A stretch of DNA of 64,000 nt from Styela clava (lineage: Eukaryota > Chordata > Ascidiacea > Stolidobranchia > Styelidae): positions 9,167,001 through 9,231,000 of the forward strand of contig NC_135258.1 in assembly GCF_964204865.1 (NCBI RefSeq). The letters run 5' to 3'. The notes beneath the pieces were generated by a model. That model made no database searches. It was given only the letters and a program-made list of their open reading frames with translations, and was not told the origin of the DNA. Both the position numbers and the translations under genes were made by a program. This document shows positions 1 to 64,000 of this stretch, one piece after another (within the stretch, counting starts at the first letter, position 1; each line of letters opens with the position of its first letter).

Positions 1-140
1 CTGAAACCTATGGACAGGGGATAGATACATCTACTTTGTGCTAACTGTCCCGAACTCGTAATAGAACTAAAATAAGGAAAATCTGAATAAAATCATGGCC
101 TAACCCTAACCTGGTACACACACTGGAGTACCGAGACATT
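1..140 (+). repeat. Dispersed repeat family C, copy 1 (truncated at the window edge)
   Basis: The segment from 'ctgaaacctatggacagg' through 'cgaactcgtaatagaact' to 'taaccctaacctggtacac' recurs at about 24013-24195 and 34986-35130 in the same orientation with scattered differences. No ORF is conserved among the copies. It lies just before the first visible DOCK exon, so it is intronic. The class of element is unknown. Confidence 0.75.
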
Positions 141-291
141 TATACACGGTACATATATTTGAACATTGCTTCGTTATTTATAGATTGCTACATTCACAGT
201 AAATTATCTTGAATTAGTTTTACATTGAACTTTGCTCGATGTCCATTGTCCACTAAATAACAAATGTCATATATATGAAATTGTGTTTTAG

Positions 292-3200
292 GCTTTTTTC
301 AACAGCGAATACAACAAAAAAAATCCAGATGATTCAGTAAGAATTGCAAGGTTGAAAGATTTGATTGCATTACAGGTAAACAAGGAATCTCACCGAAATT
401 TTGCTGTTTTATTTCAATTCATGTAAACACTCTTTGTCATTTCAGTTTTGCGTTCGTATATTTGAGCATTGCTCTCTTGTTGTTACAGTAGAATGCTATA
501 GCTAATATTTTATGATTCCGCAGGTTCCAATCTTGGCAGAAGGAATACGTTTGCATGGTGAATTAGCACCAGTAGCACTTCAGCCTTTTCATAAAAACAT
601 GGAAAATTGTTTCAATGATTTGAGAGATAAAGTTGAAAAAGAGTATGGTAAAAAGGTAAGTAGCATGATGTTTGACTAGTTAGCTAATTGTAATTTTTAA
701 TAATGGGATGTTTTGGTTTTCGGCACGTTTTTATTGAAATTGGAGAAATATTCTCTAACTGAATCATTTTATTTATACCAGTAGCCAGTGTGATATACTT
801 TATACTGTGAGAAATTTTTCACCATATTTAAATATAATTCAGCAATTTCAGATTCCAAATGGTGATTACCCAACTCAAAACTTTGGACAGAAATTAAAAA
901 AGTATCCATTTCACTTAGCATTTTCAACACACATTTAATAAAGTTTCATATATGTCAATTTTTTTTTTTGGTCAAAATCAGGTTGTCTGGGATTTGGGAT
1001 TCGATTTCAGAATTTATTTCGATTCAGAGTCTGACATAAATTTTTTCTGTTCTACTTATTTTTTTCCAGTTTTTTCAAATTTTCTACACCCCAAAAAATA
1101 TAATTGGTTCAAAAACACAATACGACCGCACCATGGTGATCGAAAATAAACAATTTTGACAATTCGTTAAATAAATCGGTAAATGCAAAAAATAGTTATT
1201 AACAATTACATTCATTGTATTTCGCAGCCGCCATTCCAGTCTGTAACACGTCCTGTTCAGAAAGTCGCACCACAGCCAAGAACATTATCATTGGCCAGAC
1301 CAGGATCTATCATGTCTATTAATTCATATACCAGTGATATATCTGAAGAGTCACCATCTAATTCAACGTGAGTAGATTCACTCTTTGTTTATACTTTGTG
1401 TGTTCTTTGGTTATATCTAGCAATACTTCTCTATCAGCGTTAATTTAAAAAGACTTTATCATTTTATGTCAAGTTTAAAATGCAGAAATTTTTTGGATGT
1501 CCTTGAAATTATGCTCAAAAGGACATCTAAATTTCACTGGTATCTCATAGTATGATACAGAAAATGTTTCTGTTACAAGTCCAACTATGTCAAGAAGTAT
1601 GTTTTATGTAAATCAAGCCAGTCCATTATTAATAATTTAAAAAAGGTTTTGTTCTATACCTCGTTCTGGGATCATTGTTTGTTTTACGTACTATTATGCT
1701 GTAGTATCAACTATCAGCTATAAAATAGTGTACAAATAAAACTGAAGCAATGTACTTCAATATAAGTGCGTTTTTCTAAAAACACTTCTAATTGGCCTTG
1801 ATTTTAGAGCCCCACCTCCTGAAATACCAGCCAAAAAGAAGCCTGGAGCTGCCACGCCTACCAAAGATAATCGAAAGAGCAAATCTGATTGGTTGAGCAA
1901 TTTTGGAGGATCGTCAACATCGTTGGATCATGAAACTAAGAATGGACTAAAACATGAACCACCACAACCAGTAGAATTGCGAGAAGAGGTAAATATGGTG
2001 TTCAAACCACTGCCTGATGGACTATTAGGGGGCAGTGATGCTAAATTTGTTGTTGTTAGTATTTTGTGAGAAACTTACTTTTTTCACTACAAATCAACCT
2101 ATCAAAATCTAATCTTCAGTACTCTACTTGAAGATGAAAGTCCCTTAAAGTTTGTTTTTTCTATTTTTTCAAATTTCTTCTATTTTTAAGTTATACTGAT
2201 ATAGTATTTCCACTCGTTAACAATTCATTTGTCAAGATTGGTTACTGATATTTTCAAAAATATCTGAAAATTGTCATTGTGCCAATGGAGATCCCAAAAT
2301 TTATATCTGGAAAAATACTAATTCATTATATTAATACAATGTTAGAAATATAATTCAATCTCTGAACGTTTTTTGAAAACTATGAGTACTAAATCTATCG
2401 CACTCTGGGTGAAATGGTGGCATGGGTTACTCTAGTCGAGTTTGTGGACATGGGGTGTGCGCCTGAGGTATTTAACATACAATGTCCATGTAGCTAGGTG
2501 CCAATGCTTCACAGGATTTCTTATCTTCTCATTTTCTATTCAGATTACTGCACAGCGACCAAGAAGACCTAAAAGTCAAGTTGGTGTCACTGGTCCTCTG
2601 ACACCAAGACCTCCACATCATGGTAAGTTGGTATTGGTTTATTTATCATGAACATTCAAACTATGTGTTTCTAAATGTTTTCTAAATTACCCAATCACTT
2701 TGCATTTTATCAAAAATTAAAAATTGTAATTAATAAATAATTGTTTAATTTCCACAATAGCATCAGAAACAAGTCTTGCATCCTCAAACTCATCTCTGAC
2801 ATCACCTGTATCTCGTTTTGCTCCTCCGTTACCAACAAAACAAACGGGTGATTACGGAAACCTTCCAGAAGACAACGACGTGATGCAGAAACATGTTAAA
2901 TCTACTCCTAATAATATTTCACCGAGCAGATTACGAAATAAGGTACGATGATTATACTGGATTTTTTTTTTGTTTTGTTGAAATTTTAATGCGAAATCAA
3001 TGTTTTCAATGATCAATATGACTAAAACTGTGGTACGCAAGCCTCCTTTTAATGGAAGTTTTGACTCATTATATCACTATTAGAAGTCTGCAATTCCAGG
3101 GAAGTCTGATTCCAGATTCCGGAAAATACGACTACGACTCCCTGCTATCCTGGATATTGCCGTCACAATGTGAGCGTAATTCCTGTCAAATGTAAAAGAA

Positions 3201-6200
3201 ATTATACCGTATGTCCTACAAAGGGTAAATATGTCATATGAATATGTGCCAGAGGGATCTGTAATAGCCTTCTTGCGACTTTTTCCTTTTTTGTGTACTC
3301 AAAACTGAAAACCGGTTGGGCCATAACTTGCGAAGAATAGTATTTTTATTCATGACCCCAACGAGAAAATAGCAACTAAGTTAGCAAAACTATTTTCGTG
3401 CACAACAAGCATTTAGATGTAAGATGCTCGTGTAAGTAGAATGTCTTGCATCCTGATCATCATACGATAGCATGTTACTTACGTGCAGTACAGTTGAATC
3501 GTGCTATAATTCAGTCAGCAATTCTCTTAATTACAAAGTTCAATATCCAAGACTTGCACGATATTACTAATAGTGCTGAGCAAATCATATGTTCCTGTTT
3601 GTTTGCTCATATAATATGTCGAAATACAATTGACACGACAACACACCATTGATTATGCAATCATATGATGCAATGTACACAACAAAATGCAGATGTATGC
3701 AACATTCAAAATTAATCTGTTCCTGATCTGACAATCGCTCGTTTAATTACTTGAACGCAATCAGATATGGGCCGGGGATACATTTCAAAAAGAGTCAAAG
3801 ACTAGTTGTGCTTATTTTACTGATATTATAATGGATTACGCTCATCTGAAATTTTAGAACTTTTTCCCCTAAAAAAGTGTCATTTGTTTAACTCAATTAG
3901 CTGTAATGTCTCACTCTTTTACTGTACCTACCAGACAATATAATTGTATGCCCAAATTTGTCATTTAATGTGTAATTTTGACAGCACATTTACGTAATTG
4001 TGTAAGATGTAATTGCAAAATCGAAGATTCTACATTTTCGAATAATAATAATAAAAAATAATATTTTTAACACGAAAAACATCGTAGAAGTCTCTATTTA
4101 TTCAAAGATTTCTTTTTGGAAATGTAAAGATTAACAGTTGCAATAATTCTATGTTTTACAATTTTCAAAAATTAGTCACACTGTAAGCCTATAATTGCTC
4201 AAAACAGTAATTTTTCAAAACTATTTTAAAATATTCCTAAAATCAAGAATTTGAAATATTGAATATGCATCTGAAACAAACAACGGGTGAATTATTTTGA
4301 CACAAAACATGGACTGGTAACTGGATGATAGGCCACAGTTACCTCTACCATGGGATAAATGTAAAAATCCTAAAATTTGATTCATTTTGGAGATAGTAGA
4401 CATTGTAAAAAAGTGCATGCATCTGAAACAAATAACTGGTTTACTATTCCCATACCCGACATGGATTGGTAAACGGACGAGAGGCCATAGTTTGGCATAT
4501 GATTAAGTAGTCCTATCGATTTTCCTCTCTACTGGGATAAATATATTCCTACTAGCAATGTTGAATAATAACTTAAACTCTTATTGGGGTCATCATTTCA
4601 CTTTTTAATACCTGATATACTACCATGAAGCACTCACATCATTAGTTATTAATACCCAATTGATGTCAATCCCTTCATGGTGCGATATCAGAGCCACTGT
4701 TTACTTTGTAAACCTGCGGACATGCTTCCAGTACATGCTGTCACCATTTTGAGGTTTTCTGCTTGATTTGTCCAGAGCAAACCAGTTATTTATTAACTTC
4801 AGCAGAATCATGTCAATTTATTTGTTCTGCTATTAAGTGGAATAAAGACATCAGTTTGATTATTCCTAAGCAAACATGTTAGAGTTAGATAAATGTTTGA
4901 TTTGAGACATAAATCTAAAATTTTATGATTGGGGGGTTTTGAACACCAATGAAGTTTTTCATGTAGGGAACTGCTTACCTTCAAACTATGCGGAAAAGTT
5001 TCCGGAAGGACGGAAAAAAATTAAATACTTCATTGTACTCCTACTTTTGAATTTCAAAAATGCTTCTTTAAAATAATAGTAATGCTCAGAACTAAAGGAG
5101 TTACCAGTACTTATTATTTGTCTGTGTTAACTTTAACCTTGCTGTATATTTGATATTGAAAGAAATATTAATATTTCACTCCAATTTCTTGTTTTATTGT
5201 TGAAGTGAAAACTTTTTATTTACACGTCGTATGTTTGAATGTAATTATAATTTATTGACCTTGTTGATTTATAACTAATTTTGGATGTATTCTTATCGCC
5301 TAACGGTTTTCAAGAAATTCCTTCCTTAGGTAATATTAAATCTCTTTTCTTCACAATGAATAAAAACTCTATTTGCGTTATTTGTGCAATTTTGATTGCA
5401 GATATTGTGTCTATAAATATGCATAACAATAATTTTAAATGAGTAAACAGTATTTATTGAAATTAAATTGATTACAAAATAATATTTTCTCCCTGAAAAC
5501 GATAAAATCCCTCCTCGATTAGGAAACACTGGTCTAAGCAAATTAGTAATGCAGGACCAGCGGTGTGGCGCATCATGCTAAGAGTTAGAAATACGCTCGC
5601 CACCGAACCTCTGATTACCCTCCATGTGTTCACAGGTTCGAATCCCATGCAGGGGTTAATTATGTGCGAGAGGATTGCTGGAGGCGGTTTACGAAACCGC
5701 TGTCCGGTTACGGTTATCATCAAGTCCCATGGATCTGAAAACAGATAACTGGCTAACTAATCCCATACCTGACATGAAATGGTAACTGGACGAGAGGCCG
5801 TGTAGTTCGCCATAGGTTCCATTACATTTGAACCCACGTACATTTGAACCCATGGCAATTGCACCTGTATGCTATTGCACCTATGGATTTTTTTTTGTTT
5901 TTCGGATAGTTGAACCCACACTAACCCTAACCCATGGGTTTTAGCACCCGCATATAGATTGAACCCGTGGATATACACATGGGTTCAAATGTATGTGGGT
6001 TCAAATGTACGGTCACCTTCGCCATATGATTAAGCCGTCTTATTGCTTTTCTCTCCCCGTGGATAAATATGTAAATCCTATATGCGATTACTTATTACCG
6101 GTAGTTATTACTCGATTTTTTACATTTCAGCCGCCGCCACCTCTCCCCATTAAACGTCAAGAATCAAACCCAGGGACACCGCTTGGTAAATATCCCATAC

Positions 6201-6235
6201 CACCAAAAAAACCCAATCGAAAGGATGCATCGTGA
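292..6235 (+). CDS. DOCK1/2/5-type Rac GEF, C-terminal part (5' exons off window)
   Basis: Seven exons join in frame: 292-375, 524-655, 1228-1367, 1808-1988, 2544-2622, 2761-2942 and 6131-6235, giving 300 residues and a TGA. All internal borders are AG/GT with matching phases. The first two exons (AFFNSEY, DLIALQ, FHKNMENCF, KVEKEYG) match the end of the DHR-2 domain, which catalyses nucleotide exchange on Rac in the DOCK180 family. The rest is a low-complexity Ser/Pro/Lys tail with proline motifs PPPEIPAKK, APPLPTK and PPPPLPIKRQ. These resemble the PPxLPxK sites by which DOCK1 binds the Crk SH3 domain. The DYGNL stretch after APPLPTK also recalls the DOCK1 tail. The N-terminal SH3, DHR-1 and most of DHR-2 are outside the window. 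The paralogue (DOCK1, 2 or 5) cannot be fixed; the DOCK-A class is fairly sure. The last intron (2943-6130) holds SINE pieces and a MITE. Confidence 0.88.
4250..4560 (+). repeat. Two SINE-A tail fragments in the last DOCK intron
   Basis: Two successive blocks carry the tail of SINE family A. Each has 'tgcatctgaaacaaa', then 'catggactggtaactgga' or 'catggattggtaaacgga', then a 'gggataaat' end. The tRNA-like head is absent from both. Confidence 0.7.
5552..6105 (+). mobile_element. tRNA-derived SINE, family A (split by a MITE)
   Basis: A tRNA-like head begins near 'gcggtgtggcgcatcatgc' (a possible box A) and has a clear box B, 'ggttcgaatcc', near 5635. A conserved body follows ('gtgcgaggattgctgg'-like, then 'ggtaactggacgagaggcc'), ending in 'gataaatatgtaaatccta'. 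Closely related copies occur at 20090-20395 and 22440-22775. The tail is interrupted by a 203-bp element at 5815-6017. Confidence 0.8.
5815..6017. mobile_element. Foldback MITE inserted in the SINE tail, 9-bp TSD
   Basis: The element starts with 'ggttccattacatttgaacc' and ends with the near reverse complement, through 'catgggttcaaatgt' to 'ggtcacc'. The arms are about 40 bp. The 9-mer 'ttcgccata' stands on both sides (5806-5814 and 6018-6026). Uninterrupted SINE copies carry the site once, so this is a target-site duplication. Nine bases fit a Mutator-like (MULE) element better than hAT (8 bp). It has no coding capacity. Confidence 0.8.
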
Positions 6236-8729
6236 TAATCATTGCTTCACATTCTGTGAGGAGACGAATTTTCAACAAAATACAAACGAAATATTCTGGA
6301 CTGTAAGAAAAGAGTTTCGTCTTTAGCAAGTTTCTGTTTCCATTAAATATTTGATAATATTGACATGACATTACAGCTGAATTTTCAGTGCAATTTGTGT
6401 GTTTTTATTCTATATTTTTTTTTTTTCATTTGTTAGAGCTCTAAAAGTAATCAAGATTTAAAGGATGTTGTTTTTTTTTTTCATCTTTTTTTCCCCTTTT
6501 CATGAATTTGTTCTTATAGAATAAAGGACTGCCTTGCTGCCTTTGATATCTATTCTTATCTAAACCTAATATCTAATATCTAAACACTTTTCACCGTCTT
6601 ATCTATAATTCTGAAGCAATGTATTTCATGATATGATTACTCGAGAAATTTTATTATGACCTCATAATTACTCCCCCAAAAACGTCAATTGCTTTATTAT
6701 TACATGTCATCTCCAACTTATTTTTGCTTGAGGATGAATTTCTGTAAGTTTTTCAACACTCTGCATTAAGAATATGTACTGGTTTTGGTATATTATTCTG
6801 TAATAACTTTTAGGGATGAAAATTGACTGAATAGTAAATGTTCAGCGATAATTGAAATTAATGACTGTTGTATTATTTCACACTGGATAGTATATCATTA
6901 TTGGATAAAAATCAGACATATTGACAATTTTTAAAATAAATGAAATATACATATCACTACTGTTAAGAAAAACATACGGTATATATGAAAACCATCAATT
7001 GGATAATTTACATTTGGTAATAAGGGTATATATATATATAAAAATTGATATGTTTTATACTGAAGCTACATTTATAACCCATTGTAAAAGTAGTTGGAGT
7101 GAGTTTCCAGTAAAATTTATATCTATACTATTTTGGTATTTTGAAGATGATAGTCTTTGTGCTTGTGTAAAGGTCTCCAAAAGTGTACTTTTGTATAATC
7201 TTTCCAAATTACCTGATGAGCACTATGTGTCAAAAAGTAGCAAATTTCACTTTTTATATATGTTATTGCCTAAGCAGGATACATATAGTGTGCCTCATAA
7301 ATGTTGATTATTTATGTCTTACGCTGTAAAGAGGGTTAAATTTTTTTAATGGTAAAATTTACCCATAGCTGTGTTTTATGCCAGGCATACACCAATGTCG
7401 AACCTAGTTTGGCCAAACCTATTATTATTATTTTTTCTTACAATGTATCCAAGATTTTATTTTTTTTTTCTATTATTAAAATTACTATCAACGTTTTTAA
7501 CATTTTTTTCTTGAAATCAATTTTTTAAAACTTGATTAGATTAAAAAATATGGGTTAATATAATCATTTTTTGCTTATTATATTTTACATGAAGTTGATG
7601 TTGGCTTCTAACCTCGCCAGGTAAAACAAATGCTCCAAACAGTTCTGACAAACATGGTCATTTACATAATGATTCATACAATATAGAAATCCATTTTTCC
7701 TCTTCATTTAATCATACCAAGTAGTATGTTCTATAGGTCTGTCATTCAAGTGGTTCCCATCCGTGATAAAAAAGCAGAAGATAAAAAAAAATTGGTTAAA
7801 TATCATTGCAGTGACATCCCATATTCAAGGCCTGAAATTTTAATGGTGTGCTAACGATTTTTTCCCAACAAGAAAAAGAATTGAGAAAAAACGATTCCTA
7901 TGTATAGATTGAATCCAACAACAGGTATTGTTTTTAAATGGGAATTTTAATGACAATTAATGTAACAATCGAAATTGACCAATACTCTATTCTACGCAAA
8001 ACAATATTTTTTTTACCATCTCATTATGACCAAATTTTCCATCATTACACCATCGACATTCCCAATATATGACAGAAAATGATTTTTTTTCCACTGTCAA
8101 TTTTTAAACGCCAATTTTAACGTCTACAGCTAAATTTCTAATAAGACAATCTTCCTGTAGCATAACCAGTGAATTAAATATGGCGGCACAGTTAGTTTTA
8201 GGAAAATTCTGTATTTTATTTTCCATATTCGTCAATTTTTAATTATGTGCTGAAAAATTAGTAAGGTTATAATATAATGTGCATTTACTTCATCAATTTG
8301 GTATAAAATGATTGTGTCGTTTTATAATGTCATCGAAAATATTCACCTAAATCCAGATAGCAATTTTAGAGCAACAATTTGAAGTTCTTTTTTCCTTTGA
8401 TCGAAATGAATTAAAATAGGAATTCTTTCATGAAAAAAACGACTTATCTTAAATAATATAGAAGCATGCGACACATCTTGTTTACTGAGGTAAATGTGGT
8501 GAAATTTATTTGGTGAGCGATAACTCTACAACACTCCACATGCTTCGTTTTCTGGATTTTTTTTTTGCTTTTTCATTCCCTTGTTACCAATATAATTAAT
8601 CATAGTAATAATTATTGACAATGATGAAGTTATAATAAGAATATTCCTGTATGATATTTATCTGGTTCTTTTTATACATTATTAATAAACCCGAATTCTA
8701 TGTATTATACAGTGTGTTTGTGTACTCTT
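6236..8729. other. DOCK 3' UTR and AT-rich intergenic DNA
   Basis: No gene is supported here. An AATAAA lies at 6520-6525, about 285 bases after the DOCK stop, and is a candidate polyadenylation signal. The rest is AT-rich with many T runs. A 128-codon frame at 6921-7307 has strongly A/T-driven composition and no recognisable domain, so it is treated as chance. Confidence 0.5.
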
Positions 8730-8834
8730 TTTACTTCTAAATGTTCGTAACAAGATGGCGCACAACCTGAACATAGTATGTGTACCAGGTTAGGTTGTTC
8801 AGGCTGTGCGTCATCCTGGTATGAATACTCCGGA
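8730..8834. mobile_element. Foldback element D, copy 1
   Basis: 'aagatggcgcacaacctgaa' is followed by a spacer with 'gtaccaggttag' and then an imperfect inverse ('ttcaggctgtgcgtcatcc'). It corresponds to the reverse complement of the copies at 38158-38259 and 50343-50450. It is the most diverged of the three. Confidence 0.75.
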
Positions 8835-8941
8835 GCGCCAAATAAGAGAATTAAACACGCATCCCTCAAGCCAAGTTTCGATGGTAAACGTTCTGTTGCT
8901 CGGCTGTAAATGTCAAACGCGCGTATCGGGTAATTCAAAAA

Positions 8942-9457
8942 TTGAACGCCTGGCAATGATCATCTCTTCGAGCTTTTTATGCTGTGATTAATTCATCAGT
9001 CTAAAATGATTAATTAAAAAGAGAACATTTTGTACTTCAAGAAGTGATGTATTATTTTGGATGAAATTAAACGCCTGGCAGTAATTATCATCTTCCCGAG
9101 CTTTTTATGCTGTGATTATTTCATCAGTATAAAATGATTGATTAAGAAGAGAACATATTGTACTTCAAGAAATGATGTATCAATTTAGATATCAATATTT
9201 TGGATGAAATTAAACGCCTGGCATCTCCCCGAGCTTTTTATGTTGTAATTAGTCCATCAGTATAAAATGATTAATGAAAATAGAACATTTCGCACTTCAA
9301 AAAGTGATGTGTCATTTTGGATGAAATTTAAAAATGAAACGCCTGGCAAAATTTATCATCTTCTCGTGCTTTTTTATGTTGTAATAAGTACATCAGTATA
9401 AAATGATTGATTAAAATAGAACATTCCACACTTATAAAAGTGATGTGTCATTCTGAG
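8942..9457. repeat. Four-copy tandem repeat, unit about 125-143 bp
   Basis: Each unit starts near 'aacgcctggca' (about 8945, 9070, 9213 and 9338). It continues through 'gagctttttatg', 'catcagtataaaatgatt' and 'agaaca' to an 'aagtgatgt' end. Units differ by substitutions and small indels, and the third is longer. Nothing in it is coding. Confidence 0.85.
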
Positions 9458-12400
9458 GTATCAACCGAGTAGTTGTCGGTAAAACTTTCGCCATTTTCAT
9501 TTTTTTTTTATTCGACTGCCAGCGCATCCTTGAACTTGCGGTGCCGTCTGCCTGATAAATCATGCTTTATTGCGACCTATTGGCAAATATTTGCTGCATA
9601 TCGACTGCCGATGGATCAAACGGGTTCTGTAGACGGATAGGCTTCGAGGACAGCACAACATAAATCATAATTTGTTGTGTCAACCATTAAAGATTCTATG
9701 AGTGCCCTAGATTCGACTTTCTTTGAGTAAATACGGAGATGTCGTAACCTTTTGTCTATAACTGCAATCGGAGCCGCACGCGCACTTTGCTCTCGGGGTT
9801 CTGGCTCCCGCGAATCAAAGCGACTACAGCAGTTTTATGTTAGAAGCAGTGGGGATTCAATGAAGTCTATTACTACTCACTAATTATATATCACAGCAGG
9901 TAAAAGTTGACAGCGGTAACAAAATAGGTCGTATTAAAGGTGATTCAAATCTGTCAAAACAATTTCTTTTCAAGTTCTTTTCACTACTCGTAAACTGAAT
10001 TAATTCATCATTCCTAATTTATTTGACTTCTTCTCAGTAAGAACTAGAATATTGCATCATAAGTGTTTTTTTCGAGAGTTTTAATAGCCACTGACATTAG
10101 TGTAGATGTTGCGGTTTCGAGAAGGTTTGAGTGTGACGGAAAAGATGTCTAATTGCTCTTTCAACGCGAAGGGCTGACAACCCGTGGTTATAATTAACAA
10201 CTCACGCAAGAAGGTTCACGTGTATTTGCAAAAATGAATAGGTAGCAATTAGGGGCTTTGTTCAAAATGATTCAAATATAGTTTAGCATATGATAAGAAA
10301 AGAGTTCTCCATTGAACTATAATTAAATAAATGCTTCGGTTTGTATGTTAACGATCAGAATAAATATGGATTCGGTATTTGAGAGTAGGTTTCGCCACGA
10401 TTTAAATATAACATATATAATTAAAAACGACTCCATCATTAGACTATACCCAAGTAGCTGGTGCAAAGTTCGATTTCAATATTGACGAGAAAAATAAATA
10501 GAGGGGCGGCAATTCAAAATATATATGTTTTACTAAGATTTAAATATATTATTTAGTGTATGGAATGAATGAAAAATTCAATATTGGATAATGATTAAGT
10601 AAATGATTCAATTTTATATTGATGAGAAATATAAATAGAAGGTTTACTAGGATTTGATTATATGTCTAAATATATATACTATTTAAATACATATATATAT
10701 CAACATCGTATAAAATGTCCACCATTTGACTATAGTCAGATAACTGGTGAAAAATTCTTTGTATGTATGAATGTGCACAACAAAAAGAACGGTCGGTAAG
10801 TAAGAGTACCGGTAAGTTTCTTCAAGGCTAATTGAGGTCTGGTACACTGATCAAGAAATAGATTTGAATCAAAGCACCCATTATTTCATTGATATTTATT
10901 TGTGATAACGAGTCGAGCAGCGAATTCTACAGAGAGAGTACAAGTTTATTCATTTTTTAGGATCCGCGATTGTCTCTTGCAAAATTAGCGAGTCATTGTG
11001 GAAAAACACTAGGTCGAAAAGCAAGGGCAAAGATATTCCTACCGGCTCGCTATTGGTTACTTACAACGGTCTGCGACGCCCCAATAGCGTGACAATTTTA
11101 GTTTGAATATTAACAAATCTTTCCTATATTTTTATGTCTTTATCGGAATTATTGATTTGTAATAAATTAGACCTCGTTAATCGGTCCATATAAATCATTA
11201 TTTCCTCAGCCATGGCCCTACGTCAAATGTTTACCGAAGGTTCACACGCGGCAGCGAACGTCGCGAAATCATGTATCGCTTGTTATGATTTGTTTGTTCA
11301 TCGTTCATTGTCTGTGATAAAACATTCGTTGGTCTTGCACGAATCGTTTCTGCAAACCCGCCAAACGATTCGAGTGCTCATTGAGTTGACTTTACGAAAC
11401 CCGCGTGGAGGGCCGGCATAAAGAGCAGATCTCACCACGTGTAGCGTGGACTTTGTTTCACAACGTGGATTTGAGATTTCGAGATTGTTTTTAGATATGA
11501 AAGTATCTTTAGAAATGTAATATGTTGTAAACCGTACATGTGTTATATCTTTCCTAATTGCTATTACAGCAAACAGAGCGGTTTCTGCAAGGTTATTTAG
11601 ACTAGGCATGAATAAATGCGTGATATCGGAAAATAAGATAAATTGTAGTCTATGTTGGCATTGCGGCTAATGTATTATCAAACGCACACCATAGACACAT
11701 AAAGCGTTTCAAGTTTTCAGTCAATTTTTCGAAATATTAAATAAATCTCCGACTAGAATATTTTCTTTGGTATAGGGAAGGTATATATTTGGTATAAGGA
11801 AGGTATATATTTTTGTGAAACAAAGAGAACCCAAGATGCTTATCGTTAAGGTTGACAATGGGATTAACATATACACCCTATTGTATGCTTATGTAGCAAA
11901 CTCATAAAAGCCCAATCAAATATACATGTACGTCAATTTTAAATATGCATATACTGCCATTGCATGAATGTGCTTATGCAGTCACGCATAATTTATTTAT
12001 TATTAAATACGGCAAGTAATACGCCGAAATAATCCAGTTATAATTTTAGTCACATATTTTTTCAATTCAAGAAACATCGCTGTATAAATTTTGTCGGATG
12101 TATCCACACTCGCTGACGATGTATCTCTCACGTACGATAACGTTTTGAAAACGACAATTTGACCATAATGTGACCACAAGTAGCCTACAATCGATTTAGT
12201 AAATTGCTGTGATCCAAACACCATTGGCGGTTGGTTGCATCTTCATATTATGAGCTGGTGACAACTACTGACAATATATACAAATTCAGTCACTCTTGGT
12301 ACACGAATACTTATGTATATCGACATTACATCAATTCTGCAGTGTGATGTCAATATACCCTACAACAGCTGATATAACCATTGTTAAATAATTTCAACTA

Positions 12401-13239
12401 TACAATATCACCTGAAATTATAAAGTTCGAATAAATATTCAGCTCGATTTTTAATTCAAAAGATATTTTGTAACCGAGACAAGTGAACGAACGCTCAACA
12501 AGGCATAAGTACTGTAAAGTTCACAAGACTCACGTTTGAACAAGTAAGTTCACAAGTACATGTTGAAGATCATCACGCCTCTCTCGAGGTTTTTTATCAG
12601 TAATGTAGACACTCTAGTTGCGAAGATACTCACGCTTTAACTCGAAGTTACGATGGGAAAACGGAAAAAAGGCATCTCATACGCTTTGCTCATACTCAAT
12701 TCCTTGAAAAATGAGAAGGTGAGAAAAAGGAGAAAAGTGCTAAAGGTCAGCAGTCGATTTCAACCAAAAATATGGCTTTAGGTCCACAGATTCTGAAATT
12801 CATTTTCTCAAAAAACTGACTCGTATACAGATTGAATATACATCTATAATATATATCCTAAATTTTTTTCGCCGGCTTCAATCTCATATATAATTTAGCG
12901 TTATGTTTGACATCTTAAGCCAAAATCGAAGTCATTTTGCAGCAATTTTACTTCTCATTCTTGACGCAAAGTTTCCTGAAATTTATCGTTTTGAAAAGCA
13001 CGTTTCCACATTGATCAAAACTGTTTTGTGATTGTCACGATTCGACAGGAATGTATTTTTGTTCAAATGATCGAAGGTAGCGTAGGCTAAAGCAGTAGCC
13101 CTGAAATAAAGAGTATTATATTGTATGTCACAGAGTATACAGTAGTACAATATCTTACTAAAGACGTTTTATTCATACAGAAATTCCAGTTTATTCAATT
13201 AAATTTACCTTTAAAAGTACGCCCTCATAAACAATCACA
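9458..13239. other. Unassigned region upstream of the FABP pair
   Basis: No gene can be named. A minus-strand frame without an early ATG is open at 9616-9834. Around 10440-10780 there are degenerate direct repeats built on 'gagaaaaataaata'-like and 'actggtgaaaaattc'-like words. Near 11044-11092 an ATTGG and a CCAAT word face each other within 40 bp, which could be promoter-like but is unsupported. A 69-codon frame at 11212-11421 and an overlapping opposite frame show no known domain. Confidence 0.4.
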
Positions 13240-14917
13240 ATGGCAGCAGCAAAAATGACTGGAAAATGGAAATTAAAATCCTCCGACAAATTCGATGAGT
13301 ATATGAAAGAAATAGGTATTTTTAGTTACAATTTCATATTCAAATTTATTTCAGTGCAATTTTTTATTGTCGCAATTGTTTGCTTGTTTATGGTCGACGC
13401 AAACGTTCCTTGGGATGAATTTAACTAATGATCAAATATCCGACAGGCCGTGCATATATTTCACACGGCATTGACCATGACCCTCGAGACTAGAAACAGG
13501 TATTATGGCGTAACGATTTCTGGTACAATGACGTTCGATTACATCTTTGAGCTGCTTTACTTCTTTTTCTAAATTCAAGTCATGGATAAATATACTTGCG
13601 GCGGATAACTACGATTCAGTATTTGACGCTAGTAACAATTTGTTCATGACGTCATGTTATCTTGTTTGTAAAATACAAAATACGTTATGATGTCATAATG
13701 ATTTTTTTCAAATTTCAATATGACGTCACCAAAGTTTTCTGACGTCCGCGCATGTGAAAGCGGTGGTCACAAGTAAATTTTTAAAAATATCACTCAGCCT
13801 ATAATAGTTGTTTAGTAGCGAGCATAGGTCACTCAAATAGTATTCAATACTGTAGAATTGTACCAAATGATTCAATTCGGTGTCTTGTTTGATAGCTAAT
13901 AGATAACATGTAGGGATCACATATAAGCAAATCACTTCATAACAGCTTTGCCAGACCCTTTATTCAAATTCACGTTATATTCAAATATTGGCGAAATATC
14001 TAACAGCTTTTAATATTCGGCAAATGTTGATAAAAAATGGCTTTTTATCGCATTATTTTTCCAGGAGTAAACATCGCGCTTCGTAAAATGGGCAACCTGG
14101 CAAAACCTACGTTAACACTGAACGTTACAGACGGAACTTTCTATTACAAAAGTGAAAGCACATTTCGTACATTAACCCTGGAGTGTAAAATCGGGGAAGA
14201 ATTCGACGAGACAACGCCAGACGGGAGAAAAGTTAAGGTAGGCCCGACAGACTGCATTAGAAGTTTGTTGTATCAAGTTTAATTTTATCTAAATTTCGCC
14301 AACTGCTCAAAACCGGACACTTGTTGTCTTGTAACAAGTGTACTAATTTTTTTTTTTATTATATTTTTAGACAACTTTCTCTTGGGAAGGTGATAAACTT
14401 CTACACGTGCAGAAATGGGACGGGAAAAGTACAAAGATTTATCGATACATGGATGATTCCGGAGACCTCATCAATGTAACCTTTTTTCAAATTTTGTTAA
14501 AAAACGATATTGCGCCTATATACCGAAACACAATATTTTTAAGCTCACAATTACTGCAGAGCGTCGATTAATTCCGAATAATGTTTTTGATAAAAATGGA
14601 ATTGTGACTAAAATGAGTTGGTCAAAACAGGGGTCGCAATCGGGCAGACCATGTCGACCCAGAATGTTTCCCTACTTTAAAGTAGCTATACTTGTCAGTT
14701 ACTTATTCGAAGCAATTATTGGAACACGCCTAAAATAATATCAAATACACAAGTTAGTAAAATATGTTAGGAATATGATGGAAGGCTTGATTGATTTTTT
14801 CTGGGCGTTTCGAAAACTATTTTAAGTTGCATAAATAAATTACTGAATATTTTAAATATTTTTCAGGATTGTGAGATGAATGCGGTTACCTGCAAACGAA
14901 TCTACACTAAAGCGTGA
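13240..14917 (+). CDS. Fatty-acid-binding protein (iLBP family), copy 1
   Basis: Four exons, 13240-13315, 14065-14237, 14371-14475 and 14867-14917, join to 134 residues with consistent phases (1, 0, 0). Members of this family are small cytosolic beta-barrel proteins that carry fatty acids or retinoids. Evidence is the N-terminal GKWKLKSSDKFDEYM, with the family's G-x-W signature. An Arg at about residue 108 and the C-terminal R129-x-Y131 are the positions that bind the ligand carboxylate in FABP4-type proteins. The 173-bp second exon is typical of the family. The start has a good context ('cacaATGG'). Ligand class (heart/adipocyte FABP versus CRABP-like) cannot be settled by eye. A close paralogue follows 1.5 kb downstream. 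Confidence 0.93.
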
Positions 14918-16435
14918 ACATGACAAATAATATTAAATGTTTTAACTTAATTTTTTTATGTTTTCGTTTTCTAAATTCGCCACTACCTATCCTGCCCATC
15001 ATTCAATCCATCTTTTGATTCGTCTTGCAAGTGATTCTATCTAATATAGGTGAACTAGATCGACACCATCTGTACTTATTATCATTTTTGCTCGTTGGAC
15101 TTATCAACAGTATAGTCCAATAAAAATGTGTTTATTAGACACAAAATGACCTTGCTAAATTGTTTTTCTTCGTGTTCGGTTGTGAAATCGGTTTTCCACA
15201 CAATTAATTGTCCGATCGATTTGAAATTTTCAGTATTTGAAAATAGAAAAATTATTTTTATTTCAAATGTTTTGTGATTATTAGGGGACCTGAAATGTAA
15301 ACGCAAGTTTTGTTGGCATTTGTAATTTATTTATTGACTCGCCTTTATTTAGTATTTGCTACAATTCTATCAACATTTGGTGTCCATATCAGTCATTTGA
15401 TCTTTTCGATATATTTGACCACCGATCTCTTGTTTATCTTTGTACTGCCTACATGGGGTAATATCATCATTTTTATGCAGTAATTTTTATTATATGTTAA
15501 TTTGTGTGTTATAATTTTTTTATTAAGTTTAACAGTCTCGTTAATGGAGAGTGAAGCTGTTAAATAATATTTTGTATTGGTATTGAGCCGAAATCGTCTT
15601 TTTATGCAATAATTTTTATCATATGTTAATTTGTGTATTAATATTATTTTATTGAGTTTGGAGATCTCGTTAATGGAGAATGAATCTTTTAAAAAATATT
15701 CTGTATTGGTATGATTTCTCACAAAACTTTGGCAATCTCACAACGAATAGACCATATCACATATTATACATTTCATTATGCAAAAATGTAGTGTTGTTTA
15801 AATTTTAATTAGAATCTAACACTTGTTGGATCATTTATGACACAGAAAAATGACGATTTAGTGTTTTGAATCTTTCAAGTGTTAAAGATGTCCCGATCAT
15901 AGAAACTTTTGTTTCAAATCAATTCTTTCACTTGTAAATTCTGGTGACAGTAAATCGATTTTTGAAACTTATTTTTGTTTAAATTTCTTTATGTTATCCC
16001 GTTCTGAACTGTACAATTTTTTCGGAATTGTATTGACTCGACTATGGCCCTAAATGAACCACACTTCAACGCTATTATTTCAACGCATATCCAGAAACAT
16101 TACCTTGGCAAATCATTTGCGGGAAATATTTCTTCGAGTCTGTACGTCTGAAAAATATGTTCATGTTTTTTTTTCACGCCCAGCCCTCTACAATTATCTT
16201 ATTCTAGGCTATGTCTTCTGCATGAAACTAGTATCTCATTCTTGAAAATACGTGTGATATTTTTGTTCTTGATTATCGCGGTAATACTTTACTGAATTAA
16301 GCGAACAGGTGAACAACACTTTTTATAATTTGGTTTGGATAGTAAAAATAAAATGAAGCTTTGTCATGCACTGATTATTTTTAGATTATTTTTGTAATAA
16401 CTCAATTTTGATAAATTATTTAAAACAAAAACAGA
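14918..16435. other. Spacer between the two FABP genes
   Basis: The AT-rich spacer contains a candidate polyadenylation AATAAA near 15119 and a two-unit tandem duplication at 15465-15715. No coding signal was seen. Confidence 0.6.
15465..15715. repeat. Two-unit tandem duplication, period about 129 bp
   Basis: 'ttttatgca', 'atatgttaatttgtgt' and 'ctcgttaatggaga' each occur twice in the same order, about 129 bases apart, with several differences between units. Confidence 0.8.
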
Positions 16436-18014
16436 ATGGCAAGTTCAAAATTGAATGGAAAATGGAAACTCAAATCTTCTGATAAATTTGATGAATATAT
16501 GAAAGAATTGGGTGAGTAATATAATGTATTCTGGTCTTTTTACTTATCGATCTTGTTTTACTTATCGATCTTGATCGGTAAGTATGTTGATAGGTATTTG
16601 TCTGTATGTCTGTGTGTTAGATGCACGCGATATCTCACGAAAGCGATGGTTCAATCTGCACCAAATTTTGCATGTGCATTCATCTTAGCTCGGATCAGAA
16701 GCTTATTGATTTTGGATGGATTATGTCGTATAATTAGCGAGTTATCAATCAATTAGTGATGGGACACACGGTGTCACTATAAAGTAAGACCACTGTTTTG
16801 GGGGATCCCCTAACCTTCGATCGATAAGTCTTCGGTTTCCAAACGAATTCTAGTTTAATACTTATTGCAAACGTAACAAATATATTCCACCAGGCTCAAA
16901 TTAGCATTATTTCTGGCAACACTATTTTACTCTATTTTGGTCACGCTATAGGCTACTACTCACACCCTTCACTGTAATTTTTCTACAAATTAACTGCGAA
17001 ATGGTATTGTATAAAGTTAAATCTGTACGTTTAACTACTAGGTGTTGGACTGGCAACAAGAAAAATGGGAAATTTAGCAAAACCTTCATTAACCCTAACG
17101 GTAACGGATGCCGCGTTTTCTTACAAAAGTGAAAGTACATTCCGTAACATGACATTTGATGGAAAGTTCGGATGTGAAACCGACGAAGAAACTGCCGACG
17201 GAAGAAAAGTTAAAGTAAGTTAATTAATAGTATGAAACTAATGGATTTGGATTTTTACCTTCGAATCAAATTCTGTTGTCAGGAGTAAAAGTTCCCTTCA
17301 GTCCACTGGGCAAAATAATCTATGATCTCATAATGGACTTCCAAAAGTTATTTTGACATCATAATGAAATTCTATAAATTTGTCAGATGTACTATAACGC
17401 AAAATTCAGCGTATGCTACAAATTGTAGTATATTATTGTATACATAAGCAAGTATTTTATGAAGTACTGACTTTAATTTGAAAACAAGTTAACAGACCCC
17501 AACTCGCGCGACCAAAAGACGATCTCGGTACGTTAGAGACCAGAATTATTGGTCCCACCCGATCGTGACCCGATTTTGACGGCTTCTTTTCAATATAATA
17601 TAAACCCATAATATTATTGTTTTCCAGACGACTTTGGCGTGGGAAGGTGATAAACTTATGCAAGAGCAGAAATGGGACGGAAAAAGTAGCAAGATTATAC
17701 GATTTGTTGATGATTCAGGAGAACTTGTTATTGTAAGAAATGCTAACGAGAAATTCAATTTATTTACAAGTATACTGTTTGCTGGACTGCTAATTTTACA
17801 TATCACTTTCGTGGCAAAGGAAATTGAGGCAGAACTTTCTTCTTCAAAGCTGAATGCTTTTGTTTGATGCAGGATTTAGATTTATGTGCCTCATCCACTT
17901 TGGTCACCAATGTTAACTCAATTCTATCATATCAATTTCATTGTTTCCTTTCTCCTTTTATAGGATTGCATTATGAATGGAGTCACTTGCAGAAGAGTTT
18001 ACACCAGGGCGTAA
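16436..18014 (+). CDS. Fatty-acid-binding protein (iLBP family), copy 2
   Basis: Exons 16436-16511, 17042-17214, 17628-17732 and 17964-18014 give 134 residues. Exon lengths (76, 173, 105, 51) and phases are identical to those of the upstream copy, so the pair arose by tandem duplication. The G-x-W start (NGKWKLKSSDKFDEYM), the Arg near residue 108 and the terminal R-V-Y are kept. Differences cluster in exon 2 (for example DAAFSYK against DGTFYYK), which covers part of the ligand-cavity wall. The copies may therefore differ in ligand or expression; that is inference. Introns are unrelated in sequence, so the duplication is not recent. Confidence 0.93.
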
Positions 18015-18611
18015 AACAAAGAAGCACAAGATAACGAAAGACGTCTGTTCCACATTGACTTTCCGCAGTATTTTACGATTGTGCTGTTACTTATAATCAA
18101 TACACTCGGCAATTTTTCCCACATTGCTAAATTTCGATGAATAATTTTTTGACGTATTTCAGAAGAGAGTGCTTTTCAATACGACACGTTTCACTCGCCA
18201 GAAGACCGCTTTATGCCTAGTTTATTTGTACTGGGACGTGCTCATGTGATGCTTCGATATGATCAGATAACAGTGCTGTTACTACAAGTTTTTTTTTCTT
18301 GAATGTGCATTGGTAATTTTGATAAAAGTAAAGTCTACTAATAGTTTATTTCTGAGTGCTAAACAATTGAATGTCTAACATCAATCCAATAAATTTTATT
18401 TCTATGAAAAAGCATGGTGAACGTGGTATCTCCGGGTCGGACAAACATTCTGAAGCTTATTTGCCACATTAACTGAGTGCTCGTTTTCAGCAAGTTTACC
18501 ATGTATGATTTTGGAGGTTTATATTGATGATATTCAGCTCCACATTTCATGTATTTAGTTATTTATTTAAATTAAATAATATCTGGCTACCGCATCATGT
18601 AGTATATATAT

Positions 18612-19070
18612 AAATATATACCGGCCCTTATTCAAGCACGGGCGCTTGTTACTTTCGATCGTTACAATAATTAATATATTGTTATTTCCAGTTCTCAAGC
18701 ATGATTTAAACGAGAATGACGCTAATTTTGACTTTTTCTACGCACCGCAGGTACAAATCCGCAAAAGAAGAAAAGTTTTGCGACGCCCTATCAATATTGA
18801 AACGACGCACTTGGGCGTCGCGACGCCCAGTTTGAGAACCATGGTGTATGTACTTGAACGTGAGTGTTATCTAAAGGCGCTTAAAATTTAACAGCGTTGT
18901 GACAAAGCGCTTGCTATTTCCTATTGTTCCCTACAACTGAAAAATCAGGAAACATCGGGCGGGTATTCAAGCACCGGCCCTTATTTTGTTTTATGTTCTG
19001 TTCACACGGGCGGCTATTCAAACGGGCCCTTAATCAAGATCGGGCGGTAAAACGAGCATATACGGTATAT
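18612..19070. mobile_element. Probable non-autonomous DNA element with CGGGCG motifs
   Basis: The left side reads 'ccggcccttattcaagcacg'. The right side repeats 'attcaagcaccggccctta', 'cgggcggctattcaaa' and 'cgggccctta', then 'atacggtatata'. The repeated, partly inverted words at both ends suggest a terminal-repeat element. Its exact ends and target duplication could not be fixed. Confidence 0.5.
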
Positions 19071-19668
19071 ATATCAATGTTTAAACATTGAGAGAATAAA
19101 CTGAAATATTATGTGATAAATCAATGTTTGAACATTAAGAGAATAAACTGAAATATCTGTGACCCATCTAACCTAATCACATATTGCAATTATCTGGTAT
19201 AAAAACCGCTATTCGGACTCCATGAAGATTTAGGTAGCCTGTAGGCCTAATATAAATATATACATACATATCAGCGCGTTAACAATTTTACGTTGTACGT
19301 TGAGTTTTTGATATTTTACATTCGGTCCAATATCATTTTAATCATCATACCCAATTGTCTATCTATATTATCGAATTTGATTTCGTAGTAGAAAATGTTC
19401 AGGTCTCTGTAGTGAATGTGGAGTGCAGCATAATATTCTAAAATAAATTGAAATCCATAAATAAGGAAAGATGTTTCAATGTTTGATATTAACATTGAAA
19501 CACAACATTAGGCCTGCGCAAAACGAAAAAAAGAAATATTATGATAAATTCTAACTTCTAAACGCTTTGTCTGAGGTTCCAATCTTGTGCAATTCTATTC
19601 CATGATCACATACCTCGAAGGATTTCGGTCGGGGAATCGGAATATGTAGCCTATGTATCTCGGAAGTT

Positions 19669-20055
19669 CCGTATTTCCCCGAAAATAAGACTGGGTCTTA
19701 TTTCAATTTTCTTTCGAAAAAATAACACTAGGGCTTATTTTGGGGGGATGTCTTTTATTTTCAATTATCAAAAACAAAATCACAAAGTAGAGAATTTTGA
19801 TATTTTCAAATATATATATACGAAATATGTGAAACGATATCCATTTACTTATAAAAAAAAACACGTTTTTCTCACACTTTTAGGTTTATCATTTGAACCT
19901 GTAGGAGAGATTTCTTGCTATCGACTATAGGTGAAAAATAAATTTCGCGCTATTGACTAGGTCTTATTTTAAGGGGAGGGCTTATATTAAAATAATTTTT
20001 AAAATTCAGGCTATTTCTTATTTTCAGATTAGGTCTTATTTTTGGGAAAACACGG
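19669..20055. mobile_element. MITE with terminal inverted repeats (ccgtatttccccgaaaa type)
   Basis: The left end 'ccgtatttccccgaaaataa' and the right end 'cttatttttgggaaaacacg' are inverted repeats of about 22 bases with few mismatches. Inside, 'gggcttattttgggg' and 'ggtcttattttaagggg' repeat the theme. The 'cccgaaaataagac' ending resembles a MITE type common in animal genomes; the exact family is not claimed. Confidence 0.65.
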
Positions 20056-20089
20056 TAAAATAGTGATGATTGAAAACATGATATGGAAA

Positions 20090-20395
20090 ATCGTACTATC
20101 TAATGCAGCTCTGATTATCCTGCGTGAATTCGCAGGTTCGAATCCCCCGAGGGGTAAATTATGTGCGAGAGGATTGGCGACATCCTTGCTGCCGTAAGAT
20201 TGTTCACGAACCATAACCGCTGGTCGGTTACGCCGTCCTCCACCCTCATGCCCATGCATATGAAAATAAAATAAATTGCCAAATAATCTCATACCCGACG
20301 TCGACTCGTAACCGGACCAGAGGCCGTGGTTCACCATATGGACAAGCCGCATTATCGGCTTTTCTTTCCTTCTAGGATAAATTTGTGAATTCTAT
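20090..20395 (+). mobile_element. tRNA-derived SINE, family A
   Basis: Box B 'ggttcgaatcc' lies near 20135, followed by 'gtgcgagaggattgg', 'accgctggtcggttacg', 'cgtaaccggaccagaggcc' and the 'gataaatttgtgaattcta' end. The head before box B is more diverged than in the 22440 copy. Confidence 0.8.
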
Positions 20396-20760
20396 CCTTA
20401 GTCATTATGCATATCGGGTCATACACTTCTATACGAAACAAAATTATCTCCGAACGTTGCTATAGCATATTCAGATTTGTAGCGTATTGTGTTGCGTAAT
20501 AAGTAGTATTAAGTAGAACAGAGTTGTATTGAGTATTAAATAATAAAATATTGAATTAAACCACATTTTAAAAAATAGAATGGAATGTATTGATCGAAAT
20601 CGAACAACGAACGGCTCAGCCTACAGATCCGCGAATTTCGCGATAGTGATGTCATTCCCGCATTTGGGAAATCCCCATCTCCGAGGGTACGGAATTTTTT
20701 TTGTCTCTGAGTTTTGGATTTACAGACGTCGTTGCAGCGTTGGCGCTTTGTAGAACTAAA

Positions 20761-23700
20761 ATGGCTTTTTCACAGCGTTCCAGACATCGTGATTCTGGAG
20801 ACATCAAGCAACTGTCAAATATAGAGAAGCAAATATTGGCATTTCTTCATGAGTAAGTAGCCACAATTTTTATTTTATAGGTTTGACGTAATTTGCATAG
20901 ATTCAAGATAAAATATAGTAGGTCTACGACTCTACAACGTTTAGGTCTTGGCGTCTGGAATTATGTAGTCACGTCACAAGAAGTACTATAATTTTCTGAT
21001 AAAAAAAATTCTGTCTATGGTACATTTATTTTGTTGTTGCAGTATTGCAATGTATTAGATTTGATTATACAGTTATAGATAGGACTTTCTGCAGTTCTGG
21101 ATTCAGAAAAAGTATTCAAAAACTTAAAACTCTTTCCAGCTATGGAGACCCTGTAAGATCCCCACACACAGACACTCATATCCACGTCTAATGTCAGAAT
21201 GTCTGTGGCAGTTCTCAATATCCTGATATCAGGTTAAAATTATAAGTAGAAGATTTCATGTATAATCTTCACTTGCAGTGATTTTATAAAACAAATGTTT
21301 TCTTTCTCAATTTTATATTTATTTCAATTGATTTTGTGTATTTTTTAGTTTTCATTGCCATTTTTTGTAATGTTATCTTTAAATTGGTGCAAATAAACAA
21401 AGATTCTATTCAACCTAGTCATATCTTAAAAACCAATTATGACACAACAAAGCATTATGAAATTTCCCTTTTTAAAATGTATGCAAACAAACACCATTAT
21501 TTGTTATAATTAGCTAAAAGATAAGTTCAGCCTTTACAACTCCAAGCTAAAGTTAGGAAAGAATAAAGCTTATACTGTGGAAAAAATGTCAGTCATAGAT
21601 GAAACAGAGGAATCTCCCTCGTGGCTTGATGAGTCTACAGAATTACCATCTGTGAATACTAGTGATTCATATGGAAGTTCTGGGAAGCGATTTGGAGCAG
21701 CTGTTGCCAAAAATAAGTTATCACGTTTAAATAAAAACATTTCAAAAACGATGAGAAGACGACATAGTTCAGATGAGAGCAGTGTTACAAATTTAAATTC
21801 CTATAATTCTCAAAGCGGGATGGAAATGCAGAATACTAATTATGTAACACGAAGATTTTTAGAACGAGATAATTCAACCTCGAGAGAAGAAATTCCGCAA
21901 TGTGTTGGAACAAAGAATTTACCAGTGAATAGCAATACAAGTGAATCTTTATCAAGTGCAGACAGCAATACACAGCACGATTATAGTTTAGGTTCGGCGG
22001 CGTTGTCGTCAGCCAAATCAATTGGAAGATATGTCGCAAAATCCATTGCAAGGGAAAGTTCTTTGCCACCAAAGAAACGTGGAAAATTCCATTGCCTCCA
22101 TTCAACTCAAAAAAACGATCAAAATGACGAAAATAAGAATGATGCTGCAATGGAGAAGCAAATAAAATTTCAAAGCAATCGTATTGCAAATTTAGAAAAT
22201 ACTCTGGAACTTGTTTACAAAAAAATGAAGTTACATGAAGATAATATTGATGAATTACAAGAGAAATTATATTTGGTCGAATTTGGAACGCCAGGAACTT
22301 TTCTTGCTAGCTGTAGATTTTATATAGCTCTGTTCAAGTGTACTGCAATTCCTATCATTATAGTGGAGGTGATTTACCGCGTAATATTTGCTGCATTTCA
22401 ATAAATAAAATAAAAAAAAGTCAGTTTCTTCACTAGCAGTATCTTGGCTCGGCGGTATGGCACATCGTGTTGAGCGTTAAGAATACGCTTGTCACCTCTG
22501 ATTACCCTGCATGGGTTCGTAGGTTCGAATCCCATGCGGGGAACGTTATGTGCAAGAGGATTGCTGGACTTCTCGCTGCTGCAGGGTGGTTCACCTAACC
22601 GCTGGTCGGTTACGTCTTCCATCTCCATCAAGTTTATGCTTCCGAAAACAAATAACTGGCTAACTAATCCCATACCCGACATTGACTGGTAACCGGACGG
22701 AAGGCCGTGGTTCGATATATGATTAAGTCGTCTTATCGGTTTTCCTCTACCCGGGGTAAATATGTAAATCCTATCCTATCAGAAATTTTGAGTGTTGGGT
22801 TAAGCCTGAACTGAATTTGTTTCTGAAATCAGATAGAAAGAAGGATCTTGTAAAATTGAAATAGTTTTGGGCATTATTTTCTTATACAACGTATTTATAT
22901 GCTTTTTGCCTCAAACAAGGCTAAGCACAAGCTAGGTAAACTGCTAGGTAAGGACCTTCTATAGCAGTGGTTCCTAAACCGCGGCCCCTCTTTCCAGTCC
23001 GTGAGAATTTTGCTTATTATTTTGGCCCCTGGTTAATTAACTTAGGAACCATTGTTCTTTAGTTTGGAATTACTGGAATGTTTTGGGTTGACAATCAAAA
23101 TTTGTTGTGTTTTGATAATATATTTTTCTTAAATTTCAAGGAGTTTCATGTAAAAGACTTCTTTTAAATGTTCCAGCAACTATCAATCTGAGAACACTCA
23201 GCACGAGACACTGAAGATCGCTCAAGCACTAGGGAAGAAAACGAAGCATGAAATCAATAGGGACTTATATAGGTATGATATGGAACTTTTCATTCAGAAA
23301 GTAGATTTATAAGTATTACAATATCTCATGTAGCCTATATTCGAATATTTATTCTCAAATATATTTGTCCTGTATTACATCATTTTCTTGTATAGCACTC
23401 TATACTTCCTCCAAGTTAGGTCCTAATTTGATATGTAAATTTTCCATTAAACGATTCATAATTTAAAAATAACAGATATTTCCAATCTTTACTTCAGATT
23501 GCCCCAGGGTTTAATGATTATTAACTTTTTTTCTAACAGTAACGGGTATTAAAGGCATTTCTATATATAATTGAGCTATGGCAATGCGTATTTGTCTCAT
23601 CACTCCGAGGCAGATAATTACGATTCCTTAACTTTCTTGGATAAAATGTCCCGTAAAATTCAGTAAACTCCACTTTTATTTGTATTTTATAGCCTCAAAA

Positions 23701-26700
23701 AAAAAGGATATGTTGAAAAAGTTGTGGAGAGTCCACCTACTTGGAAATTAATTAAATATGAGCCAAACTTTGCAAACTCTCATAATAGTTTTCATGAATC
23801 ATTGAATCCTTCTTCATCAAATCAGCCAAGTAGAAGTACTGTCTTCCCTCCATCTACATTCAATGCTGGTGATTCTTCATCATCTGCTAAAAGACATACA
23901 GATTATTCTCCCTTTGTTCCTGATAATTTTTCAAATCCGAAAAGGCCTAGAGGTTAGTTTTTGTTATGATATCTACTGTACAAAAACATTTATTGATCAT
24001 ATTTTCAAATGCTGTATCAAGTTGTGTAAAGGGACTGAAACCTATGGGCAATGGGTATATTCACTTGGCTAACACAGATAGTCCTCGAACTCGTAATAGA
24101 ACTAAAATATTCTCAGTTCAACCGGAAAGCTTAAGGAAAATCGGAATAAAATTATGGCCTAACCCTAACCTGGTACATACCGGTATACTACGGGAATACC
24201 TCACATGTTTTTCACTCTGTACAAGGCTCTGCTCCACTGCTATGAGCTATCTTATTTTGAAAAACTGAAATCTTTCTGTTTCGGCGATGTCTACTCAGCT
24301 TATTAAATCACGGGTGATGGGATGGGGATTTGAACCCAAGATTTTTAAACTTTTGATGCCAACATAACTATTATTTCAACCACTAAGCCACTTGAATTCA
24401 TTATTATGTAGAAAATGTATTATCGTGTAAAACACTACTTAATGCAGATTTATTTTCACACTGAATTATATTATACTAGTTGATGACATTATTGAACTAT
24501 GATAGTTTTTTTCTTTTTTGTGTTTTATCGAACTTTGAGTAGGGATTGCAATATTTGGATAGGGTAAGATTTTTATGTTATTCCAAGAAATATGAAAGAT
24601 GACAGGTCGTTTAGAAAATAGGGGCTCAAAATCAGGCTCAACAACGGTATTTTTTTTCGTTATGCATAGCAAAAGTAAAGTCTAAATACTGCTTGATCAT
24701 ATATGGAAACTGTAGTCTCTAATGCGCTTACTATTCAAATTTGGGTATGAAATTAACACAGAAATCGATAATTTCTGATCCATGGTTATGTCTTTAATAA
24801 TACCGAAACTTACGATTGGTTCTTTTACCAGACTACGCATTGGAATCTAGAGTTCCAGTATCACACAATACACAATCATTTTATGACAATTTTGTAATAC
24901 CGCCACCCCCGGATGTTCTGTTGAAGGATGTTGAATCATGCTTTCATAACTTGTCTGTAGAAGGTGATTATTTTTTCACTAAAGCCTCCACGTAAATTTT
25001 ATATCATGCAGCATAATTCTTCCTTCTAATCTACTTTGCTATATCACTGTTTTCTTTACTGTTCTGCTCCAGAAAATCATTGATTTTTTGTAAGAATCAC
25101 AGCATTAACATTTATCACAGTTTGTGAATTGCTTTAATTGAAATTTCGCTTTTACATCTTCTTTTGTACATAATGTTATTTGACTTTTTTCCCACCATCA
25201 AGCATATCATAAACAATTAATGAAAATTGCTCTATGATTGTACCTTTGATGGTATATTTCATCTTATCTATCGTTACATTTTGGTTACTTATATTCATTT
25301 ACAAGTACTGCTTTGTTGATTAAACTAACATGCTAAAACAATTTTTTATGTGACAATTTCTTAGGTTTTGTTTTGCAATCTTTCATAGTCGCTCATACAA
25401 TGTAATATGAATGTCTTGAAATTCTGTTCAAAGCAGGTTTAATCAAATATCAGCAAAAATTCAATTTTGGTAACATTAGCAATTACACCTTCTTCTGACA
25501 ATCTTTTTATATTCAGATAATGCTTCAAAAAATGATGAAATTGAAGAAAATATAATGGAAATTATTACCAACACAAACAAAATTACCATAGATGACATTA
25601 TACAAAAAATACCTAATCAAAATACAAACTTAATACAACAGGTGAAAAAAAATTCATACTTTTGCTATTATTCTATCCTTTCTAATAACACTCTTATACA
25701 TAAAGCAAATCTAAAATTAATTAATCTTTTTAAAGGCATTATCAAATCTTATGAGGAAAAACAATATTAAAAAAGTAGGTGAATTTTACTCACTTCCACA
25801 AACAACTACCCAAGAATCACAAACAACTGTTCCAAAATTAACGCACGACGATGAACTCGTCCAAAATATTGGAAAATCATTTATTTCAGACGATTTTACT
25901 TCCGATATCGCATGTGAGTTTTCGCTTCGTTTAAATATTTGTAGTGGGAAAGGATTTTCATATTTAACTTGGGAGGTATGAAGGCCAATGAGACGGACGA
26001 CTCGAGCATGTGGTAAACCATGGCCTTTTGTTCTGGCCAATCCATGTCGAATTTGAAAATATTAAGTCAGATTTTCGTTTCATTTGAGTGGAATGAATAA
26101 CATGGGAAGCTGTTATCAACCAGCAGACTACCTTACGATGCTGATGATTCTAGCAATCGCATCCTATTCAATTATTCACCAAAGGATTTAATCCTGTGTG
26201 TATGGTAAAAAATGTGAGAGGGCACGCTTTCGATGCTTGACACAATGTACTAGCTGCCAAGCCGTCATATTTTAATCATACTCTGTTTAATTTATCATAG
26301 TTTAATAATGTCATCAACTTTTGTGTGTTCATATAAGTATGTAGTGAGACTGTATTAATTAATTTAAGCTTATTTAGTCTTTGTTTTTCAAGTATTTGAG
26401 CATTGCTGTCTTGTTTATCAAGTTGTATTAGAATTCAAAAATATATTTTAATATTCCAGTGGATGAAGCATCATTTCCCTCTTCTTCTTTCGTGTCTGCT
26501 CCTCCTGTTCCATTATTTCTTCCTGTTTCTGCACCTGTGCCGATATTGAACATCCCAGAAGGAAAAAATGCGATATCTTTGTTGAATGAATTTGCTCAAA
26601 AAAATAGTCAAATTCTTGAATACACCGAGGCAATGAGTGGACCAGACCATAAACGAAGGTAATATAATTAGTTCAGTATAATTAATTGATCATGGGGAAG

Positions 26701-29700
26701 TTGATGAGCATGTTCAGTCATTAGAATCTTGTGGAAGATTCTAACATAATGCTACCAGATGACGTGACAAATTCTTGTGAATTACTTCACAAATACCTAA
26801 CATAATGCTACCAGATGACGTGACAAATTCTTGTGAATTACTTCACAAATACGGTACCTAATTCTACCTATGATAGCATTCTAATAATCTCTGGCACGTT
26901 GGCTCCGATTTTTCCTCGTTTATTTTTAGACTTTTTTCCTATCACTATACCTAAAAACTTCCTTTCTGTTTGTCATTGAGTTTTGAATGAATGATTTTAG
27001 TTAGTGATTTGCGCAATTAGAACTCCGACTTTTGTTCAGTTTTAATACTTTATGATATGTTTATAGTTTTCATTTTATAAATACTAATTGGGTAAAGAAT
27101 ATGGTTAAATTTAGGATGAATTGAAAATTTTGACATCTGACTTTTGGGGAGTTTAAAAATCACTCCAAATATAATGGACCTTTCCCCGACCTTTGACCCC
27201 CGAAAAATTCTTTGTATACTTTACCATTGCAAAATTTTCGGGGCTATTTTAAGAGTGCTTTTGCGAGTTGACGCCTGTAAAATGGTGTATGTGTTTCAAA
27301 CCATCATTTTGATTCATCGCATACAACAATCTGTTTTTTAAAAGTACCGGTAAAGAATTTCAGCCTAGTCTATCACAGCTATTTCTACAATAATTTTTAT
27401 TACTGCAATTAAATTAAAACTCCCAGGAAGACAGAGTGATCATTGAATTGTCTGATTTACATTTAAGTATTTGAAACACAACTGAAAACTAACGAAAAGA
27501 GTTCAAAAACGAGGTAATGTTCACGAACACGCTTGAAAATCGTCACCTCTTGCATGTTGCTGATTGGCCAATGTCTCGAAGTAAACAAGGAAGTCGATCC
27601 TCGGGGAAAAGTCCATATCAGTAAAAATGTCAAACTTCGACTGAGACCTCACAGCTTTTCCCCTGACTTCCACACATGATTAAGGATGATTGGCTTGCTT
27701 GTGTCTACTGCCCATCATGTGTCATATCAATTATATCAAAAAGTTTTATTCTTTAGTTTATTTCTCTGCCACAGATTTAGAATGGCTGTCAAGCTTGGAA
27801 ATCAAAATTTTTTTGGACCTGAAGCGCCAACCAAGAAAGAGGCAAAATTAAAAGCAGCCGAGGTTGCACTTGCAGCTTTGCATAGTTCTGTTATGAATGA
27901 GAATGGATCTACTCCAGGGAACCCTGTGAGTAATGTTTTTGAATCAGGGCTATCTAGTACCATACAGTTTTTTACCAATTTTTAATGCCGATTTTTTTCA
28001 GCGAACATTGGTTATATGGAATTTGATACTAGCTGTTTTTCTGTTTGTGGTGGCATGAACTGAATTTGAGTATTATGCCGATAGGTTTTTTCTAACGCTC
28101 AATTTTACGCTATAATTCTTTACAGTCTCAGGAGCTCTCGGCACTCGATTATACGTAACTTTGCTCAGAGATCCATCTTCTTTATTTCTGAGTGAGCAGA
28201 TGTGCATGAGTGAGAAAACATCCATAAGAAAATGTAAGAAAAATATCAACATAAAATAACTCTTATTATTTTAGTCTTCACTTGTTGAAGCAACTTTCAA
28301 TGACAAAGTTGCAGCATTGGTACTACAGAAATATAACGAATTGTCACAAGTTTTGCCTGATACTATTGTGGGGAAGAAAATTATTGCTGGATTCGTTATG
28401 ACGAGGAAATTAAAGTCTGGTGAAACTGCAATGCAAGTCGTCAGTATTGGATCAGGTAAACACTTTCATGCAGCGAAGGGTGTGGTTTTGGACTATTGAG
28501 TATATAAATATGATATATTATAAAGCGTGTTTATCCATCTTTTGCTTAAAACTAGGTATCTAATGATATGTAAAGAAAGAATGAAAACTGGCTATTCAGT
28601 TATGATCGATTAGATATGTGTCATAGTTTAATTTTAATAAAGTCAAATTATATTTTTAATACATTTTAAGATGTATGGTATTAGGCTTAGAAATGCATCA
28701 GGAGTTAAAAAGCTTGGAAGCCCTGATTAAACCTTTCCTTTCTCTTAGGTAATCGTTGTGTGAAAGGTGACAAACTAAGTCTCCGTGGAGAGACTGTGAA
28801 TGATTGTCATGCTGAAGTTATAGCTAGGAGAGGGCTTGTCCGATATTTATATCGAGAATTGATTAATTGTGATGAAGATTTCAAGTTTGTTTTGAAAGAT
28901 GATAAGTAAGTATAACTTTAGACTGTATAATGAAATTTATTGGAATCAAAAGAAATTTTTTTTATTGTTAAATGGGCTGAAATATAAATATGTGGTATCT
29001 GCTTTTATCATACTGTTAATGTGTTTGGATTATGCAAACTATAGTCAATCATAGCGTAAGATTATTCTCTAACTAGTAGAGCCATTGACTTAAATTGAGT
29101 TGAAGTACTCTGTCATCTAAGAGGGATAATTCGAACTTGACTAACCATGATAGTGACTTCGGAGAATAAATTGGGCTAGCCATTAAAATAGTGAACAATA
29201 ACAGGGAAATTTGATCTACCATGTCTGTTAATATTGTATTTGAAATTAGATTTTAAGTCACTAGTTAGATGCAGCAATAACTCAAAAAAGGCTGTGTTGA
29301 TGTCATGAAAAATGTTGTCAATGCATGATTGAGTCCTACTTTAATTTTCAAAAATACATTCTGTTCAAGGCGACTTTCATTTTACAGTATCTTTGTGCCT
29401 CATTTTCATTCATTTCTCCTTTTCATTTTTGTGACTCAAAACATAAGTGACTCTACTTGATTTATGACTCGGATGTAATGAATTGACTTGTTTTGGGACT
29501 CAAACTCTAAAATTTACTGAGACTGTACAGTCTGTACTCGAAAGTCAGATGACCACCATTACTGATTAGTTGTCCATAATCCCATGCTGTTTTGTTTTTC
29601 ACTTCTTTTTTTCCTTATGTTTCAGATATGATTTAAATCCTGGTATTGAATTCCATCTGTTTATAAATACTGCACCATGTGGCGACAGTGCTATTTTTGC

Positions 29701-32700
29701 ACCGAGTGATGCGGCCACTGATCAACCAGGTCAAGATGGAAGTGATGGATTACATCATCCAGTGTTTGAGAATAATAAACAGGGCCTCTTGAGAACAAAA
29801 GTTGAAAATGGTAAATTTTACAAGAAAGATTGTTTTATGAATTTTTTCATTATTATTTCGGAACTTTTTTGACTAAGAACACACCTGCTACGCTTGTCTT
29901 TATGTACTTATTTACTTTTATGTCAATTATGTATTCAAGCAGCTTCATATTTCAGACACAGTTAACTCACTTGAGTGAATACACTTAAGTGTATAAGTTT
30001 AATTGAAATAAAATACTTGTTGATGAATTATCAATATTAACTGTTGCTATTCCTATTTAACAAGATGCAATTCAAAAATCTATATATAGGTCACCTTAAT
30101 GGTGTTTAAGTTGCTATGAAAATCTTTTTAGTTCAACTATCACCAATAATTGTCTGAAATCCTGACTCAAAATTTCACCTTTGACTTCATTGCTTCAAAA
30201 ATACGACCCTTAACTCTATTATCAATAGGTTATGCCAAACTCTGAACTACACAGCAATACTCGAGTCTAAGTTAACTTTTGAAATATCTATCTTATGTTG
30301 CTTTATCTAACGGAGCAAATGGCAATGTTTTAATTCACACAGGTGAAGGTTGCATTCCCATTGAAAGAGATACATCAGTGCCAACATGGGATGGAATACT
30401 ACGAGGTGAAAGGTTAAGAACAATGTCATGCAGCGATAAAATTGCAAAGTGGAATTTTCTGGGGTTACAGGTACACAAAAAATTTGAATTGACACAATAT
30501 TTTCTATATCTATAAAAGTCTTTTTTAGGAAAAAATCTTTGCATGATTAAAACTACAATTTAGCATGAAAGAATTGCTTTTTTCAATTTGGTGTTAGGCA
30601 ATACTTGTATACATAAAGTGAACCAGAACTTAGCAATAGATGAAGATTCCAAATAAGAAATTGGATGCATTCAGGATCCTGAAATAGTTATGTAAACTTT
30701 GCGAAATAAAAATAGGGGCTGAAGGTCAATTTGTCACCTTATAGTTAAGATACTCTCATTTTCTTCATCTGCCAGATAAAATAATTTTTAAGTACTACTC
30801 TGTTTTCAGTAAGCTCTTTAATTTTATAGGGGTCGCTGTTGAGTCACTTTTTGAATCCAATTTATATGTCGACACTCACGCTGGGTATGTTGTACAACCA
30901 TGGACATTTAACGAGAGCAATATGTTGCCGAGTACAAAAGTTTATGGAACAACTTGAACCTGACCTTTCACCCCCTATTCCATTCACTGTTCATCATCCT
31001 AAGGTTTGTACAAAATTTACAGTGCTTTTTATAGGACACTTGTTTATAGCTTTTGCTCTGAACAAGGCCCTGTACAGTAGTCATTCACTGATATCCCACA
31101 GAAACATAAAGAGCTATCTTACAATTTATCTCATCCCGAGTGAGAGATTTGACCCTGTAATAAGGGACCTTCGATGCCAATGCAGTTAAGTCTATTAGTT
31201 TAACCACCAGGCCATTGTGCAATTTTAAACACGATTACACTGAATTATCCTTTTATTTATGGTATACATTATCAACAGGGTGAAATCACATGTCCACTGG
31301 TTGGCTACGGTTTCCTCCACCAATCAATTCCATGCCCATAAGATGAATCAGTGGTCTGCTTTTTCAATACCTGAGATGCACTGGTAGGGTCATGGCTAAC
31401 ATTATGATTAAGCTATATCCTCAGCTTTTTACTCTAAGGCAGGGGTTCTCAACTTTTTTTCTGTTAAACATCCCCCGAATTACGAAATAATCAACGCGAA
31501 CCCCCGATAATCAGACACCAAACAAAGTTGTGATATATTGACTGACAATTTACTGCAATGACAATTCATTGGCCAACTTTGTAATTAAATTAAATATTCA
31601 TGTTGATGTTATTGCTCTTGTCCTCCTCCCAACTAATGAATTCTTGAAATCTCTCTCAAGTTTCAATGAGCATTTTCTGCAATGCTTGCAGCACATTGTC
31701 TTTTGAGATTTTACAGTTTGGCTGAAAAGCCGTGCATTTCACATTGTTGCGTCACAATCACAACAACGCTAGATCAGTGAAAATTTACTCTGAGTTTCAA
31801 TTTGCTTTCATTTTCATCTGGTAGTTACTTAGTTTTCTTTTGTTAAAGGATATTGAAAAAAAAAAAAAAAATCGACTGCCATCCAAGTACCCCTGAAAAT
31901 CTTCCCGTGAACCCCTGGGGGTTTGCGAACCCCAGGTTGAGAACCCCTGCTCTAAGGGATAAAAACTTTCCTGCGAAGGGGTTCCACCTGTTTCCATTCA
32001 AGTCTAATCTTGTGGGGAATAATTATGCGCAAAGGATTGCTGGATTCTTCACCGCCATAAGGTGATTCATGTAACCTCTGGTTGATTATGACCTCACCCA
32101 CCACCAAGTTCATGCATCTGGAACGATTACCTATTATCATACCGGACATGGACTGATAGGCAGAGGAGAGGCCGAGTTTTGTGATATGTTTGAGCCATCT
32201 TTTAGCTTTTCTCTTCCTGGCATGAATATGAAGATATAACCAAATTATCAGCACTGAATCGAAGGGCTGGCACACAATATTTGCAGTGCTGTCTGTGTAA
32301 AGTAATAAAAAATTGCGTTAGCGAAAAATACAAATAAGTATATTTCACCAGGTTAGTGGTCAGAATCCAGACAGAGAAATAGCAAAAATGAAGACGAGAG
32401 AATTCAGTGTGAACTGGAGTTTGGGTGATGAAAGACCAGAAGTATTAGATGGTACAACAGGAAAAAGTGAACCACGGTTTGGTTCTGTGGGAATATCGAG
32501 AATTTGTAAGGCAGGACTATTTCAAGAATTCCAAAAGGTGAGATGATTTACTAATTGAGATTGTTTTGCCAAATCAAGTGAATAAATAGGCACCTCCTCT
32601 ATGATTGTTTTATAGCCCATTGTGTTCTCATATTAATCTAGATTTAGGATTACTAAAACTATCTCATAGCTAGAGAAGCAACACAACACAAGTTCATCCA

Positions 32701-33362
32701 GAGCTTGGAGCCCTGGTGTTTTGTTGCAGCTCGAGTTAAAGCCAAACATATCATAAGGGATAGCGCTGGAGCCTAAGCTAGAAAAAAATTGTCGACTTCA
32801 GCTCATAATCATCCAATTATTTTCATTTTGATTGCACACCGGCAACCCACCCTGAATAATTGAAATTGAATATTTCGGGGAATAGATTTTATTATTAACT
32901 CCATAATACATAGAATGAAATGAAGCAATTTGAATTAATTGCATTGATATTAGAGTCTCTAATACCATTGCCCCTAAGACATGCATAAAAGTCTTAAGAG
33001 AGTGAAGAGACCAATCGTCGTTTTACTATTTATTTTTTAAATTTCTTCTGTGATAATGGTAGAGATCCGTTCGTCACTATATTACAGTCAGTTTGATATC
33101 TCGTGTAAATATTGATTTTTCGTTCGAGTGATAAAATAATAAAACTTGACTAATATAAGTCTGTTAGATGAAATTATGTGATGAATATTATTGTCAGCTT
33201 TGCACAAAATTTGACCAACAAGATATGTTTAAAGATGGATATTACAAGAGCAAGATGGGGGCTGCTGAATATCAGAGTGCTAAGCAAACTCTTTGGTATG
33301 CATTTGAGAAAAACGGTTTCGGAAAATGGATGCCAAAACCCAAGGAAGAAAAAGATTTTTAA
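20761..33362 (+). CDS. ADAR: ADAR1-like double-stranded RNA adenosine deaminase
   Basis: Fifteen exons join in frame to 812 residues: 20761-20852, 23177-23272, 23693-23952, 24832-24963, 25517-25641, 25736-25913, 26460-26658, 27775-27925, 28275-28455, 28749-28905, 29626-29810, 30343-30470, 30830-31003, 32352-32537, 33168-33362. The enzyme converts adenosine to inosine in dsRNA. Residues about 19-84 form a Z-alpha winged helix with N58, Y62, P77-P78 and W80, spaced exactly as the Z-DNA contacts of human ADAR1. A second winged helix (about 201-256) looks degenerate. One dsRBD follows (about 330-397, KKEAK at 381-385). The deaminase has H492-A-E494, C542 in APCGDS and C615 in SCSDK as zinc and proton-shuttle residues. 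The end ([15 protein letters not shown]) is ADAR-like. The start has an 'aaaATGG' context. Vertebrate ADAR1 has three dsRBDs, so this one is reduced. Confidence 0.95.
21586..22404 (+). CDS. Unrecognised coiled-coil, probably tail-anchored protein nested in ADAR intron 1
   Basis: A single uninterrupted frame of 272 residues lies wholly within ADAR intron 1 on the same strand. The first ATG is at 21586 ('aaaaaATGT'); an in-frame GTG lies 9 bases earlier. Residues about 1-180 are Ser/Asn/Glu-rich and look disordered, with a basic patch PPKKRGK. A stretch of about 40 residues ([19 protein letters not shown] onward) has heptad-like spacing of a coiled coil. The last 28 residues form one hydrophobic helix ([20 protein letters not shown]) ending at the C-terminus, the layout of a tail-anchored membrane protein. 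AATAAA words overlap and follow the stop, then an A-rich run. It has no introns, so it may be a retrocopy or a native single-exon gene. I do not recognise the family. Length and composition make chance unlikely. Confidence 0.7.
   Translation: MSVIDETEESPSWLDESTELPSVNTSDSYGSSGKRFGAAVAKNKLSRLNKNISKTMRRRHSSDESSVTNLNSYNSQSGMEMQNTNYVTRRFLERDNSTSREEIPQCVGTKNLPVNSNTSESLSSADSNTQHDYSLGSAALSSAKSIGRYVAKSIARESSLPPKKRGKFHCLHSTQKNDQNDENKNDAAMEKQIKFQSNRIANLENTLELVYKKMKLHEDNIDELQEKLYLVEFGTPGTFLASCRFYIALFKCTAIPIIIVEVIYRVIFAAFQ
22440..22775 (+). mobile_element. tRNA-derived SINE, family A (best copy)
   Basis: The copy runs from 'ggctcggcggtatggcacat' (box A region) through 'aggttcgaatcccatgcggg' (box B), 'gtgcaagaggattgctgg', 'ccgctggtcggttacgtc' and 'ggtaaccggacggaaggcc' to 'gggtaaatatgtaaatccta'. 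It begins about 35 bases after the stop of the nested gene. Confidence 0.85.
22965..23054. mobile_element. 90-bp hAT-type MITE
   Basis: TIRs are 'cagtggttcctaaaccg' and 'cttaggaaccattg'. Flanks 'ttctatag' (22957-22964) and 'ttctttag' (23055-23062) form an 8-bp target duplication with one mismatch. The CAGTGGTTC start and 8-bp duplication are typical of hAT. Confidence 0.75.
24013..24195 (+). repeat. Dispersed repeat family C, copy 2
   Basis: 'caagttgtgtaaagggactg', 'attcacttggctaacac', 'cgaactcgtaatagaact' and 'cctaaccctaacctggtac' match the copies at 1-140 and 34986-35130. It lies in an ADAR intron. Confidence 0.75.
24205..24405 (-). mobile_element. tRNA-derived SINE, family B, copy 1
   Basis: On the minus strand the head reads 'gtggcttagtggttgaaat' (box A) and 'gggttcaaatcccc' (box B, a perfect GGTTCAAATCC). 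It is followed by a body containing 'aagatagctcat' and 'gagccttgtacagag'. A second copy with the same body is at 31015-31232. Confidence 0.75.
25517..25804 (+). other. Second winged-helix (degenerate Z-like) module in ADAR, split by a 94-bp intron
   Basis: Exons 25517-25641 and 25736-25913 encode [20 protein letters not shown] then [19 protein letters not shown] and GEFYSLP (about residues 201-256). The helix, helix, L-x-x-L, beta-wing pattern parallels the Z-alpha copy. However, the positions of N58 and Y62 are Q234 and S238, and there is no PPxW. It sits where vertebrate ADAR1 has Z-beta. Assignment is from pattern only. Confidence 0.6.
26741..26852. repeat. Perfect 56-bp tandem duplication in an ADAR intron
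   Basis: A 56-base unit beginning 'ctaacataatgctaccagat' is present twice, head to tail (26741-26796 and 26797-26852), with no differences seen. Confidence 0.95.
31015..31232 (-). mobile_element. tRNA-derived SINE, family B, copy 2
   Basis: On the minus strand the head 'atggcctggtggttaaact' (box A) and 'cagggtcaaatctctc' (weak box B) precede 'gtaagatagctct' and 'gtacagggccttgttcagag'. That body is shared with the 24205-24405 copy. It lies directly after ADAR exon 13. Confidence 0.65.
31270..31985 (+). mobile_element. SINE-A fragment interrupted by a hAT element
   Basis: 'ccactggttggctacgg' and 'gatgcactggtagggtc' through 'gattaagctatatcctcagc' match the SINE-A body and tail. After the 510-bp insertion the tail resumes with 'gataaaaactttcc'. 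The tRNA-like head is missing. Confidence 0.6.
31440..31949. mobile_element. 510-bp non-autonomous hAT element
   Basis: TIRs are 'caggggttctcaac' and 'gttgagaacccctg'. An exact 8-bp duplication 'ctctaagg' flanks it (31432-31439 and 31950-31957). The interior has no transposase frame. It is inserted in an older SINE-A tail within the ADAR intron between exons 13 and 14. Confidence 0.9.
31990..32245 (+). repeat. Headless SINE-A copy
   Basis: 'aattatgcgcaaaggattg', 'ccgccataaggtgattca', 'catggactgatagg' and 'gatatgtttgagccatct' follow the SINE-A body and tail in order. Confidence 0.65.
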
Positions 33363-33477
33363 ACTTTTTACTGTATTTTTGGACTATTTTACTGAAAATG
33401 CTATTTATTCACAATCATAGTTGTACATTTCTTTCAATTTATAGCATGCTTTTATTGCTACATAAATTATTCTTATA

Positions 33478-33483
33478 AATAAA
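33478..33483 (+). terminator. Candidate ADAR polyadenylation signal
   Basis: AATAAA stands about 115 bases after the ADAR stop, the first match to the consensus hexamer downstream of it. Another follows near 33610. Confidence 0.5.
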
Positions 33484-33794
33484 AAATAGAGAATTTCCTT
33501 AAACACTTCTAAGGCTACTTTTCAGCTTATTTTGTATCAATTTCAAATTTAATATCAGATTATGTGTCAATGTGTGTGAAGCTTATTTGAAATTCTGTCA
33601 TTATGACGCAATAAATATCTAGTCGCAATGAGAGACGCGACGAGTCACTTGGCAAAGTCACAGCGAGGCTAAAGTAAACATTCTTGTTTGAGGTTTTAAA
33701 GCGTGGCTGGAAGAAAGGCGAGGTTATTCCGAGGGCGAATGATGAAATGCTGATGTTTGCTATCTAAGTTGGTATTAATTTATAAATGTAAGTT

Positions 33795-33885
33795 CTTGTG
33801 CCGATGAGGACATATGATGAAGCCGTCATATCAGCTTTCATCTCCCTCTAAGTCTAGGATAAATTTTAAAAACCTATACATCGCT
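33795..33885 (+). repeat. SINE-A tail fragment
   Basis: 'catatgatgaagccgtcata' and the 'aggataaattttaaaaacct' end match the last 80 bases of SINE-A. Confidence 0.6.
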
Positions 33886-34231
33886 AAACCCCATACATGA
33901 TAAACTGACCACGGGCAAGTTCTTCCGAAAACGAATAACAGTGTGCTCGCGAAACGAGAATTTAGTGTAGATCTGTTTCCTTCCGAGCAATTCCAATCTC
34001 TTTGCGTCGCAGAGCCTATACCAGTACCCGAGTGCTACTGTCTTATTAGCTAAACTAGCTAGCAAAATCCTGTTGTAAAAAACACAATGTTATAAGAACG
34101 TGTTTCTTACTGAATTTGTTTGAAGTCGGTGTGGCAATGAAATTGAATAACTCTTTAGAAATTTCTGCGAGGACCCCTACAATGCCGTAAGATCAATAAC
34201 AAAGAGAAACAATTTTTTGTGCTTGCAAACT

Positions 34232-34443
34232 ACAGTAGAACTCTACCTACAAAATTAATTCGTTTCGGAAGCCCATTCGTAGGTAGAAATTACCGTAAGT
34301 AGGAACACATTTTATCTGTTAATGCTCTAAGCCCTCACAAAACTCGGACGTAATGTTTGTATAAATTATAATTATTGTTAAACCCGTAACAACTACATTT
34401 GATTTTTTGTATCACGAGTCTTTCGTAGGTAGAGTTTCTAGGT
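34232..34443. mobile_element. MITE with 'agaactctacctac' terminal repeats
   Basis: The left end 'acagtagaactctacctaca' and the right end 'cgtaggtagagtttctaggt' are inverted repeats of about 22 bases. The interior includes 'ttaattcgtttcggaagccc', a word seen in widespread animal MITEs. No clear target duplication was found. Confidence 0.6.
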
Positions 34444-34985
34444 GCGGCCCGCAGCTTGACCCAGTTACTTGTATCTGGCCTGTAAAATAGTTTACACATC
34501 CCTACCCTAACCAAACAAAAATAAAATAGCCCATTTATAGAGATGTGTTATTGTGCACGCAGTAAGAGATTTATTTTGCCCCATAATCAGCACAATGATT
34601 ACAGAAACACTATATATATATATATTATAAATAAACTACAAAATATGGCACTTTATTCAATTGAAGATTTCATGATTTTGAAAGATCTCTAACAAGTAGT
34701 GTATTATACAAGAAATGGTGTGTTCAACACATGTTTTAAAAAGGGATTGATAATGGTGGTATTATGTTGCAATTCACAAATCTATATTTTGAATGTTCAG
34801 ATTTTCAACAATATTTCATAGAATATTAGAACCAAAAGTACAATAAGCTTGATTCGGATGTTGTTATACAGTTCAGGCGCAAGTTATATATATTCAAACT
34901 TCTTCTTACATTTGAAGATGGATAAAATAAGGGCGCTCCAGAAGTGTGTGTCCAATATGGAGGTAACTAATTTTGTTCGCCTACC

Positions 34986-35130
34986 TTACATCAAGTTGTG
35001 TAAAGGAAATGAAAACAATGAGCAGGGGTGTATTCACTTGGCTAACACGGACAGTCCCCGAACTCGTAATAGATCTAAAATAGGGAAAATCGAAATAAAA
35101 TTATCGCCTAACCCTAACGTGGTACACACA
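34986..35130 (+). repeat. Dispersed repeat family C, copy 3
   Basis: 'catcaagttgtgtaaagg', 'gtattcacttggctaacacg', 'cgaactcgtaatagatct' and 'taaccctaacgtggtacaca' match the copies at 1-140 and 24013-24195. Confidence 0.75.
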
Positions 35131-35287
35131 CTATGGGAGTCCCAAAACAAGAACTATTTAAATTGCATAATACCGAAAATTTTCGATTATAGCAGATCGG
35201 GCTACTGAAAATATATATATACGATATATTAAAGTTTTTACACATTTTTGAAGATTTGGCACAATTTTCGTTTGACTTCACAATATT

Positions 35288-38200
35288 TTAACGTCTTGCA
35301 CGTCTTCCTCGCCCATGTCTTCTTCCCATAGGACGTTCATGCAGCATTGGCAACCCGGAGGCATCAGGGTATCCATGTAGCCCCTCTTCAACATACCCTA
35401 CTCCTGGTGCCCAGTGTCGGGCTCCATGGTGACCGAAACTGGGCCCGTCACTAGCAAGCTTTGTTATGTCATCTCCACGTTCTTTCCAGGCTTTGGCGAA
35501 ATTTCCAGATATGTGATACAGCTCCATTATGTTGAGAAGAACCATGATACATCCAGTAGCAAAAAACAGGCAGATGAATACGGTTTTCTCTTTCGGCCTG
35601 AAACAAATTTGGACACGAAAGCATAAACGATCTGGGTCAGTTGACAATAAAGCAGTTAATGCGTAACTGTGTTGCCGTGGCATATTGGATCTCGGGTTTA
35701 CATCCCACCCTACCATATGCGTTATACATTGGGTAGGCAATACCAAATTGGAAAGATTCCGTAGCTTTCAAATGATTCTAGCTCCTTGCGTATCGTTATA
35801 TATATCAGTGATGGCTTGTACAGGGCCTTGTCCGGAGAGAAAAGCGTGAATGAACGTGTTCGGAGAGAAAAACGTGAATATTTGTCTACGAGATAAAGTA
35901 CAAACTAGAATTTGTTATCGATTTGGAGCATTAACTCTCGCATTTTTCTTACCGTGATACAAAGCAATCGACAACGTTTGGGCAGGGCCAATGTTGACAT
36001 TGGAATAATTCCGGCATCATAAATTTGAACGTGTAAATATGATATTGTCCAACCATGAAACCAATTTCGATCAGAAGCCTGGAAAGCACCTATAAAAACA
36101 GAATAAAATTCAAACTTGGAATCAAATGATTGATAAAAAAGTAAAAACTGATTATGAAATCATGAGAGCAAACAAAACCTTAGATAAAGTTCAAAATGTA
36201 CAGAATATAAGATAGGAGGTTTTGCCAAGAACAAGTGGTGCGTGTTCACGCACCTAAAATTATTTCACACACGCACCTTCACACGCACACACACAATCAC
36301 AGAGAAATTTAAAGTGGATTATGGCACGATTTTACCCAAAAGTATTTTACCGTAAAGAGTAGCTGTAAACGTCAAGAGATACATATTAGCGACCTAAGCT
36401 CAATAAGGAAAGCACAGAATCTTTTGGCCACTCTGTGGGGATTGTAAATCAGTTAGTCAATCGTTACAGACTCGGAAATTAGAGGAAGACGTAGCTAGGT
36501 ATTGATCACTTGGGCCACCCTGCTAGCTGCGACCACAGAGTAATGTCTTTTTGCCATGTTTCAAAATATTGATATTTCATATATATATATATAGCAATTA
36601 GCGACACTTTTTTACAGAAAAAAAAGCGCCGTAATATGCCTCCTGGTAAACTGAGTTTATCGTTGTTAACTTACAACAAAGAAATAAGCCAAGAATAATT
36701 TGGAAGGGGCATCTTCCGATAACTTCGTCGCAACCATTTTTTCATCCTTCCCTTTATCGTCTTTTTCGTCATCAGAATTGTCTTTCAGAAGTTCTAAAAG
36801 TAAAAGCTGATAAATTGCACAGTTCAGATTTTGGAGAAATCAGTAATTTATTTTTCCACCAATACTGAAAATACGCAACTTACATATACGATTAGAATAA
36901 AATAAGTATATATAGCATTTACGGGGTGGATTGAGACGCTGAAAACCAGTACTGGTTATCGAGCAGCGACACCAATTGAGTTGAATTAATATCGTATAAA
37001 TGAGAAAAAATCCACCTTCTATCCGCTTAGGATTTAATCCAGCCTCAATCATCTCCTGTTTCTCTTTTTTCTTTTTTTCTTCGCGAATCTTTTTTCTCTG
37101 AATATATGAATGAATTGAAAGTTTCCGCCAATAATATTAATATTTCTACTGATTCGATATTCAACGGTTTATAGCTCACTTCAAAATCCGGGTTTTCACG
37201 TACTGTTTTTCCAATATTACTCGATTTTATGCATCCTTTATGCTATCGTTTGATAACATTTATTATTCAAGTTTGGCACAAATAATTCGGCATTTTTATA
37301 TACTGCATATATGTATGTATTATAACATTTTGTTGAACATGGAGTTGCTCAGAAGTTTTTTATTAAAAAAAATAAAAATAAAGTAGCATCGAAATTCTCA
37401 ATAATACTAACCACTTCTTTCTCTTTTTTTTCTCTGGCTTTCCTAGCATTCACAACTATCGTCACTTTTGCCATTTTGTGAGCAGTGTAGACAATAAATA
37501 TGATCGACGGTAAAGCGACACAAAGTATTTGCAGGAACCAGTATCTAGTCTGAAATAAATTTGTAAAATGACCCATTATTTGTGAACCAATTAATAGCCA
37601 GCGATAATCGAGGGCAAAAACGTTGAAAGAATATTTATAATTAAACAAAGGCCTATTTGTTTCAACTATTTCCACCTTTATAAGCACATATTCAGGTGAT
37701 AAATGAATTTGATAATATTTTCATGTTTTAATAAGACATAGAAACAGATGTCATTTAGAATCTAATAGATGGATGGGGCAATACAACAAAATAATATTTT
37801 CAAATGTATTTGTCTCGAATATTGCAATTAAGTAAAGTTACAAAATTTACAATAATTATTAAAACATAAATGACAAGAATAACTTGAATATACGCTTTAT
37901 CAAAGTTATGTTCTGTGTTCCCATTTCTATGCTCTTATGTTTGCTACCTTGTTTCATTCATTTCTATAGAATCTAAAAACGTCTACACTCACCAAGGCGA
38001 TGGGACTATATTCATTGAAGCAAACGTTCTTACAACCAGGAGAGAGCGTGTTACAAACAAATTTTCCTTGAGCGCTCCCCCATACATTTCCTAAAAATTG
38101 AAACAGGTTTCTTGTATTTCACTTTTACATCGACTATAGTTACTAAAACGAATGACGCTCCTGCAGTATGTGCACCAATATGGCGCACAATCTGAACCCT

Positions 38201-38929
38201 AACCTGGTACACTTACTATGTTCTGGTTGTGCGCCATCTTGGCGCAATACTTCTGAAGGTCCAAACGAACTTTATAGGTATCAAGAAAAGTAAAATAAAT
38301 ATAAAAGTAATAGCTTTCTGACTCCAAGAATCTTTAAGTACTGGGAATTGATTGAATTGAACGATTTATTTGTTAGTTTTTGAGACGACCGCTTTTTAAA
38401 CACCAAATTTCCCCTAACAACAGCAACAATTAAGCAAAACTATACATATGTACACAATGTTTCAAATAAATTCTGCAATGTCAAAAAAATTTCATCTAAA
38501 TATTTGAAGAATGTCCTATAAAGACGTGTCTATATAAAAGTGTTCACGTGAATAAAAATAAAATAACGAGTTTGAGCATAATATCAGGGTTCGTAAGACT
38601 CAGAATTTTTTTTTTTTTAAATACCAAAAAGTCTAACGACTTTTTCCATCTTTAAGTATTAAAAATTCGAAATTGTTTGGAAAAGTGATATTTTTAATTA
38701 TCAAATTAACCACATCAGGAACAAATGCAATTTTTCAAAATGAACCATATGTACGCGTCGAATCCAATAGTAAAATCAATGTGCCATTATTTCAACAAAA
38801 AATCTCACCTGCCATTGACGATACAATCAACAATCGAATTATGAAGAATGACGTCACCCAAAATTTTCCAATCAAGGTTGAATGTTCCGCGCTCTGTTCA
38901 ATAAGCTTTTGCACGATATGCCAACCCAT
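35288..38929 (-). CDS. Connexin (gap-junction protein), seven coding exons
   Basis: Minus-strand exons 38929-38809, 38090-37993, 37549-37412, 37097-37016, 36793-36675, 36089-35953 and 35597-35288 join in frame to 334 residues. Connexins are four-pass membrane proteins that form hemichannels and gap junctions. The N-terminal [20 protein letters not shown] leads into TM1. Extracellular loop 1 has C53-x6-C60-x3-C64 ([14 protein letters not shown]). TM2 is about 76-95. A Lys/Glu-rich cytoplasmic loop spans about 108-176. TM3 is followed by loop 2 with C217-x4-C222-x5-C228 and the DCFVSRPKEKT signature before TM4. The tail of about 75 residues is Gly/His/Arg-rich and ends [11 protein letters not shown]. 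All six loop cysteines needed for docking are present. Six introns cut the coding region, whereas vertebrate connexins usually have one coding exon. Subtype is not assignable. Confidence 0.94.
38158..38259. mobile_element. Foldback element D, copy 2 (connexin intron 1)
   Basis: The left arm has 'agtatgtgcaccaatatggc', the spacer 'ccctaacctggtacac' and the right arm 'gttgtgcgccatcttggcgc'. Arms pair over about 30 bases with few mismatches. It shows the same layout as 50343-50450. Confidence 0.8.
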
Positions 38930-41900
38930 GTCTGTACATTACAGTATACCACAATGCTTCATAAATATATATGCTTGATTTTATACAAAAACAACAGATA
39001 TAGCAACAAGCCTGTAAAAGGTGAATATTCAAAGTCTTCTACACTTTCGGTTTCATCATAAATGCGATTTATCTCTGAAACTTTTTATTGGTTCACATTA
39101 TATTTTCTCAGCTGTATTTAATAAACATCTCATCCGGCTTACCGGTATTTATTGGAATTGATACTATACAAACACTGTATAAAAACGGTAAACGCTATAT
39201 AAGGTAAGTATCGTTTTATAGTTCAGGCTGGCTAACTATTCACCAATTCAACATAACTGTGTTAGCTTATATGTTCCTTATGAAAGTGGTTTTCATGAAC
39301 TATGCTTAGATAAACGTTTCATATTGCTGAGTTACTCATAAAGCAATGTGCGTTTACTGTTTCATGTTACCAGTAATCCCATAGTAATTTTGTACCTCTT
39401 GGAAAAGCTTCAATGAGCTAAGAATTTATACTTTGCTAAAAGAGTCAGCAAATTAACAGAAAATTGATGGTAATTGTTGCAATCATGTTATCATGAAAAC
39501 TTGAATAGACAGTGATATTTTATAAAACGTCAACGTTCGGACACACGCAAAATTGGTGGTTTTAATCTTGATGAAAAAAAAAACGACTCAAAGATGAATT
39601 TATAGCCAACTTGAATTACACTCAATATCAAAAAATTTATATTGTTTTTAACAGCGCCCTGTCAATTCGTGTTTTGTTTTGATGATCATGGACTGAAGTA
39701 TACTTGAAATCGTTTGAAACATTTTTTTCCTCGCTGTAGATAATAATTTGGGTCACCGATGAAACGAGGCCTACCGTTGGCGGAAAAAAATGAAAATCTC
39801 CTGATTCAAATATTAGGGCATTCTTGACAAATTAACAGGAAAAATAGTTACCTCCCGTCCCCAATCTGAACATCAATCTTGAATCTGAGGCTTGTAATCT
39901 GGAAAAATCTACATCTTTTTATTCCGCGCAAAAAAATTGTAATGGAATGCAAATATGACACAACGCAACAAATGGAGATTAATATGAAAACGCGTCTAGA
40001 ATTTCTTTTGTCCAAAACTTAGGGTCAAAATATCTTTAATTGTGAAACGTTTCTCTTCACGTCATTTTCGGTTGAGGTAATTCAAGATCAGCGAATAAAG
40101 TTTCTGACCTCTGAAACGTCACGATGAATTTGTAATTTTAAATTCTAAAAGCTAATAATGCTTATTTAATCTTCCTTGTCCTGAGTATTGATATATGGAA
40201 GTGGTTTATAAAATAATAAATCATTCAAATTCGTCTTGAGTGGGGCGGTGTCGCCAGGTAGACATTAAACATAAGATGGAATGCAAATAAAGTTGATCCT
40301 ATCCTGAAAATTTATGCCGAGTACTGGAAGATAAAGCACTGATCTGATTCAATAGTAAAAATTTTAAAATAATCGTGTCGCTCGGGTGTATATTTATTAT
40401 ATTAATCTGTGCAGTTATGAAGAGAAAAAAATACGGATTGACTTTTTTGGTATTACTCCTCAAACCTTTGGCAACGGAAAATGTTGACGGGCAATTTATT
40501 ATCGGAAAAATTGTTTCGTTGATAAAAAAAACTTATCTTTTCACCAAACATTACTATTAATTGAACAGAATAAAATTTCTTACTCAGTTTACTCAGGGTA
40601 CGTCCTATAGTCCCTGTATAATTATCAGCAAGACCATGTGTTCTTATCCCACCGAACTCATTACATCTAATATCAACTCTATGACGTAAAATATCTAAAT
40701 TTCTCCGTGATAAATACAACACATTGCTTCAGACATGTTGACTTAATATTCATGTAGAACAAGTTTCTACATATCCAACTACCCGTACAAACGAGTTTTT
40801 TTTAAGTGAGCAAGACAAATCAAATTAGATATGTTATACTTATCGAATTTATTAAGCTATATCGACGCAGCGTGAGACATGAATTGTCTCCCTTCACTAA
40901 TTGAGGATATTTAAACTGTAATTGCAGCATCCTACGACTAATTCTACTAATCCCATTATGTCCACAATTGATTCTAAATCTGAAAGCGTTCAAAGATGTT
41001 CTTTTATATTGCCTTCTTTCCAGAATGTAAACGCCGATTTTAAATAAAAGCTTTTCATGACAGGACGAAAAAGGGGATCTCAAGTAATATCGAGTGAATA
41101 TTTTTACTCGTTTTTTTGAAATATTATCTTACCCCAGTATTCATGTAATTAGGTAAAAAAAATCTAGTTTGAAAAACTACTTATTTTTGAAAAAAAAAAC
41201 ATTCGAATATGCAGTATAACTTTCACTAACTATACGTCAACGCCTTGAGACAACACTAAAACATAAATTCATACAACAGTCACCTACATGTAACTTGTGT
41301 AAAGACTTCTCAAGAAGCTGAGAGAACGAAGATAGCCTCGTCTGAGATGGGGTTTAAATATATCAATGATTGCAGCAAACGTCGATCATGTATGTGTCAT
41401 GTATAAGTACACAAGAAGTTTTCAAATTTCATAACTGCCTGATTACTAAAGAGATCGAAAATTACTCCGAAGCCAGACATCTAGTAAATAATTGATAAAG
41501 TTTAACCACATTTTTTGTACTTCTTTCATTAGTCACGTAGCCCATGTCTGCCTAATATCTTTCTTCTCTGACCAAAAGTTTGTGCTTTGTAATTAATAAG
41601 TGTATTTTTGTGGTGAAAATTAATGAAACCAAAAAAAAGATAAGGAAGAAAATTTTCGAATATCATAGCATTGATACGTTTTTACGAAAAATGGGTTAAA
41701 ACAGAAACGGGTTCACCAAAATCGCGATAATCCAATACTTGTTCGCGCGGACGTGTGCGAGCCTCCTGAACCTCACTTCAGGTTTTAAGTCAACACACAA
41801 AACTTTTATACGTAGTAATATAATCTCCAAGTTTATGGGGGAGCATATTGGTTATTTGTAAAAACGCTCATATCCAACATGCAAAATTTTCAGATTTTAA

Positions 41901-43905
41901 CTACATCGATTCGAAATTACTTGATTGGGCAAAACCATTTTTTGCTAAATCGATGACTAAATACTGACAATCTAGTAAAGTTGTACAATCACCATTGTAT
42001 ACGAAAGGCAAGTGAAATATAAAATTTCAAATTTGCTTCAGTATATTATTGATATAGAAATGAATATATCTGGCTGTATAGCAAGGCGACAAACTGAAAT
42101 TATTTTGTGGAAACATGTCAGTTCCCATGTAAAACATGGGACGAGACCATTTTCAGATGACTTGATTGAACATCATCTACAATGTTTATCAGAATTTCTT
42201 TTAAATAAAATCAATGTTCCGCCGTATACTTACAGCGTATCCATATCGAAGTGGACTTTAAGTTTTTAAAAGCAGGCTAGTCCCACAGCAGTGTGTGTGT
42301 GTATATATTGTGGTGCCCTTTTACTTTTCATTAAGCTTTAAATTAAAAGATCTCATAAAATCCAATAGCCAATATACCGTCTTTAATAAAGTACAAATAG
42401 TTTTATGAGTTTCTCCCGACTTTCTTACGTTTGACTGCTATGTCAACATACTTGCTGGCATTTAAACGATGTTTGATTTCCAAACCGTAAAACTGAGCGA
42501 ATCATTCTGACTCTGCAACAGTTGGTGGTAGTCGACGAATATACAATTTAAATAAGTCCGCAATTTGATGAGTAATTTATCTATTGATAAAGTTTAAAAA
42601 TTAATTATTAAAAATTAAGAATTTTTGTAAAACGAATTTTGTTTGGTCATAGGACTAATAACAATTACATTGCTGTCATAGTGAATATATATGTTTTTGG
42701 GTCTATCCAATATCCCGTTTCATAGACAGGTCTCGCTTTTCATGGCAGGCCGGAATTTTGTCATCTATATTTCTATAAAAATCTGACTATGCAATCCCAT
42801 CATCAAACTTAATTTTGATTATTTCGTCATAAAACAGGATATTTGGAAACATATACCAAACTTTTCTGCGCTTTATTCTCCATTTTATATTATTATAAAT
42901 TCAAGCTTTGCCATTGTACAACTATTATCTGGAAGGAAACTCAAAGCTGCAAATCACTATCACATATTTTTGAATCCCTCGATCCCTGCTGAATATCTTA
43001 TTTGGTTCACTTCAGAATGTGGGACATTTTTATGCAAGTTTTTTCAAAGAAAGATCGCAAACTTGTAATTAAAAGTGACAGAAAAGGATGCACTGACGCT
43101 ATCATCACTATATGCTATCGCTTTCAACAGCACATATTTTGAAAATCGCTCTAAGACAGAATATAACGTAAATGTGGCCCGCTGCGTAGATTCAAACCAG
43201 AACCTCTGTCTGCTCTGTATCTATTCATAGCAATAAAGTCTCATCTTCAACATTTCACTGAATTTCGAAAGACCTGGGTGTTGGTTGGTATATAAATCTG
43301 TCTTTTACTATAATACTTATATACACCCTTCGATATTTTTTCATATTCTGAATTCCAACAATCTTTGCCAAATGACATGCATGCTCACATTCTCAAAACA
43401 AATTTAATTCCTACGTGCAGACAATCTCAATCGTTCTCAACAGTTTGCCCGCAGACTCTCAAAGGCGTCCTTGTTTTAAGCGTCACACGTCCCTGGAATG
43501 ACACATCGTGAAGGTCACATCGGCATTTCCATTAATTTATTGAAAGTATTTACACATATTTCAACACTTGCTGCAAAGATAACGTATCTTTGTTCGTTAA
43601 AATTTTAACCACAGACTTTCGTGGTACGAATTTTTTGCAAATAATAAATACCCTCCTGCGCAGCAATAGTCTCGTAAAAGTACCGATAACCTGCGGTGCG
43701 ACGACGCCCATTTGCGCGACGAGTTTTCTAACTATATTCTATTATTGGACACGGAGTGAATCTATGGATCGTTTTGCTATTACGTTGTTGTTGTTCTTGT
43801 TGGTATTTTTTGTCTTGTTGTTATGAAAAGTCGCTTTTCTCATTCACTTATAGGCCAATTGCTTTTAAATTTTCAGTGATTAAAGATTGTATTTTTCATT
43901 AGAAG
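38930..43905. other. Gene-free AT-rich stretch
   Basis: Frames up to 89 codons occur but none shows a domain, splice context or codon bias that I could support. A degraded box-B-like word, 'ggtttgaatctacg' on the minus strand, lies near 43187 and may be an old SINE head. The 5' part should contain the connexin promoter and any 5' UTR exons, which were not recognised. Confidence 0.5.
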
Positions 43906-43920
43906 GCTATTACTAGGGTT

Positions 43921-43972
43921 ACCCAATGAGCATATATACCTATATATATATAGGTATATATGCTCATTGGGT
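43921..43972. repeat. Perfect 52-bp palindrome
   Basis: The left half 'acccaatgagcatatatacc'+'tatata' is the exact reverse complement of the right half, with no spacer. It interrupts the left terminus of the surrounding DNA element, which otherwise reads 'tagggttaccatatg'. Confidence 0.97.
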
Positions 43973-44368
43973 TACCATATGTTTGTGACCTCAAATCGGG
44001 ACGCCTCCGAAGACCATAGCTGTGATTTTATCAACTTCAATTTACCGATTTCACACTAGGGGCCTACATTTTAAAACCATCCCGGCTGTCTTCATTGAGT
44101 ATATTGTCATTGTGAGTTCATGCGCTGTCTGTCTGAATATCGGCTTCAGTTCGAAAAATAGAAAGGAATATATACATATATACATTGACGTTAGCACTCT
44201 TTTGGCGTGCGGGGCTTACACGTAACAAATTGTAGCAATTGTCCGCTAATAATGTTAGCGGAAAACGACGAAACAAACTAAATCACGCATTCACCTTCAG
44301 TAACTAGGCTACCGATACGCTACAGTGGCTACACAGCAACGAGAACATGCCAATTGGTGATATTCGTG

Positions 44369-44670
44369 TGTTATGAGAATTAAGGTAAGTCATTCCTGTT
44401 GCAGTGTGCCACACTTTGTTTATATTCCGTCATTATTACATTATCGTTCTTTGTGTTGTGATCACTGATTATCGTCAAGCGACAACGGACTGCATTTGCC
44501 TAACTGCATTCGTTACGTGCCGTTACGAGTATTAGACGGTAGTCCGATTAAGTTTGGCTATACTTAGTGACTCAATGTAATTATGTTGCATGATCTAGTA
44601 TTTAGGTTAAGATACGTTTTTAGTTTCTTAAAGTAATAATTTTGGGTATAATAAATAAACTGTCATAACA
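44369..44670 (+). repeat. 5' LTR of the Gypsy element
   Basis: The LTR is 302 bases, TG...CA, with 'aataaataaactgtcataac' at its 3' end that may supply the polyadenylation signal. I count about 15 substitutions against the 3' LTR (about 5 percent) and no indel. Confidence 0.93.
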
Positions 44671-44694
44671 ATTTAAGAAACTAAAATCTTAAAT

Positions 44695-45480
44695 ATGGAT
44701 GCATCGATGAAACCAGCGAGACTTGACTTGAATCTGAATTATCCAAGCGCGGCAAAGGAATGGAAGCACTGGCGAAAAACATTTGAGAACTACATTGAAG
44801 AATTATAGATCAGTGTACAAGAGGGCCAGTCTGTGAATAAACTCAAGAGGCTAATCAACTCAGTGTCTCACAATGTTTAAGGAAATATTGAAGATGTGGG
44901 CGCTTATAGTAAAGCTATGGAAGTGCTACATAGCTTATATGTCAAGACGCCGAATGAAATATTTGCACGGCATTTGCTAGTTACGGCAAAGCAACAACCT
45001 GGTCAATCCATCGACGAATTTCTACAAACTCTGCTAATCTGAGTAAAGACTGTAATTTTAAAGATGTTTCTGCCGCGCAGTACCGCGACGAACTTATACG
45101 TGATTCTTTCATCAATGGTATTTTGTCAGATAACATCCGACAACGTCTTTCGGAGAACAAGGACTTGACCCTTGCATTAGCGTTTTCACAAGCTACATCC
45201 CTTGATCTGGCGCAACGTAATTCGTCAGCCTATGAAGCATCTCGGATCGACGAATTGCAGCCTTCGGCATTGGCCACTTCCAAAACCTTTTTCGACAATT
45301 AAGGTATAGTAACTGGCCGTATAACGAACGAAAATGCATATTCTGTGGATATAATTACCACAATCGTCTAAATTGTCCCGCTCGCAATGCCAATTGCTAC
45401 AAATGCGACAAAAAAGGCCACTTTGCCAATATTTGCCGATCAAAGATGAATAAATCTGGAGACTCTTCATTTATAACGGC
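44695..45480 (+). pseudogene. Gypsy gag remnant with two CCHC zinc knuckles
   Basis: The frame starts at an ATG 24 bases after the LTR. It is broken by an in-frame TAG at 44806-44808 and a TAA at 44878-44880, and later changes frame. Between 45335 and 45436 two C-x2-C-x4-H-x4-C knuckles follow each other (CIFCGYNYH and CYKCDKKGH). Knuckles in gag bind the element's RNA. Confidence 0.85.
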
Positions 45481-45584
45481 GTCAGTAAATCCATCAGTCC
45501 ACGACATGCAATCGGCACCAAGGTGTTTACTGCCGCCTGCCGGCAACACTTCCAGTTGTCATAGCTGGTCGCAACATCACTGCG

Positions 45585-45848
45585 TTGATAGATACCGGAA
45601 GCTCTCTCTCTTTTATAAACGAAAAGACTGCGAGAATGCTACGTTTGAAAATTTTGCCTTCACGGGAAAATGTAGTGATGGCTGTCCAGCATCTGCAAGG
45701 AACGACTATTGGATCCTGTTTAACTGATATGATAATTGGTACTCGTTCATATACCAAAGTGCCGCTTAAAGTATTTCGAGGTCTTTGTTGTGATTTATTG
45801 CTTGGTCAGGACTTTCAAAGACAACATAAGAGTAATTTTCTCTTTTGA
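45585..45848 (+). pseudogene. Gypsy retropepsin (aspartic protease) segment
   Basis: IDTGSSLSFIN holds the catalytic D-T-G, and LLLGQDF is the usual second hallmark. It is open for 87 codons and closed before the reverse transcriptase, so the polyprotein frame is broken. Confidence 0.85.
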
Positions 45849-46099
45849 CAGCTCTCGTCCTGGACTTCCAGATCAATATGAATCAAAAGTATGTGGTTTA
45901 GCTGCTGCAAACTACACACCGGCTTCGTTATTTTCTAATCTCATGAAAAAATAATCATCTGATAGCTGTCAAATCTCGCCGTTTTGGCGCGTTAGACAAA
46001 GAATTCATCGCTAAAGAAGTTTCGAGAATGTAGCACGAGGGAATTATCAGGCCAAGTTCTTCGCCGTGGAGAGCACAGCCTTTAGTTTTGAAGGGCCCA

Positions 46100-46531
46100 T
46101 TGACTTCAAAACGACGATTGTGCATAGATTATTCTTAAACGATAAATATTTATTCAGAGCTAGACGCCTATCCATTGCCGCGAATTGATGATATGGTTAA
46201 CGAACTTGCCGGATATTCCTGGTTTTCCACCTACGATCTGAAATCCGCGTATCATCAGATTCCAATATGCCAGCAAGATAAAATTTTCACTGCATTTGAA
46301 GGCGATGGTAAACTCTGGGAATTCAATCGTATTCCATTTGGAGTGACCAATGGAGTACCAGCCTTTCAGCGGCTAATGGATGAAATTGTGGGAAAAGGCA
46401 ATCTGAAAGATACATTTCCATACCTCGACAATGTAATTATAGCTGGACATACGAGAGAGGAGCATGACTATAACGCGAAGAAATTTCTCGATACTGTTAA
46501 GAAAAACAATTTAACATTAAATGATGCATAA
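46100..46531 (+). pseudogene. Gypsy reverse transcriptase segment with mutated active site
   Basis: DAYPLPRIDD, FSTYDLKSAYHQIPI and FGVTNGVPAFQRLMD are reverse-transcriptase motifs. The catalytic box reads YLDN where the family has YxDD, so the second aspartate is lost. The frame ends at a TAA after LTLNDA. Confidence 0.88.
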
Positions 46532-46879
46532 ACAGTATCGAATGTACGAAAAATTAACATTTTAGGATATACAGTGGGTAATACTTCAGTATAAGCTCCA
46601 GATCCCGAACGCCTAGCTCCATCAAGAGATCTCTACCTCCAACAAATAGTCGAGCTCTGCAAAGAATAATTGGACTTTTTGCGTATTATTCGAAATAAAT
46701 TGTAAATTTTTCAGATAAAATGCAACGACTCCGCCAAGTGAAAACATTTCCTTTGGATTGCGCTACAGTACAAGACTTTGAATCTCTCAGAAGAGAAATC
46801 GGAAATGCCACTTTGAGCTCAATTGATGAGCATGTTCCATTTGATGTAGAATGAGCCACACCGAATCAAGGAGGGCGAC

Positions 46880-47166
46880 CAGTGGCATTTTGGTCGCGTG
46901 TTCTACAGAAGAGTGAGAGGTTTTATCCCGCTGTAGAAAAAGAGGCAACGGCAATCATTGAAGCCGTGCGAAAGTGGGCCCATTTTCTGGCAAGACGTCC
47001 GTTCACTATCGTGACCGACCAACGATCGGTTTCTTTCATGCTAGATAACCGTCGTCGATCAAAAATGAAGAATAATAAAATTCAGTCCTGGAGGCTGGAA
47101 CAAGCCTCATTTAGTTACGACGTTATATATCGACCTGGAAAACAAAATGCCGCATCTGATGCTCAC
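46880..47166 (+). pseudogene. Gypsy RNase H segment
   Basis: AFWSRVLQKSERFYPAVEKE and FTIVTDQRSVSFML are typical of the Ty3/Gypsy RNase H that follows reverse transcriptase. It is separated from the RT frame by stops. Confidence 0.85.
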
Positions 47167-47745
47167 GTCTACATGCGTATCAATTTTTCCCACGTCATTG
47201 CAAGAAATACACGAAGGTTTATGTCACCCGGCCGTCACAAGACTTCTACATTTCGTCAAATCGAAAAATTTGCCTGTCTCGACTGATGAAGTAAAAAGAA
47301 CTTGTAAATTATGCCGCGTATGTGCGGAGCTTAAACCGAAATTTTATTCCCCACCGTATGGCACATTAATCAAGGCCACCACACGGTCACGGAAAGACTG
47401 GGTATGGACTTCAAGGGACCTTTGCCATCGCGGACAAAGAATGTATACATGATAACCATTGCCGATGAATATTCTAGATTCCCATTTGTATTTCCATGCA
47501 CCAATCTTTCTTCCGCTTCAGTAATAAGCTGCCTTGAAAAATAATTTGCTCTGTTACTCCCTAATGCGTCACCGCTAAATGATGGATGCGACGTCTACCG
47601 AAATGAAGAGTTCAAAATTAAAATTTCAATTAGCTCTGACAATGCTAATAATGAAAGGATTGCCCCACGTCGTTCAACTCGAACTAACATTGGTGTTCAA
47701 CAGAACGCTATGGTTTTTAAATATAGACGGGAAGAATGTTATGAG
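47147..47745 (+). pseudogene. Gypsy integrase: zinc domain and C-terminal scrap, catalytic core deleted
   Basis: An H-x4-H (HEGLCH) followed by C-x2-C (CKLC) is the integrase HHCC domain. The core begins with MDFKGPLPSR, which carries the first catalytic Asp, and stops after ISCLEK. The next recognisable part is the C-terminal IAPRRSTRTNIG near 47670. The second Asp and the Glu of the DDE triad are missing. Confidence 0.75.
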
Positions 47746-48038
47746 AATTAAGTTAAGTCATTCCTGTTGCAGTGTGCTACACTTAGTTTATATTTCGTCA
47801 TTATTACATTATCGTTCTTTGTGTTGTGATCACTGATTATCGTCAAGCGACAACGGACTGCATTTGCCTTACTGCATTAGTTACGTGCCGTTACGAGTAT
47901 TAGACGGTAGTCCGATTAAGTTTGGTTATACTTAGTGACTCAATGTAATTATGTTGCATGTTCTTGTGTTTAGGTTAAGATGCGTTTTTAGTTTCTTAAA
48001 GCCATAATTTGGTGTATAATAAATAAACTGTCATAACA
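47737..48038 (+). repeat. 3' LTR of the Gypsy element
   Basis: The LTR is 302 bases, TG...CA, and collinear with the 5' LTR with about 15 substitutions, several of them clustered in its last 80 bases. Confidence 0.93.
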
Positions 48039-48972
48039 TCGGGTATTATGCTTGCTGAACGTCAAAGCGGGACGTTTGACTGACCGGCCGGGACAAGACG
48101 TTGAAAAGTGCGCCTAAAACGGGACATATGGTAAGCGTAGCTATTACTTTTATTTATTCCCAAATTTTCCATGAATCCTTGATGTTTTCTATAGGAACAC
48201 TAGTCATAGCCGATCGTAAGTCGGAAACGCAGTGAGACATTACTTCTGTGCGCCCCATCAGGATGATTTTAGGGGTAGATTACCGACTTTATCCAATAAA
48301 AATCATAACTTGTATAGTTTTCATGATATATATATTTACCTACTGACTTTGCAACGCGCAACACTCGCAAAATAAGTTACCCCAATAGTGATTTTGTGTT
48401 TAGATAAAATGTAAAAAGACTAATTACCCGGTCCCGCGCAATTCTTTTCCCTTAGAGCCCCGCAATAACCGAGGCCCTGACACTAATTTATCATAATCAC
48501 CTTAATATACGCCTGTGATATATTCTGTGTTTTATCCATGGGTATATATGTGTTAGTTCATATTTGATATATGTACAAATCGACCTTGATCGCCATTAAA
48601 ATGTAAATAAATTACTGACGCTAAATTGCTTTCAGTCTCTCTATGAGGAATATTTTCTATTCAACAACTTTGAGCGCTGGGACAGTTGAAATTTTGTTAC
48701 TAATGCTTTGTGCTATAGTCCATTAGCGTTTATCGGTAAACGAAGTCGAAAGTTCAAATCTAGCACGAGTTGGAAATATGTAGTTGCTAACAGTCGGAAA
48801 ATCCAATAATCGACATTGAGCGATATACGCTTGAAGGTATTAACTTCTCATAATTGTAACTTTTTCAAAATATTTGGAATCAGATATATATCTATATATA
48901 GGTTGGATATACGAAAGCTTTAAGATGTCGCCAGGTGTATATCTGGCATGCACATTCTCATTGGTCCAGCTC

Positions 48973-50696
48973 AATGGTTTTTAAACTGGGGGGGCGAGAG
49001 GTCACAAGATTGAATCGAAAATTTCCTTGCAACGGCTCCTGAAACGGTCTTCACGTTCGTTAAAAATGCCGGCTTTTCCACGGTATAAAAAAAATTTCTG
49101 TCTCGTAATATTCAATCTATGACAACTGCAAAAATTCGAAATGTCCTTCCATTTTAATTCATTAGTGATTAGGACAAGGTAACTTGCGGTTGCGGCGACT
49201 CGCGACAAAATAAACAGATCTGATCTAATTACAGATCTGAAATACCCCGTTAATCCGCGGACATAATAATGTGAGATTAACTGCCTGATTATATTTAGTT
49301 TTGATATATATTGCGCTCCAGCGATTTCGTGATCGTTGTTAGAAAGATCTGGTTTGAACTTCCAGAAACTATATTTAATTTAGTACAATGAAAATGCATA
49401 TAAAGTATATTAGTTAATCAAATATTCATCTCCCGAAATTCCCGCGCTACGGCTTCTGAGTCAGTCGTCGAGATTACGCTGCCTGTCAAAAGAGCCGAAA
49501 TTTTCAACGGATATGAAATGTTTTTTCTGTTGAATAAAATATTCAATCCATGACTTAATACTGACGATATACATACTTAAAATGGTTGCTTCATGTATTA
49601 AGTTGTGATAAATCAAATCTGCGATTCAATACTACGGCAATCCGCGGACATAAAAATATGTGGCAAAGTGACTATTACATTTGGTTTTTATCCGTATTCT
49701 TGCAAATTAGACCAATATAAGTCGTCCCTGCAACTCTTACTCCACTGTCACTCGATTATTTTTAGGATATCACCGTTAGAAAAATTCCCAAGTCTGCGAT
49801 AAAATCTCACAGAGTAAAATTCATCTCAAGTCTGTAGTTTTAGAACACTACAGGTGTGCCGCATGCACAAGTAATTTATGATTTGCAATGTCTAAGAATT
49901 TTTTTGTTTAATTTGTCGCGGTCCATGCCAAAACAAAACTCATGGTGTTTTCCGTTTAATTTTTATTATTATTTAATGATGCCGCTTTTCCAATCAAGAC
50001 ATTTTTGGTTGCGAATTCACTTTTTTATTATATCTTTAGCATCTCGTCGCTAATGATTATATAAATAAAACTAACTCGTTTCCTCACAAGTGTCATGGTT
50101 CCACGTCATAACGAAAAAAACAAATCATCATCGTCTCGACACAAAACATATATATGTCAAGGGAGATTTCTGATTTAGGGAGAACAAACAAATAATAATT
50201 TTTTATGAATTAAATAACACGTCACGCTGGCGAAAACAATCGGAGATTTAAACAAAATGCAATCGCATACGTCATTAGCGACTTTATTTTTCAACGGTCA
50301 GGGGCCTGGAAAACGTCCACATGCATATTAACTATTAAAGGCGCTCTCAAAGTATGTGCACCAAGATTGCGCACAACTTGAACCCTAACCTGGTACACAT
50401 ACTATGTTCAGGTTGTGCGCCATCTTGGTGCACATACTTCTGGAGGTTCCTTTTAAAAATGTACACGAATTCATTTGCATTCTCCATTTTCTAAACTGTT
50501 GAATCTGATGCGTTTTATGCCTAAACAATCTGAGCAATGGTGATATGAGACCGACACTTTTACAGCGCCATCTTAATATAATGCACCTACCACAAAGGCA
50601 CTTTTCAAAGCAAGAAGTAGGGGGGGGGGGGGGGGTGCGAAGTTTGTAAATTTTTTCAAAGGGGGGCGCGGCTCGAAAAGTTTAAAAACCACTGCT
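48973..50696. mobile_element. Probable hAT-like element, about 1.7 kb, no intact transposase
   Basis: The left end 'caatggtttttaaactgggg' and the right end 'aaaagtttaaaaaccactg' are inverted. Both are followed inside by G/C-rich runs (a 16-G run at 50620-50635 on the right). No convincing target duplication was found. The word 'aatccgcggacata' occurs twice about 380 bases apart (49252 and 49631) within degenerate direct repeats. Foldback D copy 3 is nested inside. Confidence 0.55.
50343..50450. mobile_element. Foldback element D, copy 3 (best preserved)
   Basis: The left arm 'agtatgtgcaccaagattgc' and the right arm 'cgccatcttggtgcacatac' pair over about 32 bases. The 24-base spacer is 'ccctaacctggtacacatac'+'tatg'. 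It could fold into a long near-perfect hairpin in DNA or RNA. Confidence 0.85.
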
Positions 50697-51099
50697 AGCT
50701 GCTCGAGTTGTTGGATTAGAAGTGAGGCCTATTCAAATTGATGTTGTTCGTTATGCTGCTTGGAAAATTTTCTCCTCAACTCATGGACTACAAGGCAAAA
50801 TTTTCAGAACTCGAAGATGGATGATATTTTTATTCAATTTCTTCCGGAGTCTCGCGGGTTCCTTCGCGGTAACACGGTTAGGTGACATATTGTTCGTCCC
50901 CTAAACCTAAAGGACATCATGAGACAACTTTTTATAAACTTGATTGTAGGTTAGCTTGTACGAGAAACTTAGCACGCGGAAGTTTGTTCCAATGACGCTC
51001 AAGACCTGGCGTATGATGTCATTCGCTTTAGTAGGAAATAGGATTTCTAACACACGGTTGATCACTTGCGCGGGATCGTAAGTTAGATTTTCACGTGGC

Positions 51100-51168
51100 C
51101 TTTTTATATAATATGTGTGCGAGATAATTGCTGGACTTTTCATTGTCTGGAATGACCGGCCGTTGGTC
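51100..51168 (+). repeat. SINE-A fragment at a hAT insertion site
   Basis: 'gtgtgcgagataattgctgg' and 'accggccgttggtcagtta' match the SINE-A centre. The copy is cut by the element that starts at 51177. Confidence 0.6.
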
Positions 51169-51176
51169 AGTTATAG

Positions 51177-53370
51177 CAGTGTTTTTCAACCGGGGTGCCG
51201 CGGCACGCCGGTGTGCCGTGAAATATTGCCAGGGGTGCCGTGGGAAATTCTCTAATTTGTGTGTCTATGTGGTGTAGCGCCGGCAGAGTAATCATGTAGT
51301 ACTGTTCCATATCAGAAGGTGATGGCGATTTGCCTTGTGCTTGCAAACGAGAGAAATAGTCACGCATGGATGCAGCTGTGGCCGGGACCCCGGGAAATCT
51401 CGATCCCAAAATCCCGGAATTTGGACTGTTTTTTTCAATCCCGATCCCGCAATTATTTCCTAAAAATTCCGGGATTTTAAGGCTTTGTTATCCACATATG
51501 GATATTCTCGTAAATGGTAGGTTATGCCATTTTATTTAATATTTATTTTGAAAAAAAAGCCTTACAGTTTGAGTCAGTGAGACTAAGTGGAAACATTGTG
51601 CGAAATTTTTCTCAAATTGTACCAAGGAATTATTATTTGACTAGTAGAATTGCCATTATTGCCGACTTATTTAATTATATATATCTTGAACTTAAAATAG
51701 AATAAAGATTCACGCAAGATTCATGACTTTGCAAGATTTTTATTCACTATTTAATACGAAAATAAAACAGCCACAATAGAAATGTAAAATCAAGTAGGTC
51801 AACTATCGTCTTCATAAATATCCGCATTCCGGCGTCAGAAACGATAATATTTTTAGCTTAAAATTGGGACAAGTAATTTACAAACGGTGAAAAGAAAGAT
51901 CAGAGCGGTTAAAAAATGGAATAAAATCCCGAATTCAACCCGATATTTAAAACAATTGTTTTAAATCAAGTTTTTTTTGCCTGTTTGTTCAAAATGGCTG
52001 TACTATTTGATTTTTTTGTATTAAATAGGTTGAAGAAAAATGGATGTAAAAACTTGACAAGCGCTTCTTATTTGCAATAAATTCTTCAAAACGCCACAAA
52101 TAACGATAAAGGCTCATGCACACCTTCCTCAAGCTGTAGTCGGTGGTTGGCGCAGTAAGACGCAACCGATAACGTAACGTAACCATTACGTAAACGACCC
52201 TGCGACGAATCCACCTTGCGAAAATTGAAATGCGATCGAATAAATGATATTGTATAACCTTGAAAAACTCTTATCACTTCAACTTTTAAAAACAAAGCTT
52301 GCTAAGCTAAGCATAAATTACCCGAACAGTATTAACCGTAATAAAGCCTTCATTTTATGAGAAAATGTCAATACATGAACTCGAAATCCACATCATTGCG
52401 TCATAACAGATTAGTTGAAGCGTATTTGCATCAGAGAATCTTACAATTAACATATAGGCCAGGCTAGCGTGTCTCATCCGCCGTCGATGTAAGCATATTC
52501 TTCATTCTCGCAACCCACTCGTTTTGCCGAAGGCTGTCATTCCCCTAATTGATTTTGTAGTAGGCTTCTGAGCCAATTTTCATGATTTTTCTTACTCAAA
52601 ACGTCTCTTTGAATCTCGGATAAACATTCCGGTTGAAATCTTATGACTTTTGTGGAGATACGAAAGTAGGGCTGGGCATTTTCGAATACCTGATGATTTC
52701 AGAATCGAATCGAATATTTTTTTCGAATTGAATCTCGAATACTTGGGGAGATATATAATTGTATGTAACTTTCTTCTTGTATTTGGTCCTCCATACACAA
52801 AAATTACTAGAAACGTAAAATACATCACTCAGACAGATTGCTGAGCGTTTACACACAATAAAAAACACGTTTTTATCAAGAACTCACTACAGAAAAGAGT
52901 CCTAGGTCAGAATTGCGTTGAAAAAATATGACTTCATAAAAAAAAATTGAGAAGAAAAAAACAAGATGGCGGCGATTCGAAATGCCCAGCCCTATACGAA
53001 AGTCGCGATAAATGTACGCAATAGAAGTAGAAGTCAAAATAGGAATTTTGACTTACATTTTCAAAATTATAATTCCGGCTGCGTGTACAGCTGCCCGAAT
53101 ACAACGTTTTGGCGTAGTTTCGCGGCGATGCAAGGGGTATTTCAATAAAAAATACAGAGAAAATATGATTTAAAACAAGCCCTTGTTTTAAAACACGATG
53201 TTTTTTTTAGAATTGATAAAAAACAAACTCGGTAACTATTAACCATTTGTTCGCGTTCGATTATCGTACTATTTATGAGTAGAAAATGTTCGTGTTTTGT
53301 GATAGGTGTGCCGCGAATATTTAATAAGCTAAACAGTGTGCCGCGATATAAAAAAGGTTGGGAACCAATG
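51177..53370. mobile_element. 2.2-kb hAT-type element
   Basis: The left end is 'cagtgtttttcaaccggggt' and the right end 'aaaaggttgggaaccaatg'. An exact 8-bp duplication 'agttatag' flanks it (51169-51176 and 53371-53378). 'gtgccgcg' words repeat near both ends. Interior frames are short and a transposase could not be recognised, so it is probably non-autonomous or decayed. A second element is nested at 52667-52994. Confidence 0.85.
52667..52994. mobile_element. 328-bp MITE nested in the 2.2-kb hAT element
   Basis: TIRs are 'tagggctgggcattttcgaa' and 'attcgaaatgcccagcccta'. An exact 8-bp duplication 'tacgaaag' flanks it (52659-52666 and 52995-53002). Multiple 'cgaatcgaat'-like words lie inside. 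Confidence 0.9.
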
Positions 53371-53689
53371 AGTTATAGCATACAACGCCATTCGAATTTA
53401 GTAGGTACTGCAAATCCGATCCCAATGAAATGAATGGGATTAGGACATGCTGAAATGAAGAACAACTGCATTACTGCATACTGTACTAAAAATATCGACA
53501 TCCCGGTAGGATATTCCAAGCGGATAAGAAAGATGTGCTCTATTAACCGGATGTTTTAAAAGTTACCTAAGACATTCGGGTCACTTTTGCACGATTTTTA
53601 CCCTCAAGTACCCAATATAGTCCGATTGTGATCGAATATAAGCGCGTATGTCGCACTATTCATTGCTGTAGGATAGTTTTTTATACCCG

Positions 53690-53995
53690 TCCGGAGAAGT
53701 CGGAGTACTCATTGATTTCTATGATAGGTCTTTCATTTTTGCCCCGAGGAGAGCAAAGCCGATAATAGGACTTAATCATATGGTGAACATGGGCTCCCGC
53801 CTGGTTGCCAGTCCATCTCTCGTTTGGGAATAGTTAAACAGTCGCTCTTTTTAGATACGGACTCGATGGTGTGGAAGCCGTGAAGAAATACTATCGGCTA
53901 TAACTATCCTCCGCGGGATTCGAAGCTGCCAAACGTCGACTTATTGTCACTGGAAAACTCTTGATTTCTTTGCCTACTAAACCATCATCGAGTAT
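53690..53995 (-). mobile_element. tRNA-derived SINE with a different head but the family-A tail
   Basis: On the minus strand a head with 'gatggtttagtaggcaaag' (box A) and 'agcttcgaatcccg' (box B) is followed by 'gatggactggcaacc' and 'caccatatgattaagtccta'. The last two match the SINE-A tail, but the head is unlike that of the 22440 copy. Confidence 0.7.
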
Positions 53996-55430
53996 ATTTT
54001 TATTCTTCTTAGAATAAAACGCATGGTCGTATCGCTCCCTCCAGTCCAAACCAAAGAAACGTTATTCGCATTGCTTTATATTTATTATTTTTATCAATGT
54101 CACAGGTCACTGCAACAGCGAATGATGATCCATCTCAATCGGAGTGTTTCTAAGAGGAATTCAAACCGAATGACTTTCACAGATTCGCCGACTAGTGCCA
54201 GGTTTTAAATACGACACAGAATATAGGTGTTATTTGATTTCACGTATACCCAGTCTGATGAATTGTAACACATCTAATAACAGATACAAATTGACAGATA
54301 CGAGCCTCAAATCTATTCTGAAAATTGCCGCAACTAACGGTATCTATCAGTTTTACACTTGCATGGTCTGCCAGTCGAGTTCAAAAGATAGTAGGCCTGT
54401 GATTTAAGAACTTTTGTCGATCTATGAGACAAACGAATGATTGAAAGACATATAACGTGGTTTGGGGCGTGGTTTATGAAGTGTTCCACAAAAAAATGCT
54501 CTGTTGAAAATGCACAAGAGTATGTTACAAGTCTCCTTTCCCGAAGTTGCTGCTAATTCCTGCAAAAACGTCGCTAGTGTCAAGTGACATAAAGATATCA
54601 AGAAATGTTTCAATATAATTCGTTAGGTCAAAATTATTCAAAAGTGAAACGACTGCCAGATGCTTGTCCCATATATGCAAATGTAAGACTATGCTGGCCA
54701 TCGTTTCTCTTATTAAAATATTGAAATTAAACCTAAACCCCAATTGATTCAAATAGCTTGCAATAGGATACAATTTAATCTCGTTAGCTAGCATGCTCCT
54801 AGTTACCTAGCACCTGAATGCACCCTTCTTTTGTGCAACTTAATGATATGCTCTTGCGTAGAGTATGTTGCCATATCCGGCAAAGGAAATTAGCTAACTC
54901 ATAACTCACAAGTCACAACCTAGAACAAAATATACCTTTCTCGGATTTGCCCTTCGATTTATTGAAATACCAGATAAAACAATTTGAAATATTTTCCTAT
55001 TTATTTTGTCACAACTGAAGTAGGTTATGGAAAATGAACTAATCACTGGAAACAAATTTATAAATATAGTCAGTCCATGTAGAAACCTAAGATTGTCCAG
55101 GCTTTGCAAACAAAACGGAATCCCTTTCAAACTCTATCCTCGCTGTAAAAAAATTTGAGCGAGTTTATTTTAGATTAAATTTGAAACCTCGTAAATATTG
55201 AAATGTGAACACATTTAACAGCAATGCTTAAAAGCTTCAGATGAAAAGGAAATACAAAGTTTGAAAATCATAAAAGGAATATGAGTATTTAAAGAGATGG
55301 CTTCAAATGGACAGTGCTCCAATGAAGTTTGCAATATCATGAAAACAATAGAATTGATTAAGTATGATTTGGTACATAGTATGATTGCATAGCTGTACGA
55401 ATTCATTCAAAATACTTGGTCTAAACCAGT
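53996..55430. other. Stretch with no recognised feature
   Basis: Only short frames occur on either strand and none has a domain or splice context I can support. It would include the 3' UTR of the ATP synthase subunit e gene on the minus strand. Confidence 0.4.
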
Positions 55431-55431
55431 A

Positions 55432-55671
55432 GTTATCAAACTTTTCAGGCTGTCTCCCAATTTTAGAATTTGTCAAGTCTCGTGCCCCACCTCGAAAATA
55501 ACAAGCTATCAAATAACAGATAATAAGGCGAAAGTATGTTTTATGAAGTTTTGAAATGTAAATATCCAAAATGAAGCAGGCAAGATCAAATCTAATGAAT
55601 ATTTTTATTTTTAAGCTTCCCGGCCCCTCAAAAAATTGTCTACGATCGCGGCCCACCGTTTGAGAACGTTT
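55432..55671. mobile_element. Probable hAT-type MITE
   Basis: The left end 'cagtagttatcaaactttt' and the right end 'ccgtttgagaacgtttg' are imperfect inverted repeats in the CAGTGGTTCTCAAAC style. 'ggcccctca' and 'gcggcccacc' near the right end are common in such elements. The target duplication is unclear. Confidence 0.55.
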
Positions 55672-55731
55672 GGTAAAATTCAGAATTACTCATCAATAGA
55701 ACATGCCCCAAAAATGTCACCATCACATATT

Positions 55732-56646
55732 TTAGAAATCATTAACTGCAGTTTAGCAATGCAAGCTTTTATAATACTCAATATTGACGACCTTAAATAA
55801 TGATCTTGAAAAAAATCAGCCAGAAAAATAAATCTAGATAAATTACCTCTATCTCTAGCTTCCTCCTTTTGTGTCAAATATTTTTGTACTTTTTCATTTT
55901 CCACAACTCTTTCCTTCTCTCTCAATGCTGTGACTTTATCTACAAAGCAAGAGTTTGGAAGATATCAATGGTGGATGTTAAAATATTTTCCATTTGACAA
56001 ACAGATACTTATTACTAGAATTTATCTTGACTTGGATAATAATTGTGCATAAAAGGATTTCCATCTCCTTTGCCAATTCAGGATGGTTCATGTAACCGTT
56101 TGTGGCTCAAAACTTCCACAAGTATTCAAATCCATACAACTGAAACAATAAACTTTAACTACTCCCAAGCCATCACCGCATCCCCGGGCATAAATGAAAA
56201 TATCGCAAGAAGGTTTTGATTATGAATCACACTTACTGTTTTTTCTGTATCCATATGTGACTCCAAGTAACAGTAATGACCATCTTGCAGTCTGAAAAAT
56301 AATGAAAACATTTTTCTTTCATACCATATATAAATATTTATCTAAGTAGATGTTATAACATTAAGCTTGAAATTTAGCTTGCAAGTTATGTCTAATCTAC
56401 CATACTAGTCTTCGTTCAAATTTCTCAATGATAACTTGAATTATTAAAATCGTCATAATATGATTCAATTTTGCCTTTCGCCCCAGCGGAGTACGAGTTT
56501 TGACTTTTGGTATAAACGAATTTTGCTCTACTGAGCATGAAATTGAGTTGAAGATTACTTTTTGCTAGTTGCATGGTATAAAACATTTCGATATAATTTA
56601 AAAGACTTACCTTTATCAAAGGTGAAACAGCGAGAGGAGCAGACAT
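55732..56646 (-). CDS. ATP5ME: Mitochondrial ATP synthase membrane subunit e
   Basis: Minus-strand exons 56646-56611, 56291-56237 and 55939-55847 join in frame. They encode MSAPLAVSPLIK, then TARWSLLLLGVTYGYRKN, then a Lys/Glu-rich helix. The SPLIK start, the small hydrophobic helix ending GVTYGYRK and the charged coil match subunit e of the F1Fo-ATP synthase. That small inner-membrane protein supports dimer formation. The terminal exon is tentative: an acceptor at the CAG ending at 55746 would add 14 bases (55745-55732) and a TAA, giving 65 residues against about 69 in mammals. Reading through without splicing would add about 54 unrelated residues, which is less likely. The start codon is the first ATG of the frame. 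Confidence 0.82.
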
Positions 56647-57758
56647 ATTGATTTAAATTATAATCTAGAAAAAATTCAAAAGGTAGAAAATGAGTCAGAA
56701 AATATATAAAAAGATGTTTACTTCACACATCCAGCAGAAATATGACAACTGTGGTAAAAATAATGTGGGTAAGCACTCCGGAAATGATCAATCAAGCATA
56801 CGTGATAATAATATTATCCTATTATGTTCATGTTCCCAATAATATCATTGCTACTATTTGCATATCATTAACTCCTTGATCAATAGTAAGGAAAATTGAC
56901 CATACTCTGTACAGCTTACATTTAGTAATAGTTTTCCTTCTAACTTCAAATTAAAAATTATATACGAATATGCCAATAAATGCAAGTTACAACTTGATAG
57001 TATGATTATTCCCTCCAACATAAAATAGTCAAATGATATAGATTCAAAATTTTTCTATCTTATTCAATATTAATCTAACCATCATATGCAGGAAACGGGG
57101 AAAAACTTGTCTCCATAATTCCTAAAAAGCAGCAAACAGACTATTTGCACTGCATAAAAATTTTAGAGTGGAAAATGAAAAAAGGAGGTATGAGCTTGTT
57201 CCATTGGTCTTCTGGGAAGTTTATATAACAAAATTAGTGATAAATTTTGATTATCAATCAATATGCCATATTTTATTTTGACACAAATATTAAGAATGCA
57301 GTATTAAGAAATCCTTTTTGTGTAAACATTGCAGTACAATATTTTAAGAGCAGCTTTTCTTGGAAAGGCAAAAATATTACGTACACAAAACATACAAACG
57401 ATTAACTACACAAATTTTAATTTTTTCAAATTTTTTTCCTTCACATTTCATTCTCAAATAGTTTAATTCAATAATTCAAATATAAAATGAATAATTCAAT
57501 AATTCAAATATAAAATGAATTATCAAATCAAGTTGAAAATTAAGCAAATGTTTGCTTTCAATCAGAAAATACTTCAGTCCAGTGCAACTTTAAATAAAAA
57601 TGAACAAGGGTTGACTTCATTATGATTAGACCCTTAAAAATATCCCTTATCCTCCAACTGTCTAACCACATGAAAAACCCATTCCTTCAACCTCAAAAGC
57701 TGACATCACTTTTCAGTAATTTACAACACCCGATCACAATATTCCATATGCATAGTAA
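56647..57758. other. Spacer between ATP5ME and GATAD1-like genes
   Basis: The spacer is AT-rich. It includes a short two-unit duplication around 57468-57520 ('caataattcaaatataaaat' twice). Both flanking genes are on the minus strand, 1.1 kb apart, which is too far for the tight spacing usual in tunicate operons. It should hold the GATAD1-like 3' UTR and the ATP5ME promoter. Confidence 0.5.
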
Positions 57759-58289
57759 CTAAACAGGCACACTATTTGAAGGAACTGATCGGGCTGTTTT
57801 ATAAATTGAAAAATAATTTGATGGCGCATGACATACAAAATTAACAAAATCCATCAATCTCGGAAAATCTTCTTCTGGTCCTAAATAAAATGATTCTGGA
57901 TCAAAAGGCTTTGAATGATCAAATTGTTCTGTTGGCAAAAGCCATGTAAGCACAACAGATTTTTCACACAGTGGATCTATTAAAAATGACCTGCATTGTG
58001 CATAATATTTTTGTCCATCGTCAACATCCACCACAAAAACCACATCTCCAGTTTGGTAATACTGTCCTTTATAAAAAATACAGTCACTTGTTGTGATAGA
58101 TGAAAACGTGCCTTTGCCCTTAAAAGTGGTCTTCTGCTTGAAAATCACCCGCCTGCTTTTTCCTTTTGTTGGCAACCGCCTTTCCGACGTTTTTTGTTTT
58201 GAGGTTTTTAATCTTGCTGAAGCTCGCTTACCACCATTACCATTGCCAGAACCATCATTATCGTTGATCTCTTGTTTTGACTTGTCCAT
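57759..58289 (-). CDS. GATAD1-like chromatin protein lacking the GATA zinc finger
   Basis: This is a single exon of 176 residues. After a basic, Gly/Asn-rich start (KRASARLKTSKQK, PTKGKSRRVIFKQK) comes the conserved GATAD1 region: CIFYKGQYYQTGDVV, DGQKYYAQCRSF, CEKSVVLTWLLPT, LGPEEDFPR and NFVCHAPSNYF. These match vertebrate GATAD1, a protein associated with H3K4me3-linked chromatin complexes. Vertebrate GATAD1 begins with a C-x2-C...C-x2-C GATA-type finger. None is encoded here, and an in-frame TGA precedes the ATG by nine codons. A finger could be added only by an upstream exon spliced past that stop, and I found neither a good acceptor nor such an exon. The conserved part resembles a BAH-like module; that is inference. 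Confidence 0.9.
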   Translation of the reverse strand: MDKSKQEINDNDGSGNGNGGKRASARLKTSKQKTSERRLPTKGKSRRVIFKQKTTFKGKGTFSSITTSDCIFYKGQYYQTGDVVFVVDVDDGQKYYAQCRSFLIDPLCEKSVVLTWLLPTEQFDHSKPFDPESFYLGPEEDFPRLMDFVNFVCHAPSNYFSIYKTARSVPSNSVPV

Positions 58290-58930
58290 AATTAGGCCAA
58301 ACTCAATGTAAATTCAGAATCACTGCTTCTACAAACCAGCAGAACGCCATTCTCAAATGAGCCAAGAAAACCAAGCAGCAAACCTCACTACTTCACCAAG
58401 TGTTAACCTCTAAAAGCAGAGATCATTGAAATTTATAGATGCCAGATTTTGTGTGAGTGTTGTCTCACACGTCGTTGGCAGTTATCTTTACTGTTATTTT
58501 TTGAATATTTGTGACTATTGTTATTATTTTACTATTTGTGCATAATAAATTTTACAATTAAACAACTACCACGCCATGTTAAGAACGTAACGGTAGACAC
58601 TTGCAGTGCTTACAGCAGAAATGTCAAAAATAAGCATACTCAAAATACTGCATTCAAATTCTGAACATCGCCGATGATATATTTGTAGAAGTAAAATGAA
58701 ATTTCAAAAGATGTTATTTAGTAAGCAAAGTCCGCATTACGACAAACAGCGATGTGTACATATGTTATACATTTGAATACAATTTGCAACCACACGCACA
58801 CAATTAAAAACTTTCGTCATAAACACATTCCGTGTACCGTAATTTTTCTGTAAAGTAAAGAAAATGATAAATGCTTAGATTCTGCAGTGAATAATTCTGA
58901 AATCTTAATACTTGATACACCAATCTAATA
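58290..58930. other. Upstream region of the GATAD1-like gene
   Basis: No coding exon was recognised. A short hairpin, 'gtgtgag' with 'ctcacac' around a 6-base loop, lies near 58453-58473. The rest is AT-rich. Confidence 0.4.
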
Positions 58931-59326
58931 CAGTGCTCTTCAACAGGGGTTCCACATGCAGTGGGGTTCCTCCGTGAGTTTATAGGGTTCCTTGGGGGTT
59001 CCGCGTAAAGGAAAAAATGACTGCTGGGTCAGTGAAATTGCAAAAAAATGATTATTCTTCTTTTCCATTTTTGGATGATTTTCTAAGTGCGCAACAGCAA
59101 GAAGGACTCCTAGATATCCGTAATGAAAAAAAATGCAATAACAACCTAGTCATTGAATTTCACGCTTGTAACCTTCTTTCTGTTTCGTTGTTGAGGTGGA
59201 AATATTTGAATTACAAATATTTCGTGTTACGAGTATTTCGTGTTTTATTTTTGTTATTTGGGGTTCCATAAAAAACGAAAAATGATATCAGGGGTTCCGC
59301 AATAACAAAAAGGTTGAAGAGCACTG
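58931..59326. mobile_element. 396-bp hAT-type MITE
   Basis: TIRs are 'cagtgctcttcaac' and 'gttgaagagcactg', which are exact inverses. The flanking 8-bp duplication 'atctaata' is exact (58923-58930 and 59327-59334). 'ggggttcc' words recur at both ends. Confidence 0.92.
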
Positions 59327-59334
59327 ATCTAATA

Positions 59335-59839
59335 TGAATCAATTCTCCAAGGACCTGAATTTTTGAATGCAAAATATGATGAAAGATTTTAACAATTTCA
59401 CATTAGCTGAAATTTCTGAATGTTTATGCCAATCAATCAAACAAATCGTTTCTTATTAGCTCAGTTTATGTCGTATGGGTTTTTCATGTTTGTCACGGAA
59501 AAAGGTAAGCCGACGAGACGGAATTTTAACAGCGTGTGTTAAATGTAGGCCTATCAAAACAAACAATGTCTCGATGCTCGATTTAATTGCTCATATGATT
59601 TATAATATCATTCTTTTCGTCCGTTGTTTGTGTACCGCATCCGTGCCATGGAAAAAGATTAGGGATGTCAGGGATTCTTTGTTATATTTCTTTGATTTTG
59701 TTATAATTTGACTTTCAGTCATTAAACCTGAATGTCAATCGTCCGTAAGTTTTCATACAGGCGTTTAACTATTTATATTTTGTGTCCGAGCTATCAAAAC
59801 GTTGTAGCTAATTTCATACGAAAGAGTATATATATCAGT
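59335..59839. other. Spacer between the hAT MITE and the LINE 3' end
   Basis: Nothing is supported here. A 78-codon plus-strand frame at 59475-59711 shows no domain. Confidence 0.4.
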
Positions 59840-59860
59840 GTGGTTATGGGAAAATAACTT

Positions 59861-61933
59861 TTAATATTTGGATACTAAGTACGACTTAACTTGTTTCTGA
59901 AATGATTTTTTGGATTTTAATGACTTCAAATTCAAGGGGAGAGAGTTCCATAGCTTAGGTCCATTATAGCATAGGGCATGCTGGCTCACAGATTTACTCA
60001 TAAACGGTATAAATAAATTGGAATTACTTCTTCGATTGGAGGTGGTTTTGGTTAGAATGTCGTCAAAGCAGTTTGACAATGAGTTGTCATGAAAATCATA
60101 AACTAATGATAATACTTCAAATTTCATTATGTCTTCAACCTTGAGTATATTTAGCGATTTATAGAAATGATGTACGTTTTCACGTTTACTTTTCCTAAAG
60201 ACAATTCTTAAAAAATTATTACAAATGCTTTGCAATTTCGAGACAAGTGTTTTATTACCATGGAGCCAGACTGAGCTACAATATCGGATATGACTTAGTA
60301 GTAGAGATTGAAACATTGCTAGTAAAGCTGATTGATTAACGCACTGGGATACTTTAGCAGCAACTGCCAAGTTCCTTTTTGTTTTACCAATAACATGCAA
60401 CATTTGTGATTTCCATGATAGATTTTCATCAAAGATAACTCCTAGAAATTTTATTTCTTTCACTCTTTCAATTTCATTGTCATTGAGCAGTAGTGGTTTT
60501 GAACAACTCACACTTTTATGCTTGCTTGGGTGGAATAATACAAATTTAGTTTTGTTAGCATTAAGAGATAATTTGTTAACCAACATCCAGCTATGAATGT
60601 TGGTTAGTTCTTGGTTTGCAACTGTGAGTAGATCTTCAAGGTTTTTCCCATGAAGAATCAAGTCAGTGTCATCAGCAAACATGATCGACTCAGAGGATTT
60701 CAGACACCTGGACATGTCATTAATGTAAGCTAGAAAAAATAATGGGCCAAGTAAAGATCCTTGTGGAACTCCGTGCTTCATGACACAAATATTTGTAGAG
60801 AATGAGTTGTCATATTGCACAATTTGTTTCCTGTCTTGCAGGTAGCTCCTGATCCAATTGAATGGGACGCCTCTAATTCCATAGTGATAGAGCTTACTTA
60901 AAAGGATGGAATGGTCAATGGTGTCGAAAGCTTTTGAAATATCAAGAAATATTCCAATTGCATGTTGTTTGCTTTCAAAGGCCTTGGTCAGTTTGTGTAC
61001 CAAAACATTAGCAGCCATAGCAGTGGAGTGATGCTTGCGGAAACCAAATTGATGAGAGTGGAAAACATTGTTAGTTTCAAAGAAGTTTGACATTCTACTA
61101 TACATTATTTTCTCAAGAATCTTAGAAAAGGATGGTAAAAGACTAATAGGTCTATAATTTCCAAGATCTGAAACACTACCCTTTTTAAATAGAGGAAGAA
61201 CTTTAGATGTCTTGAAGCTTTCAATGAATAACCCACTAGATAGTGAAAGATTAAATATATATGTCAGGATGTCAATGATATGTTCTGGAACGTGTTTCAA
61301 TACTTTGAATGGAATACCATCAATTCCAAAACTTGACTTGGGCTTCATTTCGCGTATAATATTTTTTATTTCTAATGATGTAGTTGGCCTTAAAAACATG
61401 GATGAGGATTTTTGCTTTCCAAGATATGAAATGTAATTTTTGTCACAGCCAGCTGGTTGTGGCATACAGTCGAGCAGGGTTTGTGCCACTTGGGAAAAGT
61501 GTTCATTAAATTTATTTGCAATTTGTGTATTACTGCAATCGAGTCCAATCAAAGGACAAGAACCTGTTTTATTTTTACCAATAAGTTCATTAATTGTTTT
61601 CCACACTGCCTTGATGTTACCTTTGTGAGAGGCAAATTTAGATTTGTAATAATTTGATTTCTTTTTGTAGAGCAATCGAGTATAAAGGTTCCTGCATTCA
61701 TTGAACTGTAATTTGTGCTTGTCATTTATGTTTTTATTGTTTATTAATTTCTTATAAAGTTTTTGTTTGACTTTGTTTAGTTTACGTAACTCAGTATCAT
61801 ACCAAGGTTTGTTTGATCTGTTTGTTTGTTTTTTTGTAAGGAAAAGATTGAGAGTAAGCAGTAGAGAATTTTTCAAAAAATTTTTCAAAGCAAGTGTTGG
61901 GATCCTGGATGCTGCTGAAGTCATCAATATCAA
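59861..61933 (-). CDS. LINE ORF2, reverse transcriptase part
   Basis: The frame is open for 690 codons; real coding starts about 33 codons in, at the frame switch near 61830. Reverse-transcriptase motifs in order are NYRPISLLPSFSKILEK, HQFGFRKHHST, GIFLDISKAFDTIDH, GVPQGSLLGPLFFLAYIND and FADDTDLI with the catalytic D-D. KFLGVIFD and a C-terminal tail (LWNSLPLNLK) follow, as in Jockey/CR1 elements. It copies the element's RNA at a nicked target. No internal stop was seen. It is on the opposite strand to the DOCK, FABP and ADAR genes. Confidence 0.93.
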   Translation of the reverse strand: MILMTSAASRIPTLALKNFLKNSLLLTLNLFLTKKQTNRSNKPWYDTELRKLNKVKQKLYKKLINNKNINDKHKLQFNECRNLYTRLLYKKKSNYYKSKFASHKGNIKAVWKTINELIGKNKTGSCPLIGLDCSNTQIANKFNEHFSQVAQTLLDCMPQPAGCDKNYISYLGKQKSSSMFLRPTTSLEIKNIIREMKPKSSFGIDGIPFKVLKHVPEHIIDILTYIFNLSLSSGLFIESFKTSKVLPLFKKGSVSDLGNYRPISLLPSFSKILEKIMYSRMSNFFETNNVFHSHQFGFRKHHSTAMAANVLVHKLTKAFESKQHAIGIFLDISKAFDTIDHSILLSKLYHYGIRGVPFNWIRSYLQDRKQIVQYDNSFSTNICVMKHGVPQGSLLGPLFFLAYINDMSRCLKSSESIMFADDTDLILHGKNLEDLLTVANQELTNIHSWMLVNKLSLNANKTKFVLFHPSKHKSVSCSKPLLLNDNEIERVKEIKFLGVIFDENLSWKSQMLHVIGKTKRNLAVAAKVSQCVNQSALLAMFQSLLLSHIRYCSSVWLHGNKTLVSKLQSICNNFLRIVFRKSKRENVHHFYKSLNILKVEDIMKFEVLSLVYDFHDNSLSNCFDDILTKTTSNRRSNSNLFIPFMSKSVSQHALCYNGPKLWNSLPLNLKSLKSKKSFQKQVKSYLVSKY

Positions 61934-63149
61934 TAGAATTCAGTTCGTTCATAAAAGTATTCAAGTTGGACGAAGTAAACTGGCGGTAAAGCGTTCCAAT
62001 TCTGTTCTGAATTTGCTTTTCTAGAAGAGAGCATTGTACAATTGGCAGATGATCAGAAACACATTCTGCTAAAACAGCACTATTAACTTTTTTATCATAT
62101 ACGTTTGTCCAAATGTGGTCTATACAGGTAGCAGAACTTGAAGTTATCCTGGTGGGGCAGTTTATCAGAGAATAATAGGCCAGGTTGTGCATAATATCAA
62201 CAAATAGGCTGGTATTCATATTGGACTCATCGATAAGATTATAGTTGAAGTCACCCATTATATAATTATAATTCAACTTGTTCATCTTTGAGAGAACTTG
62301 GGACAAGAGATTCCGAAAGTTAGCATTGTTCAATTCATCAGTTAGTGGTGATCTATAAATAGTACCGCAGGTTATTGTTTTATTTTCCAATAATATGTCA
62401 ATAAATATAGATTCGAAAACCTTTTCACACATTATAGTAATATCCTTGCGGACAATGTATTTCAAATCATTTCGAATGTAGAGACCAACACCACCACCTC
62501 GGTGATGAAATCTACTGTTGGTGATAAAAACATAGCCATCCAATGTATTGAAATGGCCATTTGTACCAGATACAATCCATGTTTCATTTACAGCAATTAC
62601 ATGAGGCTTACAATTCAGTGAATTCACTAGTGCTTCAAATTTTGTGTAGTTTTTGAAAGAGGCTAAAGATCTGATATTGAGTGAAAGAGTCATGAAACCA
62701 CTTAGTTTAAAACTATCATTGAATTTGAGATCATTGACATCACTAGAGCAAATATACTGATTTGAGCTGTTGTACATGAAAACACTGTTTATGTTGTTGA
62801 ATTCATCATTGTCAGTATTGGCTGACTCAAGAAACATTTGGTTTAGGTATTCAGGATCAAGAATTTTAGTAAGTGCCTGGGCTTCAGCTTTTTCTGAATG
62901 AAGAGAAGTACATGATTCTAATAATTCAGAATCAGAGAGAGAAGAGAATGGTATGCAATCTTTTTCACAAAAGAAACAGCACCAAGGCATATCATCAGCT
63001 TCAGATTGCAGGTTTTCATACTGCTGGTTAGAGATATTGGTGCATTTTAAATGTATCCAATGTGAGCAAATGTTGCAAAAAATAGCTTTCTGATTAGTTC
63101 GGACTGATTTGTGGCAATTTCTACAGGGATATTTTAAATTATGTTTCAT
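61797..63149 (-). CDS. LINE ORF2, PHD finger plus APE-type endonuclease part
   Basis: The first 60 residues hold a PHD-like C4HC3 zinc finger (CRNC, FCNICSHWIHLKC, WCCFFC). Then comes an apurinic-endonuclease fold: LSLNIRSL, AVNETW, GGGVGLYIRND, MGDFNYN and CVSDHLPIVQC carry the catalytic Asn, Glu, Asp and Ser-Asp-His positions. The endonuclease nicks target DNA. The frame ends about 15 codons after it diverges from the reverse-transcriptase frame, at a run of seven A on the coding strand (61829-61835). A one-base slip therefore separates two halves of one ORF2. The first ATG is at 63149, 234 bases after the ORF1 stop. Confidence 0.9.
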   Translation of the reverse strand: MKHNLKYPCRNCHKSVRTNQKAIFCNICSHWIHLKCTNISNQQYENLQSEADDMPWCCFFCEKDCIPFSSLSDSELLESCTSLHSEKAEAQALTKILDPEYLNQMFLESANTDNDEFNNINSVFMYNSSNQYICSSDVNDLKFNDSFKLSGFMTLSLNIRSLASFKNYTKFEALVNSLNCKPHVIAVNETWIVSGTNGHFNTLDGYVFITNSRFHHRGGGVGLYIRNDLKYIVRKDITIMCEKVFESIFIDILLENKTITCGTIYRSPLTDELNNANFRNLLSQVLSKMNKLNYNYIMGDFNYNLIDESNMNTSLFVDIMHNLAYYSLINCPTRITSSSATCIDHIWTNVYDKKVNSAVLAECVSDHLPIVQCSLLEKQIQNRIGTLYRQFTSSNLNTFMNELNSIDIDDFSSIQDPNTCFEKFFEKFSTAYSQSFPYKKTNKQIKQTLV

Positions 63150-63383
63150 GGTGGTGGCAAAGTAATGAAATAAAAAAATAAAAAAAGTATAGTGAAGTAA
63201 GACAAAATCTAAAATACAAAGCTTGAATACAAAGTTTCCAGGTGCAGAACTTATGGTTAAATAAGTACTAGCCTAATTAGCATAAGGAAAATAAGGGTGA
63301 AAATAAATTAAGTTAAATTATATTATCAACCCTGTGCTAAAGGCCACCACTATACCAATGAGACCAAGTTGCAAACAGTGTGC

Positions 63384-64000
63384 CTATTTGCTAGGTCCCA
63401 TTGGGCGAGCAGCAGCCCTGGAGTACAGGGGACGAGAGAGAGTAGTGATATCATTTAAACAAGATATAACTCGCCTTCTGTCCAAGTAAGCGTATATAGT
63501 CCCATTCATTGTCGACACCTTATGCTTCCCGAATGCTTCCTTGGCAGCGGCGAGGAGCTTGAGCCTATTCCGGGTCAAGGACTCCGTGATGGACAAACCG
63601 CTGCCTTTTAGATCTTTCTTCCTACCATATATTAAATTTTTTGTCGATCTTCGGACAAATTTAATAATGATGGGGTTCTTCGGGGACTTGGATCGCAATT
63701 TATGGGTTATATCAATATCCGTGTTAACAATAGGCTGGTCAAGATTGAAGTTATTGTTCAGGGTGTTAACAACAAAGTCTTCAAACTTGTAGTACTCAGA
63801 TTCTGGAACAGATTTGCAGCCATGAAGAACAACACAGTTCCTCCGGCTGTACTGTTCCTGATCATCTTGCTGTTTTTCACATAACTCCAGTCTTTTTATA
63901 ATCTCCTCGATCTTAAGTGAGATTTGAGCCACATCATGCTGGAACTTCTTAACAGCTTCAGACTTGCTGCCATGGTCTTCAGTGGCAGACAGTTCATCTG
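63384..64000 (-). CDS. LINE ORF1 (RNA-binding protein), runs off the window edge
   Basis: The frame is open from the right edge of the window to the stop at 63384, at least 204 codons. Its visible start is outside. It has an amphipathic coiled-coil stretch (KIEEIIKRLELCEKQQDDQE), then EQYSRRNCVVLHG and FVRRSTKNLIYGRKKDLKG. The latter resemble the RRM-like and C-terminal parts of L1-type ORF1 proteins that coat element RNA. The end is basic (RAAARPMGPSK). Confidence 0.85.
   Translation of the reverse strand, partial: DELSATEDHGSKSEAVKKFQHDVAQISLKIEEIIKRLELCEKQQDDQEQYSRRNCVVLHGCKSVPESEYYKFEDFVVNTLNNNFNLDQPIVNTDIDITHKLRSKSPKNPIIIKFVRRSTKNLIYGRKKDLKGSGLSITESLTRNRLKLLAAAKEAFGKHKVSTMNGTIYAYLDRRRVISCLNDITTLSRPLYSRAAARPMGPSK

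Follow-up and report, generated by a model that had tools for sequence, protein, structure and literature searches.

A close comparison for the segment discussed below is Z-beta of human ADAR1 (PDB entry 1xmk), which lies between Z-alpha and the dsRNA-binding domains. Z-beta has lost chiefly the tyrosine of the Z contacts, together with a change of arginine to alanine. It retains the asparagine and the PPxW motif, and the Pfam z-alpha profile recognizes it at 1e-27. It has been described as binding G-quadruplexes, with helices 1 and 3 as the main contact and R328 and K326 as implicated residues (PMC13136903, PMC11942513), and a fourth helix serves dimer contact (PMC10523160). According to the authors of the 2026 G-quadruplex measurement, no binding partner of Z-beta had been known before it (PMC13136903).

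Among the invertebrates, an ADAR of Lingula carries three Z-alpha domains (PMC11293857) and ADAR1-like proteins have been defined by the presence of any number of Z-alpha domains (PMC4323055). Squid ADAR1 is described as having one Z-alpha, one dsRNA-binding domain and an ADAR1-type deaminase, as in the protein considered here; unlike it, the squid protein has a long serine-rich stretch and, in that description, no Z-beta (PMC10278661). A search of open-access literature gave, among the matches listed, no tunicate ADAR described as having a second Z-like domain. No open-access paper was found that treats Ciona intestinalis, ADAR1 and Z-DNA binding together, and the available portion of an amphioxus ADAR paper gives no domain layout (PMC7761149). 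Since invertebrate ADARs with multiple Z-alpha domains have been published, a second Z-like domain in an invertebrate would extend a pattern already on record; the novelty would lie in a segment that has none of the Z contacts and sits at the place of Z-beta.

The ADAR gene and its product

We analysed a window of 64,000 nucleotides of Styela clava DNA (contig NC_135258.1, positions 9,167,001 to 9,231,000), and positions are given relative to its first letter. Exon joining yields a complete ADAR gene on the plus strand at 20761-33362, with 15 exons and 802 codons without an internal stop. All 14 introns are of the GT-AG type. The parts of the gene are as follows.

20761..20852, plus strand: exon 1, start codon and Z-alpha helix 1, ending in phase 2
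23177..23272, plus strand: exon 2, Z-alpha helices 2-3 with N58, R59 and Y62
23693..23952, plus strand: exon 3, Z-alpha wing with P77, P78 and W80, followed by linker
24832..24963, plus strand: exon 4, linker, 132 nt, symmetric phase 1-1
25517..25641, plus strand: exon 5, putative helix 1, strand 1, helix 2 and start of helix 3 of the second segment (to Q235)
25642..25735, plus strand: intron between exons 5 and 6, 94 bases, phase 0, interrupting the putative recognition helix
25736..25913, plus strand: exon 6, remainder of putative helix 3 and short wing (A236-P256), followed by linker
26460..26658, plus strand: exon 7, linker and first part of the dsRNA-binding domain
27775..27925, plus strand: exon 8, remainder of the dsRNA-binding domain (whole domain, residues 332-396)
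28275..33362, plus strand: exons 9-15 with their introns, end of linker and deaminase, residues 468-796 (CHAE, PCG and SCSDK)
33360-33362, plus strand: stop codon

Pfam places a z-alpha match at residues 21-83 (E 5.6e-9), a single dsRNA-binding motif at residues 332-396 (dsrm, E 3.7e-13) and an adenosine-deaminase domain at residues 468-796 (A_deamin, E 1.8e-94). The first Z domain retains N58, R59, Y62, P77, P78 and W80. The deaminase is 53% identical to that of human ADAR1 and 45% to that of ADAR2, and its zinc and catalytic motifs NDCHAE, PCGD and SCSDK are intact. Marker residues that separate ADAR1 from ADAR2 were taken from Table 2 of PMC6651903. In an alignment read by eye, ADAR1-type residues occupy four ADAR2 positions, 375-376 (N-R), 449 (A) and 455 (A). 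At ADAR2 position 459 (headed 495 in that table) the protein has P, compared with lysine in human ADAR1; the table gives P for human ADAR2 and for abalone ADAR1 as well (PMC6651903). An ADAR1-type deaminase, together with a Z-alpha and a dsRNA-binding domain, places the protein in the ADAR1 class, and its sequence looks like that of an active editor. Four scans of viral and prokaryotic contig collections, where animal genes are expected as stray sequence only, gave 3, 47, 19 and 15 pattern matches, none of which was confirmed as a relative.

Residues 194-295 are the product of exons 5 and 6. An initial annotation of the locus had described a canonical Z-alpha followed, at the position of Z-beta, by a second segment spread over two exons and lacking the Z-DNA contacts. 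The exon model and the alignment reproduce this arrangement, together with the exon coordinates, the 94-base intron at 25642-25735, the residues Q234, S238 and F252-Y253 and the contrast between phase 2 in Z-alpha and phase 0 in the second copy. The two exons span 303 nt and are entered and left in phase 1, so that skipping them leaves the reading frame intact; the second domain may therefore be absent from some or all of the mRNAs. Exon 4 is another phase 1-1 unit that could be skipped in frame.

The segment encoded by exons 5 and 6

The segment that can be aligned with Z domains comprises residues 201-256. The Z contacts are replaced throughout: N by Q234, R by Q235, Y by S238 and W by Y253, with the PP pair deleted. 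The wing is three residues shorter than that of the Z-alpha family, and identity to the protein's own Z-alpha is 23%. Z-alpha is interrupted by introns in phases 2 and 2, the second segment by one in phase 0. The intron in helix 3 of Z-alpha splits the codon of S63 and that of the second segment sits between Q235 and A236, about 11 nt away in the alignment. The segment has a charge of about -2.2 (pI 4.8) and human Z-beta one of -1.1 (pI 5.6). All three Z-alpha domains in the comparison are basic (+3.7 to +4.6), that of the same protein having +4.0 and a pI of 9.4.

Judged from sequence, the pattern of residues 201-256 resembles that of a winged helix and is non-random. The 57-residue segment matches nine Pfam families at E ≤ 0.1, none of them over its curated cutoff:

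Penicillinase_R, 0.0011
PCI, 0.0065
HTH_9, 0.028
Stork_head, 0.029
EnY2, 0.044
HTH_Tnp_Tc3_2, 0.054
DUF5697, 0.054
CheR_N, 0.06
MCM4_WHD, 0.079

Names or descriptions mark four of the nine as helix-turn-helix or winged-helix families, and such a unit is also part of Penicillinase_R and PCI. The E value for Penicillinase_R depends on the length of the query, being 0.0011 for 57 residues, 0.0023 for 86 and 0.044 for the whole protein. Forty residue shuffles gave 14 matches combined at E ≤ 0.1, the best at 0.0077, and a family named as helix-turn-helix was among them in no case. The sequences of solved structures matched at E ≤ 10 are a designed knot protein (0.0044), of which no stretch passes on its own, Sul7s (PDB entry 7bzh; 0.016) and a second designed chimera (0.39), leaving Sul7s as the best natural match. 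Sul7s is a winged-helix protein that binds ssDNA and has a Z-DNA-binding domain among its structural neighbours (PMC8998557). It is similar in length and the match covers nearly the whole segment. It differs in being archaeal and in its positive binding face, the R52 of which aligns with E251, and no descent is implied.

The amphipathicity of the three putative helices, the limits of which were set by hand on the real sequence, was reached by none of 5,000 shuffles, and by none of 3,000 when the limits could slide by 3. In an alignment of 14 hydrophobic core columns from four Z domains, which was built with the second segment included, 13 of the columns are hydrophobic in the segment, a number that none of 5,000 shuffles reaches; the segment shares this order of core residues with the Z-alpha family. 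The one exception is S238, at the position of the Z-DNA tyrosine. The retention of a core from which the contacts have vanished argues against plain decay. Overall, the helix-strand-helix-helix-wing pattern and the family matches surpass the shuffles, with no family over its curated cutoff, and we infer a winged-helix fold. By eye no helix-like stretch adjoins the wing after P256, where helix 4 is a feature of Z-beta.

The exons themselves were compared with chance. A 300-nt in-frame cassette of exons 5 and 6 is stop-free in 6 of 20,000 dinucleotide shuffles. The splice sites were picked beforehand from the reading frame; scored in this way, each of the two donors is matched by one in 493 intronic GT sites, and the acceptors of exons 5 and 6 are equalled by 4 and 17%, respectively, of 478 intronic AG sites. 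Weak sites occur elsewhere in the gene (intron 1 donor, 1.3; intron 14 acceptor, -7.05). The G+C content at codon positions 1, 2 and 3 is 38, 27 and 21 of 100 (position 1 against 3, p 0.013), a fall that is also seen in the rest of the gene. Codon usage does not separate exons 5 and 6 from introns: their score, -0.039 or 0.013 bits per codon with one or the other training set, ranks at 0.54 or 0.60 among 711 stop-free intron windows, and several secure ADAR exons lie nearly mid-range as well. Trained on ADAR alone, the test ranks exon 5 last among the 15 exons. For exon 5 and for exon 6 alike, the claimed frame has the best codon usage of the three. Residues N, I, K and T, toward which AT-rich sequence tends, abound in the region.

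Kinship, origin and role

The initial annotation had called the segment a degenerate Z-like copy comparable to Z-beta and had proposed a search with the z-alpha family profile. The placement between Z-alpha and the dsRNA-binding domain and the loss of contacts stand; the kinship to Z-beta or the Z family was not borne out in the same way, and the profile results pull in both directions. The Pfam z-alpha profile (PF02295) was passed by human Z-alpha, by human Z-beta (1.1e-27), by ZBP1 and by the protein's own first domain; for the second segment no match is listed at E ≤ 10, in a search where the HMMER filters hide most matches above about 0.1. The segment neither reaches the curated cutoff of the family nor carries N, Y and PPxW. 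The comparison with Z-beta stands as far as the tyrosine, which is gone from both. Z-beta kept N and PPxW, and the second copy has lost these together with R and Y, so to call it degenerate in the manner of Z-beta understates the difference.

In our reading, descent from a copy of a Z domain appears to be the likeliest origin. An independent duplication of Z-alpha within the animal's own lineage, with the contacts lost afterwards, is a possibility that we entertain tentatively. Several Z-alpha domains in one invertebrate ADAR have a precedent in the three of Lingula (PMC11293857). A profile of vertebrate rows only gives the segment 7.5 bits against 1.2-6.3 for five unrelated winged helices. 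With the protein's own Z-alpha included, in a profile of six rows, the score rises to 12.8 bits, above the same five (3.7-5.9) and above 2,000 shuffles, and the score of a global alignment with its own Z-alpha is reached by 1 of 1,000 shuffles. Against such a duplication, a profile of its own Z-alpha alone gives 4.4 bits, a score that 39 of 2,000 shuffles attain and that LexA surpasses with 8.3; BLASTP between the two finds nothing at E ≤ 100, identity is low and the introns differ in number, place and phase. That the segment is an unrelated winged helix from outside the Z family, gained as a phase 1-1 exon cassette, is rather doubtful. The unlisted z-alpha match would fit, as would the nature of the nearest matches, which are generic winged-helix families and, from archaea, Sul7s. 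The symmetry of exons 5 and 6 fits as well, but exon 4 next door is symmetric too, which makes this weak evidence. A landing exactly at the position of Z-beta would be a coincidence, the six-row profile favours the segment over unrelated winged helices and no donor gene was identified. A true orthologue of vertebrate Z-beta, derived from one Z-alpha/Z-beta duplication before the tunicate and vertebrate lines diverged and changing fast in the former, seems to us unlikely. The two share their placement, the absence of the tyrosine and an acidic character that sets them apart from the basic Z-alpha domains, and their alignment score is reached by 0 of 1,000 shuffles globally and by 11 of 1,000 locally. 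In contrast, a profile of human Z-beta alone gives 0.3 bits, which 489 of 2,000 shuffles equal, and BLASTP is blank at E ≤ 100. The N and PPxW that Z-beta retains are missing, the alignment has N229 and N231 opposite its K326 and R328, two basic residues with an implied part in G-quadruplex contact (PMC13136903, PMC11942513), and helix 4 is not seen by eye directly after the wing. LexA aligns about as well as Z-beta, its global score being reached by 1 of 1,000 shuffles (11 for Lrp and 157 for BirA). Specific sequence kinship to Z-beta was not found.

Two further readings concern what the segment does. It might bind another form of nucleic acid, G-quadruplexes or single strands, and so steer editing, which we regard as decidedly unlikely. 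Human Z-beta binds G-quadruplexes despite its lost Z binding (PMC13136903), and Sul7s binds ssDNA (PMC8998557). The segment is net acidic, although human Z-beta is mildly so as well, and asparagines at the positions of K326 and R328 leave a G-quadruplex role unsupported. Of the arginines that Sul7s needs for ssDNA, R49 corresponds to K248 but R52 to E251; this charge reversal at a key arginine is the reason for rating binding in the manner of Sul7s low. That exons 5 and 6 are a chance open stretch or a linker without a folded domain is very improbable. It would agree with the lack of a Pfam match over cutoff, the low-complexity composition in N, I, K and T and the intron-like codon score. It is opposed by the rarity of stop-free shuffles, the strong donors, the three amphipathic helices at winged-helix spacing and the helix-turn-helix family matches that are missing from shuffles.

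We consider it probable, with some reserve, that this ADAR1-class editor carries, after Z-alpha and ahead of the dsRNA-binding domain, an accessory winged helix that does not bind Z forms, and that docking or spacing is its most likely function. Exons 5 and 6, once included in the mRNA, would supply this domain, and protein contact or self-association through it would help to position the editor. Z recognition would be left to Z-alpha. With N, R, Y, PP and W gone and a negative net charge, the second domain should not bind Z-DNA or Z-RNA, and Z binding by it appears unlikely. Docking, spacing or self-association is what we infer to remain as its role.

A winged helix at the place of Z-beta, with neither the Z contacts nor the two basic residues, would be a natural comparison for Z-beta itself, and whatever ground the two have in common cannot be Z-DNA recognition. 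It is unlikely that a layout of Z-alpha plus pseudo-Z predates the split between vertebrates and tunicates, with the second domain freed from Z binding in both lines. If it did, the job of Z-beta would be independent of contacts of the Z-DNA type and of the residues linked to G-quadruplexes. The age of Z-beta would become testable from the ADAR1 genes of a few tunicates and amphioxus.

Elsewhere in the window

A repeat search of positions 20600-33600 for matches of at least 40 bases gave no second copy of exons 5 and 6; the sole match is a perfect 56-nt tandem duplication in intron 7 of ADAR (26741-26852). A tRNA scan gave no tRNA-derived repeat. On the minus strand, similar peptide fragments recur by eye at 20032-20391, 22401-22775 and 31955-32317, which suggests a repeat dispersed through the ADAR gene and its surroundings; the same DNA search, at 40 bases, left them unpaired. 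A stop-to-stop frame of 91 codons on the minus strand (25786-26061) overlaps part of exon 6.

Intron 1 of ADAR holds an open frame of 296 codons on the plus strand (21514-22401). An ATG lies at 21586, the encoded C terminus includes a hydrophobic stretch and AATAAA stands where the frame ends. No Pfam family matches it at E ≤ 0.01. Read by eye, the sequence offers a nearby AG at which exon 1 could be spliced to it in frame, so that the frame may belong to a nested gene or serve as an alternative last exon.

Outside the ADAR gene, an open frame on the plus strand at 14034-14279 matches the lipocalin/fatty-acid-binding protein family (E 5.3e-6). Two open frames on the minus strand (35291-35767 and 37352-37720) match Pfam Connexin, one over the cutoff (E 5.2e-8) and one just under it (E 1.2e-6); connexins are not known outside tunicates and vertebrates, which points to a tunicate as the likely source. 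Remains of retroelements, in more than one frame, lie at about 44958-47833 on the plus strand, with a reverse transcriptase match at 46139-46528 (E 1.9e-17). On the minus strand, 59864-63272 contains two long overlapping frames of 692 and 491 codons that are LINE-like by eye; the latter matches the endonuclease/exonuclease/phosphatase domain and, just under the cutoff, a PHD finger.
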